A DNA stretch of 64,000 bases, from positions 186,001 to 250,000 of the forward strand of contig NZ_WTVG02000037.1 of NCBI RefSeq assembly GCF_012910705.2, read 5' to 3'. This DNA is from Aromatoleum anaerobium (GTDB lineage: Bacteria > Pseudomonadota > Gammaproteobacteria > Burkholderiales > Rhodocyclaceae). Positions 1-64,000 of this stretch are shown piece after piece. The notes beneath the pieces were generated by a model that saw only the letters and a list, made by a program, of their open reading frames with translations, did not search any database and was not told the DNA's origin. How positions within the stretch are numbered: the first letter of the stretch is position 1; every line of letters starts with the position of its first letter. The position numbers were made by a program, and so were the translations under genes.

Positions 1-1
1 C

Positions 2-1390
2 CTCGCCGCGCGCGGCATCACGCTCGCGATCGACGATTTCGGCGATGGCCGTTCGAGCCTGCGCCTGTGGGTGCAACTGAGGCCCCAGATCGTCAAGCTC
101 GACAAGTATTTCGTGCATGGCCTGCAGCGCGACAGCCGCAAGCTCGAGGTCGTCCGGACCGTGCTGCGGCTGGCCGAAGTCCTCGGCACGCCGCTGGTCG
201 CCGAAGGCATCGAGGACGCCGCCGAACTCGCGGTGCTGCGCGACCTCGGGTGCGACTATGCGCAGGGCTACTACATCGGCCGCCCGGCCGCGGTGCCGGC
301 GTCCTCGCTGTCGTCCGCTGTCCTGAAAGTGCTCGGTTCGGCAAAGATCTCGGTGCTGCCGACACTGTCGCGGCGGCAGCGCGTCGGCCACTCGGTGGAC
401 AGGCTGAAGATGGCCGCGCCCGCGGTCGCTCCCGATCTTGCGAGCGAGGAGCTGTTCCGCATGTTCGGCGCGAATCCGGACCTGCACGCGGTTGCGGTGG
501 TGACGGGCGGCCTGCCGCTGGGCCTCGTCAACCGCCGCGACTTTGTCGAGAGCTATGCGCAGCCGTTTTACCGCGAGCTCAACAGCAGGCGGCCGGTGAG
601 GCAGTTCATGAATGCGGATCCGATCTGCGCCGAGCGCAGCGCGCCGCTCGATTCGCTGATCAACGTGCTGGCCGGCGAGGATCAGCGCTACCTGCACGAC
701 GGATTCATCGTCACCGAAGAGGGGCGCTACGTGGGCGTCGCGACGGGCGAGAGTCTCGTGCGCGCGGTCACCGAGCTGCGCATCGAGGCGGCTCGGCATG
801 CGAATCCGCTGACGCTGCTGCCGGGCAACATCCCCGTCACCGAGCATATCGCGCGCCTGCTCGACGCGCGGACCTCGTTCGCCGCCTGCTATTTCGACCT
901 CAACAACTTCAAGCCGTACAACGATCTCTACGGCTACTGGCGGGGCGATGAGATGATCAAGCTGGCGGCGGAAATCGTCGCCCGGCACTGCGACCGGATG
1001 CAGGATTTCGTCGGGCACGTCGGCGGCGACGACTTCGTCGTGCTGTTCCAGAGCGACGACTGGGCCGAGCGCTGCGAGCGGATCGTCGCACAGTTCAATC
1101 GCGAAGCGCGCCGCCTCTTCGATGTCCGGGAACTGCAACAGGGCGGCTTCCACAGCGAGGACCGGCGCGGGTTCCGGGCTTTTTTCCCGCTGACGACGAT
1201 CGCCGTCGGCGAAGTCGCCGTGTCGCCCGGGCAGTTCCGCGATCCCGAGGAGGTGGCTTCGGCGGCTGCCGCGGCAAAGAAAATCGCCAAGCTCTCCCCC
1301 GACGGCGTCCACCTTGCGGGCATCGCGATGGGCGTTCCGCGACTCGCCACGACGAGCCCGCCGAACGCGTCGCGTCTTTCGCCGCACTGA
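2..1390 (+). CDS. EAL-CBS-GGDEF c-di-GMP turnover protein, 5' truncated by window edge
   Basis: The reading frame is already open at base 2, so the N-terminus lies outside the window. The visible part begins late in an EAL phosphodiesterase domain: IDDFGDGRSSL, then KLDKYFV and VAEGIED. A CBS-pair-like linker follows at about residues 130-270 of the fragment. The C-terminal GGDEF domain has the signature GGDDF, preceded by RMQD five residues upstream, which fits the inhibitory I-site. The EAL-before-GGDEF order is reversed from the common arrangement but is known for EAL-CBS-GGDEF proteins. It should act on cyclic di-GMP in the cytoplasm. Whether cyclase or phosphodiesterase activity dominates cannot be told from a fragment. 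Confidence 0.85.
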   Translation, partial: LAARGITLAIDDFGDGRSSLRLWVQLRPQIVKLDKYFVHGLQRDSRKLEVVRTVLRLAEVLGTPLVAEGIEDAAELAVLRDLGCDYAQGYYIGRPAAVPASSLSSAVLKVLGSAKISVLPTLSRRQRVGHSVDRLKMAAPAVAPDLASEELFRMFGANPDLHAVAVVTGGLPLGLVNRRDFVESYAQPFYRELNSRRPVRQFMNADPICAERSAPLDSLINVLAGEDQRYLHDGFIVTEEGRYVGVATGESLVRAVTELRIEAARHANPLTLLPGNIPVTEHIARLLDARTSFAACYFDLNNFKPYNDLYGYWRGDEMIKLAAEIVARHCDRMQDFVGHVGGDDFVVLFQSDDWAERCERIVAQFNREARRLFDVRELQQGGFHSEDRRGFRAFFPLTTIAVGEVAVSPGQFRDPEEVASAAAAAKKIAKLSPDGVHLAGIAMGVPRLATTSPPNASRLSPH

Positions 1391-1501
1391 GCGCCGCCGT
1401 CATGGGCGCGTTCGTAGTCGTCAGTCAGTTTTCGGCATCTGCTTCACCTTGATTCAGATAGTCCCTCGCTGCCTGGGGTATTTCGCCTGATTCGGGGGCT
1501 T

Positions 1502-2005
1502 TCACGTTAACAAAGCCTTCAAATCCTTGAGCATCAGGAATAAATGATAAGAGTCGGTCTGGCTCGGCTCGAACTCCCAGGACTCGTACCATTGCCGCGC
1601 CGCATCGTCCTTCGCGTGCACCAGCAAGCATCGAATGCCCGCGATGTCGGCCGCTTGGGCTGTGCGCTGCAAGGCATCCTTGAGCAGCGCTTTGCCCAGC
1701 CCTTTGCCCTGATGGTCTTTGTCCACCGCCAGCCTGGCCAGAATCATCACTGGGACAGGGCGGCGAGCGAGACCTTTCATCACCCGCGCAGGTGCCGACT
1801 CGGGATCAACACTGCCTACCGCGAGGCTGTAGAAACCGACGACCTCACCGGCACTGCGGCAGACGTAGGTTTGCGCGCTGTTGGCCTTCTGGTTGACCAG
1901 CGCGTACTGATGCAGAAACTGATTCAGTGCCGGCTGACCACAGTCGAAACCTTCGACGGCGTCTGCGGCACTGAGTTTGCCTATCGGTTCATACGCTGCA
2001 CTCAA
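1502..2005 (-). CDS. GNAT-family toxin (TacT/AtaT-like)
   Basis: A 167-residue GCN5-type acetyltransferase. It has the TacT-like opening (GFDCGQPALNQFL), the V/A/RLAVD strand and an acetyl-CoA loop QGKGLGKALL. Toxins of this family acetylate the amino group of charged tRNAs and stop translation (family knowledge). It follows the DUF1778 antitoxin gene directly. The only start compatible with translational coupling is a TTG (base 2005 on the minus strand) that overlaps the antitoxin stop, so I used it. Longer upstream extensions run through the antitoxin gene in another frame and are not protein-like. The C-terminal YHLFLMLKDL strand is intact, so the toxin looks functional. Confidence 0.85.
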   Translation of the reverse strand: MSAAYEPIGKLSAADAVEGFDCGQPALNQFLHQYALVNQKANSAQTYVCRSAGEVVGFYSLAVGSVDPESAPARVMKGLARRPVPVMILARLAVDKDHQGKGLGKALLKDALQRTAQAADIAGIRCLLVHAKDDAARQWYESWEFEPSQTDSYHLFLMLKDLKALLT

Positions 2006-2280
2006 CCCAGCACTCCAGGTTCGGTGAGCAGTTTCTTCAGGCGCGTTTTGGCCTGCACCGGGCGATCCAGAGCCTGCTGGAATGCCTGCCACTGCTCGTC
2101 GTCGAGAACGAAACGGCGACGGTCGGCCAGCGCCTGGTTGGCCGCAGTCACGCCGGCGTCGAGCAGGAACTCGCTGACGTTCTTGTGGCAAGCACGCGCT
2201 GCTTCCTGCAGGAGCTGCTTGACGGGGCCGCTCGCCCGGACATCGATCCGTTCGGTTTTCGATTGGTTCAAGGTGGTCAT
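2002..2280 (-). CDS. DUF1778 ribbon-helix-helix antitoxin (TacA-like)
   Basis: A 92-residue protein of the DUF1778 family. The N-terminal ERIDVRASGPVKQLLQEAA is a ribbon-helix-helix DNA-binding segment, followed by the family's SEFLLDAG helix. The C-terminal tail around DDEQWQAFQQALDRP is the toxin-wrapping region. Such proteins neutralise the adjacent GNAT toxin and repress the shared promoter (family knowledge). The stop codon overlaps the TTG start of the toxin gene. A second, diverged DUF1778-GNAT pair lies at 6088-6851. Confidence 0.88.
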   Translation of the reverse strand: MTTLNQSKTERIDVRASGPVKQLLQEAARACHKNVSEFLLDAGVTAANQALADRRRFVLDDEQWQAFQQALDRPVQAKTRLKKLLTEPGVLG

Positions 2281-2510
2281 GGCCAGCCTCCGGTTTCTGA
2301 CATTGGATCGATGGTAACGTCCGGATGATGTCCTGACAAATAAAACGTATGCGGCAAGCGCATCGTTCCGCTGGCGCGGCCGTCGGGCGCACGCGCAACG
2401 CCCGTGTCGCCCAGTGGCTGGACCGCGTGCGCCTGCTGCTGGTGGCCGCGCCGGTGGCGGTCGCGATCGTGGCGGGGGGCTCTAGCCCGCGCGTCGGGCC
2501 CGCGAGCTGC

Positions 2511-2807
2511 TTACGCGGGGGAATGGGTCTTCAGCCAGTCCTTCAGCGCGGCATCGAGGCGGGTCTGCCAACCTTCGCCCGAGGCGCGGAAGGCCTGCAC
2601 CACCTCCGGCGACAGGCGGATGGTGATGCGTTCCTTGGTCACCGCTGCGGGCGGGCGGCCGATGCGCCCGATCGGCCTGAGCTGCTCCCATTCCTTGTCG
2701 CTCAGTTCATACGTATCCGGATCGGCGGCGATTCCAGCCGCGATCGCGGTGTCCTCTTCCGGGGTCGGGAGGTAGACCTTTTTGCCTGATTTAGTCTTCA
2801 GAAACAT
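2511..2807 (-). CDS. brnA: BrnA-family antitoxin
   Basis: A 98-residue protein whose C-terminal half (ITIRLSPEVVQAFRASGEGW then TRLDAALKDWL) is the BrnA-type ribbon-helix-helix that binds DNA and shields the toxin. I chose MFLKTKSGKK at base 2807 because it overlaps the end of the toxin gene by 17 bases, the usual toxin-first BrnTA order. An upstream in-frame start at 2885 would only add arginine-rich sequence derived from the toxin gene read in another frame. Autorepression through the inverted repeat at 3071-3111 is likely (inference). Confidence 0.87.
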   Translation of the reverse strand: MFLKTKSGKKVYLPTPEEDTAIAAGIAADPDTYELSDKEWEQLRPIGRIGRPPAAVTKERITIRLSPEVVQAFRASGEGWQTRLDAALKDWLKTHSPA

Positions 2808-3060
2808 AGCGTTTGACCTCTCTCGGGTTAGCCTTGCGCAGGCTGATGACGCGACGCACCTCGCCGCGATCCGTGTAAACCACACAAAACAGGCGCTCCC
2901 CCGCGATGGCGTAGCCGATCATGCGCGGTTCGCCATAATTGCGGCGCTCATCGGGCTTGGCCCACAGTGACTCCCAATCCAGTTCGGTGGCCAGCGACAA
3001 GGGTACCCCGTGCTTGGCGATGTTGGCGGCATCCTTGGCGGGATCGAAGGTGATTTCCAT
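2791..3060 (-). CDS. brnT: BrnT-family toxin (RelE-fold ribonuclease)
   Basis: An 89-residue protein starting MEITFDPAKDAANIAKHGV. The F-D-xxK-xxxNxxKHG opening is diagnostic for BrnT. The RRVISLRKANPREVKRY end carries the Arg-rich catalytic strand (R-x-ISxRxA) expected for this RelE-like mRNA-cleaving family. The start at 3060 is preferred to 3096 because the family motif begins there and the inverted-repeat operator lies just upstream. The toxin precedes its antitoxin, as usual for brnTA. All recognisable catalytic residues are present. Confidence 0.88.
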   Translation of the reverse strand: MEITFDPAKDAANIAKHGVPLSLATELDWESLWAKPDERRNYGEPRMIGYAIAGERLFCVVYTDRGEVRRVISLRKANPREVKRYVSED

Positions 3061-3070
3061 GTTATTTATT

Positions 3071-3111
3071 GTATGCACAAAAACATGCGTGAACAAGGTT
3101 TTTGTACATAC
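3071..3111 (-). promoter_or_regulatory. Inverted repeat upstream of brnT, probable BrnA operator
   Basis: GTATGCACAAAAAC at 3071-3084 and GTTTTTGTACATAC at 3098-3111 are inverted copies matching at 13 of 14 positions, with a 13-base spacer. They sit 10-50 bases upstream of the brnT start, in an AT-rich patch unlike the surrounding DNA. BrnA is known to repress its own promoter, so this is the natural operator candidate (inference). Confidence 0.6.
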
Positions 3112-3252
3112 ACAAACGGCCGCTAGCGCGGCTGGGGCTTGGGTGTTTGCGCTTGGTCGCGCCGTTCCGGTTCGGGCTGCGGGAAGGGGTTTTCGTTGGC
3201 GTCAACGCTGATCAGGCCCGGATTTGGCTGTGGGTGCCCACCCACACCGCTT

Positions 3253-3636
3253 CTACTGCAAGATCGACCGATGCATCACGCCGAACCGTTCTGACAGCGC
3301 GGCAAGGCGCTTGTCCAGCGTCCACAGCTCTGCGCCCGGTGTGATCAGCGTTGACGCCAGCAAAACCATGTCAACCAGCCCGCACCCAAGCCCATACAGT
3401 TTTTCGCGCTCGATGAAGTCCATCGCCTCGCGCAAACTCGCCTGTTGCGTCTGTTGAAGGAGTCCTATGTCGCTGAGTGTCTGAACACGGGGTGCGGGTG
3501 GTGTTCCGCACGCAAGTTCGACCAGGACCATTGGATGCGTCAGCGCCAGGTCCAGATCGAGCAAGTCCACCAGGACATCATTGCGTTGTCGGAAGTGGTC
3601 AACCCATACCGAGGTGTCGACCAGGACGCCTTTCAT
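3253..3636 (-). CDS. vapC: VapC-family PIN-domain toxin
   Basis: A 127-residue PIN-domain ribonuclease. The metal-binding acidic residues are visible: D in [13 protein letters not shown] in VLVELACG, and D residues in [13 protein letters not shown] and LWTLDKRL. VapC toxins cleave structured RNAs such as initiator tRNA or rRNA (family knowledge). The gene starts 4 bases inside the end of vapB (ATGA overlap), so it is translationally coupled to it. The catalytic set is complete, so the module looks functional. Confidence 0.9.
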
Positions 3637-3836
3637 TGCGAGGGCTCGCCGCGCCGTCGCGGCACATCCTGCATCTCCGACACGGTGCCACCCAGCGCAG
3701 CAAGACGCTTGGCGGCTTGTACCCGAACGAAAGTTTTCATCGCCTCGCGGAAGAGATCGGCCCTGTCCATCGTCGGGTCGGCCACTTCCAGGGCCTTTTC
3801 ATACAGATCATCCTCAATCGTGACAGTCGTTCTCAT
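3633..3836 (-). CDS. vapB: VapB-type antitoxin (DUF2191-like ribbon-helix-helix)
   Basis: A 67-residue protein. [19 protein letters not shown] is a ribbon-helix-helix N-terminus of the VapB/DUF2191 type. The [23 protein letters not shown] helix region is typical of antitoxins paired with PIN toxins. The ATG at 3836 is the first codon of the conserved strand. A longer frame upstream (to 4157) has no family similarity. The AT-rich segment just upstream (about 3840-3895) is the likely self-regulated promoter. Confidence 0.87.
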
Positions 3837-3964
3837 GCGAGCACCATCATCAGAAAAGATGTTAATAAGCATCAATATACGCATCTTTGCAAGCTGCGCA
3901 AGAGGTGAACGGCAGGGGGAGGCCCGTGGCCCCTGAGGGCGCGCGTTCCCCGGATTTCGCGGCG

Positions 3965-4096
3965 TCAGTCGCCTGACCGGACGCGGCGCTTCGCCTCGGG
4001 GCTCCGGGCTTGCCGCGCAGGGCGCTCGGTCAATCGGCCCGTAACGTACTTGTGGGGAACGCTTGCGATCAGCGTCTGGTACGGTATTCCTTCTTC
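3965..4096 (-). pseudogene. 3' remnant of a CopG/RHH-type antitoxin gene
   Basis: On the minus strand the frame ending at 3965 reads [20 protein letters not shown] and continues for 22 more residues. This matches the C-terminal helices of CopG-type antitoxins (GIPYQTLI...LHKYVTGRL is characteristic). No antitoxin N-terminus is upstream: at about 4096 the sequence switches to the EAL-gene debris described next. There is no start codon and no toxin partner. I therefore call it a dead fragment left by a deletion. It was recognised from family memory. Confidence 0.55.
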
Positions 4097-4240
4097 GAGT
4101 GCTGTTTCGCGACGACGGATCGGGCGAGGCGAGGCAGCGACGGCGAGAAGTCGACACTCCCGAGCGCTCCCATCGCTGCCGCGCGCTCGGGTTCGATTTC
4201 GACCAAGGCTTCCACTTCGGCCGCCCCGCGACCTTGGCCG
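4094..4240 (+). pseudogene. Collapsed copy of an EAL-domain gene (paralogue of 7239-7844)
   Basis: Bases 4096-4137 match the start of the intact EAL gene at about 7313-7350 (GTGCTGTTTCGCGACGACGG versus GCTGCTGTTCCGCGATGACGG). Bases 4143-4240 match its 3' end at about 7738-7838, including the stretch encoding RCRALGFDF and QGFHFGRP. The roughly 390 bases between are missing. It is a deletion derivative that cannot encode a working domain. It butts against the antitoxin remnant on one side and the stop of the chemotaxis receptor gene on the other. Confidence 0.75.
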
Positions 4241-4241
4241 G

Positions 4242-5876
4242 TCAGACAGTATATTGCTGGACCGCCTTGCGCATCCTGGCAACTACGGCTTCCAGGTAGT
4301 TCACGGTCGCCGAGGTCTGCTCCACGACCGCGACGTTCTGCTCAGTCATCGCCGCCACCTGTTCCAGATTGCGCGCCAGGTCGGTCATGGCGCTGTTCTG
4401 CTCGTTGGCCGCGTGGGCGATCTCGCTGACCATCTCGATGGTCTTGCTCATTTCATCGCGCATGCGGCGCAGCGAATCGGCCGCTTCATTCACTTGCGAC
4501 ACCCCTTCCGCGACACGCGCCGCGCCGGTGCGCATGCCATTCACCGCTGAATGGGTCTCCACCCCTATGCTGTTGACCATGCCGCTGATTTCCTGGGTCG
4601 CGTTGCTGGTGCGCTCGGCGAGCTTGCGCACTTCATCGGCCACCACCGCGAACCCGCGCCCCTGCTCGCCGGCCCGCGCCGCTTCGATCGCGGCATTGAG
4701 CGCGAGCAGGTTGGTCTGGTCGGCGATTTCCTTGATGACCGCGGTGATGCGCGAGATCTCTTCCGAGCGCTTGCCCAGCGACTCAACCTGCGCGGCGGCG
4801 GTATGCACGGTGTCGGCCAGCGACTGTATGGTCTTGCTTGCGCCTTCTATCACCGCCACCCCGTCGCGCGAGGTCTGGCCCGCCTCCTCGGCGACGCCAC
4901 GGGTCGATCCGGCATAGGTATTGACCTCGCCGATCGAAACCGTCACCTCCTCGACCGCCGCCGCCGCCGACGAAGTCGCTTCACTCTGCTTGTGCGCCGA
5001 ATCGCGCACGTTCCTGACTCCGCCGTCGACATCGTCGGCCGCGATCGCGACCTGCCCGGTGATGTCGGAGACTCCCTGCAACGTCGCCTGAATGGACGAC
5101 ACGAAAGTATCGATACCGCGCGCGATCGTGCCGATCACATCGCGCCGCGACAGATCGAAGCGGGTGCGCAGATTGCCCGACGCGAGCACCTGTTCCAGCC
5201 ACGCCGAGGTCGCGTCCAGATCACGCGTAACCCGCCCCGCGTAAATGAACAACCAGAACACCCCGTAGACCAGCGCCACCCCCGCCAGGAACAGCTCCAG
5301 CGATCGCGGCGCCGCCATGTCGAATAGCCGTTGCCCGAACAGCATCAGGGACTGCACCACCGCCATCAACCCAACCAGCGTCATCTGCGCCCGCAGCGAC
5401 ATGAGGGCTTCCAGCCACGCCGGCCGCTTGCGCACCGCCCGCCCGTGCTCGACACCGAGCGTCTTGGCCCCCTTGCGCAGGGCCGCGTACGCCGCGTCGG
5501 CTGCGGCCACCTCGTCGCGGCCGGGGCGCGAGCGCACCGACTGGTAGCCGACCACGGCGCCGTTCTCGCGCACCGCCGACACATTGGCCACCACCCAATA
5601 GTAGCCGCCATCCTTGCGCCGGTTCTTGACCAGTCCGCGCCACGGACGACCCGTCTTGAGATCCGTCCACAGATCGGCGAAGGCTTCGGGCGGCATGTCG
5701 GGGTGGCGCACGATGTTGTGCGATTTCCCGACCAGCTCCTCGCGGGTAAAGCCGCTCACCTTGCAGAACGCCTCGTTGGCGTCCTCGGTGACCCCTTTCA
5801 GGTCGGTGCGTGAATAGATGAACTCGTTCTCGGGCAACAGGGTTTCGACATTCGTGACGGGAAGATTGAGCTTCAT
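4242..5876 (-). CDS. PAS-containing methyl-accepting chemotaxis protein (Aer-like)
   Basis: 544 residues. An N-terminal PAS domain spans about 20-125: [20 protein letters not shown], then [21 protein letters not shown], the Aer-type opening. Two close hydrophobic helices at about 165-215 ([15 protein letters not shown] and [22 protein letters not shown]) form a membrane hairpin, then a HAMP-like segment. The long coiled-coil signalling domain carries the invariant hairpin core [20 protein letters not shown] and [20 protein letters not shown]. It resembles aerotaxis/redox receptors with FAD or haem in PAS. The chemosensory kinase genes are not in this window. It probably responds to electron-transport state (family inference). 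Confidence 0.92.
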
Positions 5877-6087
5877 TTACCAGCCTCGTTGTTTTTCGGA
5901 TATTCGTACCTGCTCAGCTCTTGCCGGCGACCGCGGATCTCACGCGAAGCGAGGCGGGGGCGGCTGGCCTTGGAAAGTCAGGGTGAGAGCGTGGAAGAGG
6001 TTGGCGCCCTGCCTGTGCATGATAACGAGATAGGAGCGGATGGTGCAGAAGGTGCTGTTTTTGGCGCCCTGGCCTATTTTTGCGCTC

Positions 6088-6582
6088 TCAAGCCTTGACG
6101 GCGTTCAGGCGCAGCATCAGCGTCATCGGGTGCTGTGGCGATTCCTGAAAGCCGTAGTGCTCGTAAAACTGCTTGGCGCGCTCGTGAAGCGCATGAACGA
6201 GCAAGGCTCGCACGCCAGCGTTCTGCGACACTGCCACGGCCCGATTGACGGCGTCTTGAAGCAGGGCCGCACCGAGCTTGATGCCCTGGGCACGATGGTC
6301 AATAGCGAGCCGTGCCAGCACCATCACCGGAATGGGGTCGGGCATGTTTCGTCGCACGCCGCCCGTCGCCATCCGGTGCGAGACCGCTCCCACCGCCATC
6401 GCGTAGTAGCCGAAAACGCGCGCCTCCTGATCCGTGACGACGAATGTGCGGCTGGCCCCGCTCAACTGATTGGACAGTGCCCGCCGCTTGAGCCATTCGT
6501 CGAGACTGGCCTCCCCGCTGGCGAATCCCTCGAGGAGATGATCGGCAGCGAGGGGTTGTGGTGCGCTCAGTTGCAAGCTCAT
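6088..6582 (-). CDS. GNAT-family toxin (second TacT-like copy)
   Basis: A 164-residue acetyltransferase of the same toxin family as 1502-2005 but clearly diverged. Landmarks are GFASGEASLDEWLKRRAL, VLARLAIDHRAQGIKLGAAL (the Q/R-x-x-G-x-G/A acetyl-CoA loop reads AQGIKLG) and FYEHYGFQESP. The ATG at 6582 overlaps the DUF1778 stop by 4 bases (ATGA), which fixes the start. The loop is less canonical than in the first copy, so activity is somewhat less certain. The predicted target is aminoacyl-tRNA, as for the family. Confidence 0.86.
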   Translation of the reverse strand: MSLQLSAPQPLAADHLLEGFASGEASLDEWLKRRALSNQLSGASRTFVVTDQEARVFGYYAMAVGAVSHRMATGGVRRNMPDPIPVMVLARLAIDHRAQGIKLGAALLQDAVNRAVAVSQNAGVRALLVHALHERAKQFYEHYGFQESPQHPMTLMLRLNAVKA

Positions 6583-6851
6583 GCCGCGTCGGTGTTCCAC
6601 GGCGCCTGCACGGCCATGAGGCGCTCAAGCCCGGGATTTGGTCCGGGGGGTGCGTCCAGCATGGCAGTGAACTGCTTGAACTTGTCGGCATCCAGGCCAA
6701 AAAAAACCTGATCCAGCACCACGGCCTGTGCTCGGTCGCAAGCAGCTTCGAGCATGAAGTCCGAACGGTTCTTGCCCAACAGGCTGGCGGCGTGATCGAT
6801 CAGGTCACGCTGTTCGGGCAAGGCCCGCAGGTTGATGGCCGCGTCACGCAT
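6579..6851 (-). CDS. DUF1778 antitoxin (second copy)
   Basis: 90 residues. The N-terminus reads INLRALPEQRDLIDHAASLL then GKNRSDFMLEAA, the DUF1778 ribbon-helix-helix. The C-terminal toxin-binding tail is FFGLDADKFKQFTAMLDAPP. The ATG at 6851 has a plausible ribosome binding site (AAAGGAG region of the reverse strand). The gene is coupled to the GNAT gene. The tail differs enough from the 2002-2280 antitoxin that cross-neutralisation looks unlikely (inference). Confidence 0.88.
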   Translation of the reverse strand: MRDAAINLRALPEQRDLIDHAASLLGKNRSDFMLEAACDRAQAVVLDQVFFGLDADKFKQFTAMLDAPPGPNPGLERLMAVQAPWNTDAA

Positions 6852-6914
6852 GGGTGGCTCCTTTTGCATACATGTTGGATACACGAATTGTGGGAGGGCG
6901 TGTAGCTGTTGTCA

Positions 6915-7130
6915 ATACGCGGTCTTGCCGGCCCTGCGTTCCCGCCGGCGCTCCCGCAGCCGGGCCATCGCCTCGTCGAGGAACTCGCCGAAATGGTGGT
7001 CCCCTGTTTCCGTGCTTGCTTCAGTTCCAAAAGGAAAAGACCGCCGAGGCGGTCTTTTTCGGAAGCAAGGGGGAAAACGTGGTCTGTCCCCTATTTTCCC
7101 GTCTGTCCCCTATTTTCCCGGCTTCATGAG
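6915..7130. repeat. Mosaic repeat, copy A: phd fragment, 11-bp stem hairpin, GTCTGTCCCC repeats
   Basis: Bases 6918-6979 match the 3' end of the phd gene at 8813-8870. They are joined directly to the phd 5' part, skipping the middle. After CGTGCTTGCTTC comes a perfect 11-base-pair palindrome with a two-base loop (AAAAGACCGCC at 7035-7045, GGCGGTCTTTT at 7048-7058), flanked by the inverted pair CTTGCTTC/GAAGCAAG. Then come two copies of GTCTGTCCCCTATTTTCCCG. The same hairpin and GGTCTGTCCCC tail recur at 9097-9530. GTCTGTCCCC repeats of this kind are, to my knowledge, REP-like elements common in proteobacteria; that origin is inference. The rest of the 6852-7238 gap shows no gene. Confidence 0.7.
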
Positions 7131-7238
7131 CGGTTCAGCCGCAGGGGCGAAGAATGCAGTCATGGTCCGGAAAGAGCCGGGCCGGGCAGGGCGGTCGAGG
7201 CAATACATGCCGCCGGAATCACGCCAATGGAGGCAATC

Positions 7239-7844
7239 ATGGGCAACCAGAACGAAGTGTTCGTCGCGCGTCAGCCGATCCTGAACAAGGATCGCAATGT
7301 GATCGCCTATGAGCTGCTGTTCCGCGATGACGGCTCAGGCGAAGCGAGGGTCAGCGACGGCGCACGCGCCACCGCGCAGGTGATCGCGCGCGTCTTCGGC
7401 CGTCTCGGCGTCCACAGCGTCATGGGAGGCTGCGCCGCGTTCGTCAACCTCGACGCCGAAACCCTGCTCGGCCGCGGCGTCGAACGCCTGCCGACAAAGG
7501 GCGTGGTCCTCGAATTGCTCGAAACGATCGAAGTTGACGAGGCGGTCGTGAATCGCTGCGCCGAACTCAAGCACCTCGGCTACCGCCTCGCGCTCGACGA
7601 CTTCTGCGCGATCACGCCCGATTATGAACCGCTGCTCGGGCTCGTCGACATCGTCAAGATCGACGTGCTGCAGCTCGATCCCGACGCGCTCGAACGGCTG
7701 GTGCGCCGCCTGCGGCTGTACCCGGCGCGGCTGCTTGCCGAGAAAGTCGACACCACCGAACGCGCCCGCCGCTGCCGCGCGCTCGGCTTCGATTTCTACC
7801 AGGGCTTCCACTTCGGCCGACCGGCCGCGTTCGCGGGGGCGTGA
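7239..7844 (+). CDS. Stand-alone EAL domain of the EAL-HDOD (YuxH-like) type
   Basis: 201 residues. The start ATGGGCAACCAG has GGAGG 6 bases upstream. VFVARQPILNKDRNVIAYELLFR is the opening of EAL-HDOD proteins, which are normally about 400 residues. This one ends right after [10 protein letters not shown], where the HDOD domain should begin. EAL catalytic motifs are degenerate (YELLF instead of EALLR; LALDDFCA instead of DDFGTG), as usual for this subfamily, which tends to bind or signal rather than hydrolyse c-di-GMP. Either a truncated gene or a domain used alone. A deletion-collapsed copy sits at 4094-4240. Confidence 0.82.
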   Translation: MGNQNEVFVARQPILNKDRNVIAYELLFRDDGSGEARVSDGARATAQVIARVFGRLGVHSVMGGCAAFVNLDAETLLGRGVERLPTKGVVLELLETIEVDEAVVNRCAELKHLGYRLALDDFCAITPDYEPLLGLVDIVKIDVLQLDPDALERLVRRLRLYPARLLAEKVDTTERARRCRALGFDFYQGFHFGRPAAFAGA

Positions 7845-7894
7845 GGCGTCTTCTTCTGCAGGGCTGTTTTTGCTCTCGGATACTGGGTGTGATT

Positions 7895-7974
7895 TCAGGT
7901 CTGTCCGGCCTGTCCGTATTTCCCTTGTCCCCAGTTGGGCGCAATGGAACAGCGAACCGGCTTAAGGAAGCCGG
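7895..7974. repeat. GTCTGTCC-type repeat and small hairpin after the EAL gene
   Basis: Bases 7895-7932 contain GGTCTGTCCGGCCTGTCCG and TTGTCCCC, a diverged member of the GTCTGTCCCC repeats seen at 7080 and 9170-9510. A perfect 7-bp hairpin follows (CCGGCTT at 7957-7963, loop AAGG, AAGCCGG at 7968-7974). There is no T-run, so it is not a classic intrinsic terminator. It may mark the 3' end of the EAL gene transcript. Confidence 0.4.
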
Positions 7975-7991
7975 AATCGCCGAAAATTCCG

Positions 7992-8274
7992 TCAGCCGAA
8001 AAGCTCGCTGTGCGAGCCAAGCCGCGCCAGCCGGATGGTGTCGGCATTCGACTTGCGGTAGATGAGCAGCAGGTCGGGCTTGAGGTGGCATTCACGGTAG
8101 CCCGCCCAATCGCCTGAAAGGTCGTGATCGCGGTAGCGTGCATCCCAAGGGCTGATCGGTCGCCCGCGCGATCAACACCGGCTTGAGTGCGTCATCGAGC
8201 GTGGCGCGGTGCTGGCCCTTGGCCTCCCGCTTGTAATCGCGCTTGAAGGCGGATGAACGATCAATCGTCCGCAT
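7992..8274 (-). pseudogene. yafQ: yafQ toxin gene broken by a one-base insertion
   Basis: The frame starting at 8274 reads MRTIDRSSAFKRDYKREAKG, a YafQ N-terminus, and is correct up to ...RATDQPL. It then runs into an early stop at 8092. Shifting by one base restores a full YafQ C-terminus: DARYRDHDLSGDWAGYRECH, then LKPDLLLIYRKSN and LGSHSELFG, with stop at 7992. The shift lies at the CCC run at 8144-8146, where one base too many is present. Catalytic-region residues (H in RDHDL, the ECH segment, the final SHSELF) are all encoded, so the lesion looks recent. A sequencing error is the alternative. Confidence 0.85.
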
Positions 8275-8527
8275 GCAGGTCCGCTATCAAATCGTCAACG
8301 CTGGCGAACTTCTTGCCCTTGCCCGCTTCCAGCTCGGCAATAGCCTTCTTCGTGGTGGCACTGGGCACCTTCACGTCGAATGGCAGGCGGTGTTCGTCGG
8401 CGATGCGCAGCATCAGCAGACGGATGGCATCGGAGATCGACAGCCCCATCGCTTCGAGCGCGCTGGCGGCGCGCTCCTTGGTATTGGTGTCGATGCGAGC
8501 GCGGACATAGGTATCGGTGGTGCTCAT
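8261..8527 (-). CDS. dinJ: DinJ/RelB-family antitoxin
   Basis: 88 residues. TYVRARIDTNTKERAASALEA followed by GLSISDAIRLLMLRIA is the ribbon-helix-helix of DinJ. The C-terminal half (ELEAGKGKKFASVDDLIADL) is the segment that wraps YafQ. Its stop overlaps the yafQ start by 14 bases. The antitoxin remains intact while its toxin is frameshifted, so it is now an orphan repressor. The Tn402-type transposon end begins about 60 bases upstream of the start, so the promoter lies within or next to the transposon terminus. Confidence 0.9.
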   Translation of the reverse strand: MSTTDTYVRARIDTNTKERAASALEAMGLSISDAIRLLMLRIADEHRLPFDVKVPSATTKKAIAELEAGKGKKFASVDDLIADLHADD

Positions 8528-8589
8528 GACAGCTCTCCGTGAACAGTTTGGACACTTCCATTGTGGTCTCAATGTGACTACGTCACAAG

Positions 8590-8724
8590 GCGGCATCGTG
8601 CAGGGGAGTTTTGAGCAATCCGCGTGTCTCGTGCATAGGTCTGCTGAAGCCTGCCGATCAGAAGTCCGCTGCACACGCGGCGACCAGCCCAATGAACTGG
8701 TGCAGTCGTCTTCTGAAAACGACA
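8590..8724 (-). mobile_element. Terminus of a Tn402/Tn5053-family transposon
   Basis: Read on the minus strand from 8724, the DNA starts TGTCGTTTTCAGAAGACGAC then TGCACCAGTT, the terminal inverted repeat of Tn402/Tn5053-type transposons and class 1 integrons. More copies of the roughly 19-bp TniA-binding repeat follow inside: an inverted one at 8660-8680 (TCAGAAGTCCGCTGCAC), a TTCAGCAGACCTATGCAC-like one at 8631-8650, and a partial CCTGCAC near 8600. This layout matches the tniA-side end as I remember it. No tni genes or opposite end were found between 1 and 8.5 kb, so it is a solitary end or remnant. Confidence 0.75.
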
Positions 8725-8800
8725 ATGCCGCCAACTTCTCAGCAAGGCTTTCGCAGATCTTCGTTTGCGAGAAAGCCTTTTCCGTCCAGACGATCCCCAT
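8725..8800 (-). pseudogene. parE-like toxin gene fragment cut by the transposon end
   Basis: Two bases after the Phd stop on the minus strand, an ATG at 8800 opens MGIVWTEKAFSQTKICESLA. V-W-T-E-K-A-F/L is a typical ParE/RelE toxin start. It runs 25 codons and stops matching exactly at 8724/8725, where the Tn402-type inverted repeat begins. Position and order (Phd then ParE) are what a phd-parE operon would show. The short length means family assignment is by inference. Confidence 0.5.
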
Positions 8801-8802
8801 TC

Positions 8803-9108
8803 TTACGCGGTCTTGCCGGCCCTGTGTTCCCGCAGGCGCTCCCGCAGCCGGGCCATCGCCTCGTCGTGGTCGTGGAGGCGGGCCTCCTTCGCGTCGACGC
8901 GCGCGAGCGTCGCCGAAACCTTGCCGAAGAGCCAGCCGTCGTATCCGGGATCCTTGTCGAGCAGGAATTCGGGCAGCAGGGTGTCGGCGGCGTCCTCGAT
9001 GGAGATCATGATCCCGGCCGGGCGATTGTTTTTGGGGACGACGACAGGTTTCCTGCTGGCTGCGTCGAGGAACTCGACGAAATGGCGGACCCCGTTTCCG
9101 TGCTTGCT
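8803..9108 (-). pseudogene. Phd/YefM-type antitoxin gene with lost 5' end
   Basis: The frame ending at 8803 reads FVEFLDAASRKPVVVPKNNR then PAGIMISIEDAADT, the prevent-host-death (Phd) fold, and continues through LDKDPGYDGWLFGKV to LREHRAGKTA. It is open upstream only to 9108, where a TGA appears, and has no usable start codon. The expected first residues are replaced by the palindromic repeat. An internal ATG (MISIEDAADT, base 9009) would give a 68-residue C-terminal piece without the DNA-binding part. Partial copies of the same gene lie in repeat copies A and C. Confidence 0.7.
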
Positions 9109-9235
9109 TCAGTTCCAAAAGAAAAGACCGCCGCAGCGGTCTTTTTCGGAAGCAAGGGAATAAACGTGGTCTGTCCCCGTTTTCCGGGGAATAAACGTGG
9201 TCTGTCCCCGTTTTCCGGGTGCCCGTTTTCCGGGT
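9097..9235. repeat. Mosaic repeat, copy B, with 31-bp tandem duplication
   Basis: CGTGCTTGCTTCAGTTCCAA at about 9099 leads into the palindrome AAAAGACCGC/GCGGTCTTTT centred near 9133, then GGAAGCAAGG. Next comes a 31-bp unit starting GGGAATAAACGTGGTCTGTC, present in two perfect tandem copies (9156-9186 and 9187-9217), followed by a partial third tail. The stem plus T-run would act as a terminator in either direction. The segment sits exactly where the 5' end of the phd pseudogene should be. Confidence 0.75.
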
Positions 9236-9530
9236 GTCGGCGGCGTCCTCGATGGAGATCATGATCCCGACCGGACGATCGTTCCTGGTGACGACGACAG
9301 GTTCCCTTCGGGCCGCATCGAGGAACTCGCCGAAATGGTGGTCCCCCGTTTCCGTGCTTGCTTCAGTTCCAAAAGAAAAGACCGCCGCAGCGGTCTTTTT
9401 CGGAAGCAAGGGGGAAAACGTGGTCTGTCCCCTATTTATTCAAGGTATTTATTCAAGGCGGTCTTTTTCGGAAGCAAGGGGGAAAAGGTGGTCTGTCCCT
9501 CAGGGTCTGTCCCCGTTTTCCTTCCGTTTT
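9236..9530. repeat. Mosaic repeat, copy C: phd 5' segment, palindrome, partial extra copies
   Basis: Bases 9236-9350 repeat the phd segment encoding FGEFLDAARREPVVVTRNDR and GIMISIEDAADT (minus strand), diverged from copy B. The same CTTGCTTC...GAAGCAAG frame follows with the palindrome at 9376-9400. Then come GTGGTCTGTCCCCTATTT, a short ATTCAAGGT/ATTCAAGGC duplication, and a second GGCGGTCTTTTTCGGAAGC unit at 9459-9480 with two further GTCTGTCCC tails. There is no intact gene between 8528 and 9537. Repeated recombination between copies explains the pattern (inference). Confidence 0.7.
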
Positions 9531-9537
9531 CCATTTC

Positions 9538-9972
9538 TTAAGGGTTTGGTGCAGGTGCAGGTGCAGCTGCGGCGCCGCAGGACTGGGGAGCGTACTCCGG
9601 CTTGCTCGACGTGCAGGCCCATGTAACCGAGTTCGCAGTCGCACTCCACTTCGGAGTGAGAGTGATCACTTGAGCCTTCGTGTCATCCGTACCGGTCACA
9701 GTAATGATGCCGGTGGCAGCGTCGAGGGTGGTCTTATCCACTAAGCCACCCGTACCAGGCTTCTCGCAACTGCCACCGGACGCCGCGCCCTTGAGTTGGG
9801 AAGCTTCGGTGACACACGTGCGCGCTGAACTCGCCGCAAGGAGCAATTCGGACACGCGGGCGCGAACCGTATAGCTCTGATACGCCGGCAGCGCCACCGC
9901 CGCCAGAATGCCGATGATCGCGACGACGATCATCAGTTCGATCAGGGTAAAGCCCTGTTGTGCCTTTTTCAT
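9538..9972 (-). CDS. pilA: Type IV major pilin (PilA-like)
   Basis: 144 residues. MKKAQQG is a short leader, followed by [20 protein letters not shown], with G/F prepilin peptidase cleavage and the invariant Glu5. Y27 and R-x-R-V-SE follow as in type IVa pilins. The C-terminal disulphide loop is between WACTSS and PQSCG. After it comes an unusual Ala/Pro tail ([11 protein letters not shown]). The start at 9972 is set by the leader; the longer frame to 10020 is not pilin-like. The protein is assembled into pili by Pil machinery encoded elsewhere. The promoter region holds the TGTGCCA repeats at 10078-10150. Confidence 0.95.
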
Positions 9973-10077
9973 TTTGTACTCCCTTGGATGCCCGCGGAAA
10001 ATCCCGCTTGCGGCATACAACGCAAGGGCTGCGCCATGCCGAGAAAGGCCGGAAACAGCGGGGTTCAGGCGATCCGG

Positions 10078-10150
10078 GGTGTGCCACCCCCCACACTTGG
10101 CACACCCCCACCTGTGCCACGCGATTCGAATGGCACACCCGGTCGTGCCA
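10078..10150. promoter_or_regulatory. Cluster of TGTGCCA/TGGCACA inverted repeats between pilA and the Sel1 gene
   Basis: Four half-sites alternate in orientation: GGTGTGCCA (10078-10086), TGGCACACC (10098-10106), TGTGCCA (10113-10119) and TGGCACACC (10131-10139), plus CGTGCCA at 10144-10150. They pair as two inverted repeats with centres about 36 bases apart. None has the GG/GC spacing needed for a sigma-54 promoter, although TGGCAC suggests one. They lie 100-180 bases upstream of both divergent genes, so binding sites for a shared regulator are plausible. Confidence 0.5.
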
Positions 10151-10253
10151 GCAGGACGGGCATGGCGCAGCCGGAGGCGCCTGTGCCGCGAAACCGTTTT
10201 GCCCGGCCGGGCCTGCAGTTAAACTCGCGCTTTCTCGCCGCGTCGGAGCCACG

Positions 10254-10814
10254 ATGGACTGCATCTCCCTGAACACCGTCTCGTCGCTGTCGGGCCTCAG
10301 CAAGCGCACGCTGTGGCGCCGGGTCGCGGACGGGCTGCTGCGGACACAGACCCTGGGTGCCGGCGAACGCACGCTCGTCGCGCTCGACGACGCGCTGGCG
10401 CTCTCCCGGCTACGCCTGGAGCCCGACGACCGCGAACTGATCCGCGAGGCCGATGCCGGCATCGCGGAAGCGCAGTGCGATCTCGCGCTGCTGTTCCTCG
10501 CGCAGAACCTGCCCGAAGAGGCCGTCCGCTGGCTCGAGCCCGCAGCCCAGCAGAATTGCCCCGAGGCCATGCACTGGCTGGGCCGCTGCCACATCGCCGG
10601 GACCGGCGCGCCAGCCGACGAAAAGGCGGGGATGGAGTGGATCGCAAGAGCCGCCAGCCGCGGCCACGCCACGGCCCCCCGGATGATCCAGTACCACGAA
10701 ACCCGACCGCTCCCCCCCCGCGACCCCGCCGCCCTCGAAGCGGCCCTCGACGCAATCGATCGGGAAGTCGTCCTGCGTGCGCTGAATGAGACGGCGCATC
10801 CCGCTCACAGATAA
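10254..10814 (+). CDS. Sel1/TPR-repeat protein with MerR-like N-terminus
   Basis: 186 residues. Residues 1-60 (MDCISLNTVSSLSGLSKRTL then WRRVADGLL and LVALDDALAL) resemble a helix-turn-helix of MerR/excisionase type. Residues 70-150 contain two Sel1/TPR-like helical repeats (AQCDLALLFLAQNLPEEAVR and AMHWLGRCHIAGTGAPADEK). No membrane segment. It is divergent from pilA across the TGTGCCA cluster, so it may regulate pilin expression, but that is inference from position only. The ATG at 10254 is the first start that keeps the HTH. The upstream part of the open frame overlaps the intergenic repeats. Confidence 0.7.
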   Translation: MDCISLNTVSSLSGLSKRTLWRRVADGLLRTQTLGAGERTLVALDDALALSRLRLEPDDRELIREADAGIAEAQCDLALLFLAQNLPEEAVRWLEPAAQQNCPEAMHWLGRCHIAGTGAPADEKAGMEWIARAASRGHATAPRMIQYHETRPLPPRDPAALEAALDAIDREVVLRALNETAHPAHR

Positions 10815-11016
10815 GGGGAAAGGGGGTCGCGAAGTAATCTGCGCGACGTGTCAAAAGCGGCGCAAAACAGTGTCAATACGCGCGCTGCGTTACAGTGAAG
10901 GCGCAGGGCAGGGGGAGCACAGCGGCCGGAGCGTCGGCGTCGCTTCGGCGCGGCGGGACGCGCGAGATGATCGATCGCGGCGGATTTTCCGCGGCGATCC
11001 TCAGGGAGGTGTGTCG

Positions 11017-12525
11017 ATGCGCGTGAAACGGGTATGGCGAAATGCGCTGGCTGCGGTGCTGCTGGTCCTGTGCGGCGCGGCCGTGGCCGGCACGACCGAG
11101 TCCTTCACGTTCCGCGCGCAGGACTATTCCGGCTCGCGCGACCGGCAGTACAAGGTCTATGTCCCGGACGGCCTGAGCGGGCCGGCGCCGCTGGTCATGG
11201 CGCTGCACGGCTGCCAGCAGACCGAGGAAGACGTGCTGCGCGACTGGGGCCTGACCGCCGCGGCCGAACGCTATGGCTTCATCCTCGTCGCGCCGCGCAT
11301 CACCAGCTACGACGGCCTGCGCAACACCAACTGCTGGGGGTTCTGGTTCGACGCGCACCAGCACGAAGGGCGCGGCGAGCCTGAAGACCTGCATCGCATC
11401 GCGCGCGAAGTCGAGGGCAACTTCTCGATCGACCCGGCGCGGCGCTACATCACCGGCCTGTCGTCAGGCGGGGCGATGACGGTGGTCGCGGCGGTCGCGC
11501 ACAACGAGTACTGGGCAGCGGCCGCGAGCGTGGCCGGCATCCCGTATGGCGAGGATTCGGCGTCGGTGTCGCTGTCGGGCCAGTGCCCGGGGCGGGCGAC
11601 GTTCCATCCGGTTGGCCGCGTCGCCGCCGACATGCAGGCCGAAGTCGATGACCCTTACCCGATCCCGCTGCTGGTGGTGCAGAACAACGCCGACTGCACG
11701 GTCGTCCAGCCCGCCGGCCGCAACCTGCGCGACGCCCAGCTGACGGTGTTCGGCTCGCCCGGACACGATACGCCGGCGACGGCGATGGCGCGGCAGATGC
11801 CGTGCACCCCGGTGTTCGGCGACCAAGACTACGGCTGCCGGCATTCCGTCTTCACCACGGACGGAGCCACCGCCAGCCGCTCGGTCGTCGAGACGGTGTT
11901 CTACGACGGCCCGCAGGCGACACCGAACCCGTCCGACACCGACCATGGCCACTACTGGATCGGCGGCGAACAGGGGCGGGACGGCAAGTGGTCGATCCGG
12001 CGCGGGCCGAGTTTCCCGGACATCGCGTGGAATTTCTTCGAGCGCCATCCGCGCGCGGCCGCCGCCGAGCCCGGCGGCCCGCGCATCACGATCGCCGGGG
12101 CGAACCCGCTACGGCTGGAAGAGGGGCAGGCGTTCGTCGATCCGGGCGCGACGGCCACCGACCCCGAGGACGGCGCGCTCACGGTCAGCGCCGATTGCAG
12201 CAGCGTCGACCCTGCCCGGCCGGGCCGCTACGCGTGCACCTACAGCGCAACCGACAGCGCCGGCAACACGGCGTCGGCGAGCCGCACGGTCGAAGTCCTC
12301 GCGCGCGGCGGTTCCGGCATGAGCTGCGCGCAGGCCACGGCCTCGCCGGGCACCCACGTGGTCGCTGGCCGCGCGAGCACGAGCGGCTGGTTCTTCGCCC
12401 GCGCGCTGACCACCGGCGACCGGCAGGACATCGGCTTCAGCTGGGATTTCTGGTCGCGTGTCACGCTGTACGAAGGCGAGCCGGGCCGCTGGTACGCCCA
12501 CCCGCCGCGGGGCTGCGAGGGCTAG
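11017..12525 (+). CDS. Secreted PHB-depolymerase-like esterase with Ig-like C-terminal domain
   Basis: 502 residues. A signal peptide (about 1-25: basic start, ALAAVLLVLCGAAVAG) precedes an alpha/beta-hydrolase of the PHB depolymerase/feruloyl esterase family. Landmarks are VYVPDGL, MALHGCQQT (oxyanion region), nucleophile box GLSSGGAM, the conserved NADCTV region and the DHGHYW histidine box. Residues about 345-430 form a DUF5011-like immunoglobulin fold (FVDPGATATDPEDG). The last 75 residues hold two cysteines and no known domain. Probably extracellular hydrolysis of polyhydroxyalkanoate or a similar polyester. The start at 11017 has AGGGAGG 7 bases upstream. Confidence 0.9.
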   Translation: MRVKRVWRNALAAVLLVLCGAAVAGTTESFTFRAQDYSGSRDRQYKVYVPDGLSGPAPLVMALHGCQQTEEDVLRDWGLTAAAERYGFILVAPRITSYDGLRNTNCWGFWFDAHQHEGRGEPEDLHRIAREVEGNFSIDPARRYITGLSSGGAMTVVAAVAHNEYWAAAASVAGIPYGEDSASVSLSGQCPGRATFHPVGRVAADMQAEVDDPYPIPLLVVQNNADCTVVQPAGRNLRDAQLTVFGSPGHDTPATAMARQMPCTPVFGDQDYGCRHSVFTTDGATASRSVVETVFYDGPQATPNPSDTDHGHYWIGGEQGRDGKWSIRRGPSFPDIAWNFFERHPRAAAAEPGGPRITIAGANPLRLEEGQAFVDPGATATDPEDGALTVSADCSSVDPARPGRYACTYSATDSAGNTASASRTVEVLARGGSGMSCAQATASPGTHVVAGRASTSGWFFARALTTGDRQDIGFSWDFWSRVTLYEGEPGRWYAHPPRGCEG

Positions 12526-12569
12526 TCAATCGACGAAACCTATTTGTCTTCGCCATCAGTTCTCGGTCT

Positions 12570-12923
12570 TCACAGCCTGACCCCCTCCCTGGCGATGTTC
12601 CGGAGCAGCGCGGGATTGGAGAAATTCTCCGGGTGCTCCCATTCGTCGAGCCACACTGGTAGCGGCGAGATGTTGATGCCCGTTTCAAGCAGTACGTCAT
12701 AGGCCACGTCTGCCATCGCCAGAGTGGTTGTCAGGACCCTTTGATGCTCACCTTTGAGGAGCACGGCGACATCCGCATCGCTATCCGGGCGGTGCGTCCC
12801 GCGCGCCCGGCTACCGTAGACGATCGCGCCTGCCGTGTCGTAGCGGCTGGCGATCAGAGCGAGGAAGCGCCGGATGGCTTCCTCTGTGCAGTGGTCAATG
12901 CGGTTCACAGGCGACTCCATCAT
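12570..12923 (-). CDS. MNT-type nucleotidyltransferase (solo)
   Basis: 117 residues. The Pol-beta-like active site is GSRARGTHRPDSDADVAVLL: the GSxxxG motif and the D-x-D pair are present. MNT proteins usually serve as antitoxins that AMPylate a HEPN toxin. No HEPN gene lies next to it; the upstream neighbour is hicB (20 bases away, same strand) and downstream is the esterase gene on the other strand. The ATG at 12923 is followed by a second ATG at 12920, and either could serve. It may be an orphan half of a HEPN-MNT module. Confidence 0.82.
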   Translation of the reverse strand: MMESPVNRIDHCTEEAIRRFLALIASRYDTAGAIVYGSRARGTHRPDSDADVAVLLKGEHQRVLTTTLAMADVAYDVLLETGINISPLPVWLDEWEHPENFSNPALLRNIAREGVRL

Positions 12924-12942
12924 CGTTGGTCGGGTCTTCCCC

Positions 12943-13335
12943 TTAGCGCATCGCCGCACGGGCCGCCTCGGCCAGAAAGCCGGAACGGGTCTCGCCGTGG
13001 GCCTTGGCGTAACTGTCGATCTTCGCCAGCAGGCGACGCGGCAGGGTGATGTTGATTTTCTCGGCGCGCCCCTCGAAGCGCGACACATCCACCTCGACCG
13101 CCGCCCATACGCCGTCGGCGAAATCCGGATTGGTCCGATGCTCGGCAATCGGGCGCGGCACGGGAATATCGCCGCCCTCCTCGGTCAGCCCCTCCAGATG
13201 CAGGTCGATGGCCTCGACCACCGAATCCAGCGCCGCGTCGAAGGTGTCGCCCGCCGAAAAACAGCCGGGCAGATCGGGCACCGTCACGCCGAAACGAACG
13301 TCATCGTCGGAATGCAACACCACGGGAAAACGCAT
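12943..13335 (-). CDS. hicB: HicB-family antitoxin
   Basis: 130 residues. The N-terminal degenerate RNase H-like domain has VRFGVTVPDLPGCFSAGDTF then DAALDSVVEAIDLHL, the HicB signature. The C-terminal ribbon-helix-helix is INITLPRRLLAKIDSYAKAH. It follows hicA by 9 bases. HicB binds HicA and represses the operon; the palindrome at 13536-13552 is the likely site. All expected elements are intact. Confidence 0.94.
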   Translation of the reverse strand: MRFPVVLHSDDDVRFGVTVPDLPGCFSAGDTFDAALDSVVEAIDLHLEGLTEEGGDIPVPRPIAEHRTNPDFADGVWAAVEVDVSRFEGRAEKINITLPRRLLAKIDSYAKAHGETRSGFLAEAARAAMR

Positions 13336-13344
13336 GACAACCTC

Positions 13345-13527
13345 CTATTTCCACCCCGCCTGCTTCCTGATGCTGTTCAGCGTACCGGCGGGGATGTCGC
13401 TGTCAGGGTGCTTGACCGTCACCAAGCCCGGCTTGCTCGGATGCTTGAACTGGTGATGCGAGCCTTTGACCCGCGCCAGAAACCAGCCGTCCGTTTCCAG
13501 TTGCTTGATGATTTGCTTGCTGTTCAT
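13345..13527 (-). CDS. hicA: HicA-family mRNA interferase toxin
   Basis: 60 residues, the full HicA length. MNSKQIIKQLETDGW and the catalytic segment KGSHHQFKHPSK, with the key histidine in G-S-H-H, are diagnostic of this dsRBD-fold ribonuclease. TVKHPDSDIPAGTLNSIRKQ is the conserved C-terminal half. It is the first gene of the hicAB operon, with the palindromic operator 9 bases upstream of its start. Confidence 0.94.
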   Translation of the reverse strand: MNSKQIIKQLETDGWFLARVKGSHHQFKHPSKPGLVTVKHPDSDIPAGTLNSIRKQAGWK

Positions 13528-13535
13528 GGTGGTTA

Positions 13536-13552
13536 TTGTACCTACCGTACAA
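13536..13552 (-). promoter_or_regulatory. Palindrome upstream of hicA, probable HicB operator
   Basis: TTGTAC (13536-13541), spacer CTACC, GTACAA (13547-13552): perfect 6-bp arms immediately before the hicA start. RHH-type HicB proteins autoregulate through such palindromes (family knowledge). The assignment is by position. Confidence 0.6.
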
Positions 13553-13763
13553 CGGCAAGCAACACCGGGTTAGGCCGAGGCCTGCCGCGGAGCGTGATAT
13601 GCTTTTTGCGCCGAATCCGGCACGCCTCGGGAGAAGAAATGCTTCCAGCAAGCGGAAAGTTGTTCCGGCACACGGGGCTTGATCTGCCACCGGGAGCGTT
13701 TTCCCGCCCGCCCGGCACGCCGTCCGTCCCCTGTGGCGGGTGGTCGCCGCGGAGCACCGAGGA

Positions 13764-14837
13764 ATGACCGCCGTTCCGGCGGCACGCACGCTTGCCGGCG
13801 CGCGCCTGCTGCAGGATCTCGAAGGCATGTCTCCGGCCTACTTCGGCATGGTCATGGCGACCGGGATCATCTCGCTGGGCGCGCACCGGCTCGCGCTGCC
13901 GCGCCTCGCGCAGGCGCTGTTCATCCTCAACGTCGGCATCTACGCCGTCATCGCGCTGCTGTTCGTGCTGCGCATGGTCCGCTTTCCGCAGCGCTTCTTC
14001 GGCGACATGGTCGATCACCTGCGCGGGCCCGGGTTCTTCACCGCTGTCGCCGCCTCCGGCATCCTCGGCAGCCAGTTCCTGATCCTCGCCGACAGCGAAG
14101 CGGTCGGGCTCGCGCTGTGGTTCGTCGCGATCGCGCTGTGGATCGGGCTGACCTACACGATCTTCACGGCCTTCACCGTCAAGGAGCAGAAGCCGACGCT
14201 CGACCGCGGCATCAGCGGCGGCTGGCTGCTCGCGGTGGTCGCGACGCAGTCGATCGCGGTGCTCGGCGCGCTGCTCGCGAACCACCTCGAGCAGCCTTAC
14301 CGGCTGGAGCTGAACTTTTTCGCGCTGTCGATGTGGCTGTGGGGCGGCATGCTCTACATCTGGATGATGTCGCTGATCTTCTACCGCTACACGTTCTTCC
14401 TGTTCTCGCCCGGCGACCTCGCGCCGCCGTACTGGATCAACATGGGCGCGATGGCGATCTCGACACTCGCCGGCTCGCTGCTGATCGCGAACGCCCCCGA
14501 CGCGCCTTTCCTGCATTCGCTGCTGCCGTTCCTCAAGGGGTTCACGGTCTTCTACTGGGCGACGGGCACATGGTGGATCCCGATGCTGCTGATCCTCGGC
14601 CTGTGGCGGCATATCTACAAGCGCTTCCCGCTGAAGTACGACCCGCTGTACTGGGGCGCGGTCTTCCCGCTCGGCATGTACGCCGCGAGCACGCAGCAGA
14701 TGGCCGGCGCGCTGGGGTTCGATTTCCTCGGCTTCGTGCCGCCGATCTTCCTGTATGCCGCGCTCGCCGCGTGGACCGCCGCGTTCGTCGGCGTCGTGCG
14801 CGACCTGTGGCGCCGCCTCGGCGCAGCCCGGCAATAG
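13764..14837 (+). CDS. TDT/SLAC1-family membrane transporter (TehA-like)
   Basis: 357 residues, about ten hydrophobic helices. GMVMATGIISLGAHRL near residue 25 is the pore-helix opening typical of the tellurite-resistance/dicarboxylate transporter (TDT) family. Later helices include FTAVAASGILGSQFLILA, LWFVAIALWIGLTYTIF and FYWATGTWWIPMLLIL, the last carrying the conserved W-x-x-T-W-W-x-P. Substrates in the family include sulphite, malate and anions. The start at 13764 has GGAG 9 bases upstream and is preferred to 13740. It is isolated among TA loci. The actual substrate is unknown. Confidence 0.87.
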   Translation: MTAVPAARTLAGARLLQDLEGMSPAYFGMVMATGIISLGAHRLALPRLAQALFILNVGIYAVIALLFVLRMVRFPQRFFGDMVDHLRGPGFFTAVAASGILGSQFLILADSEAVGLALWFVAIALWIGLTYTIFTAFTVKEQKPTLDRGISGGWLLAVVATQSIAVLGALLANHLEQPYRLELNFFALSMWLWGGMLYIWMMSLIFYRYTFFLFSPGDLAPPYWINMGAMAISTLAGSLLIANAPDAPFLHSLLPFLKGFTVFYWATGTWWIPMLLILGLWRHIYKRFPLKYDPLYWGAVFPLGMYAASTQQMAGALGFDFLGFVPPIFLYAALAAWTAAFVGVVRDLWRRLGAARQ

Positions 14838-14842
14838 CGGCA

Positions 14843-15316
14843 TTAACCTTTTGGTTTGCCGAGCAGCCTGTCGTCGAAGGGGTAGCGCAATGCCGACAGG
14901 ATGCGGCACTCCCGTGCCCCGGGATGAAGCGGGTTGAACAGGACGTTGCAGGTTCGCCCGACGACGGCGGACGGCACGCGCAACAGCAGCGATGTGCCGG
15001 AGGCGAGCCATCGGTCTCCGCAGCGGCGGGTCGCCGCGAACTCGTGCTGCCATCCAGTTTCCAGCCGCAGACCGTCGGGCGAGTCCGGATCGGCAATCGA
15101 GGCCCCGTCGGGCACTTCGACCTCCAGCAGCTGGTAGTGCCGCGGGAGCTCGCCGGGATGAGTCGCCTCGACGTGGACCAGTGCCTCCAGCAACGCACCG
15201 GCCGCACTTTCCGCCAGATATACGACCGGGCGGCCGCGGTTGTGCCAACGGCCAGGGTGCGTCAGTCCGCCGGCGCCCGAGAGTTCGGCGTAGTTGCTGA
15301 TGCGCCACAGGATCAC
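14843..15316 (-). CDS. RES-domain toxin
   Basis: 157 residues. The RES fold is visible as WRISNYAELSGAGGLTHPGR then WHNRGRPVVYLAES and ALLEALVHVE, with the conserved Arg, Tyr and Glu of the ADP-ribosyltransferase-like active site. RES toxins degrade or modify NAD+ (family knowledge). It overlaps the antitoxin gene by 4 bases (ATGA). CNVLFNPLHPGARECRIL is the conserved C-terminal strand region. It appears intact. Confidence 0.92.
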   Translation of the reverse strand: MILWRISNYAELSGAGGLTHPGRWHNRGRPVVYLAESAAGALLEALVHVEATHPGELPRHYQLLEVEVPDGASIADPDSPDGLRLETGWQHEFAATRRCGDRWLASGTSLLLRVPSAVVGRTCNVLFNPLHPGARECRILSALRYPFDDRLLGKPKG

Positions 15317-15750
15317 GCAAAGTACCCTTGATCGATCTCGTGGAGCCAGTTCTCCACGGCCTCGAAGCCGAGGGAGTCGGCCGCGAAATCCATCGGCGCG
15401 ACACCGCCAAGACGAGTTTTCGGCGTGTGGAGCCAGTCGTGGGCGCGCTGGCGGTCGTCGAAGACCAGGTCGGCCAGCAATCGCAGCCGAACCAGCCGGT
15501 ACAGACTATCGAACTCGGCCGGAGTCAGCGTGCCTTCACCCTTGCGCCGAACCCAGGTGCGGCGCGGGATCACGCGATAGACGTCGGCGGGCTCCAGCAC
15601 ACGCTCGCCGGACAGGGTGCGAAGCAGCATCGCGCCCAGCCGCTTGCGATCGGTCCGCGCCAACGTCAGCTCGTCGGCTGCACTGTCCATGCCGAGGACC
15701 CCACTCAGCTTGTCACTCAATCGATCCTGCAGCGAGAGCGTCTGAGTCAT
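15313..15750 (-). CDS. Xre/MbcA/ParS-type antitoxin of the RES toxin
   Basis: 145 residues. The C-terminal MbcA/ParS toxin-binding domain is clear: HDWLHTPKTRLGGVAPMDFA then ENWLHEIDQGYFA, the GG-x-x-P-x-D motif. The N-terminal part (LTPAEFDSLYRLVRLRLLAD) is the Xre-like DNA-binding region. Start MTQTLSLQD at 15750 has AAGGTG upstream; the frame extending to 15792 runs through the operator repeats. It is encoded before its toxin in the usual order. Confidence 0.9.
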   Translation of the reverse strand: MTQTLSLQDRLSDKLSGVLGMDSAADELTLARTDRKRLGAMLLRTLSGERVLEPADVYRVIPRRTWVRRKGEGTLTPAEFDSLYRLVRLRLLADLVFDDRQRAHDWLHTPKTRLGGVAPMDFAADSLGFEAVENWLHEIDQGYFA

Positions 15751-15766
15751 GGTGTCACCTTGTGAG

Positions 15767-15794
15767 CCAAATATAACCAAATGATGGGCCAAAT
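15767..15794 (-). promoter_or_regulatory. Three direct CCAAAT repeats upstream of the Xre antitoxin
   Basis: CCAAAT occurs at 15767-15772, 15777-15782 and 15789-15794, roughly one helical turn apart, just before the antitoxin start in an AT-rich patch. Phased direct repeats of this kind suit cooperative autorepression by the antitoxin-toxin complex. Functional assignment is inference. Confidence 0.5.
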
Positions 15795-15968
15795 GGCGCA
15801 GCCGTGCAAGGAAGATGACATCTTCAGAAACCCTGGAAAAGCAGGTCCGGCGCGGTCGTGAGGTCGTGGCGGCGACGCGGCGAGCTGAGCCGTGATTGCC
15901 CGGAGATTGCCGGCCGCAGCAGGCATGTCTAGGCTGAAAGACGGTGGAGCGTCGCGGCGGGAGGCCCC

Positions 15969-17600
15969 ATGTGGCGAACTCATGAAGTCTTCAACCAGGT
16001 ACCGGTGCTGAGCGACTGCAATCTGTTCGACTCCGACATTGCGCTGCGCGAGGCGCTCGTGCGCGAAGGTGCGGCGTGGCACACGGAGGCGCTGCGCGGG
16101 CAGGGCGAGGTGCTGGGCAGCGCCGACACGCAGCGCCTCGCGGAACTCGCCGATCGTCACGTGCCGGAGCTCGTCGCTTACGACCGCTGCGGCCGGCGCG
16201 TCGATGACGTCGATTTCCACCCCGCGTGGTCGCGCCTGCTCGCGATGCTGTATGCCGACGGCGTGCACAGTTCGGCGTGGTTCGAGCCGCGTCCCGGCGC
16301 GCACGTCGCGCGGGCCGCATCGTTCTTCCTGCACGGGCAGGCGGAAGCGGGGTCGCTGTGCCCGGTGACGATGACTTTCGCGTCGATCCCGGTGCTGCGC
16401 CGGGAGCCGGCGCTGTTCGGCGCGCTGGGTGACAAGTTCCGCTCGCGCGACTACGACGGGCGGGACGTGCCGCTCGCGGGCAAACGCTCGGTGACGATCG
16501 GCATGGGCATGACCGAGAAGCAGGGCGGCTCCGACCTGCGCGCGAACACCACGCGGGCGCGCCTGCTCGGCGCCGGCGGCCGGGACTATGCGCTGGTCGG
16601 GCACAAATGGTTTTTCTCGGTGCCGACCTGCGACGCGCATCTGGTGCTGGCGCAGGCCAGCGCGGGGCCGTCGTGCTTCTTCGTGCCGCGCTGGCTGCCG
16701 GATGACAGCCGCAATGCGGTGCGCATCCGCCGTCTCAAGGACAAGCTCGGCAACCGCTCGAACGCGTCGGCCGAGGTCGAGTTCGAGGACGCCGTCGGCA
16801 CGCTGGTCGGCGACGAGGGGCGCGGCATCGCGACAATCATGGAGATGGCGGCGCAGACTCGGCTCGACTGCGTGCTCGGCAGCGCCGCGCTGATGCGCCG
16901 CGCGCTCGTCGAAGCGATCCACCACGCGCGGCACCGCTCCGCGTTCGGCAATGTGCTCGTCGCGCAGCCGCTGATGCGCAACGTGCTGGCCGAGCTCGCG
17001 CTCGAAAGCGAAGCCGCGACGATGCTGGCGATGCGCCTGGCGAAGGCGGCCGAGTCGGACGACGACCCGCTGGAGCGCGCGTGGCGGCGCATCGTCACGC
17101 CGGCGGCGAAGTTCTGGATCTGCAAGCGCGCGATCCCGTTCACCGCCGAATGCATGGAAGTGTGGGGCGGCAACGGCTACGTCGAGGATGGGCCGATGGC
17201 ACGTCTGTACCGCGAGGCGCCGGTGAACTCGATCTGGGAAGGTTCCGGCAACGTGATGTGCCTCGACGTGCTGCGTGCCGTCGCGCGCGAGCCGGACGGC
17301 ATCGAGGCGCTGCTGCGGGAATTGTCGGAGGGCCTCGCCGGCGACGCGGTGCTCGTGCAGGCGCTCGGCGACCTGGCGAACGCGCTGCGCGCACCGGCCG
17401 AAGCCGAATGGCACGCGCGCCGCGTCGCGATGCAGCTGGTCCTGCTGGTGCAGGCGGGATTGCTGCTGCGGCATGCGCCGGGGAATGTCGCGGCGGCGTT
17501 CATCGCCAGCCGCTTCAACCGCCCGGCCGGACAGGTCGCGGGCCTGCTCGCGACGCCCGACGCGGCAGCAGCGCTGATCGAGCGGGCGTGGCCCGGCTGA
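15969..17600 (+). CDS. aidB: AidB-like acyl-CoA dehydrogenase
   Basis: 543 residues, the AidB length rather than the 380 of catabolic enzymes. Landmarks are VFNQVPVLSDCNLFDSD (AidB N-terminal segment), GMTEKQGGSDLRANTT (FAD/substrate loop), FFSVPTCDAHLVLAQ, EVWGGNGYVEDGPMARLYRE and APVNSIWEGSGNVMCLDVLR, where the W-E-G-S-G-N glutamate is the usual base. E. coli AidB binds DNA and protects against alkylation, though isovaleryl-CoA activity is also reported. The start at 15969 has GGGAGG 6 bases upstream. It is convergent with the next gene: the stop codons meet as TGATCA with no gap. Confidence 0.92.
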   Translation: MWRTHEVFNQVPVLSDCNLFDSDIALREALVREGAAWHTEALRGQGEVLGSADTQRLAELADRHVPELVAYDRCGRRVDDVDFHPAWSRLLAMLYADGVHSSAWFEPRPGAHVARAASFFLHGQAEAGSLCPVTMTFASIPVLRREPALFGALGDKFRSRDYDGRDVPLAGKRSVTIGMGMTEKQGGSDLRANTTRARLLGAGGRDYALVGHKWFFSVPTCDAHLVLAQASAGPSCFFVPRWLPDDSRNAVRIRRLKDKLGNRSNASAEVEFEDAVGTLVGDEGRGIATIMEMAAQTRLDCVLGSAALMRRALVEAIHHARHRSAFGNVLVAQPLMRNVLAELALESEAATMLAMRLAKAAESDDDPLERAWRRIVTPAAKFWICKRAIPFTAECMEVWGGNGYVEDGPMARLYREAPVNSIWEGSGNVMCLDVLRAVAREPDGIEALLRELSEGLAGDAVLVQALGDLANALRAPAEAEWHARRVAMQLVLLVQAGLLLRHAPGNVAAAFIASRFNRPAGQVAGLLATPDAAAALIERAWPG

Positions 17601-18377
17601 TCATCCCGGCAGGACGGCCGCGCGCCGGCGCGCGCCGCTCGCGCCAGTGAGCGCCCGCAGGCAGTCGGGCCCGGCGTCGACAAAGGCGCGATGGACCTGC
17701 ACTCCGGCTGCACCGGCGGCGCGGGCCGCACCGACATCGACGGCGGTGCGGATGCCGCCCACCGCGACGAGCGCCGGGCCGTCTGCGATGCGATGGGCCA
17801 GCGCGGCGAAGCGCGCCAGCCGCGAGAGCTGCCCGCCCGCTGCGGGGAGGACCACGGTCAGCGCGTCGAAGCCGGCCTGCGCGGCCGCTGCCGCGACGTC
17901 CGGCAGCGGCTCGCCTTCCGTGCCCAGCGGAAACTTGAGCGCCAGCGGGATCCGGCGCGGCAGGCGGTCGCGTTCGGCCGCGATCGACTTCATGGCTGCG
18001 GCCAGGAGCGGCAGATGCTCGCGGGCGAGCAGCGGCCGGCAGGCTTGCGCGCTGAGATTGAAGCTCACGTAGTCCGCAATTCGCCACGCGCCCAGGAGGC
18101 CGGCGAGCCACTGCGCCGGCAAGTCCGCCGGCGCCGCGCCGGGCGACAGGCCGATGCCGATGCCGATCGCGCTGCCGTCGGGATGGCGCGGCGGCAGGAT
18201 GGCCAGGCGCGCAGTCAGCGCCGCGAGGCTGAAAGGCGCTTGCGGGTGCGCGGCGACGGTGCCGAATTCGACGCTGCCGAAGCCCAGGCTCAGCAGTTCC
18301 TCCGCCCGCGTGCCGTCCTTGTCGATGCCGCCGGCCAGGCCCGGCCGGTCGTGCCAGCGCAGGCGGATGCGGCTCAT
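17601..18377 (-). CDS. Dihydroorotate-dehydrogenase-like flavoprotein in the pqq operon
   Basis: 258 residues. A TIM-barrel of the DHOD family: AGGIDKDGTRAEELLSLGFG then VEFGTVAAHPQ (the N-terminal FMN loop), YVSFNLSAQA, PLALKFPLGT (lysine strand) and ALVAVGGIRTAVDVGAARAA followed by GAAGVQVHRAF (phosphate-binding GG and S/A-x-x-x-Q motifs). It is shorter than PyrD (about 335) and lacks a clear PyrD catalytic Ser/Cys loop, so a different substrate is likely. It starts 4 bases inside the serC-like gene and is last in the pqq-linked operon. Confidence 0.75.
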   Translation of the reverse strand: MSRIRLRWHDRPGLAGGIDKDGTRAEELLSLGFGSVEFGTVAAHPQAPFSLAALTARLAILPPRHPDGSAIGIGIGLSPGAAPADLPAQWLAGLLGAWRIADYVSFNLSAQACRPLLAREHLPLLAAAMKSIAAERDRLPRRIPLALKFPLGTEGEPLPDVAAAAAQAGFDALTVVLPAAGGQLSRLARFAALAHRIADGPALVAVGGIRTAVDVGAARAAGAAGVQVHRAFVDAGPDCLRALTGASGARRRAAVLPG

Positions 18378-19465
18378 CCGTGACGCCTCGCGAAGCCGGC
18401 CATGAAGTCCGCCAGCGCTGCGGCGCCGGCTTCCGGCATCGCGTTGTAGAGGCTCGCGCGCAGCCCGCCGACCTGGCGGTGGCCGCGCAGGTGGGTGAGC
18501 CCGTGCGCCTCGGCTTCGGCGAGGAAGAGGTCGGTGAGCCGGTCGTCGGCGAGGTGGAAGCGGACGTTCGAGCCGGAGCGGTGTCCGGTCGCGACCGGCG
18601 CGACGTAGAAGCCTTCGCTGCCGTCGATGGCCGCATAGAGTCTTTCGGCCTTGCGCCGGTTCGCGGCGGCCATCGCCGCCAGGCCGCCGGCGTCGGCGAT
18701 CCAGTCGAAAACGAGGCCGGCGACGTGGATCGCCCACGTCGGGGGCGTGTTGACGCAGCTGTCGTGCTCGGCCTGGAGCCGGTAACAGTGCGGCGCGGGC
18801 ACGCGGGGCGCGGGGCGCCCGAGCAGGTCTTCGCGAATGATGACGACGGTGAGGCCGGCGGGGCCGATGTTCTTTTGCGCGCTGGCGTAGAGGACGCCGA
18901 ATCTCGACACCTCGACCGGGCCGGTGAGGAAACACGACGTGCAATCGGCGACCAGCGGCACGTCGCCGGTGTCCGGCAAACCGGGGTAGGCGATGCCGTC
19001 GACGGTCTCGTTCGGCGTGATGTGGCAGTACGCGCAGCCGGCCGGCAGCGCCCAGCGGCCGAGCGCCGGCGCGGCCAGCGGCACCGGGCCGGCGTGGCGG
19101 GCGGCCAGCACCACGTCGGCGTAGCGAGCGCCTTCGGCCATCGCGCGCCGCGACCAGTAGCCCGAGTCGGCGTAGGCCGCGTGACGCGCGTCGCCGAGGA
19201 GGTTCATCGGCACCAGCGAGAACTGGTGCAGCGCGCCGCCGGCGAGAAACAGGATGCGGTAGTTCGGCGGCAGCGCGAGCAGTTCGGCCAGGCGTTCGCG
19301 GGCGTGGGCGAGCGTGGCGCGAAACGCGTCGTCGGTGAAAGGCCGTTCGAGCGCCGAGGCGGCGTCCGGCCCGCGCGCAAAAAGTTCGTCGCGCGCCCGC
19401 TCGAGCACCGCGTCGGGCAGGCGGGCGGGGCCGGCGGCGAAGTTGAACGCAGGCGACGGTGACAT
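18374..19465 (-). CDS. serC: SerC-family phosphoserine aminotransferase homologue in the pqq operon
   Basis: 363 residues, fold-type I PLP enzyme. FNFAAGPARLPDAVLERARD is the SerC opening. The PLP-binding lysine is in VLYASAQKNIGPAGLTVVII and the ring-stacking region is YSDS-like AYADSGYWSRRAM. CHITPNETVDG is highly typical, as is HLRGHRQVGGLRASLYNAMP near the end. Canonical role: 3-phosphohydroxypyruvate plus glutamate to phosphoserine. Its tight placement among pqq genes (4 bases after the PuuD-like gene) suggests a dedicated role or a paralogue; whether another serC exists cannot be seen here. Confidence 0.9.
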   Translation of the reverse strand: MSPSPAFNFAAGPARLPDAVLERARDELFARGPDAASALERPFTDDAFRATLAHARERLAELLALPPNYRILFLAGGALHQFSLVPMNLLGDARHAAYADSGYWSRRAMAEGARYADVVLAARHAGPVPLAAPALGRWALPAGCAYCHITPNETVDGIAYPGLPDTGDVPLVADCTSCFLTGPVEVSRFGVLYASAQKNIGPAGLTVVIIREDLLGRPAPRVPAPHCYRLQAEHDSCVNTPPTWAIHVAGLVFDWIADAGGLAAMAAANRRKAERLYAAIDGSEGFYVAPVATGHRSGSNVRFHLADDRLTDLFLAEAEAHGLTHLRGHRQVGGLRASLYNAMPEAGAAALADFMAGFARRHG

Positions 19466-19469
19466 CGCG

Positions 19470-19973
19470 TCAGCCGAGCAGGAAGCCGCCGTGGCTCCCC
19501 GCCGCCATGAAGAACAGCAGCGGAATCGACAGCATCGTGTTGGTGCGCGACGACAGGTGCGTGATGCGCGAGCAGCGCACGCGCTCCTCGATGCCGGCCG
19601 GCACCAGGCCCAGCACTTTCTTCTGGTGCGGCCACAGCACGAACCAGACGTTGAGCATCATCAGCGTGCCGATGTACATGCCGACACCGATCGGCGCGAG
19701 GCTGCCCTGCAGGCCGGCGGCGCCCGCGAGCCAGCCGTGCTGCCACAGCATCAGCACGCCGGCGCACCAGGTGACGACCGACGCCCAGCGGAAAAAGCCG
19801 TGTTCGCGATTGAGCAGCGCCTGGAAGCGCGGACTGCGGTCGTCGATGAGGTCGGCGGCCGTCAGCGGGCGCCAGGTCGGGCGCTGCACGACGCTGGAAT
19901 AGTTGTGGCCGACCCAGATGATGCCGGCGAGAAAATGCGCCCAGCGCAGCGTGAGCTCGAGCGTCGCGTCCAT
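19470..19973 (-). CDS. PuuD-like (urate hydroxylase N-terminal domain) membrane protein
   Basis: 167 residues with four to five hydrophobic segments: LRWAHFLAGIIWVGHNYSSV (8-27), FFRWASVVTWCAGVLMLW (about 60-78), GVGMYIGTLMMLNVWFVLWP (about 94-113) and MLSIPLLFFMAAGSHGGFLL (about 146-165). The R-W-x-H-x-x-x-G-I-x-W-x-G-H motif matches the membrane part of PuuD/UrcA-type proteins, where histidines likely bind haem. The C-terminal cytochrome c domain of full PuuD is absent. It could be an electron-transfer partner for a PQQ enzyme (inference). Confidence 0.75.
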   Translation of the reverse strand: MDATLELTLRWAHFLAGIIWVGHNYSSVVQRPTWRPLTAADLIDDRSPRFQALLNREHGFFRWASVVTWCAGVLMLWQHGWLAGAAGLQGSLAPIGVGMYIGTLMMLNVWFVLWPHQKKVLGLVPAGIEERVRCSRITHLSSRTNTMLSIPLLFFMAAGSHGGFLLG

Positions 19974-19981
19974 GCCGCGCC

Positions 19982-20077
19982 TCAGCCCGCGAGGACGCGC
20001 ACGAGCGCGGCCAGGACCGCGGTGAGCGCGATGCCGAGCGCGATCGTGCCGGTCGCGGTGTCGTAGGGATGGCGCAT
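19982..20077 (-). CDS. 31-residue single-helix membrane micro-protein
   Basis: An ATG at 20077, one base after the pqqE stop, opens MRHPYDTATGTIALGIALTA followed by VLAALVRVLAG. The last two-thirds form one transmembrane helix. GGAGACCTGAG lies upstream as a usable ribosome site within the pqqE 3' end. It fills the otherwise empty space between pqqE and the PuuD-like gene exactly. It has no family I recognise. It may be a small subunit of the membrane protein that follows. Confidence 0.6.
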   Translation of the reverse strand: MRHPYDTATGTIALGIALTAVLAALVRVLAG

Positions 20078-20078
20078 C

Positions 20079-21224
20079 TCAGGTCTCCAGGAACGCGGTG
20101 GACATCGCGCCGGCGGCGCGCCTCACCAGCGGTTTGCGAAAACGCAGCGGCCTGGCGACGGCGTCGACCGCGTCCTGCACGACCTGATGCCGCGGCGAGC
20201 GGCTGCACGCCGGGTCGGTGTTGCCGGCGTCGCCGGTCAGCAGGAAAGCCTGGCAGCGGCAGCCGCCGAAATCCTTCTCCTTTTCGGCGCACGAACCGCA
20301 GGGTTCGGGCAGCCAGTCGAGGCCGCGGTATTTGCGGAACAGCGGCGACTCGTGCCAGATCCACGCCAGCGGCCGGTCCCGCACCGACTCGAATTCCAGC
20401 CCGGGAATGACGCGGGCTTCCTGGCAGGGCATCGCCACGCCGTCGGGAGCGATCGTCAGGTGGATCGCGCCCCAGCCATTCATGCAGGCTTTCGGGCGGC
20501 CCTCGTAGTAGTCCGGGATGACGAAATAGATCGTCATCTTCTTGCCGAGCCTGTCGCGCCACTGCTGCACGACTTTTTCGGCGTCGCGCACCTGCTCGAG
20601 CGTCGGCATCAGCTCGTCGCGGTTCATCAGCGCCCAGTTGTAGTACTGGATGTTTGCGAATTCCAGGTACTCGATGCCGAGTCCGGCCGCCCATTCGATC
20701 ATTTCGCCGGTCATGCCGATGTTCTGGCGGAAGACCGGCATGTTGAGCACCATCGGAAACCCGTGGGCCTTGATGAGGCGCCCCGCTTCGAGCTTGCGGG
20801 CGTGGGCGCGGGCGCCGACCAGCGCGTCGGTGACGTCGGCGCGGGTCGCCTGCAAGGACAGCTGGATCTGCTTCAGGCCGGCGTTCTTCAGCGCGATCAG
20901 GCGCTCCTCGCCGAGGCCGATGCCGGAGGTGATGAGGTTGGTGTAGAAACCCAGGCTGTCGGCGTACGCGACCAGCTCCTCGAGGTCCGGGCGCTGCAGC
21001 GGCTCGCCGCCGGTGAAGCCGAGCTGCAGCGCGCCCAGCTCGCGCGATTCGCGCAGCACTTTTTTCCACTCCTCGGTGCTCAGCTCCTTCGCGGCGTAGT
21101 CCTCGAAATCGAGCGGGTTGTTGCACCAGCTGCATTTAAGCGGGCAGCGGTAGGTGAGCTCCAGCGACAGCCACAGCGGCTTGCCCTGTCCGTCCAGACT
21201 GAGACCGCCGGTTTCCTTGGGCAT
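20079..21224 (-). CDS. pqqE: PqqE, radical SAM enzyme of PQQ biosynthesis
   Basis: 381 residues. The radical SAM cluster is CPLKCSWC (C-x3-C-x2-C) at about residue 31-38. SPASM-type cysteines appear later: CMNGWGAIHL, PCQEA, and PCGSCAEKEKDFGGCRCQAF. PqqE forms the Glu-Tyr carbon bond in PqqA, bound via PqqD. The start at 21224 has AGGAG 8 bases upstream. It sits after a peptidase gene with a 137-base gap that contains the 14-mer at 21255-21268. Confidence 0.97.
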   Translation of the reverse strand: MPKETGGLSLDGQGKPLWLSLELTYRCPLKCSWCNNPLDFEDYAAKELSTEEWKKVLRESRELGALQLGFTGGEPLQRPDLEELVAYADSLGFYTNLITSGIGLGEERLIALKNAGLKQIQLSLQATRADVTDALVGARAHARKLEAGRLIKAHGFPMVLNMPVFRQNIGMTGEMIEWAAGLGIEYLEFANIQYYNWALMNRDELMPTLEQVRDAEKVVQQWRDRLGKKMTIYFVIPDYYEGRPKACMNGWGAIHLTIAPDGVAMPCQEARVIPGLEFESVRDRPLAWIWHESPLFRKYRGLDWLPEPCGSCAEKEKDFGGCRCQAFLLTGDAGNTDPACSRSPRHQVVQDAVDAVARPLRFRKPLVRRAAGAMSTAFLET

Positions 21225-21254
21225 CGTGTTCTCCTGTTTCCTTGATCGTTAGCA

Positions 21255-21268
21255 CCATTATTTGCAGC
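21255..21268 (-). promoter_or_regulatory. 14-mer GCTGCAAATAATGG upstream of pqqE
   Basis: The minus-strand sequence GCTGCAAATAATGG occurs here, 31 bases before the pqqE start, and identically at 22813-22826 before pqqA. Both copies are followed a few bases later by ATCAAGG. TGCAAATAAT resembles an extended -10 element. The pair could be internal promoters or RNA processing sites. This is unproven. Confidence 0.45.
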
Positions 21269-21361
21269 TGGCGTTCGGGTCGATACGAGAAAGGCTGGAA
21301 CGTCAGCTCGCGATTTTCTTGAGATCGGCCGGCACGCGATGGAGGGGCAGACGCGCAACGC

Positions 21362-22348
21362 TCAGGCGGCGCGGCGCGCGATGCGGTCGAGCGCGGCGAT
21401 GCAGGCGGCGGCGATGGCCGGCTGCAGCGCGCCATGGCCGGCCCCGTCGACCACGACCCGCTCGGCTTGCGGCCACGCCCGATGCAGCCGTTCCGCGGCC
21501 TGCGGCGGGCACACCGGGTCGGCGCTGCCCTGCACGAGGGCGCCCGGGATGTGCCGCAGACGTTCGCAGCCTGCCAGCAGGCGATCCGCGTCGCCAAAGC
21601 AGCCCCGCGACAGGTAATGGGCCTGGATGCGCGTCTTGGCGAGCTGCCGCGGGTCGAGGTCGGCGACGAGCGGCGCCTCGCCCATCAGCGCGCGTTCGTA
21701 ATCGAGCCAGTGCCGGGCGGCTGCAACGCGAGTCGGCGCATCGCGCGAGAGCAGGCGGCGGGTATAGGCGTCGAGCAGATTGTCGCGCTCGCCGTGCGGC
21801 ACGGCCCGGGCGAAGCGCTGCCACGCGTGCGGTGCGGGAGTGGCGACGCCCTGCGCGTAGCGGCGCAGCTCCGCGGCCGAGCCGAGGAAGATGCCGCGCA
21901 GCACGAGGCCCGACACTGCGTCGGGATGCGCCTGCGCATAGGCGAGTGCCAGCAGGCTGCCCCACGAGCCGCCGAACACCAGCCAGCGCTCGATGCCCAG
22001 CGCGTGGCGGATGCGTTCGATATCGGCGACGAGGTGGGCGGTGGTGTTGGCCCGCAGGCTGCCCGCGGGCGTGCTGCGGCCGCAGCCGCGCTGGTCGAAA
22101 AGCACCGCGCGAAAGCGGCCGGGGTCGAACAGGCGGCGCTGGGCCGGCGTGCAGCCGCTACCGGGGCCGCCGTGCAGGAAGACCACCGGCAGGCCGCCGG
22201 GACGTCCGATTTCCTCGACGTGCAGCACGTGGCCGTGACCGACCGCCAGGCGGTGCATGGCGAATGGCGGGGTTGCGGCAAAGAGCGGCGAGCTCTCGGG
22301 CAGACGCGGGAAGCCAGGCGGGCCGCCGCGCGGATCGCCCGGCGACAT
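21362..22348 (-). CDS. Proline-iminopeptidase-like alpha/beta hydrolase in the pqq operon
   Basis: 328 residues. VVFLHGGPGSGCTPAQRRLF (oxyanion loop HGGPG), FDQRGCGRSTP, the nucleophile elbow GGSWGSLLA, VQGSADPVCPP (acid region) and DGAGHGAL (histidine) complete the S33 peptidase/proline iminopeptidase signature. It starts with a one-base overlap to the pqqD stop (TGATG). It could help process the PqqA-derived intermediate, since known pqq operons often include a peptidase (usually PqqF/PqqG or others). The specific role is inference. Confidence 0.87.
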   Translation of the reverse strand: MSPGDPRGGPPGFPRLPESSPLFAATPPFAMHRLAVGHGHVLHVEEIGRPGGLPVVFLHGGPGSGCTPAQRRLFDPGRFRAVLFDQRGCGRSTPAGSLRANTTAHLVADIERIRHALGIERWLVFGGSWGSLLALAYAQAHPDAVSGLVLRGIFLGSAAELRRYAQGVATPAPHAWQRFARAVPHGERDNLLDAYTRRLLSRDAPTRVAAARHWLDYERALMGEAPLVADLDPRQLAKTRIQAHYLSRGCFGDADRLLAGCERLRHIPGALVQGSADPVCPPQAAERLHRAWPQAERVVVDGAGHGALQPAIAAACIAALDRIARRAA

Positions 22349-22632
22349 CAGGTGCGCAGCCAGCCTTTGTCGCAGGCCAGGTCGACGAACGCCCGGACGC
22401 TGGCGGCGATTTCTTCGCCATGGCCGGGAAACGCGGCCTGCAGGTCGGCGACGATCGCGGCGACCGTGCGCTCGCCGTCGCAGCGCTTGAGGATTTCGCC
22501 GGCCGAAAGGTTGAGTTTGATGAGGCCTTCCGGGTAGAGCAGAATGTAGGCGTCCTGGCTCGCTTCCCAGCGGAACATGAAATGCGGCGACAGCCGCGGG
22601 CGGGCGTCGGCGGAAAGGGCGATGGTTTCCAT
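22348..22632 (-). CDS. pqqD: PqqD, peptide chaperone of PQQ biosynthesis
   Basis: 94 residues. RPRLSPHFMFRWEASQDAYI followed by LLYPEGLIKLNLSAGEIL is the PqqD (RiPP recognition element) core; LCDG-type RCDGERTVAAIVADL follows. PqqD presents PqqA to PqqE. It is encoded 61 bases after pqqA and coupled to the peptidase gene. Confidence 0.95.
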   Translation of the reverse strand: METIALSADARPRLSPHFMFRWEASQDAYILLYPEGLIKLNLSAGEILKRCDGERTVAAIVADLQAAFPGHGEEIAASVRAFVDLACDKGWLRT

Positions 22633-22693
22633 GGCGGCAAGGCGTCCTTGGCGAATGGGCGGAGCCGGCAGGCCGGTTCCGCCCCGACCGGGT

Positions 22694-22768
22694 TCAGCGG
22701 ACGTACACGTATGCGGTGACTTCGAATCCGAGTCGAATCTCGCAGTAGGCAGGGGTTTCCCAAGTCAT
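22694..22768 (-). CDS. pqqA: PqqA, 24-residue precursor peptide of PQQ
   Basis: The ATG at 22768 opens a 24-codon frame: MTWETPAYCEIRLGFEVTAY then VYVR. This is the conserved PqqA with the E-V-T-A-Y motif, whose Glu16 and Tyr20 become the PQQ skeleton. GGAGA lies 5 bases upstream. It is unusual in lying after pqqC rather than first in the operon. The 106-base gap before it holds the 14-mer and an imperfect TTCCGG/CCGGAA stem, a possible extra promoter that would let the peptide be over-expressed relative to the enzymes. Confidence 0.97.
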   Translation of the reverse strand: MTWETPAYCEIRLGFEVTAYVYVR

Positions 22769-22812
22769 GTTTGTCTCCTCAGCGGTGGCGCGACACCATG
22801 CCGCGCCTTGAT

Positions 22813-22826
22813 CCATTATTTGCAGC
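22813..22826 (-). promoter_or_regulatory. 14-mer GCTGCAAATAATGG upstream of pqqA
   Basis: Identical on the minus strand to the motif at 21255-21268. Its 3' end is 44 bases before the pqqA start, and ATGGATCAAGG follows. An imperfect inverted repeat (TTCCGG at 22832-22837, CCGGAA at about 22855-22860) lies just upstream. It is a candidate pqqA promoter within the operon. Confidence 0.45.
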
Positions 22827-22874
22827 CCGCCCTTCCGGAGCCAGTGGCATTTCGCCGGAATCGGCTAATGAAAA

Positions 22875-23642
22875 TCATGATGTGGCGGAAACTTCGGCCA
22901 TCGGCGTGTATTTTCCCCAGCCGGCGATCTGCACGTCGCAGTGCGCGAGCATCATCGCGTCGAGCATCGACCACAGCAGGTCGAGCTTGAAGCGCAGGAT
23001 CTCGAGTGCCCGCTCCTGCAGCGCCCGGGTGTTGAAGTGGCCGAGGGTGATGCGCAGCCCGTTGACGACGTCGCGCGGCGCTTCGGTGAGGCGGCGGCGG
23101 AAGTAGGCGTAGCCCTCGGCTTCGATCCACGGATAGTGTTCCGGCCAGTGTTCGAGGCGCGACTGGTGGATGGTCGGGGCGAAGAGCTCGGTGAGCGACG
23201 AAGCCGCCGCTTCCTGCCACGTGCTGCGGCGGGCGAAATTGATGTAGGCATCGACCGCGAAGCGCACGCCGGGCAGCACCAGGCGCTCGGAGACGATCTC
23301 GTCGCGCGCCAGGCCGACCGCTTCGCCGAGCCGGATCCACGCTTCGATGCCGCCGCCCTCGTTGCCCTCGCCGCCGTGGCCGTCGTGGTCGAGGATGCGC
23401 TGCACCCAGTGGCGGCGCACGTCGCGGTCGGGGCAGTTCGACAGGATCGCGGCATCCTTGATCGGGATGCTGACCTGGTAGTAGTAGCGGTTCGCGACCC
23501 ACGCCCGGATCTGCTCGCGGGTGCACTGGCCGCGGTGCATCATCACCTGGAACGGGTGGTGGATGTGGTAACACCCGCCCAAGGCGCGCAACCGGGCTTC
23601 GAACGCCTCCGCGCTCCAGGCTTCCGTTTCGTCGATTCTCAT
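22875..23642 (-). CDS. pqqC: PqqC, pyrroloquinoline-quinone synthase
   Basis: 255 residues. [20 protein letters not shown] then [12 protein letters not shown] is the PqqC/TenA-like helical core. [17 protein letters not shown] and the [19 protein letters not shown] segment are strongly conserved, including active-site His, Arg and Tyr. It catalyses the final ring closure and eight-electron oxidation to PQQ without a metal. The ATG overlaps the pqqB stop by 4 bases. Confidence 0.97.
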
Positions 23643-24574
23643 TGCAAGTCTCCAGCGGGGCCGAAATCGAGCAGCATGCCGTCGGCGGCGACTTCGATGC
23701 CGTGCCGCGCCAGTTCGGCACGCTCGCGCGAGTCCTCGTCGAGGATCGGGTTGGTGTTGTTGATGTGGATCAGGATCTTGCGCGGCCGCGGGTAGCCGGA
23801 CAGCAACTCGATCATGCCGCCGGCACCCGCTTGCGGCAGGTGGCCGATTTCGCGCGCCGTGCGCGTCGAGATGCCGAGCCGGATCATCTCGTCGTCGCTC
23901 CAGAACGTGCCGTCGAGCAGCACGCAGTCGGAACCGGCGAGGTAAGGCTGCAGGTGCGGCGCCATCGCGCCGAAGCCCGGCGCGTAGAAGACCTTGCGGG
24001 CGCTGGCCGCGTCCTCGATGAGCACGCCGATGTTGTCGCCCGGATGCGGGTCGTCGCGGTGCGGCGAATACGGCGGCGCCTTGCTCGCGAGCGGCACCGG
24101 CGTGAAACGCAGGCCGGCCACGCCGGGCACCGTGAAAGGCGTCGGCGGCGCCACCTGCAGCGGGTGCCGGACGACTGTGCAGAAGTGGGAAAGCACATTG
24201 AACACCGGGTTGCCGGTGGTGAGGTCCTCATGCACCTGCGCGGTACACCACACCGGCAGCGGCTGGCCTTCGCGCAGCATGAAAAGTCCGGTGGTGTGGT
24301 CCACCTGGGCGTCGATGAGCACCACCCCGGCGATGCCGCTGTCACGCAATGCGCGGGCGGGCTGCAGGCAGGGGTTGGCGCGGATCTGCGCGAGCAGGTC
24401 GGGGGAGGCGTTGAACAGCACCCAGTCGTCGCCGTTGCTGCTCACCGCGATCGAAGACTGGGTGCGTGGCCGGGCACGGACGGTGCCGTGGCGCACGCCG
24501 TGGCAATTGCGGCAGTTGCAATTCCACTGGGGAAAGCCTCCGCCGGCGGACGAGCCGAGAACGAGGATCTTCAT
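23639..24574 (-). CDS. pqqB: PqqB, metallo-beta-lactamase-fold PQQ biosynthesis protein
   Basis: 311 residues. [20 protein letters not shown] then CRNCHGVR is the PqqB N-terminus with its zinc-binding Cys pair. [19 protein letters not shown] replaces the usual HxHxDH motif, as is normal in Pqq[11 protein letters not shown] and [12 protein letters not shown] follow. It is thought to hydroxylate the Glu-Tyr intermediate. It is the first gene of the pqq operon, 108 bases after the REC-GGDEF gene on the same strand. Confidence 0.97.
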
Positions 24575-24682
24575 GAGTCCAGTATCAGCCGCCGTCGCAA
24601 GGCCCGCGTACGTCGAATCGCGAAATGCGCCTCATGGTTTTCTGGAGGCGCGCACGGCGCAGCGGGCATCTGGGGCTCGCCT

Positions 24683-25610
24683 TCACGCCTGGCCGGACCC
24701 GTCGGAAACGGCGCCGCCGGCGACGATCCGGTCGCGGCCGCCGGCTTTCGCCTCGTACAGCCGCAGGTCCGCCTCGGCCACGAGGCGCTCGGGTTCGCCG
24801 CCGGCGGCCGGCCAGGCGACGGCTACCCCGACGCTGATGCTCACCCGGCCCGCCACCTCCGGGTGCTCGTGGGGCAGGTCGAGCTCGCGCACCGCCCGGT
24901 GCAGGCGCCGCGCCACCGCCTCGCCCCCGGCGAGGTCGGTCGCCGGCAGGAGGCACACGAATTCCTCGCCGCCGTAGCGCGCGAGCAGGTCGTCCGCGCG
25001 CACCAGCGAGCCGTGGAGTGCGCGGGCGACCCGCTGCAGGCAGCGGTCCCCCGCCGGGTGGCCGTAGTGGTCGTTGTACGCCTTGAAGCGGTCCACATCG
25101 AGCATGATCAGGGCGAGGGGCTCGTGCCGGCGCAGCGCGCTCTGCCAGGCGGCCGCGTAGGCCTCGTCGAAGCGGCGCCGGTTCGCGATGCCGGTCAGCG
25201 GGTCGGTGGCCGAGAGGTGCTGGTAGTGGTCGCGCAGGCGCTTCAGCTCCACGTGGGTCTGGATGCGGCGCTTGAGGATGGCGGGCGAAAAGGGCTTGGC
25301 CACGTAATCCACGGCGCCGATGTCGAGGCCGTACGCCTCGTTGTCCTCCTCCCCCATGGAGGTGATGAAGATCACCGGGATGTCGCGCGTGGCCGCGTCC
25401 GCCTTGAGCAGCCGGCACACGTCGTAGCCGTTCATGTCCGGCATCATCACGTCGAGGAGGATGATGTCGGGCGGCGTCGCGGCCCGCGCGCGGCGCAGCG
25501 CGGAGGCCCCGTCGATGGCGACGACCACCTCGTAGTCGGGCGCGAGCAGGTTCCCCAGGATGTTGATGTTGGAGCGCTCGTCGTCGACGATCAGGACGCG
25601 GGGCAGGGCG

Positions 25611-25618
<8 letters not shown>
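24683..25618 (-). CDS. Response regulator diguanylate cyclase (REC-GGDEF)
   Basis: 311 residues. REC domain 5-125: VDDE acidic pocket, phospho-acceptor D56 in IILLDVMMP, and K in VAKPF. The GGDEF domain starts at DPLTGIANRRRFDEA; the signature is GGEEF (about 216-220), with RADD five residues upstream as an intact I-site. It should make c-di-GMP when phosphorylated. The start overlaps the stop of the hybrid kinase by 8 bases, so it is the probable output of that kinase (inference). Confidence 0.95.
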
Positions 25619-28434
<2,816 letters not shown>

Positions 28435-28448
<14 letters not shown>

Positions 28449-29031
28449 AGCGTTCGGCGATGCGCAGGAAGAAGGGTTTGATACGGATGCCAGCGGCGGC
28501 GGCGGCGGCGAGGTTGACGTAGGGCAGCACCCGGTCGCCGACTACGATGCCAGCGGCGATGCCCTTTTCGACGTCCCCCTCGAAGGGCGAGAAGGTGAGC
28601 AGCTTGTGGCGGCGGCCGAAGGCGAGCAGTTGCGGGAGATCCTCGCCCAGGCGCTGGACGACGAAGACGCCGGCCACGTCCGCGTCGGCGTAGTGCGCGA
28701 GGCGCGACAGGGCGACGGCCTCCACCTTCAGCGGGATGCCGCGGATCGTCCCCTTGTCGCGCAGGCCGTCGGCGGAGCGCTCGGCCAGCCCGGGTTCGTC
28801 GCGGTGCACCACGAGCAGCAGCAGCGGGCCCTCGCCCGCGCGCTTGGCCGCGATATCCTGGTCGGCGGCGAGGAAGGTGGGGAAGACGTTGAGCCCGACG
28901 GCGATGCGCCGGGCGTCCTGCTCATCGGCGGCGTTCGCGCCGAGCCAGGGCGAGCCGAGCACCAGCAGCGCGCACAGCAGCGTTCTCGCTGCGCGTCGGG
29001 TGCGGAATCGGATTTTGCCCATCAGGCTCAT
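28435..29031 (-). CDS. YfiR-family periplasmic protein (DUF4154)
   Basis: 198 residues. A Sec signal with A-x-A-like cleavage (LLCALLVLGSPWLGANA) is followed by a YfiR-like core: VGLNVFPTFLA, EGPLLLLVVHRDEPGLAERS, AGVFVVQRLGEDLPQLLAFG and IGIVVGDRVLPYVNLAAAAAA then GIRIKPFFLRIAE. YfiR in Pseudomonas is a redox-sensitive periplasmic repressor of a GGDEF protein. Here a kinase and a REC-GGDEF follow directly (14-base overlap with the kinase start), so a sensor-inhibitor role is plausible. Confidence 0.82.
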
Positions 29032-29066
29032 TCGGGTCGGTGTCGGGGCCGCGGGCAAACGTCGGG

Positions 29067-31004
29067 TCAGAGGTCCAGCGAGCCCTCGACGCCGCGGCAG
29101 TAGCCGTTGAGCTCCACGTAGGCCTTGCCGGGCACCGCCCCCGTCACGCTGGAGGCGCCTTCCCAGTACTCCGGCCCCGCCCAGTAGCCGTGGCGGGCGC
29201 GCAGTTCCTGGTCCTTGACCATGGGCTGGACCTCGAAGCTCTCGCCTTCCACGGTAACACGCCAGCCCGAGGGATAGGTGCAGCCGGTGTGCGGGCTGGT
29301 CCAGTGGCCCAGGATCTCGACCTGGAACTGGTGCCCCGACAGCGTCCGGGTGTTGCCGCCGGCGTCGGTGACGGAGCCGGTGCGCTCGCCCGCGTTGGAT
29401 TTGCCGAGGATGTCGTAGAGCATGATCTGGCGGTTGTCGGCGAGGTCGATGGCGAACCACTGCCAGCCCTTGACGATGGCCTGGTAGAGCTCGCCGTACT
29501 GGCGGTCGAACCAGCTCGCGCCGCTCACCTTGTAGGTCTTGCCGCCGACCGTGATGGTGCCGCGCGTCTCCATGCGCACGCGCGAGTAGTAGTAGGTGTA
29601 GCCGCCGTAGCGGTAGGGGTGGGCGTCGCCCCCGTAGTGCAGCACCGGCGCCTTGGTGGGTGCGAGCTCCAGGTCGAGGACGTAGCCGCCCACCTCGCTG
29701 CGCAGGCGGTCGCCGTTGGCGTCGCCGGTCGCGCGGATGATGTCGCCGGGCCCGGCGGTGAGCGCGAAGCGGTCCGTGGTGCGCGCGGGCAGGTGGAACT
29801 TGAGATGCTCGGCGAAGTGGAACTTGTCGCCGTCCACGTCGGTGATGGCGACCTGGGTGAGCTGGTCGCGCATCACCAGGAAGCTGTCGAAGGTGAAGAA
29901 CACCACCTCGAAGCCGAAGCGGCGGCCTTCCTCCGACTCCAGGTGGCCGGTCCAGTACCACCACTGCACCTTCTCGTCGGGCAGGAAGACGTCGTCCCCG
30001 GGCAGCTCGATCGCGCCGATCAGGCCCCGGTGCGGCGCGAAGGCCGCGAGCCCGAGCGCCGGCAGCAGCCCGGCGAGGAAGGCCCACACGAGGTAGCGCC
30101 GGCGGGTGTGTGCCGCGCCGGTCCCGCCGGCCCGCGCCAGGCCGAGCACCTGCCGGCTGGGCCACAGGTAGCCCGCCATGCCGAGCAGGGCGAAGGCGGG
30201 TATCACGAGCGCGAGCTCCGGCTGCTTCGCGTGCAGCGGGGTGAGGAACAGGATCGCCAGCGAGACGGCGAAGACGAAGGCCGGCGGGGCGAGGCGCCAG
30301 CCGTCCACCGGGACGTCGCCGCGCATGCGCCCGAGCCTGGCCAGCAGCAGCGTCACCCAGGTGCCGAAGAAGAGCGCGACGATGGTGGCCTCGTCGACGA
30401 AGTGGCGCCCCACTAGCCACAGATAGCCGAGCATCACCGCGACGAAGATCAGGAAGGCCGGAACGATCGCGAGGAAGGGCGCGGCGGCGGTCCACCAGGC
30501 CTTGCCGTGGCCGACGCGGCCCGCGAGCTCCAGCATCGCGGTGTAGCTCGCGCCGATGACGAACCAGCCGACGTAGTTGTCCCACGGGATGCCGAACCAG
30601 GCGCCGGGCTCGGCCCACACCCACACGCCGAGGGAGACGAAGGCCGGATCGCAGACGAGGTCGATCACGGTCGCCAGCAGCCCCGCCGCGATCGGCACCA
30701 GCGTCGCCGGCAGGGCCAGCGCGCGCGCCGTGCGCAGGGCCGCGTAGATGATCGTGCCCCAGCTCAGGATGATCGACAGGGGCACCGGGCCCGGCAGCCA
30801 CACGAGGGATTCGGTGTAGTAGTAGGGCGGCGGCGACTTGACGACCTGCGAGTACTCGACGATGAAGCCGAACAGGATCGCCGCCGGGATGAGGTAGAAG
30901 AGCGGGCGCTCGTGCCGCCACGTGTGGACGAGCAGCACCGCGGTGAGCAGGTAGTTCAGGATCTGGATGATGATGAAGGCGGTCGCGGGATCGGCGGGCT
31001 GCAT
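29067..31004 (-). CDS. Membrane CruF-like domain fused to CrtC/AttH-like lipocalin domain
   Basis: 645 residues. Residues 1 to about 230 are a polytopic DUF422-type carotenoid-hydratase-like domain (CruF-like): FGFIVEYSQVVKSPPPYYY, VIDLVCDPAFVSLGVW and WGIP-like WFGIPWDNYVGWF. More helices run to about 320. From about 335 a soluble CrtC/AttH-like domain follows: VQWWYWTGHLESEEGRRFGF, YYSRVRMETRGTITV, GASWFDRQYGEL and W-x-x-F-x-IDLADNRQIMLY. Both halves belong to carotenoid 1,2-hydratase-related folds. No crt genes are nearby, so activity on another hydrophobic substrate is possible. The start has GAGGAATTC upstream. Confidence 0.72.
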   Translation of the reverse strand: MQPADPATAFIIIQILNYLLTAVLLVHTWRHERPLFYLIPAAILFGFIVEYSQVVKSPPPYYYTESLVWLPGPVPLSIILSWGTIIYAALRTARALALPATLVPIAAGLLATVIDLVCDPAFVSLGVWVWAEPGAWFGIPWDNYVGWFVIGASYTAMLELAGRVGHGKAWWTAAAPFLAIVPAFLIFVAVMLGYLWLVGRHFVDEATIVALFFGTWVTLLLARLGRMRGDVPVDGWRLAPPAFVFAVSLAILFLTPLHAKQPELALVIPAFALLGMAGYLWPSRQVLGLARAGGTGAAHTRRRYLVWAFLAGLLPALGLAAFAPHRGLIGAIELPGDDVFLPDEKVQWWYWTGHLESEEGRRFGFEVVFFTFDSFLVMRDQLTQVAITDVDGDKFHFAEHLKFHLPARTTDRFALTAGPGDIIRATGDANGDRLRSEVGGYVLDLELAPTKAPVLHYGGDAHPYRYGGYTYYYSRVRMETRGTITVGGKTYKVSGASWFDRQYGELYQAIVKGWQWFAIDLADNRQIMLYDILGKSNAGERTGSVTDAGGNTRTLSGHQFQVEILGHWTSPHTGCTYPSGWRVTVEGESFEVQPMVKDQELRARHGYWAGPEYWEGASSVTGAVPGKAYVELNGYCRGVEGSLDL

Positions 31005-31052
31005 CGGAATTCCTCGTTAGTTTTTTTGTGTTCCGGGGGCGGGGCCGCTGCG

Positions 31053-33188
31053 TCACATGCGGTACGAGAGCTGCACCCAGCCGGCGCGGCCCGGCTGGGG
31101 GTAGTCGCCGGCGTAGGAGGGAATCGGCTGATCGGCCACGTCCCGGGTGAGGAATGCGGGATAGCGCACGCGCTCGTCCAGCAGGTTGCTCACGCCCAGC
31201 CGCAGCGTGAGGCCGCGCACGCCGACGTTGCCGAAGCTCGTGGTGGCGTCGACGGTCTCGTAGCCCGACAGCCTGTGGCGCGGGTCGCCGGCCTCGCGCG
31301 CGCGCTCGCCGACGTGGCGCAGCCACAGGCTGTAGGTCTGCGTCGCCGTCGGCTGGAAGACCAGTGCCAGGTTGGCGAGGCGGTCGGCCGCCCCGGCCAC
31401 GGCGTCACCGGTGTCCGAGTGCTCGGCATCGGAGAGGGTAATGTTGGCCTTGAGCCGGAGCCGGCTCGTCAGGCGCTGGTCGAGCTCCAGCTCGACGCCA
31501 TCGACCTCGACCCCCGGGGCGTTGCGGTACTGGAGGATGCGGCTGCCGACGATGAGGTCCTTCAGCCGCGAGTGGAAGAGGGTCGCGCGGCCTCCGGTGG
31601 CCGGACCTTTGTAGATGTACGCGAACTCCGTGGTCTTGATCGTCTCGGGAGAAAGCTCCGTCCCCGCCTCCGCCATCGCCATCTCGTAGAAGGTCGGCGG
31701 ACGGAACGCTTCCGCGTACTGCGCCTTCAGGATGTGCCGGCGGTCGAGCCGCCAGACCGCCGCGAGGCGCGGCGACAGCTTGTCGCCCACGTCGTCGTAG
31801 TCGTCGTAGCGCAAGCCGGCGGTGACGGTGACGTCGTCGCTCAGCCGGTACTCGTCCTGCAGCGTCAGGCTGAGGATCCGCCGCGTGCTGCCGTCGTCGG
31901 CCCACTGTGCGCCTTCGTCCGCCGTGGAGCGCCGCGGGGCGGGCAGGGGGGTCCGCGTGAGCGGGTCGAGGTTGCTTTCCACCCAGGCGTCGCCGGCGGC
32001 GATGTGGGTGGCGCCGAGGCTCAGCAGCCAGTTGTGGTCCCGCCAGCCGCTCCAGTGCATGTCGTACTCGGCGGACAGGCGCTGTTCGTCGTAATAGCCC
32101 TTTGCCCACCAGCCTTCCGGCAGGACGGCCGGGAGGGGCGTGAACCAGGTGAGGCCCGCCGGCAACAGGCGGAAGTCGAAGCGGTTCTCGTAGTACTGCC
32201 AGCCCAGGCGCAGCTCGGTGGCGAGCGTCTCCGACGGGCGCCAGCCGCCCTTGCCGTTCACCATGAAGTAGCGGTTGCGGTAGGCGATGCCGTCGTCCGG
32301 CTGGGACAGCACGTTGACGGTGCCGAAGTGGTCGCCGTTGCCGTCCTCGACGTAGCTCGCGGACAGGGAATACTCGTCGCGGTAGAGGTCCACCAGCAGC
32401 GAGCGCTGTTCCATCTCGTCGTTCACCGGACCGGGCGCGTTCGACAGCGTGCCGTTCAGCAGCGGGTTCACCGGAATGCCGGCCGGGTCCACCGGGATGC
32501 CGGAGAGCGCATCCTGCCCGGAACCAACCCTCGCCCCTCGGCTGTGCCAGCCGCCGAAGCTCATGCTGCCGCCGCTCCGGCCGTCCTCCGAGCGCCAGTG
32601 ACGGAAGCCCCCGGCGCCGTAGGTGTCGAAGCGGCCGGCGCGCGCGAACACGCCGTCGGCGTCCTTGCGGGTGATCACGTTGATCACCCCCGCGTAGGCG
32701 AACTCGCCGTGGATGGCCGAGCCCGGGCCGCGGATCACCTCGATCTGGCCGACCTGCTCGATCGGCATGTTGAGCACCGGATTGGCGTTGGCCGACAGGG
32801 CCGAGTTCATCGACTGGCTGTTGAGCAGGATCTTCATGTTGCCCGAGGCGAAGGTGCCGCCCACGCCGCGCACCAGCGTCTGGCGCCCGCCGATCTGGTC
32901 GGTCGAGGGCTCGATGCCGGGCACGAGGCGCAGCGCCTCCCACACCGTGCGCGCGCCCAGCGCTTCCAGCTCGTCGCCGAGCAGGACGGTGACGAGGCCC
33001 GGCACGTAGTCGGCGTTCATCTTCGTCCGGGTGGCGATCTCGGTCTGCTGGTCGAGGACCGCCAGGAGGTCGCGCAACTCGGCGGACTCTTCGCCCCCGG
33101 CCGGCGCATCCTGGTCCGGCGCGGCCTGGGCGCAGGCGGTGAACGACAACAGGCCCAGCAGGCAATGCCGGAGTACGGCTTTCTTCAT
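31053..33188 (-). CDS. TonB-dependent outer-membrane receptor
   Basis: 711 residues. A signal peptide (LLGLLSFTACAQAAP) is followed by a short segment LRDLLAVLDQQTEIATRTKM and the plug domain: VPGLVTVLLGDELEALGA, IEVIRGPGSAIHGEFAYAGV then INVITRK. The beta-barrel ends with an aromatic, VQLSYRM. The plug type (DLL..L..QT.IAT) is the one often found beside YfiR and c-di-GMP genes. The ligand is unknown; the neighbours suggest a hydrophobic molecule rather than a siderophore. It is the first gene of the five-gene operon. Confidence 0.93.
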   Translation of the reverse strand: MKKAVLRHCLLGLLSFTACAQAAPDQDAPAGGEESAELRDLLAVLDQQTEIATRTKMNADYVPGLVTVLLGDELEALGARTVWEALRLVPGIEPSTDQIGGRQTLVRGVGGTFASGNMKILLNSQSMNSALSANANPVLNMPIEQVGQIEVIRGPGSAIHGEFAYAGVINVITRKDADGVFARAGRFDTYGAGGFRHWRSEDGRSGGSMSFGGWHSRGARVGSGQDALSGIPVDPAGIPVNPLLNGTLSNAPGPVNDEMEQRSLLVDLYRDEYSLSASYVEDGNGDHFGTVNVLSQPDDGIAYRNRYFMVNGKGGWRPSETLATELRLGWQYYENRFDFRLLPAGLTWFTPLPAVLPEGWWAKGYYDEQRLSAEYDMHWSGWRDHNWLLSLGATHIAAGDAWVESNLDPLTRTPLPAPRRSTADEGAQWADDGSTRRILSLTLQDEYRLSDDVTVTAGLRYDDYDDVGDKLSPRLAAVWRLDRRHILKAQYAEAFRPPTFYEMAMAEAGTELSPETIKTTEFAYIYKGPATGGRATLFHSRLKDLIVGSRILQYRNAPGVEVDGVELELDQRLTSRLRLKANITLSDAEHSDTGDAVAGAADRLANLALVFQPTATQTYSLWLRHVGERAREAGDPRHRLSGYETVDATTSFGNVGVRGLTLRLGVSNLLDERVRYPAFLTRDVADQPIPSYAGDYPQPGRAGWVQLSYRM

Positions 33189-33329
33189 TTCTCCCCTTGT
33201 CCCCGGCGCATCGTGGATCGCGCCCGTCGCGGATCATGCCGAGGCGCGGGGATACTACTCCTTCCCGAACTTTGACTGCTGCGAACTAATAACTGCCAGT
33301 TTCGATTTTTTGGCGGCGCTGCCGGCCGG

Positions 33330-33608
33330 CTACTGGGTACGCGCGGGGGTGACGCCGAGGAGTTGGAAGGCCTTTTCCTGCAAGGGCGTCGGCCGGGCGG
33401 TGAGCACGATCTTGGCGTTCGGATTCAACGTGGTGTGGGTGACGTTGTAGGCGAGCGTGGCGAGATCCTGCATGAGCTCGGCCTCGGTCGCGGCGAGCAA
33501 CTCCGTGCGCTTTCTCGCCCGCTCCTCGGTCAGCAAGGGGTTGCGGCACACCACCAGACGCTCGACCACGAACACCTCCTCCGCCCTGGGTACGGCCACG
33601 CCGCCCAA
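33330..33608 (-). pseudogene. IS1634-type transposase remnant
   Basis: The frame reads VFVVERLVVCRNPLLTEERA then RKRTELLAATE, and ends LATLAYNVTHTTLNPNAKIV then TARPTPLQEKAFQLLGV. Both are segments of IS1634-family DDE transposases, but the long catalytic stretch that should separate them is missing. It is 92 codons against over 500 in the family. No inverted repeats or target duplication were recognised. It lies between a TonB receptor gene and a GST gene, with about 60 bases of possible further debris to 33665. Confidence 0.75.
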
Positions 33609-33664
33609 TAGCTGGGTCCCGTTGCTGACGCGGGATCCAGTATCTCGCGACGTCGAAGTTCGGC

Positions 33665-34393
33665 CTAACGGTCGAGTTCCGGGTAATGGCGGAAAATGCC
33701 CTCTTCGCTGAACGGCAGGCGCCGATCCGACGCGAGATAGGCGGCGAGGCGCGGGCGCCGGGCGACGCGCTCGTGAAGCTCGACGAGGCCCGGGCAGCCC
33801 GGTTCGACGCGCGACATCGCGCGCGGGAACGCGTAGCGCAGGCCTGCGACGATCTGGAACAGCGACAGGTCGACGTACGACAGCGTGTCGCCGACGAGGT
33901 AGCCGCTGCGAAAGCTGTTCTGCGCGCGGACCTGCTCGAAATAGCGCAGGAACTTCGGCAGCCGGTTCTGCGTGAAGTCCTTCGCGCGGCGCTGCGCTTC
34001 GGGCTTCTGGTCCTCGTAATACAGGCTGCCCGCGATCGGGTGGTGCGTGTCATGGACTTCGCCGACGAGGTCGGCGATCGTCAGCTGCAGCTGGTGCGCC
34101 CAGTGCCGTCCCGCCTCGGTTTTCGGCGCGAGGCCGAGCCGCGGGCCGAGATACAGCAGAATGTTCGCGGTCTGGCCGATCAGCATGTCCCCCGCTTTCA
34201 GGAACGGCGGCGCGAACGGCACGTGTTCCAGCGACTCGCCGTCGAGCAGCCGCAGCAGCGCCGGCAGGCCCCGGCCGTTTTCCTCGGGCAGGCGGGCGAC
34301 GTCGAGGTAGTCGGCGCCCGCTTCTTCGAGCGGCAGGCGAACGAATTCGCCGCGCCCCTGGATCGACGGCCAGTAATACAGTTCGTAGCGCAT
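33665..34393 (-). CDS. Glutathione S-transferase
   Basis: 242 residues. The N-terminal thioredoxin-like domain begins YELYYWPSIQGRGEFVRLPL, typical of sigma/pi-type GSTs, with the catalytic Tyr near 8. QTANILLYL is the cis-Pro/Ser-Asp-like glutathione region, here with TAN rather than the usual ESxAI. The C-terminal helical domain includes GDTLSYVDLSLFQIVAGL, the N-capping box S/T-x-x-D. It probably conjugates or reduces electrophiles. It is divergent from the Hsp70 operon. Confidence 0.88.
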   Translation of the reverse strand: MRYELYYWPSIQGRGEFVRLPLEEAGADYLDVARLPEENGRGLPALLRLLDGESLEHVPFAPPFLKAGDMLIGQTANILLYLGPRLGLAPKTEAGRHWAHQLQLTIADLVGEVHDTHHPIAGSLYYEDQKPEAQRRAKDFTQNRLPKFLRYFEQVRAQNSFRSGYLVGDTLSYVDLSLFQIVAGLRYAFPRAMSRVEPGCPGLVELHERVARRPRLAAYLASDRRLPFSEEGIFRHYPELDR

Positions 34394-34524
34394 GAGGACG
34401 TTCTCCCGCAGTGAGCGAGGCCGGCGGCGTTACCGGTGTCGTGGCTGGCGCGCAGGTCCGGCAGCAATGGTACGATCCACCCGCTGGCGGGGGCTCGGCC
34501 GGTCTCGTTGTCATTGTGGGCGTC

Positions 34525-34557
34525 AGTCGAGGAATCGACTATATTGCGTCGCAATAT
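34525..34557. promoter_or_regulatory. Two adjacent palindromes upstream of the DUF2760-Hsp70 operon
   Basis: AGTCGA-GGAA-TCGACT (34525-34540) is followed immediately by ATATTGCG-T-CGCAATAT (34541-34557). Both are perfect. They lie about 60-90 bases before the DUF2760 start, in the divergent gap with the GST gene. The second looks like an operator of a dimeric repressor. The first could form an RNA stem. No CIRCE-type or sigma-32 sequence was recognised. Confidence 0.5.
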
Positions 34558-34614
34558 CCTCCGGCGTCGGGCATTCCGCGCCGCGGATGACGCGACCACC
34601 ACAGGACCTAATTG

Positions 34615-35178
34615 ATGGCTCAGACCCCTCCTTCTTTGATGCGCCGACTGTCGCTCGCGTTCGGCGCGTTCTTCTCGATCATCGGCAACCGCGACTTCGC
34701 CGCGCAGGTGATGCGGCTGCGCGCGGGTGCCGACGTCGCCGCCCCGGCCGCCCCGGCCGCCGCTGAACCCGCCCCGGACGTCCGTCCGCTGCGCGAAGTG
34801 CCGCACGAAGCCGCGTTGCAGCTGCTCGGCATGCTGCAGCGCGAAGCGCGCCTCGTCGACTTCGTCGCGGAGGACATCGCCGCCTATTCCGACGCCGATG
34901 TCGGCGGCGCGGCGCGGCTCGTGCACGCCGGCTGCCGCAAGGTGCTGGGCGAGCATTTCAGCATCGAACCGGTGCGCGCCGACGCCGAAGGCAGCCGCGT
35001 GACGCTCGCCGACGGTTTCGATGCTGCCGCGATCCGCGTCACCGGCAACGTCGTCGGCAAGCCGCCGTTCACCGGCACGATCAGCCACCGTGGCTGGCGC
35101 GTCACCGACGCACGCCTGCCGAAGCTCGCCGAACATCATGACGCATCGATCATCGCGCAGGCGGAGGTGGAGCTATGA
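34615..35178 (+). CDS. DUF2760-family protein
   Basis: 187 residues. A short hydrophobic stretch (LSLAFGAFFSIIGNRDFAAQ) leads into an Ala/Pro linker. The DUF2760 core follows: LQLLGMLQREARLVDFVAED then IAAYSDADVGGAARLVH, ending VTDARLPKLAEHHDASIIA. Function is unknown; in other bacteria it is found beside two Hsp70 genes, as here. The ATG at 34615 has AGGA 9 bases upstream and is preferred to the TTG at 34612. The stop overlaps the next start (ATGA). Confidence 0.87.
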   Translation: MAQTPPSLMRRLSLAFGAFFSIIGNRDFAAQVMRLRAGADVAAPAAPAAAEPAPDVRPLREVPHEAALQLLGMLQREARLVDFVAEDIAAYSDADVGGAARLVHAGCRKVLGEHFSIEPVRADAEGSRVTLADGFDAAAIRVTGNVVGKPPFTGTISHRGWRVTDARLPKLAEHHDASIIAQAEVEL

Positions 35179-37019
35179 GCGAGCCGCGTTTCGTCATCGG
35201 CATCGACCTCGGCACGACCCACTGCGCGCTGTCGTACGTCGACATCGCCGCGAGCGACGGCGAACATGCCGCGCAGCAGGTGCTGCAGATTCCGCAACTG
35301 ACCGGCCCTGGCGCCGTCGAGGCGCTGCCGCTGCTGCCGTCCTTCCTCTACCTGCCGCACGAGAACGAGCTGGGCGAAGGCGACCTGACGCTGCCGTGGA
35401 CGAGCGCGCAGGACTACGTCGTCGGCGAATTCGCGCGCTCGCGCGGCGCCGGCACGCCGATCCGTCTCGTGTCGAGCGCGAAGAGCTGGCTGTGCCATCC
35501 GGGCGTCGACCGCAAGGCGGCGATCCTGCCGAGCGACGCGCCGGACGAAGTCGCGCGGATTTCGCCGCTCGAAGCGTCGATCCGCTACCTCGCGCACCTG
35601 CGCGATGGGTGGAACGACGCGCAGCCCGACGCGCCGTTCGACGAGCAGGACATCACCGTGACGATCCCGGCGTCGTTCGATCCGGCCGCGCGCGAGCTGA
35701 CCGCGGAAGCCGCGGCCACTGCCGGCTATCGCCACATGACGCTGCTCGAGGAACCGCAGGCGGCGCTGTACAGCTGGATCCAGATGAGCGAAGGGCACTG
35801 GCGCGACGAGGCGGAGCCCGGCGACGTCATCCTCGTCGTCGATGTCGGCGGCGGCACGACCGACCTGTCGCTGATCGCCGTCGTCGAACGCGACGGCAAC
35901 CTCGAACTGCACCGCGTCGCGGTCGGCGAGCACATCCTGCTCGGCGGCGACAACATGGACCTCGCGCTCGCCTACGCAGTCGCGCGCAAGCTCGCCACGG
36001 CGGGCACGCAGCTCGACGCGTGGCAGATGCGCGCGCTCGCGCACGCGTGCCGCGGCGCGAAGGAGACGCTGCTCGGCGACCCGACGGTCGACGCCGTGCC
36101 GATCGTCGTGCCGAGCCGCGGCTCGAAGCTCATCGGCGGTTCGATCCGCACCGAGCTCGGCCGCGAGACGCTGACCGCGACGATCGTGGACGGCTTTTTC
36201 CCGTCGGCCCAGGTCAGCGACCGCCCGCTGTCGCGCGCCCGCGCCGCTCTCACGCAGCTCGGCCTGCCGTATGCGCAGGATGCGGCGATCACGCGCCACC
36301 TCGCGGCGTTCCTCGGCCGCCAGCTCGGCGCGACCGCCGAGCTCGAAGGGTTCGGCGCGCTTCATCCGGCCGACGCGAGCTTCCTGCATCCGACCGCGGT
36401 GCTGTTCAACGGCGGCGTGTTCAAGTCCGCGCTGCTCGCCGACCGCGTGCTGGCGACGCTCAACGGCTGGCTCGAAGCCGAAGGCGCCGCGCCGGTGCGC
36501 GTGCTGCAGCGCGCCGATCTCGATCTCGCCGTCGCGCGCGGCGCGGCGTATTACGGCTACGTGCGGCGCGGGCGCGGCGTGCGCATCCGCGGCGGCACTG
36601 CGCGGGCGTACTACGTCGCGGTCGAGTCCGCGATGCCGGCGGTGCCGGGCGTCGAGCCGCCGATCCAGGCGCTGTGCCTGGCGCCGTTCGGCATGGAAGA
36701 GGGAACGGAGGCGCAGCTGCCGGCGCAGGAGTTCGGCCTGATCGTCGGCGAACCGGTGCGGTTCCGCTTTTTTGGTTCGTCGGTGCGGCGCCAGGACGAA
36801 GTCGGCACGCTGCTCGACTTCTGGGGGCCGGACGAGCTGCAGGAGCTCGAGGAGATCGAGGCCAGCCTGCCGGCCGAAGGCCGCGCCGCGGGTGAGATTG
36901 TGCGCGTGAAGCTGCATGCGCGCGTCACCGAAGCCGGCACGCTGGAGCTCGAAGCGCTGCCCGCCGACGGCAGCGCGCGCTGGAAAGTGTCGTTCGACGT
37001 GCGCGGCGGACAGTCCTGA
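35175..37019 (+). CDS. Hsp70-family protein, first of pair
   Basis: 614 residues. The actin-like ATPase core is intact: FVIGIDLGTTHCALSYVDI (phosphate 1), VTIPASFDPAARELT, LLEEPQAALYSWI, VILVVDVGGGTTDLSLIAV (phosphate 2), GGDNMDLALA and VLFNGGVFKSALLADRV. The C-terminal part (about 420-614) is short and lacks the DnaK substrate-binding sandwich and lid sequence. Such DnaK-like proteins probably act as specialised chaperones or ATP switches. Coupled to the DUF2760 gene; the partner Hsp70 gene follows after 5 bases. Confidence 0.92.
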   Translation: MSEPRFVIGIDLGTTHCALSYVDIAASDGEHAAQQVLQIPQLTGPGAVEALPLLPSFLYLPHENELGEGDLTLPWTSAQDYVVGEFARSRGAGTPIRLVSSAKSWLCHPGVDRKAAILPSDAPDEVARISPLEASIRYLAHLRDGWNDAQPDAPFDEQDITVTIPASFDPAARELTAEAAATAGYRHMTLLEEPQAALYSWIQMSEGHWRDEAEPGDVILVVDVGGGTTDLSLIAVVERDGNLELHRVAVGEHILLGGDNMDLALAYAVARKLATAGTQLDAWQMRALAHACRGAKETLLGDPTVDAVPIVVPSRGSKLIGGSIRTELGRETLTATIVDGFFPSAQVSDRPLSRARAALTQLGLPYAQDAAITRHLAAFLGRQLGATAELEGFGALHPADASFLHPTAVLFNGGVFKSALLADRVLATLNGWLEAEGAAPVRVLQRADLDLAVARGAAYYGYVRRGRGVRIRGGTARAYYVAVESAMPAVPGVEPPIQALCLAPFGMEEGTEAQLPAQEFGLIVGEPVRFRFFGSSVRRQDEVGTLLDFWGPDELQELEEIEASLPAEGRAAGEIVRVKLHARVTEAGTLELEALPADGSARWKVSFDVRGGQS

Positions 37020-37024
37020 ATGCC

Positions 37025-39793
37025 GTGAAACCTTACCTCGTCGGGATCGACCTCGGGACCAGCAACACCGTTGTCGCGTACGCGGCGCCGGGCGACGACG
37101 ATATCGCGCTGCTGCCGATCGATCAGCTCGTCGCCCCTGGCCAGGTCGCGGCGCGATCGCTGCTGCCGTCGCTGCGCTATCACCCCGGCCCCAGCGAGCT
37201 GAGCCCGGACGACCTGCAGCTGCCGTGGGCGGTGAGCGATGTCGCCGGCGTCGAGCCGGTCGTCGTCGGCACGCTCGCGCGCGAGCTCGGCGCGCAGGTG
37301 CCGGGACGGCTCGTCGCGAGCGCGAAAAGCTGGCTGTCGCACGCCGGCGTCGATCGCGGCGCGCCGATCCTGCCGTGGGGCGCCGGCGACGACATCGCGA
37401 AAGTGTCGCCGGTCGCGGCAAGCGCAAGCTACCTCGCGCATGTGCGCGCAGCGTGGAATGCGCGCTTCCCGGACGCGCCGCTGGAGCGCCAGCAGGTCGT
37501 GCTCACCGTGCCCGCGTCGTTCGACGAAGGGGCGCGGGCGCTGACGCTCGAAGCGGCGCGGCTCGCGCAGCTGCCGGCGCTGCGCCTCCTCGAGGAGCCG
37601 CAGGCGGCGTGCTACGACTGGCTGTTCCGCCATCGCCTGAGCCTCGCGGCGGAACTGCAGGCGACGCGGCTGATCCTGGTCTGTGACGTCGGCGGCGGCA
37701 CGACGGACTTCACGCTGATCCGCGTCGCCGTGGAGGACGGCGAACCGCGCTTGACCCGCATCGGCGTCGGCGACCACCTGATGCTCGGCGGCGACAACAT
37801 GGATCTCGCGCTCGCGCATGTCGTCGAAGCGCGCCTCGGCGCGGCCGAGGGCAAGCTGTCCGCGGCGCGCTTCTCGCAGCTCCTGCAGCGCTGCCGCGGT
37901 GCGAAGGAGCAGCTGCTCGGCCCGGCCGCGCCCGAGCGCGTGACGGTGACGTTGCTCGGTGCCGGCAGCCGGCTCGTCGGCGGCGCGCGCTCGGTCGAGC
38001 TCGCACGCGACGAGGTCGAGCACCTGATCGTCGACGGCTTCCTGCCACGCATCGGCGCCGACGCGCGGCCCGCCCGGCGGCGCGCCGGCATCGTCGAGTT
38101 CGGCCTGCCGTATCCGGCCGATCCCGCGATCACGCGCCACCTCGCGGCGTTTCTGGAACGGCATGCCGCCGCGGCGCGCGAAGCGCTCGGTGCGGACGCG
38201 CCCGAAGCGCCCGAACTGCCGGTGCCCGACACCGTGCTGCTCAATGGCGGTGTGTTCCGCGCCGTTGCGCTGAGCGAGCGGCTGCAGCACGTGCTCGGCG
38301 GCTGGCGCGGCCAGGCGCTGCGCCTGTTGCACAACGACGACCCGGACGTCGCGGTCGCACGCGGCGCCGTCGCGTACGCGCTGGTGCGCGCCGGCCACGG
38401 GCCGCGCATCGGCGGCGGCTCGCCGCGCAGCTACTTTCTCGTCATCGAGGGCGACGGGCCGTCGCGGCGCGGCGTGTGCGTGCTGCCGCGCGGCACCGAG
38501 GAGGGCGTCGAAGTCCATCTGCCCGAGCGCAGCTTCGCGCTGAAGCTCGGCCAGCCGGTGCAGTTCCACCTCGTGTCGTCGGCCGCCGATACGCCCCATC
38601 GGGCAGGCGACCTCGTCGACATCGCCGGCGACGACTTCGTGCGCCTGCCGCCGATCGCGACCGTCATCCCGTCGGCGGGCAGCGGCGCCGTCGACGTGCC
38701 GGTACGAATCGTCGCCGCGATGACCGAAGTCGGCACGCTCGACATGCATTGCGTCAGCCTCGTCGAGCCCGCGCGCCGCTGGCTGCTGGCGTTCCAGCTG
38801 CGCGGCGACGGCGCAGCGCAGGCGGAGACGGTCGCGGCGCTGCCGCCGCGCTTCGCCGACGCGGTCGAAGCGGTCGACCGCGTCTTCGGCTCGCGCTCGC
38901 ACGACCTCAGCGGCAAGGAAGTGCGCCAGTTGCGCGGCCAGCTCGACCACCTGCTCGGCAAGCGCGAAAGCTGGGACGTGCCGCTGCTGCGCGCATTGTT
39001 CGACGTGCTGTGGGAGCGCGTGCGCCGCCGGCGCCGCTCGGCCGAGCACGAGCGGCTGTGGCTGAACCTCGCCGGCTACTGCCTGCGCCCCGGGCTCGGC
39101 TATCCGCTCGACGACTGGCGGGTCGAGCAGCTGTGGACGCTGTTCGCGCAGGGCATCCAGTACGTGCGGGAGCGGCAGAACTGGTCGGAATGGTGGACGC
39201 TGTGGCGGCGCGCGGCAGGCGGCCTGGGCGCGCCCGAACAGCTGCTCGTGCTGCAGGCGGCGGGCGAACAGCTCGAAGCCGACGACGCCGCGCGCCGCGC
39301 CCACCAGCCGGTCGGGACGCGAGGCAGCCTCGAGGATCTCGTGCGCCTGGCCGCGTCGCTCGAGCGGGTCGAAGTCGAGCATCGCATCGAGATCGGCGAA
39401 TGGCTGATCGAGCGGCTGCAGAAACCTGCGGAAAAGCACAACGCGTGGTGGGCGGTCGGGCGCATTGGCGCGCGTGAGCCGCTGTACGGCAGCGCGCACA
39501 ACGTCGTGCCGGCCGACGTCGCGGCGCGCTGGCTCGGCGCGATCCTCGCGCTCGACTGGAAGCGCATCGAGCCGGCCGCGTTCGCCGCCGCGCAGATCGG
39601 GCGCATGACCGGCGACCGCTCGCGCGACCTGCCGGCAGAGCTGCGCGACGAAGTGGCGCGGCGTCTCGCGGCGATCAACGCCCCGCCGAGCTGGACCGCG
39701 ATGGTGCGCGAAGTCGTCGTGCTCGAGGAGGCCGAGAAATGGCGCGCGTTCGGTGAATCGCTGCCGCCGGGCCTGCAACTGCTCGACCATTGA
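37025..39793 (+). CDS. Hsp70-family protein with DUF3731-type C-terminal extension
   Basis: 922 residues. ATPase motifs: YLVGIDLGTSNTVVAYAAPG, VVLTVPASFDEGARALTLEA, LLEEPQAACYDWLF, ILVCDVGGGTTDFTLIRV and LLNGGVFRAVALSERL. From about residue 600 a long helical region (LSGKEVRQLRGQLDHLLGKR then SWDVPLLRALFDVLWE; QLWTLFAQGIQYVRERQNWS) matches the DUF3731 extension of such proteins. The start is a GTG at 37025, close behind the first Hsp70. It is about 300 residues longer than its neighbour, so the two are not simple duplicates. Confidence 0.9.
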   Translation: MKPYLVGIDLGTSNTVVAYAAPGDDDIALLPIDQLVAPGQVAARSLLPSLRYHPGPSELSPDDLQLPWAVSDVAGVEPVVVGTLARELGAQVPGRLVASAKSWLSHAGVDRGAPILPWGAGDDIAKVSPVAASASYLAHVRAAWNARFPDAPLERQQVVLTVPASFDEGARALTLEAARLAQLPALRLLEEPQAACYDWLFRHRLSLAAELQATRLILVCDVGGGTTDFTLIRVAVEDGEPRLTRIGVGDHLMLGGDNMDLALAHVVEARLGAAEGKLSAARFSQLLQRCRGAKEQLLGPAAPERVTVTLLGAGSRLVGGARSVELARDEVEHLIVDGFLPRIGADARPARRRAGIVEFGLPYPADPAITRHLAAFLERHAAAAREALGADAPEAPELPVPDTVLLNGGVFRAVALSERLQHVLGGWRGQALRLLHNDDPDVAVARGAVAYALVRAGHGPRIGGGSPRSYFLVIEGDGPSRRGVCVLPRGTEEGVEVHLPERSFALKLGQPVQFHLVSSAADTPHRAGDLVDIAGDDFVRLPPIATVIPSAGSGAVDVPVRIVAAMTEVGTLDMHCVSLVEPARRWLLAFQLRGDGAAQAETVAALPPRFADAVEAVDRVFGSRSHDLSGKEVRQLRGQLDHLLGKRESWDVPLLRALFDVLWERVRRRRRSAEHERLWLNLAGYCLRPGLGYPLDDWRVEQLWTLFAQGIQYVRERQNWSEWWTLWRRAAGGLGAPEQLLVLQAAGEQLEADDAARRAHQPVGTRGSLEDLVRLAASLERVEVEHRIEIGEWLIERLQKPAEKHNAWWAVGRIGAREPLYGSAHNVVPADVAARWLGAILALDWKRIEPAAFAAAQIGRMTGDRSRDLPAELRDEVARRLAAINAPPSWTAMVREVVVLEEAEKWRAFGESLPPGLQLLDH

Positions 39794-39937
39794 GTGCGCA
39801 ACCCTCCCGGCATGCCGTCATTTGCGCTGCGCATCGCCGCGGCAATGCCTGCGTCCTGTGTCGCGCCGCTGCATCCCGTATATAGTCCTGCAGGTGCAAT
39901 GCACCGGTTTTCGTTTGCTTTCAACAAGGAGAACACT

Positions 39938-40465
39938 ATGGCATCGAAGAAACAGGACAAGCAGGAGAAGCAGGAGAAGGTGGAAAGAGGGGTGGCAAGG
40001 ATCGACATCGGGCTGAGCGAAGTCGACCGCGCGAAGATCGCGGACGGATTGTCGGCGCTGCTCGCGGACAGCTACACGCTCTACCTGATGACGCACAACT
40101 TCCACTGGAACGTCACCGGGCCGATGTTCAACACGCTGCACGTGATGTTCATGCAGCAGTACACCGAGCAATGGACCGCGCTCGACCTGATCGCCGAACG
40201 CATCCGCGCGCTCGGGTTTCCCGCGCCGGGGACCTACCGGGAATTCGTCGAGCGCGCTTCGATCAAGGAAATCGAAGGGGTGCCGAAAGCGCTCGAGATG
40301 GTCCGCAGCCTCGTCGCCGCGCAGGAAGCGACCGCGCGCACCGCGCGCAGCCTGTTCCCGGTCGTCAACGACGCGAACGACCAGCCGAGCGCCGATCTGC
40401 TGACGCAGCGCCTCGAAGTCCACGAAAAGACCGCGTGGATGCTGCGCAGCCTGCTCGAAGACTGA
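39938..40465 (+). CDS. dps: Dps-family ferritin-like DNA-protection protein
   Basis: 175 residues. The Lys-rich N-terminus (ASKKQDKQEKQEKVERGVAR) resembles the DNA-binding tail of Dps. The ferroxidase site is visible in LYLMTHNFHWNVTGPMFNTL and QWTALDLIAERIRALG, with His, Asp and Glu at the usual spacing. It stores iron and detoxifies peroxide, and may bind DNA. AAGGAG 6 bases upstream fixes the start. The 140-base gap after the Hsp70 gene suggests its own promoter. Confidence 0.93.
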   Translation: MASKKQDKQEKQEKVERGVARIDIGLSEVDRAKIADGLSALLADSYTLYLMTHNFHWNVTGPMFNTLHVMFMQQYTEQWTALDLIAERIRALGFPAPGTYREFVERASIKEIEGVPKALEMVRSLVAAQEATARTARSLFPVVNDANDQPSADLLTQRLEVHEKTAWMLRSLLED

Positions 40466-40508
40466 ACGACCTCCTGCGCCCCCGCAGCCTGCGCCGGCGC
40501 CTCGCGAT

Positions 40509-41933
40509 TTACTGCCAGCCGCCGCCGAGCGCCTTGTACAGCGCGATGCGGTTCGCCGCGTCGGATTCGCGCACGGCGATCAGCTGGAGCTGGGCGCCGT
40601 ACAGCGTGCGTTGCGCATCGAGCAGGCCGAGGTAGCTGTCGACGCCGCCCTTGTAGCGCGCCTCGGACAGCCGAAAGCTTTCGGCGGTCGCTTCGACGAG
40701 GCGGCGCCGCGCGTCGAGCTGCTCGGCGAGCGTCGCGCGTTCGGCCAGCGCGTCGGCGACTTCGCGGAACGCGCCCTGGATCGCCCTTTCGTACTGCGCG
40801 ACGTTGATGTCGCGCTGGATCTCGGCGACGTCGAGGTTCGCGCGCAGGCGGCCGGCCTCGAAGATCGGGATGCGGATCTGCGGCACGAAGCTCCATGTGC
40901 CGGAGCCGCTCGAGAACAGGCCGTCGAGCGTGCTGCTCGCGCTGCCGGCTGCCGCGGTCAGCGTGATCGACGGGAAGAAGGCGGCCCGCGCCGCGCCGAT
41001 GTTGGCATTGGCCGCGCGCAGCCGGCGCTCGGCCTCGAGGATGTCGGGACGGCGCACGAGGACTTCGGACGGCACGCCGGCCGGCAGCTCGGCGACGGCG
41101 GTCAGCGTGTCGGCAAGCTGCGGCGGCAGCAGTTCGGGCGGAACGCGCGTGCCGGCGAGCAGCGCGAGCGCGTTCTCGTCCTGTGCGACGAGCGCAGCGA
41201 AACGGGCGGCGTCGGCGCGGGCGTCTTCCTGCAGCGTCTCGGCCTGCCGCAGGTCGAGCGCCGACACCGCGCCGGCCTCGAAGCTGCGCCGCGTCAGTTC
41301 AAACGACTCCTGCCGCGTCTGGTAGGTGTTGCGCGCCAGCGCGAGGCGCTCGCGGTCGGCGGCGAGCGTCAGCCACGCGTTCGCGACTTCCGCGACGAGG
41401 CTGATCTGCGCACTGCGGCGCGCCTCCTCGGTGCCGAGGTACAGTTCCAGCGCCTGCTCGTTGAGGCTGCGCAGGCGGCCGAAGAAATCCAGCTCCCACA
41501 CCGAGAAGCCGATCGTCGCGCTGTACTGCCGGCTGATCGTCGCATCGCCGTTGCCGCCGCCGTTGCTCCGCACGAGGTCCGCGGGCAGACGCTGCGCGTT
41601 CTGGCCGCCGCTCGCGCCGATCGCCGGGAACAGGTCGGCGCGCTGGATGCGGTACTGCGCGCGGGCACGCTCGATGTTGAGAGCCGCTACGCGCAGGTCG
41701 CGGTTGTTGTCGAGCGCCAGCGCGATCAGCTCGCGCAGGCCGGGCGCGGCGAAGAAATCGCGCCACGGCAGCGCGTCGGCTGCGGCAGCACTGGCCGAAA
41801 CCGTGTCCGGCACCTGCGGGAAGGATGCCGGGACCGGTGCGGCCGGCCGCTGGTAGTCCGGCGCCAGCGTCGAGCATGCGCTCGCGACAGTGGCGGCCAG
41901 CGCGGCGGTCAGGAGGCGCAGTCGGGTCATCAT
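40509..41933 (-). CDS. RND efflux outer-membrane factor (NodT/OprM type lipoprotein)
   Basis: 474 residues. A lipobox is present in [20 protein letters not shown]. The two TolC-type repeats are seen in [27 protein letters not shown]-like [40 protein letters not shown] and [20 protein letters not shown]. Trimeric export channel for the pump encoded just before it. The start at 41933 overlaps the RND stop by 4 bases (ATGATG). Confidence 0.94.
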
Positions 41934-44900
41934 TTGGCCTCCTCGGCGACGGGTGCGATGGTTGCGGGCGGAGCCGGCTTTTTCTTGAAGATGCGCATGA
42001 TCACGACGTAGAACAGCGGAATGAAGAAGATGCCCAGCACGGTCGCGGCGATCGTGCCGCCGAGCACGCCGGTGCCGATCGCGTTCTGGCTGCCCGAGCC
42101 GGCGCCGGTCGAGATCGCCAGCGGCAGCACGCCGAGGCCGAACGCGAGCGAAGTCATCAGGATCGGGCGCAGCCGCATGCGCACCGCTTCGAGCGTCGCG
42201 GCGACGAGCTCCTTGCCTTCGTGCTCCATCTGCGCTTTCGCGAACTCGACGATCAGGATCGCGTTCTTCGCCGACAGGCCGATCGTCGCGAGCAGGCCGA
42301 CCTGGAAATAGACGTCGTTCGACAGGCCGCGCCCGGTCGCCGCGAGCAGCGCCCCGAGCACACCGAGCGGAACTACCAGCATCACCGCGAACGGTACCGA
42401 CCAGCTCTCGTACAGCGCTGCCAGACACAGGAACACGACCAAGAGCGACAGCGCATACAGCGCCGGCGCCTGCGCTCCGGAACGGCGCTCCTCGTACGAG
42501 GTGCCGGTCCATTCGTAGCCGATGCCGGCAGGCAGCTTCGCCATGATCTCCTCGACCGCGGCCATTGCGTCGCCCGACGACAGGCCTGGCGCCGCCTGGC
42601 CGAGGATTTCGACTGCCGGCTGGCCGTTGTAGCGTTCGAGGCGAGGCGAGCCGTAGCTCCAGTGCGCGGTGGCGAACGCCGACAGCGGCACCATCTCGCC
42701 CTGGCGGTTGCGTACGTACCACTTGGCAAGGTCTTCAGGCTTCATGCGCGCGTCCGCGTCGGACTGCAGATAGACTTTCTTGATGCGGCCGCGATCGAGG
42801 AAGTCGTTCACGTACGTGCCGCCCCATGCTGTTGCCAGCGTCTCGTTGATGTCCGCGACCGAGACGCCGAGCGCGCCGGCCTTGGCGTGGTCGATGTCGA
42901 GGCGGAATTCGGCCATGTCGTCCTGGCCGTTCGGCCGCACCCCGACGAGCCGCTTGTCCTGCGCAGCGAGGCCGAGGAACTGGTTGCGCGCGCCAAGAAG
43001 CGCATCGTGGCCGAGGCCGGAGCGATCCTGCAGGAAAATGTTGAAGCCGCTCGCGGTGCCGAGCTCGAGCACGGCCGGCGGCACGAACGCGAACACCATC
43101 GCTTCGCGGATCTGCGCGAACGCGCCCATCGCGCGCCCGGCCACCGACTTGACGTCCATTCCCGGTTCTTGCCGCTCGTCCCAGTCCTGCAGGTTGATGA
43201 ACGCGAGTCCCATGTTCTGCCCGCTGCCGCCGAAGCTGAAACCGGCCACGGTGAAGATCGAGCGCACCGTGTCCTTTTCGGTCTCGAGGAAATGGTCCTC
43301 GACTTTCTTCAGCACCGCCAGCGTGCGATCCTGCGTCGCGCCGGCCGGCAACGTGACCTGGCTGAACATCACGCCCTGGTCCTCCTCGGGCAGGAACGAG
43401 GTCGGCATGCGCAGGAACAGCAGCGCGAGCACGGCAATGATCGCCAGATAGATCGCGAGGAAGCGCAGGCTGCGGTGCAGGATGCGCCCGACCGTCGACT
43501 CGTAGCGCCGCGTGTTGCGCGCGAACATCCCGTTGAACCAGTGGAAGAAGCCCGAAAACCAGCCGCCTTCGCCGTGCTCGTGGCCTTTCTCGACCGGCTT
43601 GAGCATCGTCGCGCACAGCGCCGGCGTGAAGATGATCGCGACCAGCACCGACAGCGCCATCGCCGCGGCGACGGTGATCGAGAACTGCCGGTAGATGACG
43701 CCGGTCGAGCCGCCGAAGAACGCCATCGGGATGAACACTGCCGACAGCACGAGGCCGATGCCCACCAGCGCACCGGTGATCTGGTCCATCGAGCGCTTCG
43801 TCGCCTCCTTCGGCGACAGGCCTTCCTCGCTCATGACGCGCTCGACGTTCTCGACGACGACGATCGCGTCATCGACGAGCAGGCCGATCGCGAGCACCAG
43901 GCCGAACATCGTCAGCGTGTTGATCGTGAAGCCGAACGCCGCCATCACGCCGAAAGTGCCGAGCAGCACCACCGGCACCGCGATCGTCGGGATCAGCGTC
44001 GCGCGGATGTTCTGCAGGAACAGGTACATCACGAGGAACACCAGCGCGATCGCTTCGAGCAGCGTCTTGACGACGCCCTGGATCGAGATCGCGACGAAAG
44101 GCGTGGTGTCGTAAGGCACCACCACCTCCACGCCGGCGGGAAAGTACGGGGCCATCCGGTCGAGCTGTGCCCGCACCGCCGTCGCGGTGTCGAGTGCGTT
44201 CGCGCCGGCGGCGAGCTTGATGCCGATCGCGGCCGCGGGCTGACCGTTGTAGCGGCCGACGGTGCCGTAGTTCTCGGCGCCGATCTCGATGCGTGCGACA
44301 TCTTCGAGTCGCACTTCGCCGCCTTGGGCCGAGCTGCGCAGCAGGATGTCCTCGAACTGCCCGACTGTCTCCAGCCGGCTCTGTGCCGTGATCGACGCGG
44401 TAAAACCCTGTCCCTCCACCGCGGGCGTACCACCGAGCTGGCCGGCGGAAACTTCGTTGTTCTGGGCACGGATCGCCGCCTGGACGTCGCCTGGCGTGAG
44501 GCCGAACTTCACCAGCTTCGCCGGGTCGAGCCACACCCGCATCGCGTACTGGGAGCCGAACACCTGGACTTCGCCGACGCCGGTGACGCGCGACAGCGGA
44601 TCCTGCACCGACGAGACGAGGAAGTCGGCCAGGTCGACCTGCTTGAGGCTGCCGTCCTGCGACACGAAGCCGACGACCATCAGGAAGTTGGCGGTCGACT
44701 TGGCGACCTGCACGCCTTGCTGCTGCACCGGCTGCGGCAGCAGCGGCAAGCCTAGTTGCAGCTTGTTCTGCACCTGCACCTGCGCGATGTCGGGGTTCGT
44801 GCCGGCGTCGAAAGTCAGCGTCAGCGAGGCGCGGCCATATGAATCCGACGACGACTTCATGTACAGCAGGCCGTCGAGACCGGTCATCTTCTGTTCGATG

Positions 44901-45091
44901 ATCTGGGTGACCGAATCCTCCACGGCTTTCGCCGACGCACCGGGATAGCTGGCGTTGATGACGACCGTCGGAGGGGCGATCGACGGGTACTGCGACACCG
45001 GCAGCGTCAGGATCGACAGCGCGCCGGCGAGCATGATGACGATCGCGATGACCCACGCGAAGATCGGTCGGTCGATGAAAAAGCGTGCCAT
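41930..45091 (-). CDS. RND multidrug efflux inner-membrane pump (AcrB/MexB type, HAE1)
   Basis: 1053 residues. [20 protein letters not shown] is the HAE1 opening. Proton-relay Asp-Asp is in [20 protein letters not shown], and the F-x-x-S-A-x-N-loop equivalents FLPEEDQG and [20 protein letters not shown] are present. The QRxx-type C-terminus lacks additional domains. Twelve TM helices are expected. It expels drugs, solvents or bile-like compounds. Middle gene of the three-gene operon repressed by the divergent TetR (inference). Confidence 0.96.
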
Positions 45092-45101
45092 CGTCGCGTC
45101 C

Positions 45102-46313
45102 TCAGTTCTTCTGCGCGGCGGCAGGGGGAGCGTTTGCTGCCGCGGGAGGGGTCGCGCCGGCTTCGGTCACCTGCACCTGGGCGCCGGGGCGCACGCGCTG
45201 CAGCCCTTCGACGATCACCCGGTCGCCCTCGGCGAGGCCGGCGGTCACGACCCATTTGTCGCCGAGCGACTGCTCGGCGGTGACGCTGCGCGCCTCGACC
45301 TTGCTTTCGCCATCGACGACCATGACCTGGGCGTTGCCGCGCGGATCGTGGCTGAGCGCCGCATGCGGCACGAGCACGGCGTCGCTCTTGACGCCTTGCG
45401 GGAGCCGCGCGCGCACATACATGCCGGGCAGCAGTTCGGCGTGCGGATTCGGGAACACCGCGCGCAGCGTCACGCTGCCGGTGCCTGGATCGACGGAGAC
45501 CTCGGAAAACGCGAGCCTGCCTTCGGCGCCGAAGACGCTGCCGTCCTCCAGCACCAGGCGCACGGGTACGGTGTCGCCACTTGCCCGTTGCAGCCTGCCT
45601 TCGGCCAGATCGCGCTTCATGCGGATCAGCTCGCTGCTCGACTGGGTGACGTCGACGTAGATCGGGTCGAGCTGCTGCACCGTGGCGAGGGCCTGGCTCT
45701 GGTTCGCCGTCACCAGCGCGCCGGGCGTGACCGCGGAACGGCCGATGCGCCCGGCGATCGGCGACGTGACGCGGGTGAATTCGAGGTCGATTTTCGCCTT
45801 GTCGATCGCCGCCTTCGCGGCCGCGACTTCAGCCTGGCCCTGCTGCAGCGCGGCCGTGGCGTCGTCAAAAGCCTGCTTGCTCACGGCGTTGATCCTGACC
45901 AGGTCGGCGTAGCGGTCGGCCTTGAGGCGCGCGGCGTAAACATTCGCCTCGGCGCGTGCGAGGTTCGCCTTGGCGCTGGCGTAGGTAGCCTGATAAGTCG
46001 CGGGATCGATCTGGTACAGCACCTGGCCCGCCTTGACGTCGCTGCCTTCGGTGAATGGGCGCTGTTTGATGATGCCCGTGACTTGCGGACGCACTTCGGC
46101 GATCAGGTAAGGCGCCGTGCGCCCCGGCAACTCGACGACGAGCGGCACCGCTTCGGTGTGTACGGTGACGACGGTCACTGTCGGGGCAGGAGGGGGGGGC
46201 GCAGCGGCGTCTGCCGAGCCCTGTTGCTTGTCGCTCCCGCAGGCAGCGAGCAGCACGGCGCTTGCCAGTGCAATGGCCACTGGCCGGAACAGCCGATTGC
46301 CGTTGATCCCCAT
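45102..46313 (-). CDS. RND efflux periplasmic adaptor (AcrA/MexA type lipoprotein)
   Basis: 403 residues. Lipobox LLAACGSDK; the membrane-fusion fold has [20 protein letters not shown] and [20 protein letters not shown] (lipoyl half), a long coiled hairpin ([20 protein letters not shown]), and [20 protein letters not shown]. Start chosen at 46313, the residue before the signal peptide; the longer frame to 46376 extends into the operator and lacks a leader. First gene of the efflux operon. Confidence 0.95.
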
Positions 46314-46379
46314 GAATCGCCTCTCGAAATGGTTGGACCGGTGCCGGAAAGTGCGCACCGTCCGGGTGGGGTGCAAAAA

Positions 46380-46409
46380 TAGAATGTTTATTCTAGAATG
46401 ACCATTCTA
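46380..46409. promoter_or_regulatory. Tandem palindromic operators between efflux operon and tetR
   Basis: TAGAAT-GTTT-ATTCTA (46380-46395) and TAGAAT-GACC-ATTCTA (46394-46409) are two perfect palindromes sharing two bases, in an AT-rich gap between divergent genes. This is a classic TetR-family operator arrangement, with room for two dimers. It would let one repressor control both the pump and itself. Confidence 0.8.
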
Positions 46410-46474
46410 TGTTAGGATTTTCCGCAGTGCAAGATCGATGCAATACATCTTCAATATCTCCGGAGACCCTGCGA

Positions 46475-47089
46475 ATGCCCCCCGACTCCGCCCCTCCCGA
46501 CCCGCCGCGCGCCGAAGTCCGCCGCGCGCAGATTCTCGCCGCCGCGGGGGACTGTTTTCGCAGCAAGGGCTTCCACGGTGCGAGCATTGCCCAGATCTCC
46601 AGGATCGCCGGCATGAGTCCGGGGCATATCTATCACTACTTCGAAAACAAGGAGGCGATCATCGCGGCGATCGTCGCGCAGGACCTTGAACATGTCCTGG
46701 CGATGACCGCCTCGTTGCGCGTCGCCTGCAACATGAAGGAGGCGATGGTCGAACACGTCGCCGACGGCGTCGCGCGCAATCTCGAGCCGCGTACGGCGGG
46801 ACTCAATCTCGAGATCCTTGCCGAAGCGGCCCGCAACCCGCATGTCGCCGAGATCGTCCGGTCGGCCGACCGCGTGTGCCGCGACAGCCTCGGGCGGACG
46901 CTGCGCGACATGCGCCGCGCGAGCGGCCATGACGACGACGAGGCGACGATCGCCGGCATGATCGAAGTGCTCGCCGCGATGTTCGAAGGGCTGGCGAGCC
47001 GCAGCATCCGCAACCCGCATCTCGACCGCGACGTCGTCGTGCGGCTGTTCCAGGGCGCGCTGCGCGACCTGCTCAGCCAAAATCCCTGA
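46475..47089 (+). CDS. TetR/AcrR-family repressor of the efflux operon
   Basis: 204 residues. The HTH is AQILAAAGDCFRSKGFHGAS then IAQISRIAGMSPGHIYHYF, followed by ENKEAIIAAIV. The remainder is the variable ligand-binding domain. I chose ATG 46475 with GGAG 9 bases upstream; the alternative ATG at 46409 sits inside the operator and would add 22 residues. Divergent from the efflux genes; likely repressor through the 46380-46409 palindromes. Confidence 0.9.
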   Translation: MPPDSAPPDPPRAEVRRAQILAAAGDCFRSKGFHGASIAQISRIAGMSPGHIYHYFENKEAIIAAIVAQDLEHVLAMTASLRVACNMKEAMVEHVADGVARNLEPRTAGLNLEILAEAARNPHVAEIVRSADRVCRDSLGRTLRDMRRASGHDDDEATIAGMIEVLAAMFEGLASRSIRNPHLDRDVVVRLFQGALRDLLSQNP

Positions 47090-47381
47090 CGCCTGCCTTC
47101 TCCGCGGCCCCACGAGGGCAGCCGCGGTGGCCGGGGATTGCTTCCGGAATACCCGTGAGGCATGAAAATCATTGTTTCGAGGTATTTCCGCGCTGAGCCC
47201 CGTCGGGTAGGTTTCAGTCTCATAGCTTGCGCGGAACGGATTCCTGTCCTTTCATGAACATCTCCAGCGGAATCAAGGGTTCCCACTGCCACGGAAGGGC
47301 GGGACACCGGACGTCGGAAGTCCGGCCTCGGATGTCCGCTCCCGGCGGCAGTGCGCGCCGGATTCACAGACGAGGTGTACT

Positions 47382-50300
47382 TTGGACGACCCTCTCAGCG
47401 ACGGGCGCGCTCCTCCTCGGGAGTGGCTCCCCCCCGGCGGCGAAACGGGGGCGCTGGTGCGCCGCATCGACTGGGGACGGACAGCGCTCGGCCCCGTCGC
47501 GCAGTGGCCGGCGAGCCTCAAGACCGTCGTCGCGCTGGTGCTCGGGGCGGGCTTCCCGGCGGCCCTGCTGTGGGGCGAGGATCTCGTCCAGATCTATAAC
47601 GATGGCTATCGGCCGCTGCTCGGCGCGCGCCATCCCGACGCGCTCGGGCGCAGCGCAAGGGACAGCGGGAGCGGAGCGTGGCAGGTTCACGAACCGCTGT
47701 GCCGCCAGGTGATGACCGACGGCGAGGCGGTCATGCTCTCCGAGCAGGTCGTCGAATCGCCCGGCGACGGCACCCTGCCGCTGTACGTGACGAACTGCTA
47801 CAGCCCGGTCCGTTGCGAGGACGGGAGCATTGGCGGCGTGCTGGTGACGGTGATCGACGACACCCCGCGGATCCTCGCCCGGCGGCGCCAGGATGCGAGC
47901 GAGGCGCGCTACCGGGCACTTTTCGACTCGATCGACGAAGGGTTCTGCATCATCGGGATGATCTTCGATGAGCACGGAAAAGCAGTCGATTACCGCTTCA
48001 TCGAGGTCAATCCGGCGTTCGGGCAGCACACCGGCCTGGTCGATGTGGTCGGCCGCCGGATACGCGAGCTGGTGCCGGAGAATGAATCCTCCTGGTATCA
48101 GATCTACGGCGAAGTGGCGCTCACCGGCGAGCCGGTCCGTTTTCAGCGGCGCGCCGGGATGCTCGACCGCTGGTTCGACGTCTACGCGTTCCGCTACGGC
48201 AAGCCGGACGAGCGGCAAGTGGCGATCGTGTTCAGCAACATCACCGACGAGGTGCGCACCGAAGCGGCGCTGCTGGCAAGGCATGTGCGCTTCTGCCGCC
48301 TGTCCGAAGGGCTCGAGCGGCTTGCGCGCGCGGACAGCAGCGCCGAACTCCTCGACCAGCTGCTGCGCGCGGCGCAGGAACTCGTCGGTGCGGACGGCAT
48401 CACGGTCGAACTCGACAACGGCCGCTTCCGCTGCATCGGCAGGGGGGCGACGAACGGTGCGGTGTGGGAACGAAGCCACCACCCGCTCGTTGCGATCGTC
48501 ACGGACTGGGCGATCCGGCGCCGCGAGACGGCGGTGATCGTCGACGTGCGCGACGACGATCGCGTGCCGCCGGCGGTTCTGGAAGGGGTATCGAAGCGCA
48601 GCCTGGTGATGATTCCAGTGGGCGGCGCGATCCCGTCCGGCGCTGTCGGCGCGTACTGGCTCGAGCCGCACCGGCCGGACGACGAGGAGGTCGCGGTGCT
48701 CGAAGTGCTGGCGCGCGCCGCCGGTACTGCGCTCGCACGGCAACTCGCGAGCGAGCGGCTGCGCCAGAGCGAGGAACGTTTCCGCGTGCTCGTCGAGGAA
48801 ACCGCCCAAGCGGTCTGGGAAGGCGATGCCGCGGGAGCCCTGGTCGTCCATTCGCCGTCCTGGTCCGCCTACACCGGCCAGACTTTCGAGGAAATGGCAG
48901 GTTTCGGATGGCTCGATGCGATTCATCCCGACGACCGCCTCCGCGTCGAAAGGGAATGGCGCGCGGCGGTCGCCGGTCGGCGCGTGTTCGATACGGAACT
49001 TCGCCTGCATCATCGCCGGCGCGAGTGGCGCTGGGCCAACGTGAGGGCGGCGCCGCTCGTCGGGGCGGACGGCGAGGTCGAGAAATGGGTCGGCATGAAC
49101 ATCGACATCACCGACCGCAAAGAGGCGGAACAGCGCGCGCATGAAGCGGCGCTGCACGACCCGCTGACCGCGCTGCCGAACCGCCGGCTGATCTTCGAAT
49201 ATGCCGAGCACCTGCTCGCGGCGGCCGGGCGCAAGCACAGCCAGGGTGCGTTCCTGTTCATCGACCTGAACCGCTTCAAGCCGGTCAATGACCGCTACGG
49301 CCACGAAGCCGGCGACCGGCTGCTGCAGGAGGTCGCGTGCCGGCTGAAGGCGGGCGTGCGCAAGGAAGACATCGTCGGGCGGCTCGGCGGCGACGAGTTC
49401 ATCGTCCTGCTGCCCTATCTCGAGCAGACGCAGGAAGCGATGAACATCGCGCAGTACGTCGTCGAAAGCGTGTCGCAGCCGTTCGTGATCCGCGACGCCG
49501 AAGTCTCCGTTTCACCGTCGATCGGCATCAGCCTGTTTCCGCAGCACGGCATGACCGTCGATGCGCTGATCCGCGCCGCCGATCTGGCGATGTACCAGGC
49601 CAAGCACTGCAGCGGCGGCGCTTATTTCGTGTATGCGCCGGACCTCGAACACCGCGACGACGTGTCGACCACGATGGAGGGTCGGCTCAGGCAGGCGCTC
49701 GCAAGAAACACGTTCGCGCTGCATTACCAGCCGGTGATCGACCTGAGAACCGGCGCCGTCACGGGAGCCGAGGCGCTCCTCCGCTTTGCCGGCGAGGACT
49801 GCGAAGGGCTCGGTCCCGGGCTCTTCATTCCCGTCGCCGAATCGTCCGGCCTGATCGGCGCCGTCGGCGAGTGGGTCACTGCCGAAGCGTGCCGTCAGCA
49901 TATCGCGTGGGCCGCGGCGGGGCTGGGGCCGGTGCCGATCGCGATCAACGTGTCGCCGATCCAGTTCCGGCAGCGGCGCTTCGCGCAGCGCCTCGCGGAC
50001 ATCCTGCGCGAGTGCGGCATGAACCCGGCATCGTTGCAGCTGGAGATCACCGAAAGCACGGTGATGGACAACGCCGACGACGCGGCCGGGATCCTCGCCG
50101 CAGTCAGGGCGCTGGGCGTCAAGATCGTGCTCGACGGCTTCGGCACCGGCTGCTCGAGTCTGGTCCATCTCGGTTCACTGCCGCTCGACAAGCTCAAGAT
50201 CGACCGCTCGTTCGTGCAGGGCATCACCGAGAGCTCGACGAGCCGCGCGGTCGTCGAGGCCGTCATTGCGCTCGGCCGCACGCTGGGGCTGGAAGTCGTC

Positions 50301-50441
50301 GCCGAAGGCATCGAAAGCGGCGACACGCTCGCATACCTGAAAGCGCACGGCTGCGACCAGGCCCAGGGGTATTTCCTCGGCCGGCCGCTGCCGCGCGACG
50401 AGTTCGCGCGGCAGTTCCTGCGCCACGGGAGCCAATCCTAG
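47382..50441 (+). CDS. PAS-GAF-PAS-GGDEF-EAL c-di-GMP protein
   Basis: 1019 residues. N-terminal PAS-like sensor (LGPVAQWPASLKTVVALVLG opening), second PAS (RYRALFDSIDEGFCIIGMIF), GAF (about 310-450), third PAS (FRVLVEETAQAVWEGDAAGA), GGDEF domain with GGDEF and I-site RKED five residues before, and EAL domain with EALLRF, ITESTVM and VAEGIES. The DDFGTG loop reads LDGFGTG: the second Asp, a catalytic/metal residue, is Gly919, so phosphodiesterase activity may be lost. Start is a TTG at 47382 with GAGGTG 4 bases upstream. The 290 bases before it contain no gene I can see. Confidence 0.9.
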   Translation: MDDPLSDGRAPPREWLPPGGETGALVRRIDWGRTALGPVAQWPASLKTVVALVLGAGFPAALLWGEDLVQIYNDGYRPLLGARHPDALGRSARDSGSGAWQVHEPLCRQVMTDGEAVMLSEQVVESPGDGTLPLYVTNCYSPVRCEDGSIGGVLVTVIDDTPRILARRRQDASEARYRALFDSIDEGFCIIGMIFDEHGKAVDYRFIEVNPAFGQHTGLVDVVGRRIRELVPENESSWYQIYGEVALTGEPVRFQRRAGMLDRWFDVYAFRYGKPDERQVAIVFSNITDEVRTEAALLARHVRFCRLSEGLERLARADSSAELLDQLLRAAQELVGADGITVELDNGRFRCIGRGATNGAVWERSHHPLVAIVTDWAIRRRETAVIVDVRDDDRVPPAVLEGVSKRSLVMIPVGGAIPSGAVGAYWLEPHRPDDEEVAVLEVLARAAGTALARQLASERLRQSEERFRVLVEETAQAVWEGDAAGALVVHSPSWSAYTGQTFEEMAGFGWLDAIHPDDRLRVEREWRAAVAGRRVFDTELRLHHRRREWRWANVRAAPLVGADGEVEKWVGMNIDITDRKEAEQRAHEAALHDPLTALPNRRLIFEYAEHLLAAAGRKHSQGAFLFIDLNRFKPVNDRYGHEAGDRLLQEVACRLKAGVRKEDIVGRLGGDEFIVLLPYLEQTQEAMNIAQYVVESVSQPFVIRDAEVSVSPSIGISLFPQHGMTVDALIRAADLAMYQAKHCSGGAYFVYAPDLEHRDDVSTTMEGRLRQALARNTFALHYQPVIDLRTGAVTGAEALLRFAGEDCEGLGPGLFIPVAESSGLIGAVGEWVTAEACRQHIAWAAAGLGPVPIAINVSPIQFRQRRFAQRLADILRECGMNPASLQLEITESTVMDNADDAAGILAAVRALGVKIVLDGFGTGCSSLVHLGSLPLDKLKIDRSFVQGITESSTSRAVVEAVIALGRTLGLEVVAEGIESGDTLAYLKAHGCDQAQGYFLGRPLPRDEFARQFLRHGSQS

Positions 50442-50474
50442 CGGCGCCCGTCGACGGCATGGGTCAGGAAAGGA

Positions 50475-51515
50475 TCAGAAGTTGTGATTCACGCCGACCA
50501 TGAGGTTCGTACTGTTCTCGCCCGTTTGACCGGCCGCGCTGGCGACGAATGTCGCATTTTGCGCGGAGTCGTTGTTCACCCGCGTGGCGAAGGCGTAAGC
50601 CGTCGTCCGTTTGGAAAGTGCGTGGCCATAGCCCACGGTCAGATTCGTCGCGTCCATGTCGGAATTCTCGTGATCGAGGCGGCCGATCGCGAAATGCAGC
50701 TTGCCGGCCGGACTGATCGGCGCAATCGCACCGACCTGATAGACCTTGTTGGTGTCCGAATCCTGCTCGACCTGCTGGTAGCTGGCCAGCAACGTGACGA
50801 CGCCGAAATTGTAGGAGCCGCCCGCGTACCATTCCTTCTTGTCGTCGACGCCCACTGCGGCCGGCATGTCCCGGCCGAGGTGGTAGATCACGTTCGCGCC
50901 GACCGGTCCGTTCGCATATTCGGCGCCGATGCTGAAACGATCGCCCTGGCGGCGGTTTGTCGCCTGATTTTCCTCGCCGAACGCGTAGAGCGTGTTGACC
51001 GTGAGGCCGCCCATGTTCGGCGAAATGTAGTTCAGCGCATTGTTCGCGCGCGCCGGGCTCGCGGGCACGATCGTCGCGCCGGCCTTGATGCCGAGCATCG
51101 CCTGCGGCCCCCATGGAGTTCCGATGGCACCGTCGTATTTGAAGACATAGTAGCCGGGAGCGTATTGACGGCCGAGGCCGGCGAAGCCGAAGCCGCCTTT
51201 CAGACCGACGAATTGCTGCCGGGCGCGCAGTCCGGTGGTGCCGATGCCTTCGTTGGCATCGTTCAGGAGCCCATATTCGAGCGCAAACACGGCCGCCACA
51301 CCGTTGCCCAGGGCTTCGGTGCCACGGAAGCCGACGCGGGAGCCGGTCAGGCCGCCCGAATCGATGCCGGTCTTTCTGTTGTCGCCCATTTTTCCGTAGC
51401 TGAGATAGGCGTCGACGACGCCGTAGAGCGTCACATTCGACTGGGCCATGACGGGCGCCGAGGCCAGATTGGCCAAAACAGCGCCGACTGCGACCACTGA
51501 TTGTTTTTTGTTCAT
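50475..51515 (-). CDS. Gram-negative porin (Neisseria/Burkholderia type)
   Basis: 346 residues. Signal peptide with ASAPVMAQ, then SNVTLYGVVDAYLSYGKMGD, the betaproteobacterial porin start. GLTGSRVGFRGTEALGNGVA and RQQFVGLKGGFGFAGLGRQY follow, and the C-terminus ends VGVNHNF with the terminal Phe of outer-membrane proteins. It probably admits the acid substrate to the periplasm. Last gene of the minus-strand liv/ali/bad operon, 35 bases after badK. Confidence 0.93.
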   Translation of the reverse strand: MNKKQSVVAVGAVLANLASAPVMAQSNVTLYGVVDAYLSYGKMGDNRKTGIDSGGLTGSRVGFRGTEALGNGVAAVFALEYGLLNDANEGIGTTGLRARQQFVGLKGGFGFAGLGRQYAPGYYVFKYDGAIGTPWGPQAMLGIKAGATIVPASPARANNALNYISPNMGGLTVNTLYAFGEENQATNRRQGDRFSIGAEYANGPVGANVIYHLGRDMPAAVGVDDKKEWYAGGSYNFGVVTLLASYQQVEQDSDTNKVYQVGAIAPISPAGKLHFAIGRLDHENSDMDATNLTVGYGHALSKRTTAYAFATRVNNDSAQNATFVASAAGQTGENSTNLMVGVNHNF

Positions 51516-51550
51516 TGATTTCCTTTGGTGTGAGTCTGGATCGAGCGCTG

Positions 51551-52323
51551 CTAGCAGTGCGCGAACTGCGGTTTGCGCTTCTCGACGAACGCGTTCATGC
51601 CTTCCTTCTGGTCGGCGAGCGCAAAGGTCGCGTGCAGCGTGCGACGCTCGAACAGCAGCCCTTCGCTGAGCGGGCTCTCGTACGCGCGGTTGACCGATTC
51701 CTTCATCATCATCAGCACCGGCAGCGAATACTCGGCGAGCTGCGCGGCGGCCGCGAGCGCCTCGTCGAGCACCGTGCCGGCCGGGAAGATGCGCGCGACC
51801 AAGCCGCTGCGCTCGGCTTCCTGCGCGTCCATCAGCCGGCCGGTCAGGCACATGTCCATCGCCTTCGTCTTGCCGATCGCGCGCGGCAGGCGCTGCGTGC
51901 CGCCAGCGCCGGGGATCGTGCCGATCTTGATCTCGGGCTGGCCGAAACGCGCGTTGTCGGCGGCGAAAACGATGTCGCACATCATCGCGAGTTCGCAACC
52001 GCCGCCGAGCGCGACACCGTTCACCGCGGCGATGACCGGTTTGCGGAAAGTGCGCAGCCGCTCCCAGTTGCGTGTGATGAAGTCGGACTTGTAGGCGTCC
52101 ATGAAGTCCATCGCGCGCATCGCCGCGATGTCGGCACCGGCGGCGAAAGCTTTGTCGGAGCCGGTCAGCACGACGCAGGCGATGTTCCGGTCGGCCTCGA
52201 ACGCGTCGAGCGCGCGGCCGAGCTCGGTCATCACTTCATCGTTGAGCGCGTTATGCACTTCGGGCCGGTTGATGCGGATCAGGCCGACCTTGTGCCGGGT
52301 TTCGACGAGGATCACGGGATTCA

Positions 52324-52324
<1 letters not shown>
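51551..52324 (-). CDS. badK: BadK-like cyclohex-1-ene-1-carboxyl-CoA hydratase (crotonase family)
   Basis: 257 residues. Oxyanion loop AFAAGADIAAM; catalytic Glu in GGGCELAMMCD and in FGQPEIKIGTIPGAGGTQRL. This is a full enoyl-CoA hydratase. Its place next to aliA and opposite aliB, badH and badI assigns it as the BadK step: adding water to cyclohexene-carboxyl-CoA. The start overlaps the aliA stop by one base (TGATG). Functional specificity comes from context and family resemblance. Confidence 0.85.
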
Positions 52325-53973
<1,649 letters not shown>

Positions 53974-53999
53974 GTGTTGTTCTCCTTCACTGCCGGGCT

Positions 54000-55268
54000 T
54001 CAGCCCTGGACCAGCTTGCATTTGGATTCGTTGAGCGGCAGCGCGGCGTCGGACGCGGGAATCACGCCCCGGACGTGGTAGTAGTCCCACTGCTCGGTCG
54101 ATTCGGCGGGCTTCTTGACCTCGAGCAGCAGCATGTCGTGCGCGAACTTGCCGTCGGCGCGGATGCGGCCCTTGAACAGTCCGTCGTCGATCTCGTTCGA
54201 CTTGAGGTATTTCATCACTGTCGCAGTGTCATCGGTGCCGGTCTTCTCGACCGCCTTCAGGTAGTTGAGCACCGACGAATAGACGCCGGCCTGCGCCATG
54301 CTCGGCATCTTCTTCGTCTTGGCGAAGAAGCGCCGCGACCACGTGCGTGTACGATCGTCGCGGTTCCAGTAGAAGCCCTCCGTCAGCGTCAGCCCTTGCG
54401 CGGTCTTCAGCCCCAGCGCATGCACGTCGTTGATGAACAGCACGATCGGCACGATCGTCTGCTTCGACCCGGTGATGCCGAATTCCGCCGCCTGCTTGAT
54501 CGCGGTGATCGTGTCCTGGCCACCGTTCGCGAGTGCGATGACGTCGGCCTTGGAGCTCTGGGCAGTCAGTAGGAAGGACGAGAAATCGGCGGTTGGAAAC
54601 GGATGGCGCGAGATGCCGGCGACGGTGCCGCCGTTCGCGGTGAGGACGCGGCTCGCGTCGTTTGTCATCGCGGTACCCGCCGCGTAGTCGGCGGCGATGA
54701 AATACCAGTTCTTCCTGCCCGTGCCGACGACGGCCTTCGCGGTGCCGGATGCGAGCCCATACGAGTCATACACCCAGTGCACGGTGTTCGCGTTGCAGCG
54801 CTCGTTCGTGATCGACTGCGATGCGGAACCCGATACCAGCGCGAGCTTGTTCTTCTGCGCGGCGACGTCCATGACCGCGAGCGCGACGTTCGTCGTCACC
54901 AGTTCGACGATGACGTCGACGCGGTCGCGGTCGAACCAGCTGCGCGCGCGCTCGGCGCCGATGTCGGCCTTGTTCTGGTGGTCTGCGCTGGCGAGCTCGA
55001 TCTTCTTGCCGAGCACGGTGCCGTCCTTCGCGAAATCCTCGACCGCCATCTGCGCGGCGACGACCGCGCCGCTGCCGGTGAAGTCGGAGTACGTGCCCGA
55101 CATGTCGGTGAGCACGCCGATCTTCACGACTTCGTCGCTGACCTTCTGCTGGGCAAAGGCCGGTGTGCCCGACGCGATCGTCAGCACCGCAAGGCTGCTA
55201 GCGAGGACGCGCCGGCTCAGCCTGGTGTTGCCGCTCGTTGCTTTCGTTTCTGTTTTTTCTGGATGCAT
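54000..55268 (-). CDS. Periplasmic substrate-binding protein, branched-chain amino acid/aromatic acid type (LivK-like)
   Basis: 422 residues. Signal peptide RRVLASSLAVLTIASGTPAF, then VVKIGVLTDMSGTYSDFTGS, the LivJ/HmgE-type opening. Venus-flytrap fold. It lies apart from its permease genes, across the divergent promoter region, and is the first gene of the minus-strand operon. Presumably it captures the alicyclic acid for LivHMGF. The start at 55268 is placed before the twin-Arg-like leader. Confidence 0.88.
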   Translation of the reverse strand: MHPEKTETKATSGNTRLSRRVLASSLAVLTIASGTPAFAQQKVSDEVVKIGVLTDMSGTYSDFTGSGAVVAAQMAVEDFAKDGTVLGKKIELASADHQNKADIGAERARSWFDRDRVDVIVELVTTNVALAVMDVAAQKNKLALVSGSASQSITNERCNANTVHWVYDSYGLASGTAKAVVGTGRKNWYFIAADYAAGTAMTNDASRVLTANGGTVAGISRHPFPTADFSSFLLTAQSSKADVIALANGGQDTITAIKQAAEFGITGSKQTIVPIVLFINDVHALGLKTAQGLTLTEGFYWNRDDRTRTWSRRFFAKTKKMPSMAQAGVYSSVLNYLKAVEKTGTDDTATVMKYLKSNEIDDGLFKGRIRADGKFAHDMLLLEVKKPAESTEQWDYYHVRGVIPASDAALPLNESKCKLVQG

Positions 55269-55315
55269 ATCTCTCTCCACGTGTGGTCCACGCGCATGTG
55301 CGACGGGGACGCCCA

Positions 55316-55352
55316 AAGTTAGCGTCCGGAACTTTTTAAGTCAATAGATTGA
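55316..55352 (-). promoter_or_regulatory. Predicted sigma-70 promoter and palindrome for the binding-protein/aliA/badK operon
   Basis: On the minus strand TTGACT (55344-55339), a 17-base spacer and TAACTT (55321-55316) form a good promoter, 48 bases before the start codon. The perfect palindrome TCAATAGATTGA (55341-55352) overlaps its -35 box. A MarR protein such as BadR could bind there and block transcription. The repressor assignment is inference. Confidence 0.6.
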
Positions 55353-55492
55353 TATAAAAAGCGAGATGCAGCGTTCGTGAATGGTCCGGCAACCATTCGA
55401 GAAAATCTGTGTAACATTATGAATTTATTACTTAAAAATTATTTTTTCAGACCTCAAAAGAATTCTGTTACGCGTAAAAATAAGGAAAGGTA

Positions 55493-55522
55493 TTGACACA
55501 AAACCCGAGAGCTTCCTAGAAT
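55493..55522 (+). promoter_or_regulatory. Predicted sigma-70 promoter of aliB
   Basis: TTGACA at 55493-55498, 18-base spacer, TAGAAT at 55517-55522. It is followed by AGGAGG and the ATG at 55550. The 55353-55492 stretch is AT-rich and unlike the coding DNA around it, typical of a regulated intergenic region. No second TCAATNNATTGA palindrome was seen next to this promoter. Confidence 0.65.
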
Positions 55523-55549
55523 CGGTCGGACTTGATAAGGAGGAGAAAA

Positions 55550-56698
55550 ATGGATTTCAGTCTCAGCCCCGAGCAGCAGGCGCTCGTCGACACCGCGAAC
55601 CGCTTTGCCCGCGAGCGCCTCGCGCCGGGCTACAAGGCGCGCGAGAAGGCCGAGCGCATCGAGCGCGAAGTCATCCGCGAGATGGGCGAACTCGGTTTTC
55701 TCGGACCGGAGCTGTCCGAGGAGCACGGCGGTCTCGGCGTCGACTGCCTCACCAGCGGGCTGCTGCTCGAACAGATCTCGTACGGCGACTTCAACGTGTC
55801 GTATGTGAACCTGCTCACGTCGCTGTGCGGCCAGATCGTCGCCGGCCATGCGCGGCCCGACATCGCGAAGGAGTGGCTGGGTCAGGTAATCGCCGGACAC
55901 AAGACGATCGCGATCGCGTTGACCGAGCCGAGCGCGGGGTCCGACGCCGCGCGCCTGAAGCTCAAGGCGGTGCGCGACGGCAAGGATTTCGTGCTCAACG
56001 GCGAGAAGACGTCGATCTCGATGGCCACGCAGTCCGACGTCGCGGTGGTGTTCGCGCGCACCGGCGCCGAGGCCGAGCGCGCCCGCGGCATCAGCGCGTT
56101 CCTCGTACCGATGGACCTGCCCGGCATCACGCGCACGGCGTTCGACGACATCGGCACGCGTCCGGTCGGCCGCGGTTCGATCTTCTTCGACGACGTCCGA
56201 GTGTCGGCCGAGATGATGCTCGGCGACGAAGGGCAGGGCTTCGTGCAGGTGATGCAGGGCTTCGACTACAGCCGCGCGCTGATCGGTATGCAGTGCATGG
56301 CGGTCGTGCGCGCGTCGCTCGACGAGACGTGGCGCTATATCCAGGAGCGCGAGGCGTTCGGCAAGAAGATCGGCGAATTCCAGGGAGTCACGTTCCCGCT
56401 CGCCGAAGCCGAGACGATGTACGAAGCCTGCCGCGCGCTATGCCTGCGCACGCTGTGGCTCAAGGACCAGGGGCTGCCGCACACCGCGGAGGCCGCGATG
56501 TGCAAGTGGTGGGCGCCGAAGCTCGCCTGCGAAATCATCCACCAGTGCCTGCTGACGCACGGCCATGGCGGCTACGCAGCCGACTACGACTTCGGCCAGC
56601 GCTACCGGGACGTCATGGGGCTGCAGATCGGCGACGGCACCGCGAACATCATGAAGATGATCATCGGGCGCGAGAAGCTCGCGGCGCACCGGGTCTGA
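55550..56698 (+). CDS. aliB: AliB-like cyclohexanecarboxyl-CoA dehydrogenase
   Basis: 382 residues. MDFSLSPEQQALVDTANRFA is an acyl-CoA dehydrogenase start; ALTEPSAGSDAARLKLKA and IQEREAFGKKIGEFQGVTFP are the FAD and core motifs. At the catalytic-base position, where most members have Y/F-E-G-T, this protein reads IGDGT (Asp362). Asp there is reported for dehydrogenases acting on cyclic acyl-CoAs. The start at 55550 is set by AAGGAGGAG. Electrons would go to ETF, not encoded here. Confidence 0.87.
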   Translation: MDFSLSPEQQALVDTANRFARERLAPGYKAREKAERIEREVIREMGELGFLGPELSEEHGGLGVDCLTSGLLLEQISYGDFNVSYVNLLTSLCGQIVAGHARPDIAKEWLGQVIAGHKTIAIALTEPSAGSDAARLKLKAVRDGKDFVLNGEKTSISMATQSDVAVVFARTGAEAERARGISAFLVPMDLPGITRTAFDDIGTRPVGRGSIFFDDVRVSAEMMLGDEGQGFVQVMQGFDYSRALIGMQCMAVVRASLDETWRYIQEREAFGKKIGEFQGVTFPLAEAETMYEACRALCLRTLWLKDQGLPHTAEAAMCKWWAPKLACEIIHQCLLTHGHGGYAADYDFGQRYRDVMGLQIGDGTANIMKMIIGREKLAAHRV

Positions 56699-56705
56699 GG
56701 CGGCG

Positions 56706-57176
56706 CTACAGCTTCGCCATGTTCCGCTGCAGGAGGCTCACGTAATGGATGAACTGCAGCCGGTCGTCGAACGAGAAGCCCTTGAGCGCCTGGTCGTAGA
56801 ACGCGTGGATCGGCTCAGCGAGCTTGACCCACAGCTCCTCGCCTTTGGGGCTCAGCTTGACCTTGCGCGAGCGGCGGTCTTCCTCGCTGGTCACGCGTTC
56901 GATCAGGCCGTCGCGTTCGAGGCGGGTCAGCAGGCCGGCGAGATTCTGGCGGCTGACGAGCAGGAAGCGGGAGAGCTCGTTGATGCCCATGCCGTCCTTC
57001 GCCTTCGGCCGGGACAGCGCGCCGAGCACGGACCACTGCTGCGTCGTCACGCCGAACTCGTCGAGCGCCTGCGTGCCCTTCGTGTGCAGCGTGTTCGCGG
57101 CCTGGAAGAAGCGGAAGAACAGGCGGTTGCTGATCTCGATCGTGGCGAGGTTCTTGGCGGTGGAAACGTCGGTCAT
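56706..57176 (-). CDS. badR: BadR-like MarR-family regulator
   Basis: 156 residues. Winged helix: ALDEFGVTTQQWSVLGALSR, INELSRFLLVSRQNLAGLLT, and wing RVTSEEDRRSRKVKLSPKG. The arrangement beside badH/badI matches the bad locus of Rhodopseudomonas, where BadR responds to the ring CoA intermediate. The start is uncertain: 57176 (MTDVST) or 57209 (MGAVRT); neither has a strong Shine-Dalgarno. It is convergent with aliB and divergent from badH. Confidence 0.83.
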   Translation of the reverse strand: MTDVSTAKNLATIEISNRLFFRFFQAANTLHTKGTQALDEFGVTTQQWSVLGALSRPKAKDGMGINELSRFLLVSRQNLAGLLTRLERDGLIERVTSEEDRRSRKVKLSPKGEELWVKLAEPIHAFYDQALKGFSFDDRLQFIHYVSLLQRNMAKL

Positions 57177-57213
57177 CGGGTGGGTGGTCAGGGTTCGAAC
57201 GGCGCCCATTGAA

Positions 57214-57245
57214 ACGCAAACAGCGGCCCGGACGCAAACGGGCCG
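57214..57245. promoter_or_regulatory. Repeats in the badR-badH divergent gap
   Basis: ACGCAAAC occurs twice (57214-57221 and 57232-57239), and CGGCCCG (57224-57230) is inverted as CGGGCCG (57239-57245). The gap is only 102 bases if badR starts at 57176. These are the only repeats there and could be a regulator site; no good sigma-70 promoter was recognised. Confidence 0.35.
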
Positions 57246-57278
57246 GAAATTGAGCGGTATCCAACAGAGGAGCAGCAA

Positions 57279-58046
57279 ATGAGAGGAATCAACGGAAAAG
57301 TCGTCATCGTCACCGGCGGCGCCGGTGGCATCGGTTCGGCAATCTGCCGTCGCTTCGGCGAGGAAGGCGCGAAAGTCGCAGTGTTCGACATCAACCGCGA
57401 CGCGGCCGAGGCGGTCGCCGCGGACATCCGCGCGAAAGGCGGCGCGGCGCACGCGTTCGCGGTCGATCTGACGAAGCAGGATTCGGTGATCACCGCGGTG
57501 ACGGCCGCCGAGGAGGCGCTCGGGCCGACCGACGTGCTGGTCAACAACGCCGGCTGGGACAAGATCGGCAACTTCCTCAGCACCGACAAGCCGCTGTGGG
57601 ACAAGATCGTCGCGATCAACCTGTACGGCGCGCTGTACATGCACCACGCGGTTGTCAAGGGCATGGTCGAGCGCGGCTCGGGCCGTGTCGTCAACATCGC
57701 CTCCGACGCCGGCCGCGGCGGCTCGTCGGGCGAGGCGGTGTATTCGTTCTGCAAGGGCGGCCTGATCGCGTTCTCGAAGACGATGGCGCGCGAACTTGCC
57801 CGCCAGCAGATCAGCGTCAACGTCGTGTGCCCCGGTCCGACCGACACGCCGCTGCTCGACGACATCTGCGGCGAGGGCGAGAAGGGCGAGAAGCTGCGCA
57901 CGGCCTTCACGCGCGCGGTGCCGTTCGGCCGGCTCGGCCAGCCCGACGACCTGCCCGGTGCGGTTCTGTTCCTGTCGAGCGACGACGCGTCCTTCATCAC
58001 CGGCCAAGTGCTGAGCGTGTCGGGCGGCCTGACGATGGCCGGCTGA
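57279..58046 (+). CDS. badH: BadH-like 2-hydroxycyclohexanecarboxyl-CoA dehydrogenase (SDR)
   Basis: 255 residues. NAD-binding VVIVTGGAGGIGSAICRRFG (TGxxxGIG), VLVNNAGWDK (NNAG), catalytic S-Y-K in NIASDAG...YSFCKGGL, and VNVVCPGPTDTP. D in FDINRD fits NAD rather than NADP. Oxidises the 2-hydroxy intermediate to the 2-keto CoA ester in the alicyclic pathway. GAGGAGC lies 8 bases upstream. Confidence 0.9.
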   Translation: MRGINGKVVIVTGGAGGIGSAICRRFGEEGAKVAVFDINRDAAEAVAADIRAKGGAAHAFAVDLTKQDSVITAVTAAEEALGPTDVLVNNAGWDKIGNFLSTDKPLWDKIVAINLYGALYMHHAVVKGMVERGSGRVVNIASDAGRGGSSGEAVYSFCKGGLIAFSKTMARELARQQISVNVVCPGPTDTPLLDDICGEGEKGEKLRTAFTRAVPFGRLGQPDDLPGAVLFLSSDDASFITGQVLSVSGGLTMAG

Positions 58047-58090
58047 GCGCCGCCTTGCAAACCTGCATCGAACATCCAGAGGAAATCAAA

Positions 58091-58873
58091 ATGGAATACC
58101 AGGACATTCTGTACACGAAGCAAGACGGCATCGCGACGATCACGATCAACCGGGCCGCGCAGTACAACGCGTTCCGCGCGCAGACCTGCGAGGAGATGAT
58201 CCACGCGCTGAAGGACGCGGACTACGACCGCCAGATCGGCGTCGTCGTGCTGACCGGCGCCGGCGACAAGGCGTTCTGCACCGGCGGCGACCAGGGCACG
58301 CAGGACGGCGGCTACGGCGGCCGCGGCGTGATCGGCCTGCCGATCGAGGAAGTGCAGAGCGCGATCCGCGACATCGCGAAGCCGGTGATCGCGCGCGTGA
58401 ACGGCTTCGCGATCGGCGGCGGCAACGTGCTCGTGACGATCTGCGATCTGGCGATCGCCTCCGACCGCGCCCAGCTCGGCCAGGCGGGGCCCCGCGTCGG
58501 CTCGGTCGACCCCGGCTTCGGCACCGCGCTGCTCGCGCGCGTCGTCGGCGAGAAGAAGGCGCGCGAGATCTGGTATCTGTGCCGCCGCTACACCGCGCAG
58601 GAAGCGCTCGCGATGGGCCTCGTCAATGCGGTGGTGCCGCACGACCAACTCGACGCCGAAGTGAAGAAGTGGTGCGACGAGATCGTCGAGAAGAGCCCGA
58701 CCGCGATCGCGCTCGCGAAGAAGTCGTTCAATGTCGACACCGAGATGATCCGCGGCATGGGCGGCCTCGCGATGCACGCGCTGAAGCTGTATTACGAGAC
58801 GGCCGAATCGGCCGAAGGCGGCAACGCGTTCCGCGAGAAGAGGAAGCCGGAGTTCCGCAAGCACGTCAAGTAA
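58091..58873 (+). CDS. badI: BadI-like 2-ketocyclohexanecarboxyl-CoA hydrolase (MenB-related crotonase)
   Basis: 260 residues, the BadI length. MEYQDILYTKQDGIATITIN then RAAQYNAFRAQTCEEM; KAFCTGGDQGTQDGGYGGRG is the MenB-like loop; GFAIGGGNVLVTICDLAIAS and GPRVGSVDPGFGTALLARVV follow. Hydrolyses the ring open to give pimeloyl-CoA. Strong resemblance to MenB, as known for BadI. It lies 44 bases after badH. Confidence 0.92.
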   Translation: MEYQDILYTKQDGIATITINRAAQYNAFRAQTCEEMIHALKDADYDRQIGVVVLTGAGDKAFCTGGDQGTQDGGYGGRGVIGLPIEEVQSAIRDIAKPVIARVNGFAIGGGNVLVTICDLAIASDRAQLGQAGPRVGSVDPGFGTALLARVVGEKKAREIWYLCRRYTAQEALAMGLVNAVVPHDQLDAEVKKWCDEIVEKSPTAIALAKKSFNVDTEMIRGMGGLAMHALKLYYETAESAEGGNAFREKRKPEFRKHVK

Positions 58874-58881
58874 GCGCTCGC

Positions 58882-58924
58882 GCAGCCGCCGCCCCGACCG
58901 GTGACCGATCGCCGGCGGCGGCGC
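58882..58924 (+). other. GC-rich stem-loop between badI and the second acyl-CoA dehydrogenase gene
   Basis: GCAGCCGCCGCC near 58883 can pair with GGCGGCGGCGC near 58914-58924 around a GACCGGTGACCGATC loop that has its own short stem. There is no T-run, so it is more likely an mRNA stabiliser or partial attenuator than a full terminator. Confidence 0.4.
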
Positions 58925-58979
58925 TTCGCCGCACGATGAAAACCACAACGCACCATCATTACCGGAGAGGGAACAGGAC

Positions 58980-60134
58980 ATGATCCGCGATCAGGAGACA
59001 GTGAACATTCTTCTCGACACGATCTCGCGCTTCGTGCGCGAGCGCCTCGTGCCGCAGGAAGCCCACGTCGCCGAAACCGACCAGATCCCGCAGGAACTCG
59101 TCGACGAGATGAAGGAACTCGGCCTCTTCGGCCTGTCGATTCCCGAGGAATACGGCGGCATGGGGCTGACGATGGAGGAGGAAGTCCTCGCGACCTTCGA
59201 GATCGGCAAGACCTCGCCGTGCTTCCGGTCGCTGTTCGCGACCAACAACGGCATCGGCGCGCAGGGCATCGTGATTGACGGCACCCCCGAGCAGAAGCGC
59301 CATTACCTGCCGAAGCTCGCGTCCGGCGAGATCATCGGCGCGTTCGCGCTGACCGAGCCCGACAGCGGCTCGGACGCCGCCAGCCTGCGCACCAGCGCGC
59401 GGCGCGACAGCGACTTCTACGTGTTGAACGGCACGAAGCGCTACATCACCAACGCCCCCGAAGCCGGCATCTTCACCGTGATGGCGCGCACGACGCCGGA
59501 CAGCCGCGGCGCGCAGGGCATCTCGGCGTTCATCGTCGAGCGCGGCACACCGGGCCTCGCGCTCGGGCCGATCGACAAGAAGATGGGCCAGAAGGGCGCG
59601 CATATCTGCGACGTGATCTTCGAGGACTGCCGCGTGCCGGCCGCGAACCTGATCGGCGGGCGTGAGGAAGTCGGTTTCAAGACGGCGATGAAGGTGCTCG
59701 ACAAGGGTCGCATCAACATCGCCGCAGTGTGCGTCGGCGTTGCCGAACGCATGCTCGACGACGCGCTGCGCTACGCGATGGAACGCAAGCAGTTCGGCAA
59801 GCCGATCGCCGAGTTCCAGCTGATCCAGGCGATGCTCGCCGACAGCAAGGCCGAGATCTATGCCGCGCGCTCGATGGTGATCGACGCCGCACGGCGCCGC
59901 GACGACGGGCTTGATGTCGGCACCGAAGCCGCGTGCGCGAAGCTCTTCGCGTCGGAAATGTGCGGCCGCGTGGCCGACCGCGCGGTGCAGATCTTCGGCG
60001 GCGCCGGGTATCTCGCCGAGTACGGCATCGAGCGCTTCTACCGCGACGTGCGCCTGTTCCGCATCTTCGAAGGTACGACGCAGATCCAGCAGCTCGTTAT
60101 TGCCCGCAACATGATCCGCGCGCAGGCGGATTGA
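58980..60134 (+). CDS. Acyl-CoA dehydrogenase of the alicyclic acid cluster
   Basis: 384 residues. LVPQEAHVAETDQIPQELVD; FALTEPDSGSDAASLRTSA; GVAERMLDDALRYAMERKQF; GGAGYLAEYGIERFYRDVRL then FRIFEGTTQIQQL, with the standard catalytic Glu (unlike AliB). It could be the next dehydrogenation after AliB (to the diene/ene step), or act on the ring-opened pimeloyl-CoA. Start at 58980 with GGAGAGGGAACAGG upstream. Confidence 0.88.
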   Translation: MIRDQETVNILLDTISRFVRERLVPQEAHVAETDQIPQELVDEMKELGLFGLSIPEEYGGMGLTMEEEVLATFEIGKTSPCFRSLFATNNGIGAQGIVIDGTPEQKRHYLPKLASGEIIGAFALTEPDSGSDAASLRTSARRDSDFYVLNGTKRYITNAPEAGIFTVMARTTPDSRGAQGISAFIVERGTPGLALGPIDKKMGQKGAHICDVIFEDCRVPAANLIGGREEVGFKTAMKVLDKGRINIAAVCVGVAERMLDDALRYAMERKQFGKPIAEFQLIQAMLADSKAEIYAARSMVIDAARRRDDGLDVGTEAACAKLFASEMCGRVADRAVQIFGGAGYLAEYGIERFYRDVRLFRIFEGTTQIQQLVIARNMIRAQAD

Positions 60135-60175
60135 GCCCGGCCGAAAAGCATCCCCACAGAGAGGAGACATCATAA

Positions 60176-61027
60176 ATGGCTGGGCAACATGCACCGGACG
60201 CGGAGCTCGACCTCGCGCCGATTCTCGAAACGCAGGGACTCGTCAAGGAGTTCCGCGGTTTCGTCGCCGTCAATGACGTCGATCTGAAGGTCCGGCGCGG
60301 GCACATCCACGCGCTGATCGGGCCGAATGGCGCCGGCAAGACGACGTGTTTCAATCTGCTGACGAAGTTTCTCGAGCCCACGCGCGGCACGATCCGCTTC
60401 AACGGCGCCGACATCACCCGCGAGGCGCCGCAGCAGGTTGCGCGGCTCGGCATGGTCCGCTCGTTCCAGATCTCCGCGGTGTTCCCGCACCTGACGGTGC
60501 TCGAAAACGTCCGCATCGCGCTGCAGCGCGCCCTCGGCACGAGCTTCCACTTCTGGAAGCCCGGCGCGAGTCTCAAGCGGCTCGACGGGCGCGCGATGGA
60601 GTTGCTCGCCGCGGTCGGTCTCGAGAACTACGCGCGGATGATCGCCGTCGAGATGCCATATGGGAGGAAGCGCGCGCTCGAACTCGCGACGACGCTCGCG
60701 CTCGACCCCGAGCTGATGCTGCTCGACGAACCGACGCAGGGCATGGGCCACGAGGACGTCGACCGCGTGATGCAGTTGATCAAGCAGGTGTCGGCGAACC
60801 GCACGATCCTGATGGTCGAGCACAACATGAAGGTCGTCGCCGGCATCTGCGACCGCATCACCGTGCTCGCGCGCGGCGCGGTGCTCGCCGAGGGCGATTA
60901 CGCGACCGTCTCGGCGAATCCGGCGGTGATCGAAGCCTATATGGGATCGGAATCGAACGAGGCGGCGGCCGGCGGATTGTCCGGTTCCGACGACGCGCGG
61001 CCCCACGACACGGAGCTGGTCCTATGA
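60176..61027 (+). CDS. livG: LivG-type ABC transporter ATPase
   Basis: 283 residues. Walker A GPNGAGKTTC is intact; signature MPYGRKRALELATTLALDPE; Walker B LMLLDEPTQGMGHED; switch His in MVEHNMKVV. LivG-type C-terminus with a 20-residue tail. Pairs with the LivF homologue that follows. GAGGAGAC 7 bases upstream. First of four transporter genes joined by ATGA overlaps. Confidence 0.93.
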   Translation: MAGQHAPDAELDLAPILETQGLVKEFRGFVAVNDVDLKVRRGHIHALIGPNGAGKTTCFNLLTKFLEPTRGTIRFNGADITREAPQQVARLGMVRSFQISAVFPHLTVLENVRIALQRALGTSFHFWKPGASLKRLDGRAMELLAAVGLENYARMIAVEMPYGRKRALELATTLALDPELMLLDEPTQGMGHEDVDRVMQLIKQVSANRTILMVEHNMKVVAGICDRITVLARGAVLAEGDYATVSANPAVIEAYMGSESNEAAAGGLSGSDDARPHDTELVL

Positions 61028-61731
61028 GCCCGACCGAATACCTGCGGGTCTCGGACCTGCACGCCTTCTACGGCGAGTCGCACATCCTGCACGGCATCGA
61101 CTTCACCGTGCGGCGCGGCGAATGCGTGACGCTGCTGGGCCGCAACGGCGCCGGACGCACGACGACCTTGCGCGCGATCATGGGCCTGACCGGACGCCGC
61201 ACCGGCTCGATCATGCTGAACGGCCGCGAGGCGATCCACCTCGCGCCGCACCGGATCGCGCAGATCGGCGTCGGCTACTGCCCGGAGGAGCGCGGCATCT
61301 ACGCCGGTCTCAGCACCGAGGAGAACCTGTTGCTGCCGCCGCTCGTCGGCAGCGGCGGGTTGAGCGTCGACGAGATCTACGTGATGTTCCCGAACCTGTG
61401 GGAACGGCGCCACAGCCAGGGCACGAAGCTCTCGGGCGGCGAGCAGCAGATGCTCGCGATGGCGCGCATCCTGCGCACCGGCGCGCGGCTGCTGCTGCTC
61501 GACGAAATCTCCGAAGGGCTCGCGCCGGTGATCGTGCAGAAGCTCGGCGAAGTCATCCGCAAGCTCAAGCAGCGCGACTACACGATCCTGCTCGTCGAGC
61601 AGAACTTCCGCTTCGCCGCGCCGCTTGCCGACCGCCTGCTGGTCGTCGAGCACGGCCAGATCGTCGCGGAGATCGCGCAGCGCGAGTTGCGGCATAAGCA
61701 GGACTTTCTGCAGGAGTTGCTCGGCGTATGA
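61024..61731 (+). CDS. livF: LivF-type ABC transporter ATPase with Walker A Lys to Arg
   Basis: 235 residues. Walker A reads LLGRNGAGRTTTLRAIMGL: the invariant Lys is Arg45 (codon CGC at 61156-61158). The rest is normal: LSGGEQQMLAMARIL signature, LLLLDEISEGLAP Walker B, H-switch region VEQNFRF (Q as in LivF). Start overlaps the livG stop by 4 bases. ATP binding or hydrolysis in this half may be reduced; the partner LivG keeps its Lys. Confidence 0.92.
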   Translation: MSPTEYLRVSDLHAFYGESHILHGIDFTVRRGECVTLLGRNGAGRTTTLRAIMGLTGRRTGSIMLNGREAIHLAPHRIAQIGVGYCPEERGIYAGLSTEENLLLPPLVGSGGLSVDEIYVMFPNLWERRHSQGTKLSGGEQQMLAMARILRTGARLLLLDEISEGLAPVIVQKLGEVIRKLKQRDYTILLVEQNFRFAAPLADRLLVVEHGQIVAEIAQRELRHKQDFLQELLGV

Positions 61732-61925
61732 AGACGACCGCGCCACTTCCCCCGTTCGGCCCCGCCGACCTGTTTGCGGCGCCGCCGTCGTTCCGGCCCT
61801 TCGACCGCGGCGCGGACCACCCCTTGCCGGGACTGTTCGGGCCGGTCACCTACCGGCCGTTTCCCGGTCAGCCGAGCGGGCCGCTGTCCCGCCCGGCCGA
61901 CGCTTTCTGGAGTTTCGCGCAATGA
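61728..61925 (+). CDS. 65-residue Pro-rich protein coupled between livF and livH
   Basis: The ATG at 61728 overlaps the livF stop (ATGA) and the stop at 61925 overlaps the livH start (ATGA). Sequence starts MKTTAPLPPFGPADLFAAPP and is rich in Pro, Gly, Phe and Ala, with no membrane helix. Residues 33-54 repeat a P-x-P/F pattern (PLPGLFGPVTYRPFPGQPSG). Perfect coupling at both ends argues for translation. No family recognised; it could be a small transporter accessory or a translational bridge. Confidence 0.65.
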   Translation: MKTTAPLPPFGPADLFAAPPSFRPFDRGADHPLPGLFGPVTYRPFPGQPSGPLSRPADAFWSFAQ

Positions 61926-62809
61926 CGGACATTTTCGGTGTTCCGCTGCAGGCGCTGATGGGCCAGCTCGTGCTGGGCCTCGTCAATGGCTCGTTCTACG
62001 CCGTGCTGAGCCTCGGCCTTGCGGTGATCTTCGGCATGCTGCACATCATCAACTTCACGCACGGCGCGCTGTACATGATGGGCGCGCTGTTCACGTGGAT
62101 GCTGCTCGAGTACGCCGGGGTCGGCTACTGGTGGTCGCTGGTCCTCGCGCCGGCGGGCGTCGGCGCGATCGGCATCGTCATCGAGCGGGTACTGCTGCAG
62201 CGGCTGTACAAGCTCGATCCCCTGTACGGCCTGCTGCTGACCTTCGGCCTCGCGCTGATGATCGAAGGCTTGTTCCGCCATCTGTACGGCGTCGCGGGCC
62301 AGCCATATTCGATTCCCGAGGAGCTTTCCGGCGCGCTCGATCTCGGCTTCATGTTCCTGCCGAAGTACCGCGCGTGGGTCATCGCCGCGTCGCTCGCGGT
62401 GTGCCTCTTCACGTGGTACACGATCGAGAAGACGCGGCTCGGCGCCTACCTGCGCGCCGCGACCGAGAACGCGACGCTGACCCAGGCGCTCGGCATCAAC
62501 GTGCCGCTGATGGTGATGCTGACCTATGGCTTCGCCGTCGGGCTCGCGGGCCTGGCCGGCGTGCTCGCCGCGCCGACGACGCAGGTCGGTCCGCTGATGG
62601 GCTCGAACCTGCTGATCGTCGTGTTCGCCGTCGTCGTCATCGGCGGCATGGGTTCGATCCTCGGCTCGGTCGTGACCGGCCTCGGGCTGGGCCTCATCGA
62701 AGGCCTGACGAAAGTGTTCTATGCCGAGGCGAGTTCCACGGTGGTCTTCATCGTCATGGCGATCGTGCTGATGTTCCGCCCCGCGGGCCTGTTCGGGAGG
62801 GAGAAATGA
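61922..62809 (+). CDS. livH: LivH-type ABC transporter permease
   Basis: 295 residues. QLVLGLVNGSFYAVLSLGLA then VIFGMLHIINFTHGALYMMG is the LivH N-terminus. Eight or so TM helices; the EAA-like loop RAATENATLTQALGINVPLM is present (R-A-x-x-x-N). Ends VLMFRPAGLFGREK. Overlaps the next start by 4 bases. Confidence 0.94.
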   Translation: MTDIFGVPLQALMGQLVLGLVNGSFYAVLSLGLAVIFGMLHIINFTHGALYMMGALFTWMLLEYAGVGYWWSLVLAPAGVGAIGIVIERVLLQRLYKLDPLYGLLLTFGLALMIEGLFRHLYGVAGQPYSIPEELSGALDLGFMFLPKYRAWVIAASLAVCLFTWYTIEKTRLGAYLRAATENATLTQALGINVPLMVMLTYGFAVGLAGLAGVLAAPTTQVGPLMGSNLLIVVFAVVVIGGMGSILGSVVTGLGLGLIEGLTKVFYAEASSTVVFIVMAIVLMFRPAGLFGREK

Positions 62810-63750
62810 TGCAACCGAGACTGTCGACGTACGCCGGCCTCGCCGGCCTCGCGCTGCTGCTCGCGGCCCCGGCGGTGATCTATCCGGTGCTGGTGATGAA
62901 GGTGCTGTGCTTCGCGCTGTTCGCGTGCGCGTTCAACCTGCTGCTCGGCTACACCGGCCTGTTGTCGTTCGGCCATGCGGCCTTCCTCGGCAGCGCCGCG
63001 TACATCACCGGCCATGCGCTGAAAGTGTGGGAACTGCCGACGCTCGTCGGGCTCGCCGCCGGCACGCTCGGTGCCGCGGCGCTCGGCTGGGTCTTCGGCA
63101 CCCTCGCGATCCGGCGCCACGGCATCTATTTCGCGATGGTCACGCTCGCGCTCGCGCAGCTCGTGTTCTTCGTGCTGCTGCAGGCGCCCTTCACGCACGG
63201 CGAGGATGGCCTGCAGGGCGTGCCGCGCGGGCGGCTCTTCGGCATCGATCTCGCGGACGACTACGCGCTGTATTACGTTGTCGTGGCGCTGTTCGTCGGC
63301 GCGTTCTGGCTGATCCGGCGCACGATCGACTCGCCGTTCGGGCAGATCCTGAAGGCGATCCGCGAGAACGAGGCGCGCGTGCTGTCGCTCGGCTACGACG
63401 TCACGCGCTACAAGCTGCTCGCGTTCGTGCTGTCGGCGGCGCTGGCCGGGCTCGCCGGCGCGACGAAGACGCTGGTGTTCAACTTCGCGACGCTCGGCGA
63501 CGCGCACTGGCACATGTCGGGCGAGGTCGTGCTGATGACGCTCGTCGGCGGCCTCGGCACGGTGTTCGGCCCGGTCGTCGGCGCGGCGCTGATCGTGACG
63601 CTGCAGAACGAGCTCGCGGACAAGGTCGGTTCGCTGGTGACGGTGATCATGGGCGCGATCTTCGTCGTCTGCGTGCTCGCGTTCCGCCGCGGCATCGTCG
63701 GCGAGGGCATCGCGCTGTACCGCCGCATGATCGGCGAGAAGAACCGCTGA
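62806..63750 (+). CDS. livM: LivM-type ABC transporter permease
   Basis: 314 residues. CFALFACAFNLLLGYTGLLS then FGHAAFLGSAAYITG is the LivM motif. The cytoplasmic loop SPFGQILKAIRENEARVLSL then GYDVTRYKL contacts the ATPases. Ends with a basic tail. ATG at 62806 (ATGATG; ATGA overlap with livH). Last gene of the operon; two stem-loops follow. Confidence 0.94.
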   Translation: MMQPRLSTYAGLAGLALLLAAPAVIYPVLVMKVLCFALFACAFNLLLGYTGLLSFGHAAFLGSAAYITGHALKVWELPTLVGLAAGTLGAAALGWVFGTLAIRRHGIYFAMVTLALAQLVFFVLLQAPFTHGEDGLQGVPRGRLFGIDLADDYALYYVVVALFVGAFWLIRRTIDSPFGQILKAIRENEARVLSLGYDVTRYKLLAFVLSAALAGLAGATKTLVFNFATLGDAHWHMSGEVVLMTLVGGLGTVFGPVVGAALIVTLQNELADKVGSLVTVIMGAIFVVCVLAFRRGIVGEGIALYRRMIGEKNR

Positions 63751-63793
63751 GTGGCCGACAGCGGCGCCCCGGCCGGGCGCCGCTGTCGGCCAC
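63751..63793 (+). terminator. Perfect 18-bp stem-loop right after livM
   Basis: GTGGCCGACAGCGGCGCC (63751-63768), 7-base loop, and its exact inverse complement (63776-63793). It begins at the base after the livM stop. No T-run follows, so it may protect the mRNA 3' end or act with the terminator at 63874. Confidence 0.6.
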
Positions 63794-63873
63794 TGCACCA
63801 CAGCCTGCTGAAAGGTCTTGCCTCCGGCGAAGGATCCCTCCCTCTCCTCCTTCCTGATTCGCCGGAGTTTTTG

Positions 63874-63907
63874 CCGGCTCGACGCACGCGCGTCGGGCCG
63901 GTTTTTT
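63874..63907 (+). terminator. Intrinsic terminator of the liv operon
   Basis: CCGGCTCGACGC (63874-63885), loop ACGC, GCGTCGGGCCGG (63890-63901), then six T (63902-63907). The stem has one T/G pair and eleven Watson-Crick pairs. Canonical rho-independent terminator on the plus strand. Confidence 0.88.
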
Positions 63908-63959
63908 ATCAGCGGCCCTGTTTCTTATGCCGACGAGCGCGTTGCGCCCGATCGTTCAA

Positions 63960-63991
63960 CAGTGCAGCAGTGCAGCAGTGCAGCAGTGCAG
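63960..63991. repeat. Four tandem copies of an 8-bp unit (CAGTGCAG)
   Basis: CAGTGCAG is repeated four times in a row, perfectly, near the end of the window. It is outside genes I can recognise, downstream of the terminator. Possible slippage tract or protein-binding array; the sequence beyond is not visible. Confidence 0.7.
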
Positions 63992-64000
63992 CACCGCGCC

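Follow-up and report, generated by a model that had tools for sequence, protein, structure and literature searches.

A four-gene set behind pqqE as a candidate for completing PQQ synthesis without O2

The window (the whole 64-kb stretch of DNA analysed) contains, on its minus strand, a pqq operon in which pqqB, pqqC, pqqA, pqqD, a prolyl-aminopeptidase-like gene and pqqE are followed by four further genes, PEP31, PUUD, SERC and DHODL (hereinafter the cassette; Table 1). The initial annotation had described four tightly packed genes after pqqE, and we recovered the same coordinates and the same gaps of 1, 8, 4 and -4 bases. The last gap arises from a DHODL ATG at 18377 that overlaps the SERC stop by 4 bases; this is the start used here, the open reading frame list placing it upstream in the same frame at a GTG (18389). 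Above the Pfam gathering score, SERC matched Aminotran_5, DHODL matched DHO_dh and PUUD matched Urate_ox_N, and no Rfam family matched at the gathering threshold within the 64-kb window. Genome-wide there is a single copy of each of pqqE (over the cut-off), pqqA (by pattern), pqqB and pqqC. The product of the prolyl-aminopeptidase-like gene is a candidate PqqA peptidase.

Table 1. Genes of the merged pqq operon, with positions in the window
Feature	Positions	Strand	Remarks
DHODL, class-II-DHOD-like, 258 aa	17601..18377	-	no membrane helix at the N terminus; most orotate-site residues lost
SERC, SerC-like PLP aminotransferase, 363 aa	18374..19465	-	Lys198, Arg335 kept; His41/Arg42 lost
PUUD, short 4-helix DUF989/Urate_ox_N protein, 167 aa	19470..19973	-	His23 and REHG motif
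PEP31, 31-residue single-helix membrane peptide, conserved PUUD partner	19982..20077	-	
pqqE, cassette-clade radical SAM enzyme	20079..21224	-	TIGR02109, 482 bits, cut-off 381
Prolyl-aminopeptidase-like hydrolase	21362..22348	-	recurrent neighbour
pqqD	22348..22632	-	
pqqA, 24 aa, cassette-type (GFEVTAYVYVR)	22694..22768	-	sole pqqA-pattern match in genome
pqqC	22875..23642	-	
pqqB	23639..24574	-	

The order pqqE-(PEP31)-PUUD-SERC-DHODL recurs in 32 distinct loci of alpha-, beta- and gammaproteobacteria, among them two plasmid copies and two loci that contig ends truncate, and its presence in such distant genomes shows that the arrangement is not a chance one. Following up the co-occurrence check proposed in the initial annotation, we found PUUD proteins at least 58% identical in 14 of 150 sampled relatives, directly behind a pqqE in all 14, as were the cassette-type PUUD of four further genomes in the class sample and both plasmid matches; in the genomes sampled, the genes did not occur together without pqq genes. 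The four-gene set downstream of pqqE is confirmed as real and pqq-linked. The 31-residue frame likewise behaves as a gene, since its codon changes against two same-genus genomes are all synonymous (4 and 5, with 0 nonsynonymous) and it was found again at the equivalent position in relatives; two short DUF989 relatives appear, on visual inspection, to carry PEP31 as an N-terminal fusion.

On family names alone the set could be ordinary housekeeping genes, surplus copies of serC, pyrD and a membrane-protein gene lying behind pqqE by chance. This explanation is rendered extremely improbable by the order conserved in 32 loci, the presence of a canonical serC at another site in the genome and the loss of substrate-binding residues in both SERC and DHODL; a housekeeping serC/pyrD role was rejected on the latter two grounds. 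DHODL belongs with class II PyrD to the DHO_dh family, but its best score against a curated PyrD class II model was 66.2 bits where the cut-off is 457, and the N-terminal quinone/membrane part of that class is absent. At what we take to be the positions of the orotate-binding residues of DHOD, Lys217 and Asn172 are kept in 19/19 rows of the alignment and Gly297 in 18/19, whereas in these 19 rows Asn177, Asn246 and Thr247 are replaced or gapped, the Asn111 loop is deleted and the catalytic Ser175 is not conserved (a Ser aligns in one of the two plasmid copies). With most of the dihydroorotate site (PMC8520639) and the membrane helix lost, DHODL should be without the dihydroorotate dehydrogenase activity of PyrD.

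SERC, 46% identical to the same genome's own SerC, scores 407.6 against NF003764 (over the cut-off of 253) and 363.6 against TIGR01364 (under the cut-off of 443.6). Like SerC it keeps the PLP lysine (Lys198), Arg335 and His328; the phosphate-site residues His41 and Arg42, by contrast, are replaced in 26 of 26 aligned rows (25 distinct) and in both plasmid copies. As these two residues bind phosphate in SerC (PMC12011608), SERC should lack phosphoserine aminotransferase activity.

PUUD matches part of the Pfam domain of PuuD (PF06181), but its predicted structure has four long helices, not eight, and it lacks the C-terminal CXXCH cytochrome c domain that follows DUF989 in the PuuD urate oxidase (Doniselli et al. 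2015, PMC4562309). The same paper equates short four-helix DUF989 proteins with helices I, II, V and VI. Further differences from PuuD are the linkage to pqqE and an extra invariant His23 and REHG motif, both absent from the six ordinary relatives compared. A fold search with the PUUD model against the PDB gave no match at E<=0.001, leaving haem or quinone binding unsupported. The haem-type label of the initial annotation is not established: the histidines of PUUD are invariant, but PuuD's cytochrome c domain is missing, and no CXXCH motif is present in its 167 residues.

The cassette accompanies its own PqqE clade and a T-A-Y type of PqqA. PqqE trees separate the canonical from the cassette side with 100/100 support, a split that persists after removal of three of the four long-flagged rows. 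Among relatives with two pqqE genes, seven of eight have a second cluster of pqqADE plus cassette, without pqqBC in the stretch fetched, and both plasmid copies have this same composition over the stretch fetched. One plasmid copy is from Methylovirgula, an aerobic methylotroph, which counts against an anaerobic reading. None of the eight canonical clusters whose surroundings were read (L089-L095 and the one in L138) carries a cassette itself. Both pqqB and pqqC are kept in 18/18 cassette genomes tested, none having the cassette alone; no case of a cassette replacing lost pqqBC was seen among them.

In the six cassette genomes with one pqqE, the window's included, the sole match to the pqqA pattern is of the T-A-Y type (the pattern misses T-L-Y forms, and one of the one-pqqE genomes, G032, is 79% complete); for this reason the T-A-Y PqqA of such genomes probably feeds PqqBC as well. 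Another genome, G064, combines a T-A-Y PqqA, a cassette-side PqqE and pqqBC with no cassette in the 19 kb read, and together with the one-pqqE genomes it points to PQQ as the common product. These genomes bear on the idea that the cassette makes some other quinone or small molecule, a relative of PQQ, from cross-linked PqqA (SERC, for example, removing an amino group), with PQQ coming from PqqBC alone. The distinct PqqA and PqqE, the universal retention of pqqBC in the genomes tested and an aminotransferase without an obvious place en route to PQQ would suit it, but where one pqqE and one pqqA are present the same peptide should feed PqqBC, and G064 carries this PqqA/PqqE type with no cassette at the locus; we consider a different product unlikely.

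Alternatively, PUUD/PEP31 and DHODL might move electrons for PqqE, PqqB or PqqC at low O2, improving the normal route instead of replacing it. This is quite unlikely: although the components are membrane and flavin-like, pqqBC are retained in 18/18 genomes tested and the window's cassette shares their operon, such an aid leaves SERC unexplained, and it sits poorly both with the second clusters (7/8) that lack pqqBC in the stretch fetched and with canonical clusters that lack a cassette. Since relatives of PuuD and SerC work in the metabolism of purines and amino acids, the cassette might instead serve the recycling or breakdown of PQQ or of by-products derived from PqqA, with DHODL and PUUD as catabolic oxidoreductases. 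We rate this very improbable: the tie to pqqE and to a single type of PqqA, like the stand-alone pqqADE-cassette units on plasmids, accords better with synthesis.

Within a neighbour scan of selected ORFs, anaerobic neighbours were seen at 5 of 12 second clusters: UbiU/UbiV (G489), NrdD/NrdG2 (G281), narG/narH (G010), narG on the contig (G044), and a NapG-family protein and NnrS together with narG on the contig (G128). A 10/10 FNR-type box lies upstream of pqqA in five of the 12 second clusters and one of the two plasmid copies, against 0/8 canonical pqqA genes and 1.2% of random windows; an initial search with TTGAT-N4-ATCAA had given perfect boxes in 3/12 second clusters, after which the pattern was relaxed to TTGAY-N4-RTCAA, and at 9/10 the contrast is weaker (6/12 versus 2/8 canonical). 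The window has no box of at least 8/10 upstream of pqqB or pqqA, nor do the eight upstream regions of window-type operons have one of at least 9/10. In 44 pqqE-positive genomes (14 with and 30 without the cassette), nosZ was present in 12/14 versus 15/30 (three of the 12, G044, G068 and G077, scoring below the nosZ family cut-off), UbiU in 13/14 versus 16/30 and narG in 9/14 versus 12/30 (p=0.12); the window genome (G000) has narG and two nosZ. Within the window's family, nosZ and UbiU each stand at 12/13 versus 15/17, so that kinship explains the difference, and a link to denitrification or UbiU by genome content was rejected.

In the known synthesis of PQQ, PqqE with PqqD cross-links PqqA, from which both PQQ nitrogens derive, and O2 is required at PqqC and probably also at PqqB. 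We lean towards reading the cassette as the final section of an O2-independent PQQ branch that in the window has been joined to the O2-dependent pqq operon. This is suggested by the sequence evidence of conserved linkage, a matching clade of PqqE and type of PqqA, altered active sites and, for some copies, anaerobic neighbours or FNR-type boxes. Cassette-type PqqA would be cross-linked by cassette-clade PqqE with PqqD; PqqB and PqqC would then complete PQQ when O2 is present, and the cassette would do so from the PqqE product when it is absent or low. PUUD and PEP31 may together act as a membrane oxidase on the Glu-Tyr ring system, oxidising or hydroxylating it and delivering electrons to the respiratory chain, by analogy with what is thought for PuuD with urate, a model for N-heterocycle oxidation with electrons going to cytochrome c (PMC4562309). 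DHODL, probably FMN-binding, would take over from PqqC by dehydrogenating a ring intermediate in reduced form, and SERC may work on an amino group of an intermediate that is carboxylated but not phosphorylated. Against this O2-independent branch stand the retention of pqqB and pqqC in 18/18 genomes and the operon that the window's cassette shares with O2-dependent genes; an aminotransferase step is also hard to place, because both PQQ nitrogens come from PqqA. A stronger form, possible but rather doubtful, would make the cassette a full O2-free replacement of PqqB plus PqqC, with PUUD and PEP31 introducing ring oxygens from water and sending electrons to the respiratory chain, DHODL performing the ring dehydrogenations and SERC handling an amino-acid intermediate.

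Second 'pqqAED-puuD-serC-pyrD' clusters were described by Li et al. 2025 (PMC12423496), who suggested O2-independent PQQ synthesis as speculation. The carriers they name include Hyphomicrobium denitrificans (Hden_0548-0553), H. nitrativorans, Halomonas sulfidovorans, Stutzerimonas stutzeri, Methylophaga nitratireducenticrescens and Azoarcus sp. DN11; they also note that K. pneumoniae and P. aeruginosa, with the canonical cluster only, are reported without anaerobic PQQ production, and that PQQ enzymes are used without air by organisms for which denitrification on methanol has been reported (PMC12423496). Of the undescribed accessory pathway proposed in the initial annotation, the redox/PLP branch of PQQ metabolism stands as the best reading, with electron-transfer and amino-acid-derived steps that we infer as it did, while the word undescribed does not hold in view of that paper.

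The cassette is a genetically linked candidate, also present on plasmids, for the missing O2-free PQQ route, and the question becomes testable. If the O2-independent reading is true, a short membrane protein of the DUF989 family gains a role, as does the 31-residue peptide that partners it; a full replacement would be a new way of building a redox cofactor, carried also as a plasmid-borne unit, and the window's branch would use the same peptide as the aerobic route. In either case the labels 'serC', 'pyrD' and 'puuD' at cassette loci are misleading.

Paired O2-dependent and O2-independent routes exist in UbiUV, NrdDG and HemN, and facultative anaerobes keep both. The cassette resembles these in that both routes are retained, two of its copies lying near ubiUV and nrdDG, and differs in that the enzymes are unrelated and the role put forward here is a proposal from sequence. 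With the clusters of Li et al. 2025 the window shares pqqA, pqqD and pqqE together with four-helix puuD, serC and pyrD homologues, but whereas those second clusters, as presented there, stand beside a classical pqqABCDE, the window has no such pair, only a single merged operon with one pqqE. Relative to what that paper sets out, the merged form, in which one pqqE serves pqqBC and the cassette, and the plasmid copies are added here, as are PEP31 and the active-site losses, which do not appear in its section 2.9 (PMC12423496).

In the window, the four genes behind pqqE encode a 31-residue membrane peptide (PEP31), a PuuD-like 4-helix protein (PUUD), a SerC-like protein (SERC) and a DHOD-like protein (DHODL), together the cassette, and belong to a single merged pqq operon whose gaps downstream of pqqE (1, 8, 4 and -4 bases in the window ORFs) agree with the figures of the initial annotation. 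Convergent with the cassette end is an AidB-like acyl-CoA dehydrogenase gene (15969-17600), and further upstream of the operon are a TonB-dependent receptor and a CrtC-like carotenoid gene (29067-33188).

Genes of the merged pqq operon in the window
Gene	Coordinates	Strand	Remark
pqqB	24574-23639	minus	
pqqC	23642-22875	minus	
pqqA	22768-22694	minus	
pqqD	22632-22348	minus	
prolyl-aminopeptidase-like gene	22348-21362	minus	between pqqD and pqqE
pqqE	21224-20079	minus	
PEP31, PUUD, SERC, DHODL	last (DHODL) ends 17601	minus	in this order after pqqE

Because the window-operon proteins scanned gave no match to a PqqF/PqqG-type protease, the prolyl-aminopeptidase-like product may be the peptidase that frees the Glu-Tyr unit. 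Its gene also adjoins pqqD or pqqE in nine other fetched loci (L034, L038, L043, L044, L076, L077, L078, L079 and L081), and is found near some canonical pqq clusters (L089, L092, L094, L095) and in L163.

Co-occurrence of the four genes with pqq genes, the check proposed in the initial annotation, holds across genomes. We searched 150 related genomes (149 besides the window's) and a genome-contig collection with DHODL and compared the operon proteins with the fetched loci by tblastn; one order recurs, pqqE-PEP31-PUUD-SERC-DHODL (in L088 tblastn missed DHODL, whose ORF is present at 10746-11609). It recurs in 32 distinct loci, namely the window, 13 contigs (L033-L045), 16 further genomes and two plasmids, with the duplicate L080 (= L040) removed and with two contig-end loci included (L045 without pqqE; L044 cut inside DHODL). 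A PUUD relative was recovered at E<=1e-5 in 40/150 related genomes; in 14 it has at least 58% identity and stands directly behind a pqqE in every case, and the remaining 26 have at most 48% identity. Ten of these 26 were fetched, and none showed a pqq gene within the 10-12 kb covered. Among 369 genomes sampled from the class, four besides the window's carry cassette-type PUUD (at least 218 bits; next score 157), all ordered pqqA-pqqD-pqqE-PEP31-PUUD-SERC-DHODL; a phylum sample of 398 genomes, searched at E<=1e-45, a threshold under which the alphaproteobacterial form may escape, yielded no genome beyond the window's and one of those four. Both plasmids matching PUUD, a mobilizable one from Acidibrevibacterium fodinaquatile and pHY1 of Methylovirgula sp. 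HY1, carry pqqA-pqqD-pqqE-PUUD-SERC-DHODL, the DHODL of the former being annotated 'hypothetical' and assigned by alignment.

These loci occur in two architectures. pqqE is over the cut-off in 44/150 relatives (sub-cut-off pieces in G048, G091 and G119 excluded). Fourteen of these are cassette genomes, and six of the fourteen have a single copy (G000, the window's; G008, G011, G068, G032 and G077). The other eight have two, each with a cassette-free pqq cluster and a second, pqqADE-cassette cluster; the surroundings of the cassette-free cluster were read in seven (G015 being the exception). pqqBC lies beside the second cluster in one of the eight (G060), where the contig of the other cluster shows pqqA, D and E only. 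All 18 cassette genomes searched have pqqB and pqqC over the cut-off, none lacking pqqBC, with exactly one copy of each in 17. In L138 (G310) a canonical pqqABCDE and a second pqqADE-cassette cluster are arranged back to back, separated by about 2.3 kb that contain an aldehyde dehydrogenase gene.

A PqqE tree of 58 rows, 30 cassette-linked and 28 unlinked (20 picked from the 44 pqqE-positive relatives, one being the unlinked pqqE of cassette genome G015, and 8 from other two-pqqE genomes), separated 27/28 unlinked rows from the cassette rows plus G064 with support 100/100. Four rows, G064 among them, were flagged for long end branches; when the other three were dropped and G064 kept, a new tree gave the same split (25/26 vs 29 + G064, 100/100). 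The pqq locus of G064 (L163) has the order pqqE-pqqB-pqqC-pqqA-pqqD, a T-A-Y pqqA and a cassette-side PqqE, and is without a cassette over the 19 kb read; its position in the tree is as cassette loss would give, and it is probably a natural loss. The cassette-type PqqA copies read end in GFEVTAYVYVR, and other PqqA are mostly GFE[IV]TMY (TLY in G060). A codon pattern search of 19 genomes, which misses T-L-Y, found exactly one pqqA match, of T-A-Y type, in each of the six single-pqqE genomes (G032 being 79% complete); therefore, the same PqqA probably serves both PqqBC and the cassette in these six. This, together with the presence of that PqqA type in G064 with pqqBC and no cassette in the stretch read, argues that PQQ is the common product of PqqBC and the cassette.

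The PLP-enzyme homolog SERC, aligned with E. coli SerC (L106) and the window genome's own SerC, keeps Trp102, Thr153, Asp174, Lys198, His328 and Arg335, the last of which we take to bind the substrate carboxylate, in 26/26 cassette rows (25 distinct; class-level copies L138-L141 and the cut L045 not included). In the same rows Phe stands in place of His41, and Thr, Ser or Ala in place of Arg42; the two plasmid copies show the same losses, with position 42 being Gly or Thr. The review PMC12011608 gives His41, Arg42, His327 and Arg328 as phosphate contacts; the transfer of these numbers to E. coli SerC is our own matching. DHODL, aligned with E. coli PyrD (19 rows from the 32 loci; mean column identity 38%), retains Lys217 and Asn172 in 19/19 and Gly297 in 18/19, and is without the Asn111 region and the N-terminal helix. 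At Asn177, Asn246 and Thr247, positions of the orotate site, 19/19 rows have another residue or a gap (one plasmid copy has Thr at 247). Ser175 is Ala or a gap in 19/19; of the two plasmid copies one has Ser there, in an uncertain part of the alignment. In class-II enzymes the base is a Ser and the N terminus is tied to membrane or quinone, according to PMC8520639.

Conservation of PUUD is high (mean column identity 75%, 18 rows). Compared with six ordinary short DUF989 relatives it carries an extra His23 and an REHG insertion, both retained in the plasmid copies. Its AlphaFold2 model is confident (pLDDT 87.3) but gave no PDB hit at E<=0.001. PMC4562309 describes urate oxidation by PuuD with electrons passed to cytochrome c, and notes a different gene context for 4-helix short DUF989 proteins. 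Of the 31 distinct loci whose sequence covers the interval from pqqE to PUUD, 30 have an open frame there that matches PEP31: 25 (window included, L080 uncounted), four class-level loci and, by eye, one of the two plasmids. None was found in the Methylovirgula plasmid, and L045, without this interval, falls outside the count. Matches are weak (E 0.002 to 0.03) in L138, L087, L088 and L082, and the frames of L084 and L088 have no ordinary start codon at the expected place. The best explanation of PEP31 is a PUUD helix that has become a separate peptide. A similar peptide lies upstream of six of the 10 fetched non-pqq PUUD relatives (L096-L098, L101, L102, L104), and by eye a PEP31-like stretch is fused to the DUF989 protein in L103 and L105; this peptide of about 31 residues (MKNPLDSLWGTVISG...) and its short DUF989 partner form a two-part membrane module outside pqq loci.

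Anaerobic-metabolism genes lie near the cassette in 5/12 second clusters (selected ORFs scanned; no chance rate computed). UbiU, UbiV and UbiD are about 6 to 13 kb from it in G489; NrdD and NrdG2 adjoin pqqA in G281; narG and narH are nearby in G010, with a NarK-like transporter under the family cut-off; and the cassette contigs of G044 and G128 carry narG, with a NarK-like transporter and hemerythrin in the former and a NapG/MauM-family protein and NnrS in the latter. Nitrate ABC transporter genes lie downstream of the second cluster in G012. A first scan for the FNR-type box TTGAT-N4-ATCAA found perfect copies in 3/12 second clusters vs 8/3000 random windows. Widened post hoc to TTGAY-N4-RTCAA, it is perfect upstream of pqqA in 5/12 (at -153 to -189); perfect copies occur at 0/8 canonical pqqA and in 0/8 window-type regions, and random 300-base windows have them at a rate of 1.2%. 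For boxes of at least 9/10 the figures are 6/12, 2/8 canonical and 3.8% random. With close relatives, grouped by our judgement, counted once, the perfect post hoc box stands at 3/10 (binomial p about 2e-4). One plasmid copy has a perfect box; the other has a 9/10 box, and a Crp/Fnr gene closely precedes its pqqA. The window operon has no such box at the places scanned. On pHY1 (L168, 3980-6829) an annotated modified-peptide pair, cbpA/cbpB, accompanies a Crp/Fnr regulator just upstream of the cluster. Among all 44 pqqE-positive genomes, nosZ (12/14 vs 15/30) and UbiU (13/14 vs 16/30) are commoner with the cassette than without, and narG is not significantly so (9/14 vs 12/30); within the window's family neither nosZ nor UbiU is associated with it (each 12/13 vs 15/17).

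In the simplest mapping, PUUD and PEP31 would carry out an oxidation or hydroxylation and DHODL a ring dehydrogenation, with electrons passing to quinone or cytochrome c; SERC would contribute an amino-group step whose place in the route is unclear. On balance we lean slightly towards the cassette completing PQQ in some form independently of O2 (or at low O2); that it fully replaces PqqBC seems rather unlikely. Speaking against the O2-independent reading are the vanishing of the nosZ and UbiU association inside the family, the missing FNR-type box at the places scanned in the window operon, and the retention of pqqBC by all 18 cassette genomes searched. Oxygen-free completion of PQQ by these clusters is already in print, as speculation: Li et al. 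2025 (PMC12423496) names the same clusters and suggests it, and its section 2.9 states that PqqC and probably PqqB need oxygen. We found no further report of pqqE together with puuD in the open-licence literature, and on anaerobic PQQ synthesis the same literature listed, besides that paper, two reviews of radical SAM peptides. Relative to section 2.9, the merged single-pqqE operon and PEP31 are additions, as are the substrate-site losses, the PqqE and PqqA types and the plasmid copies.
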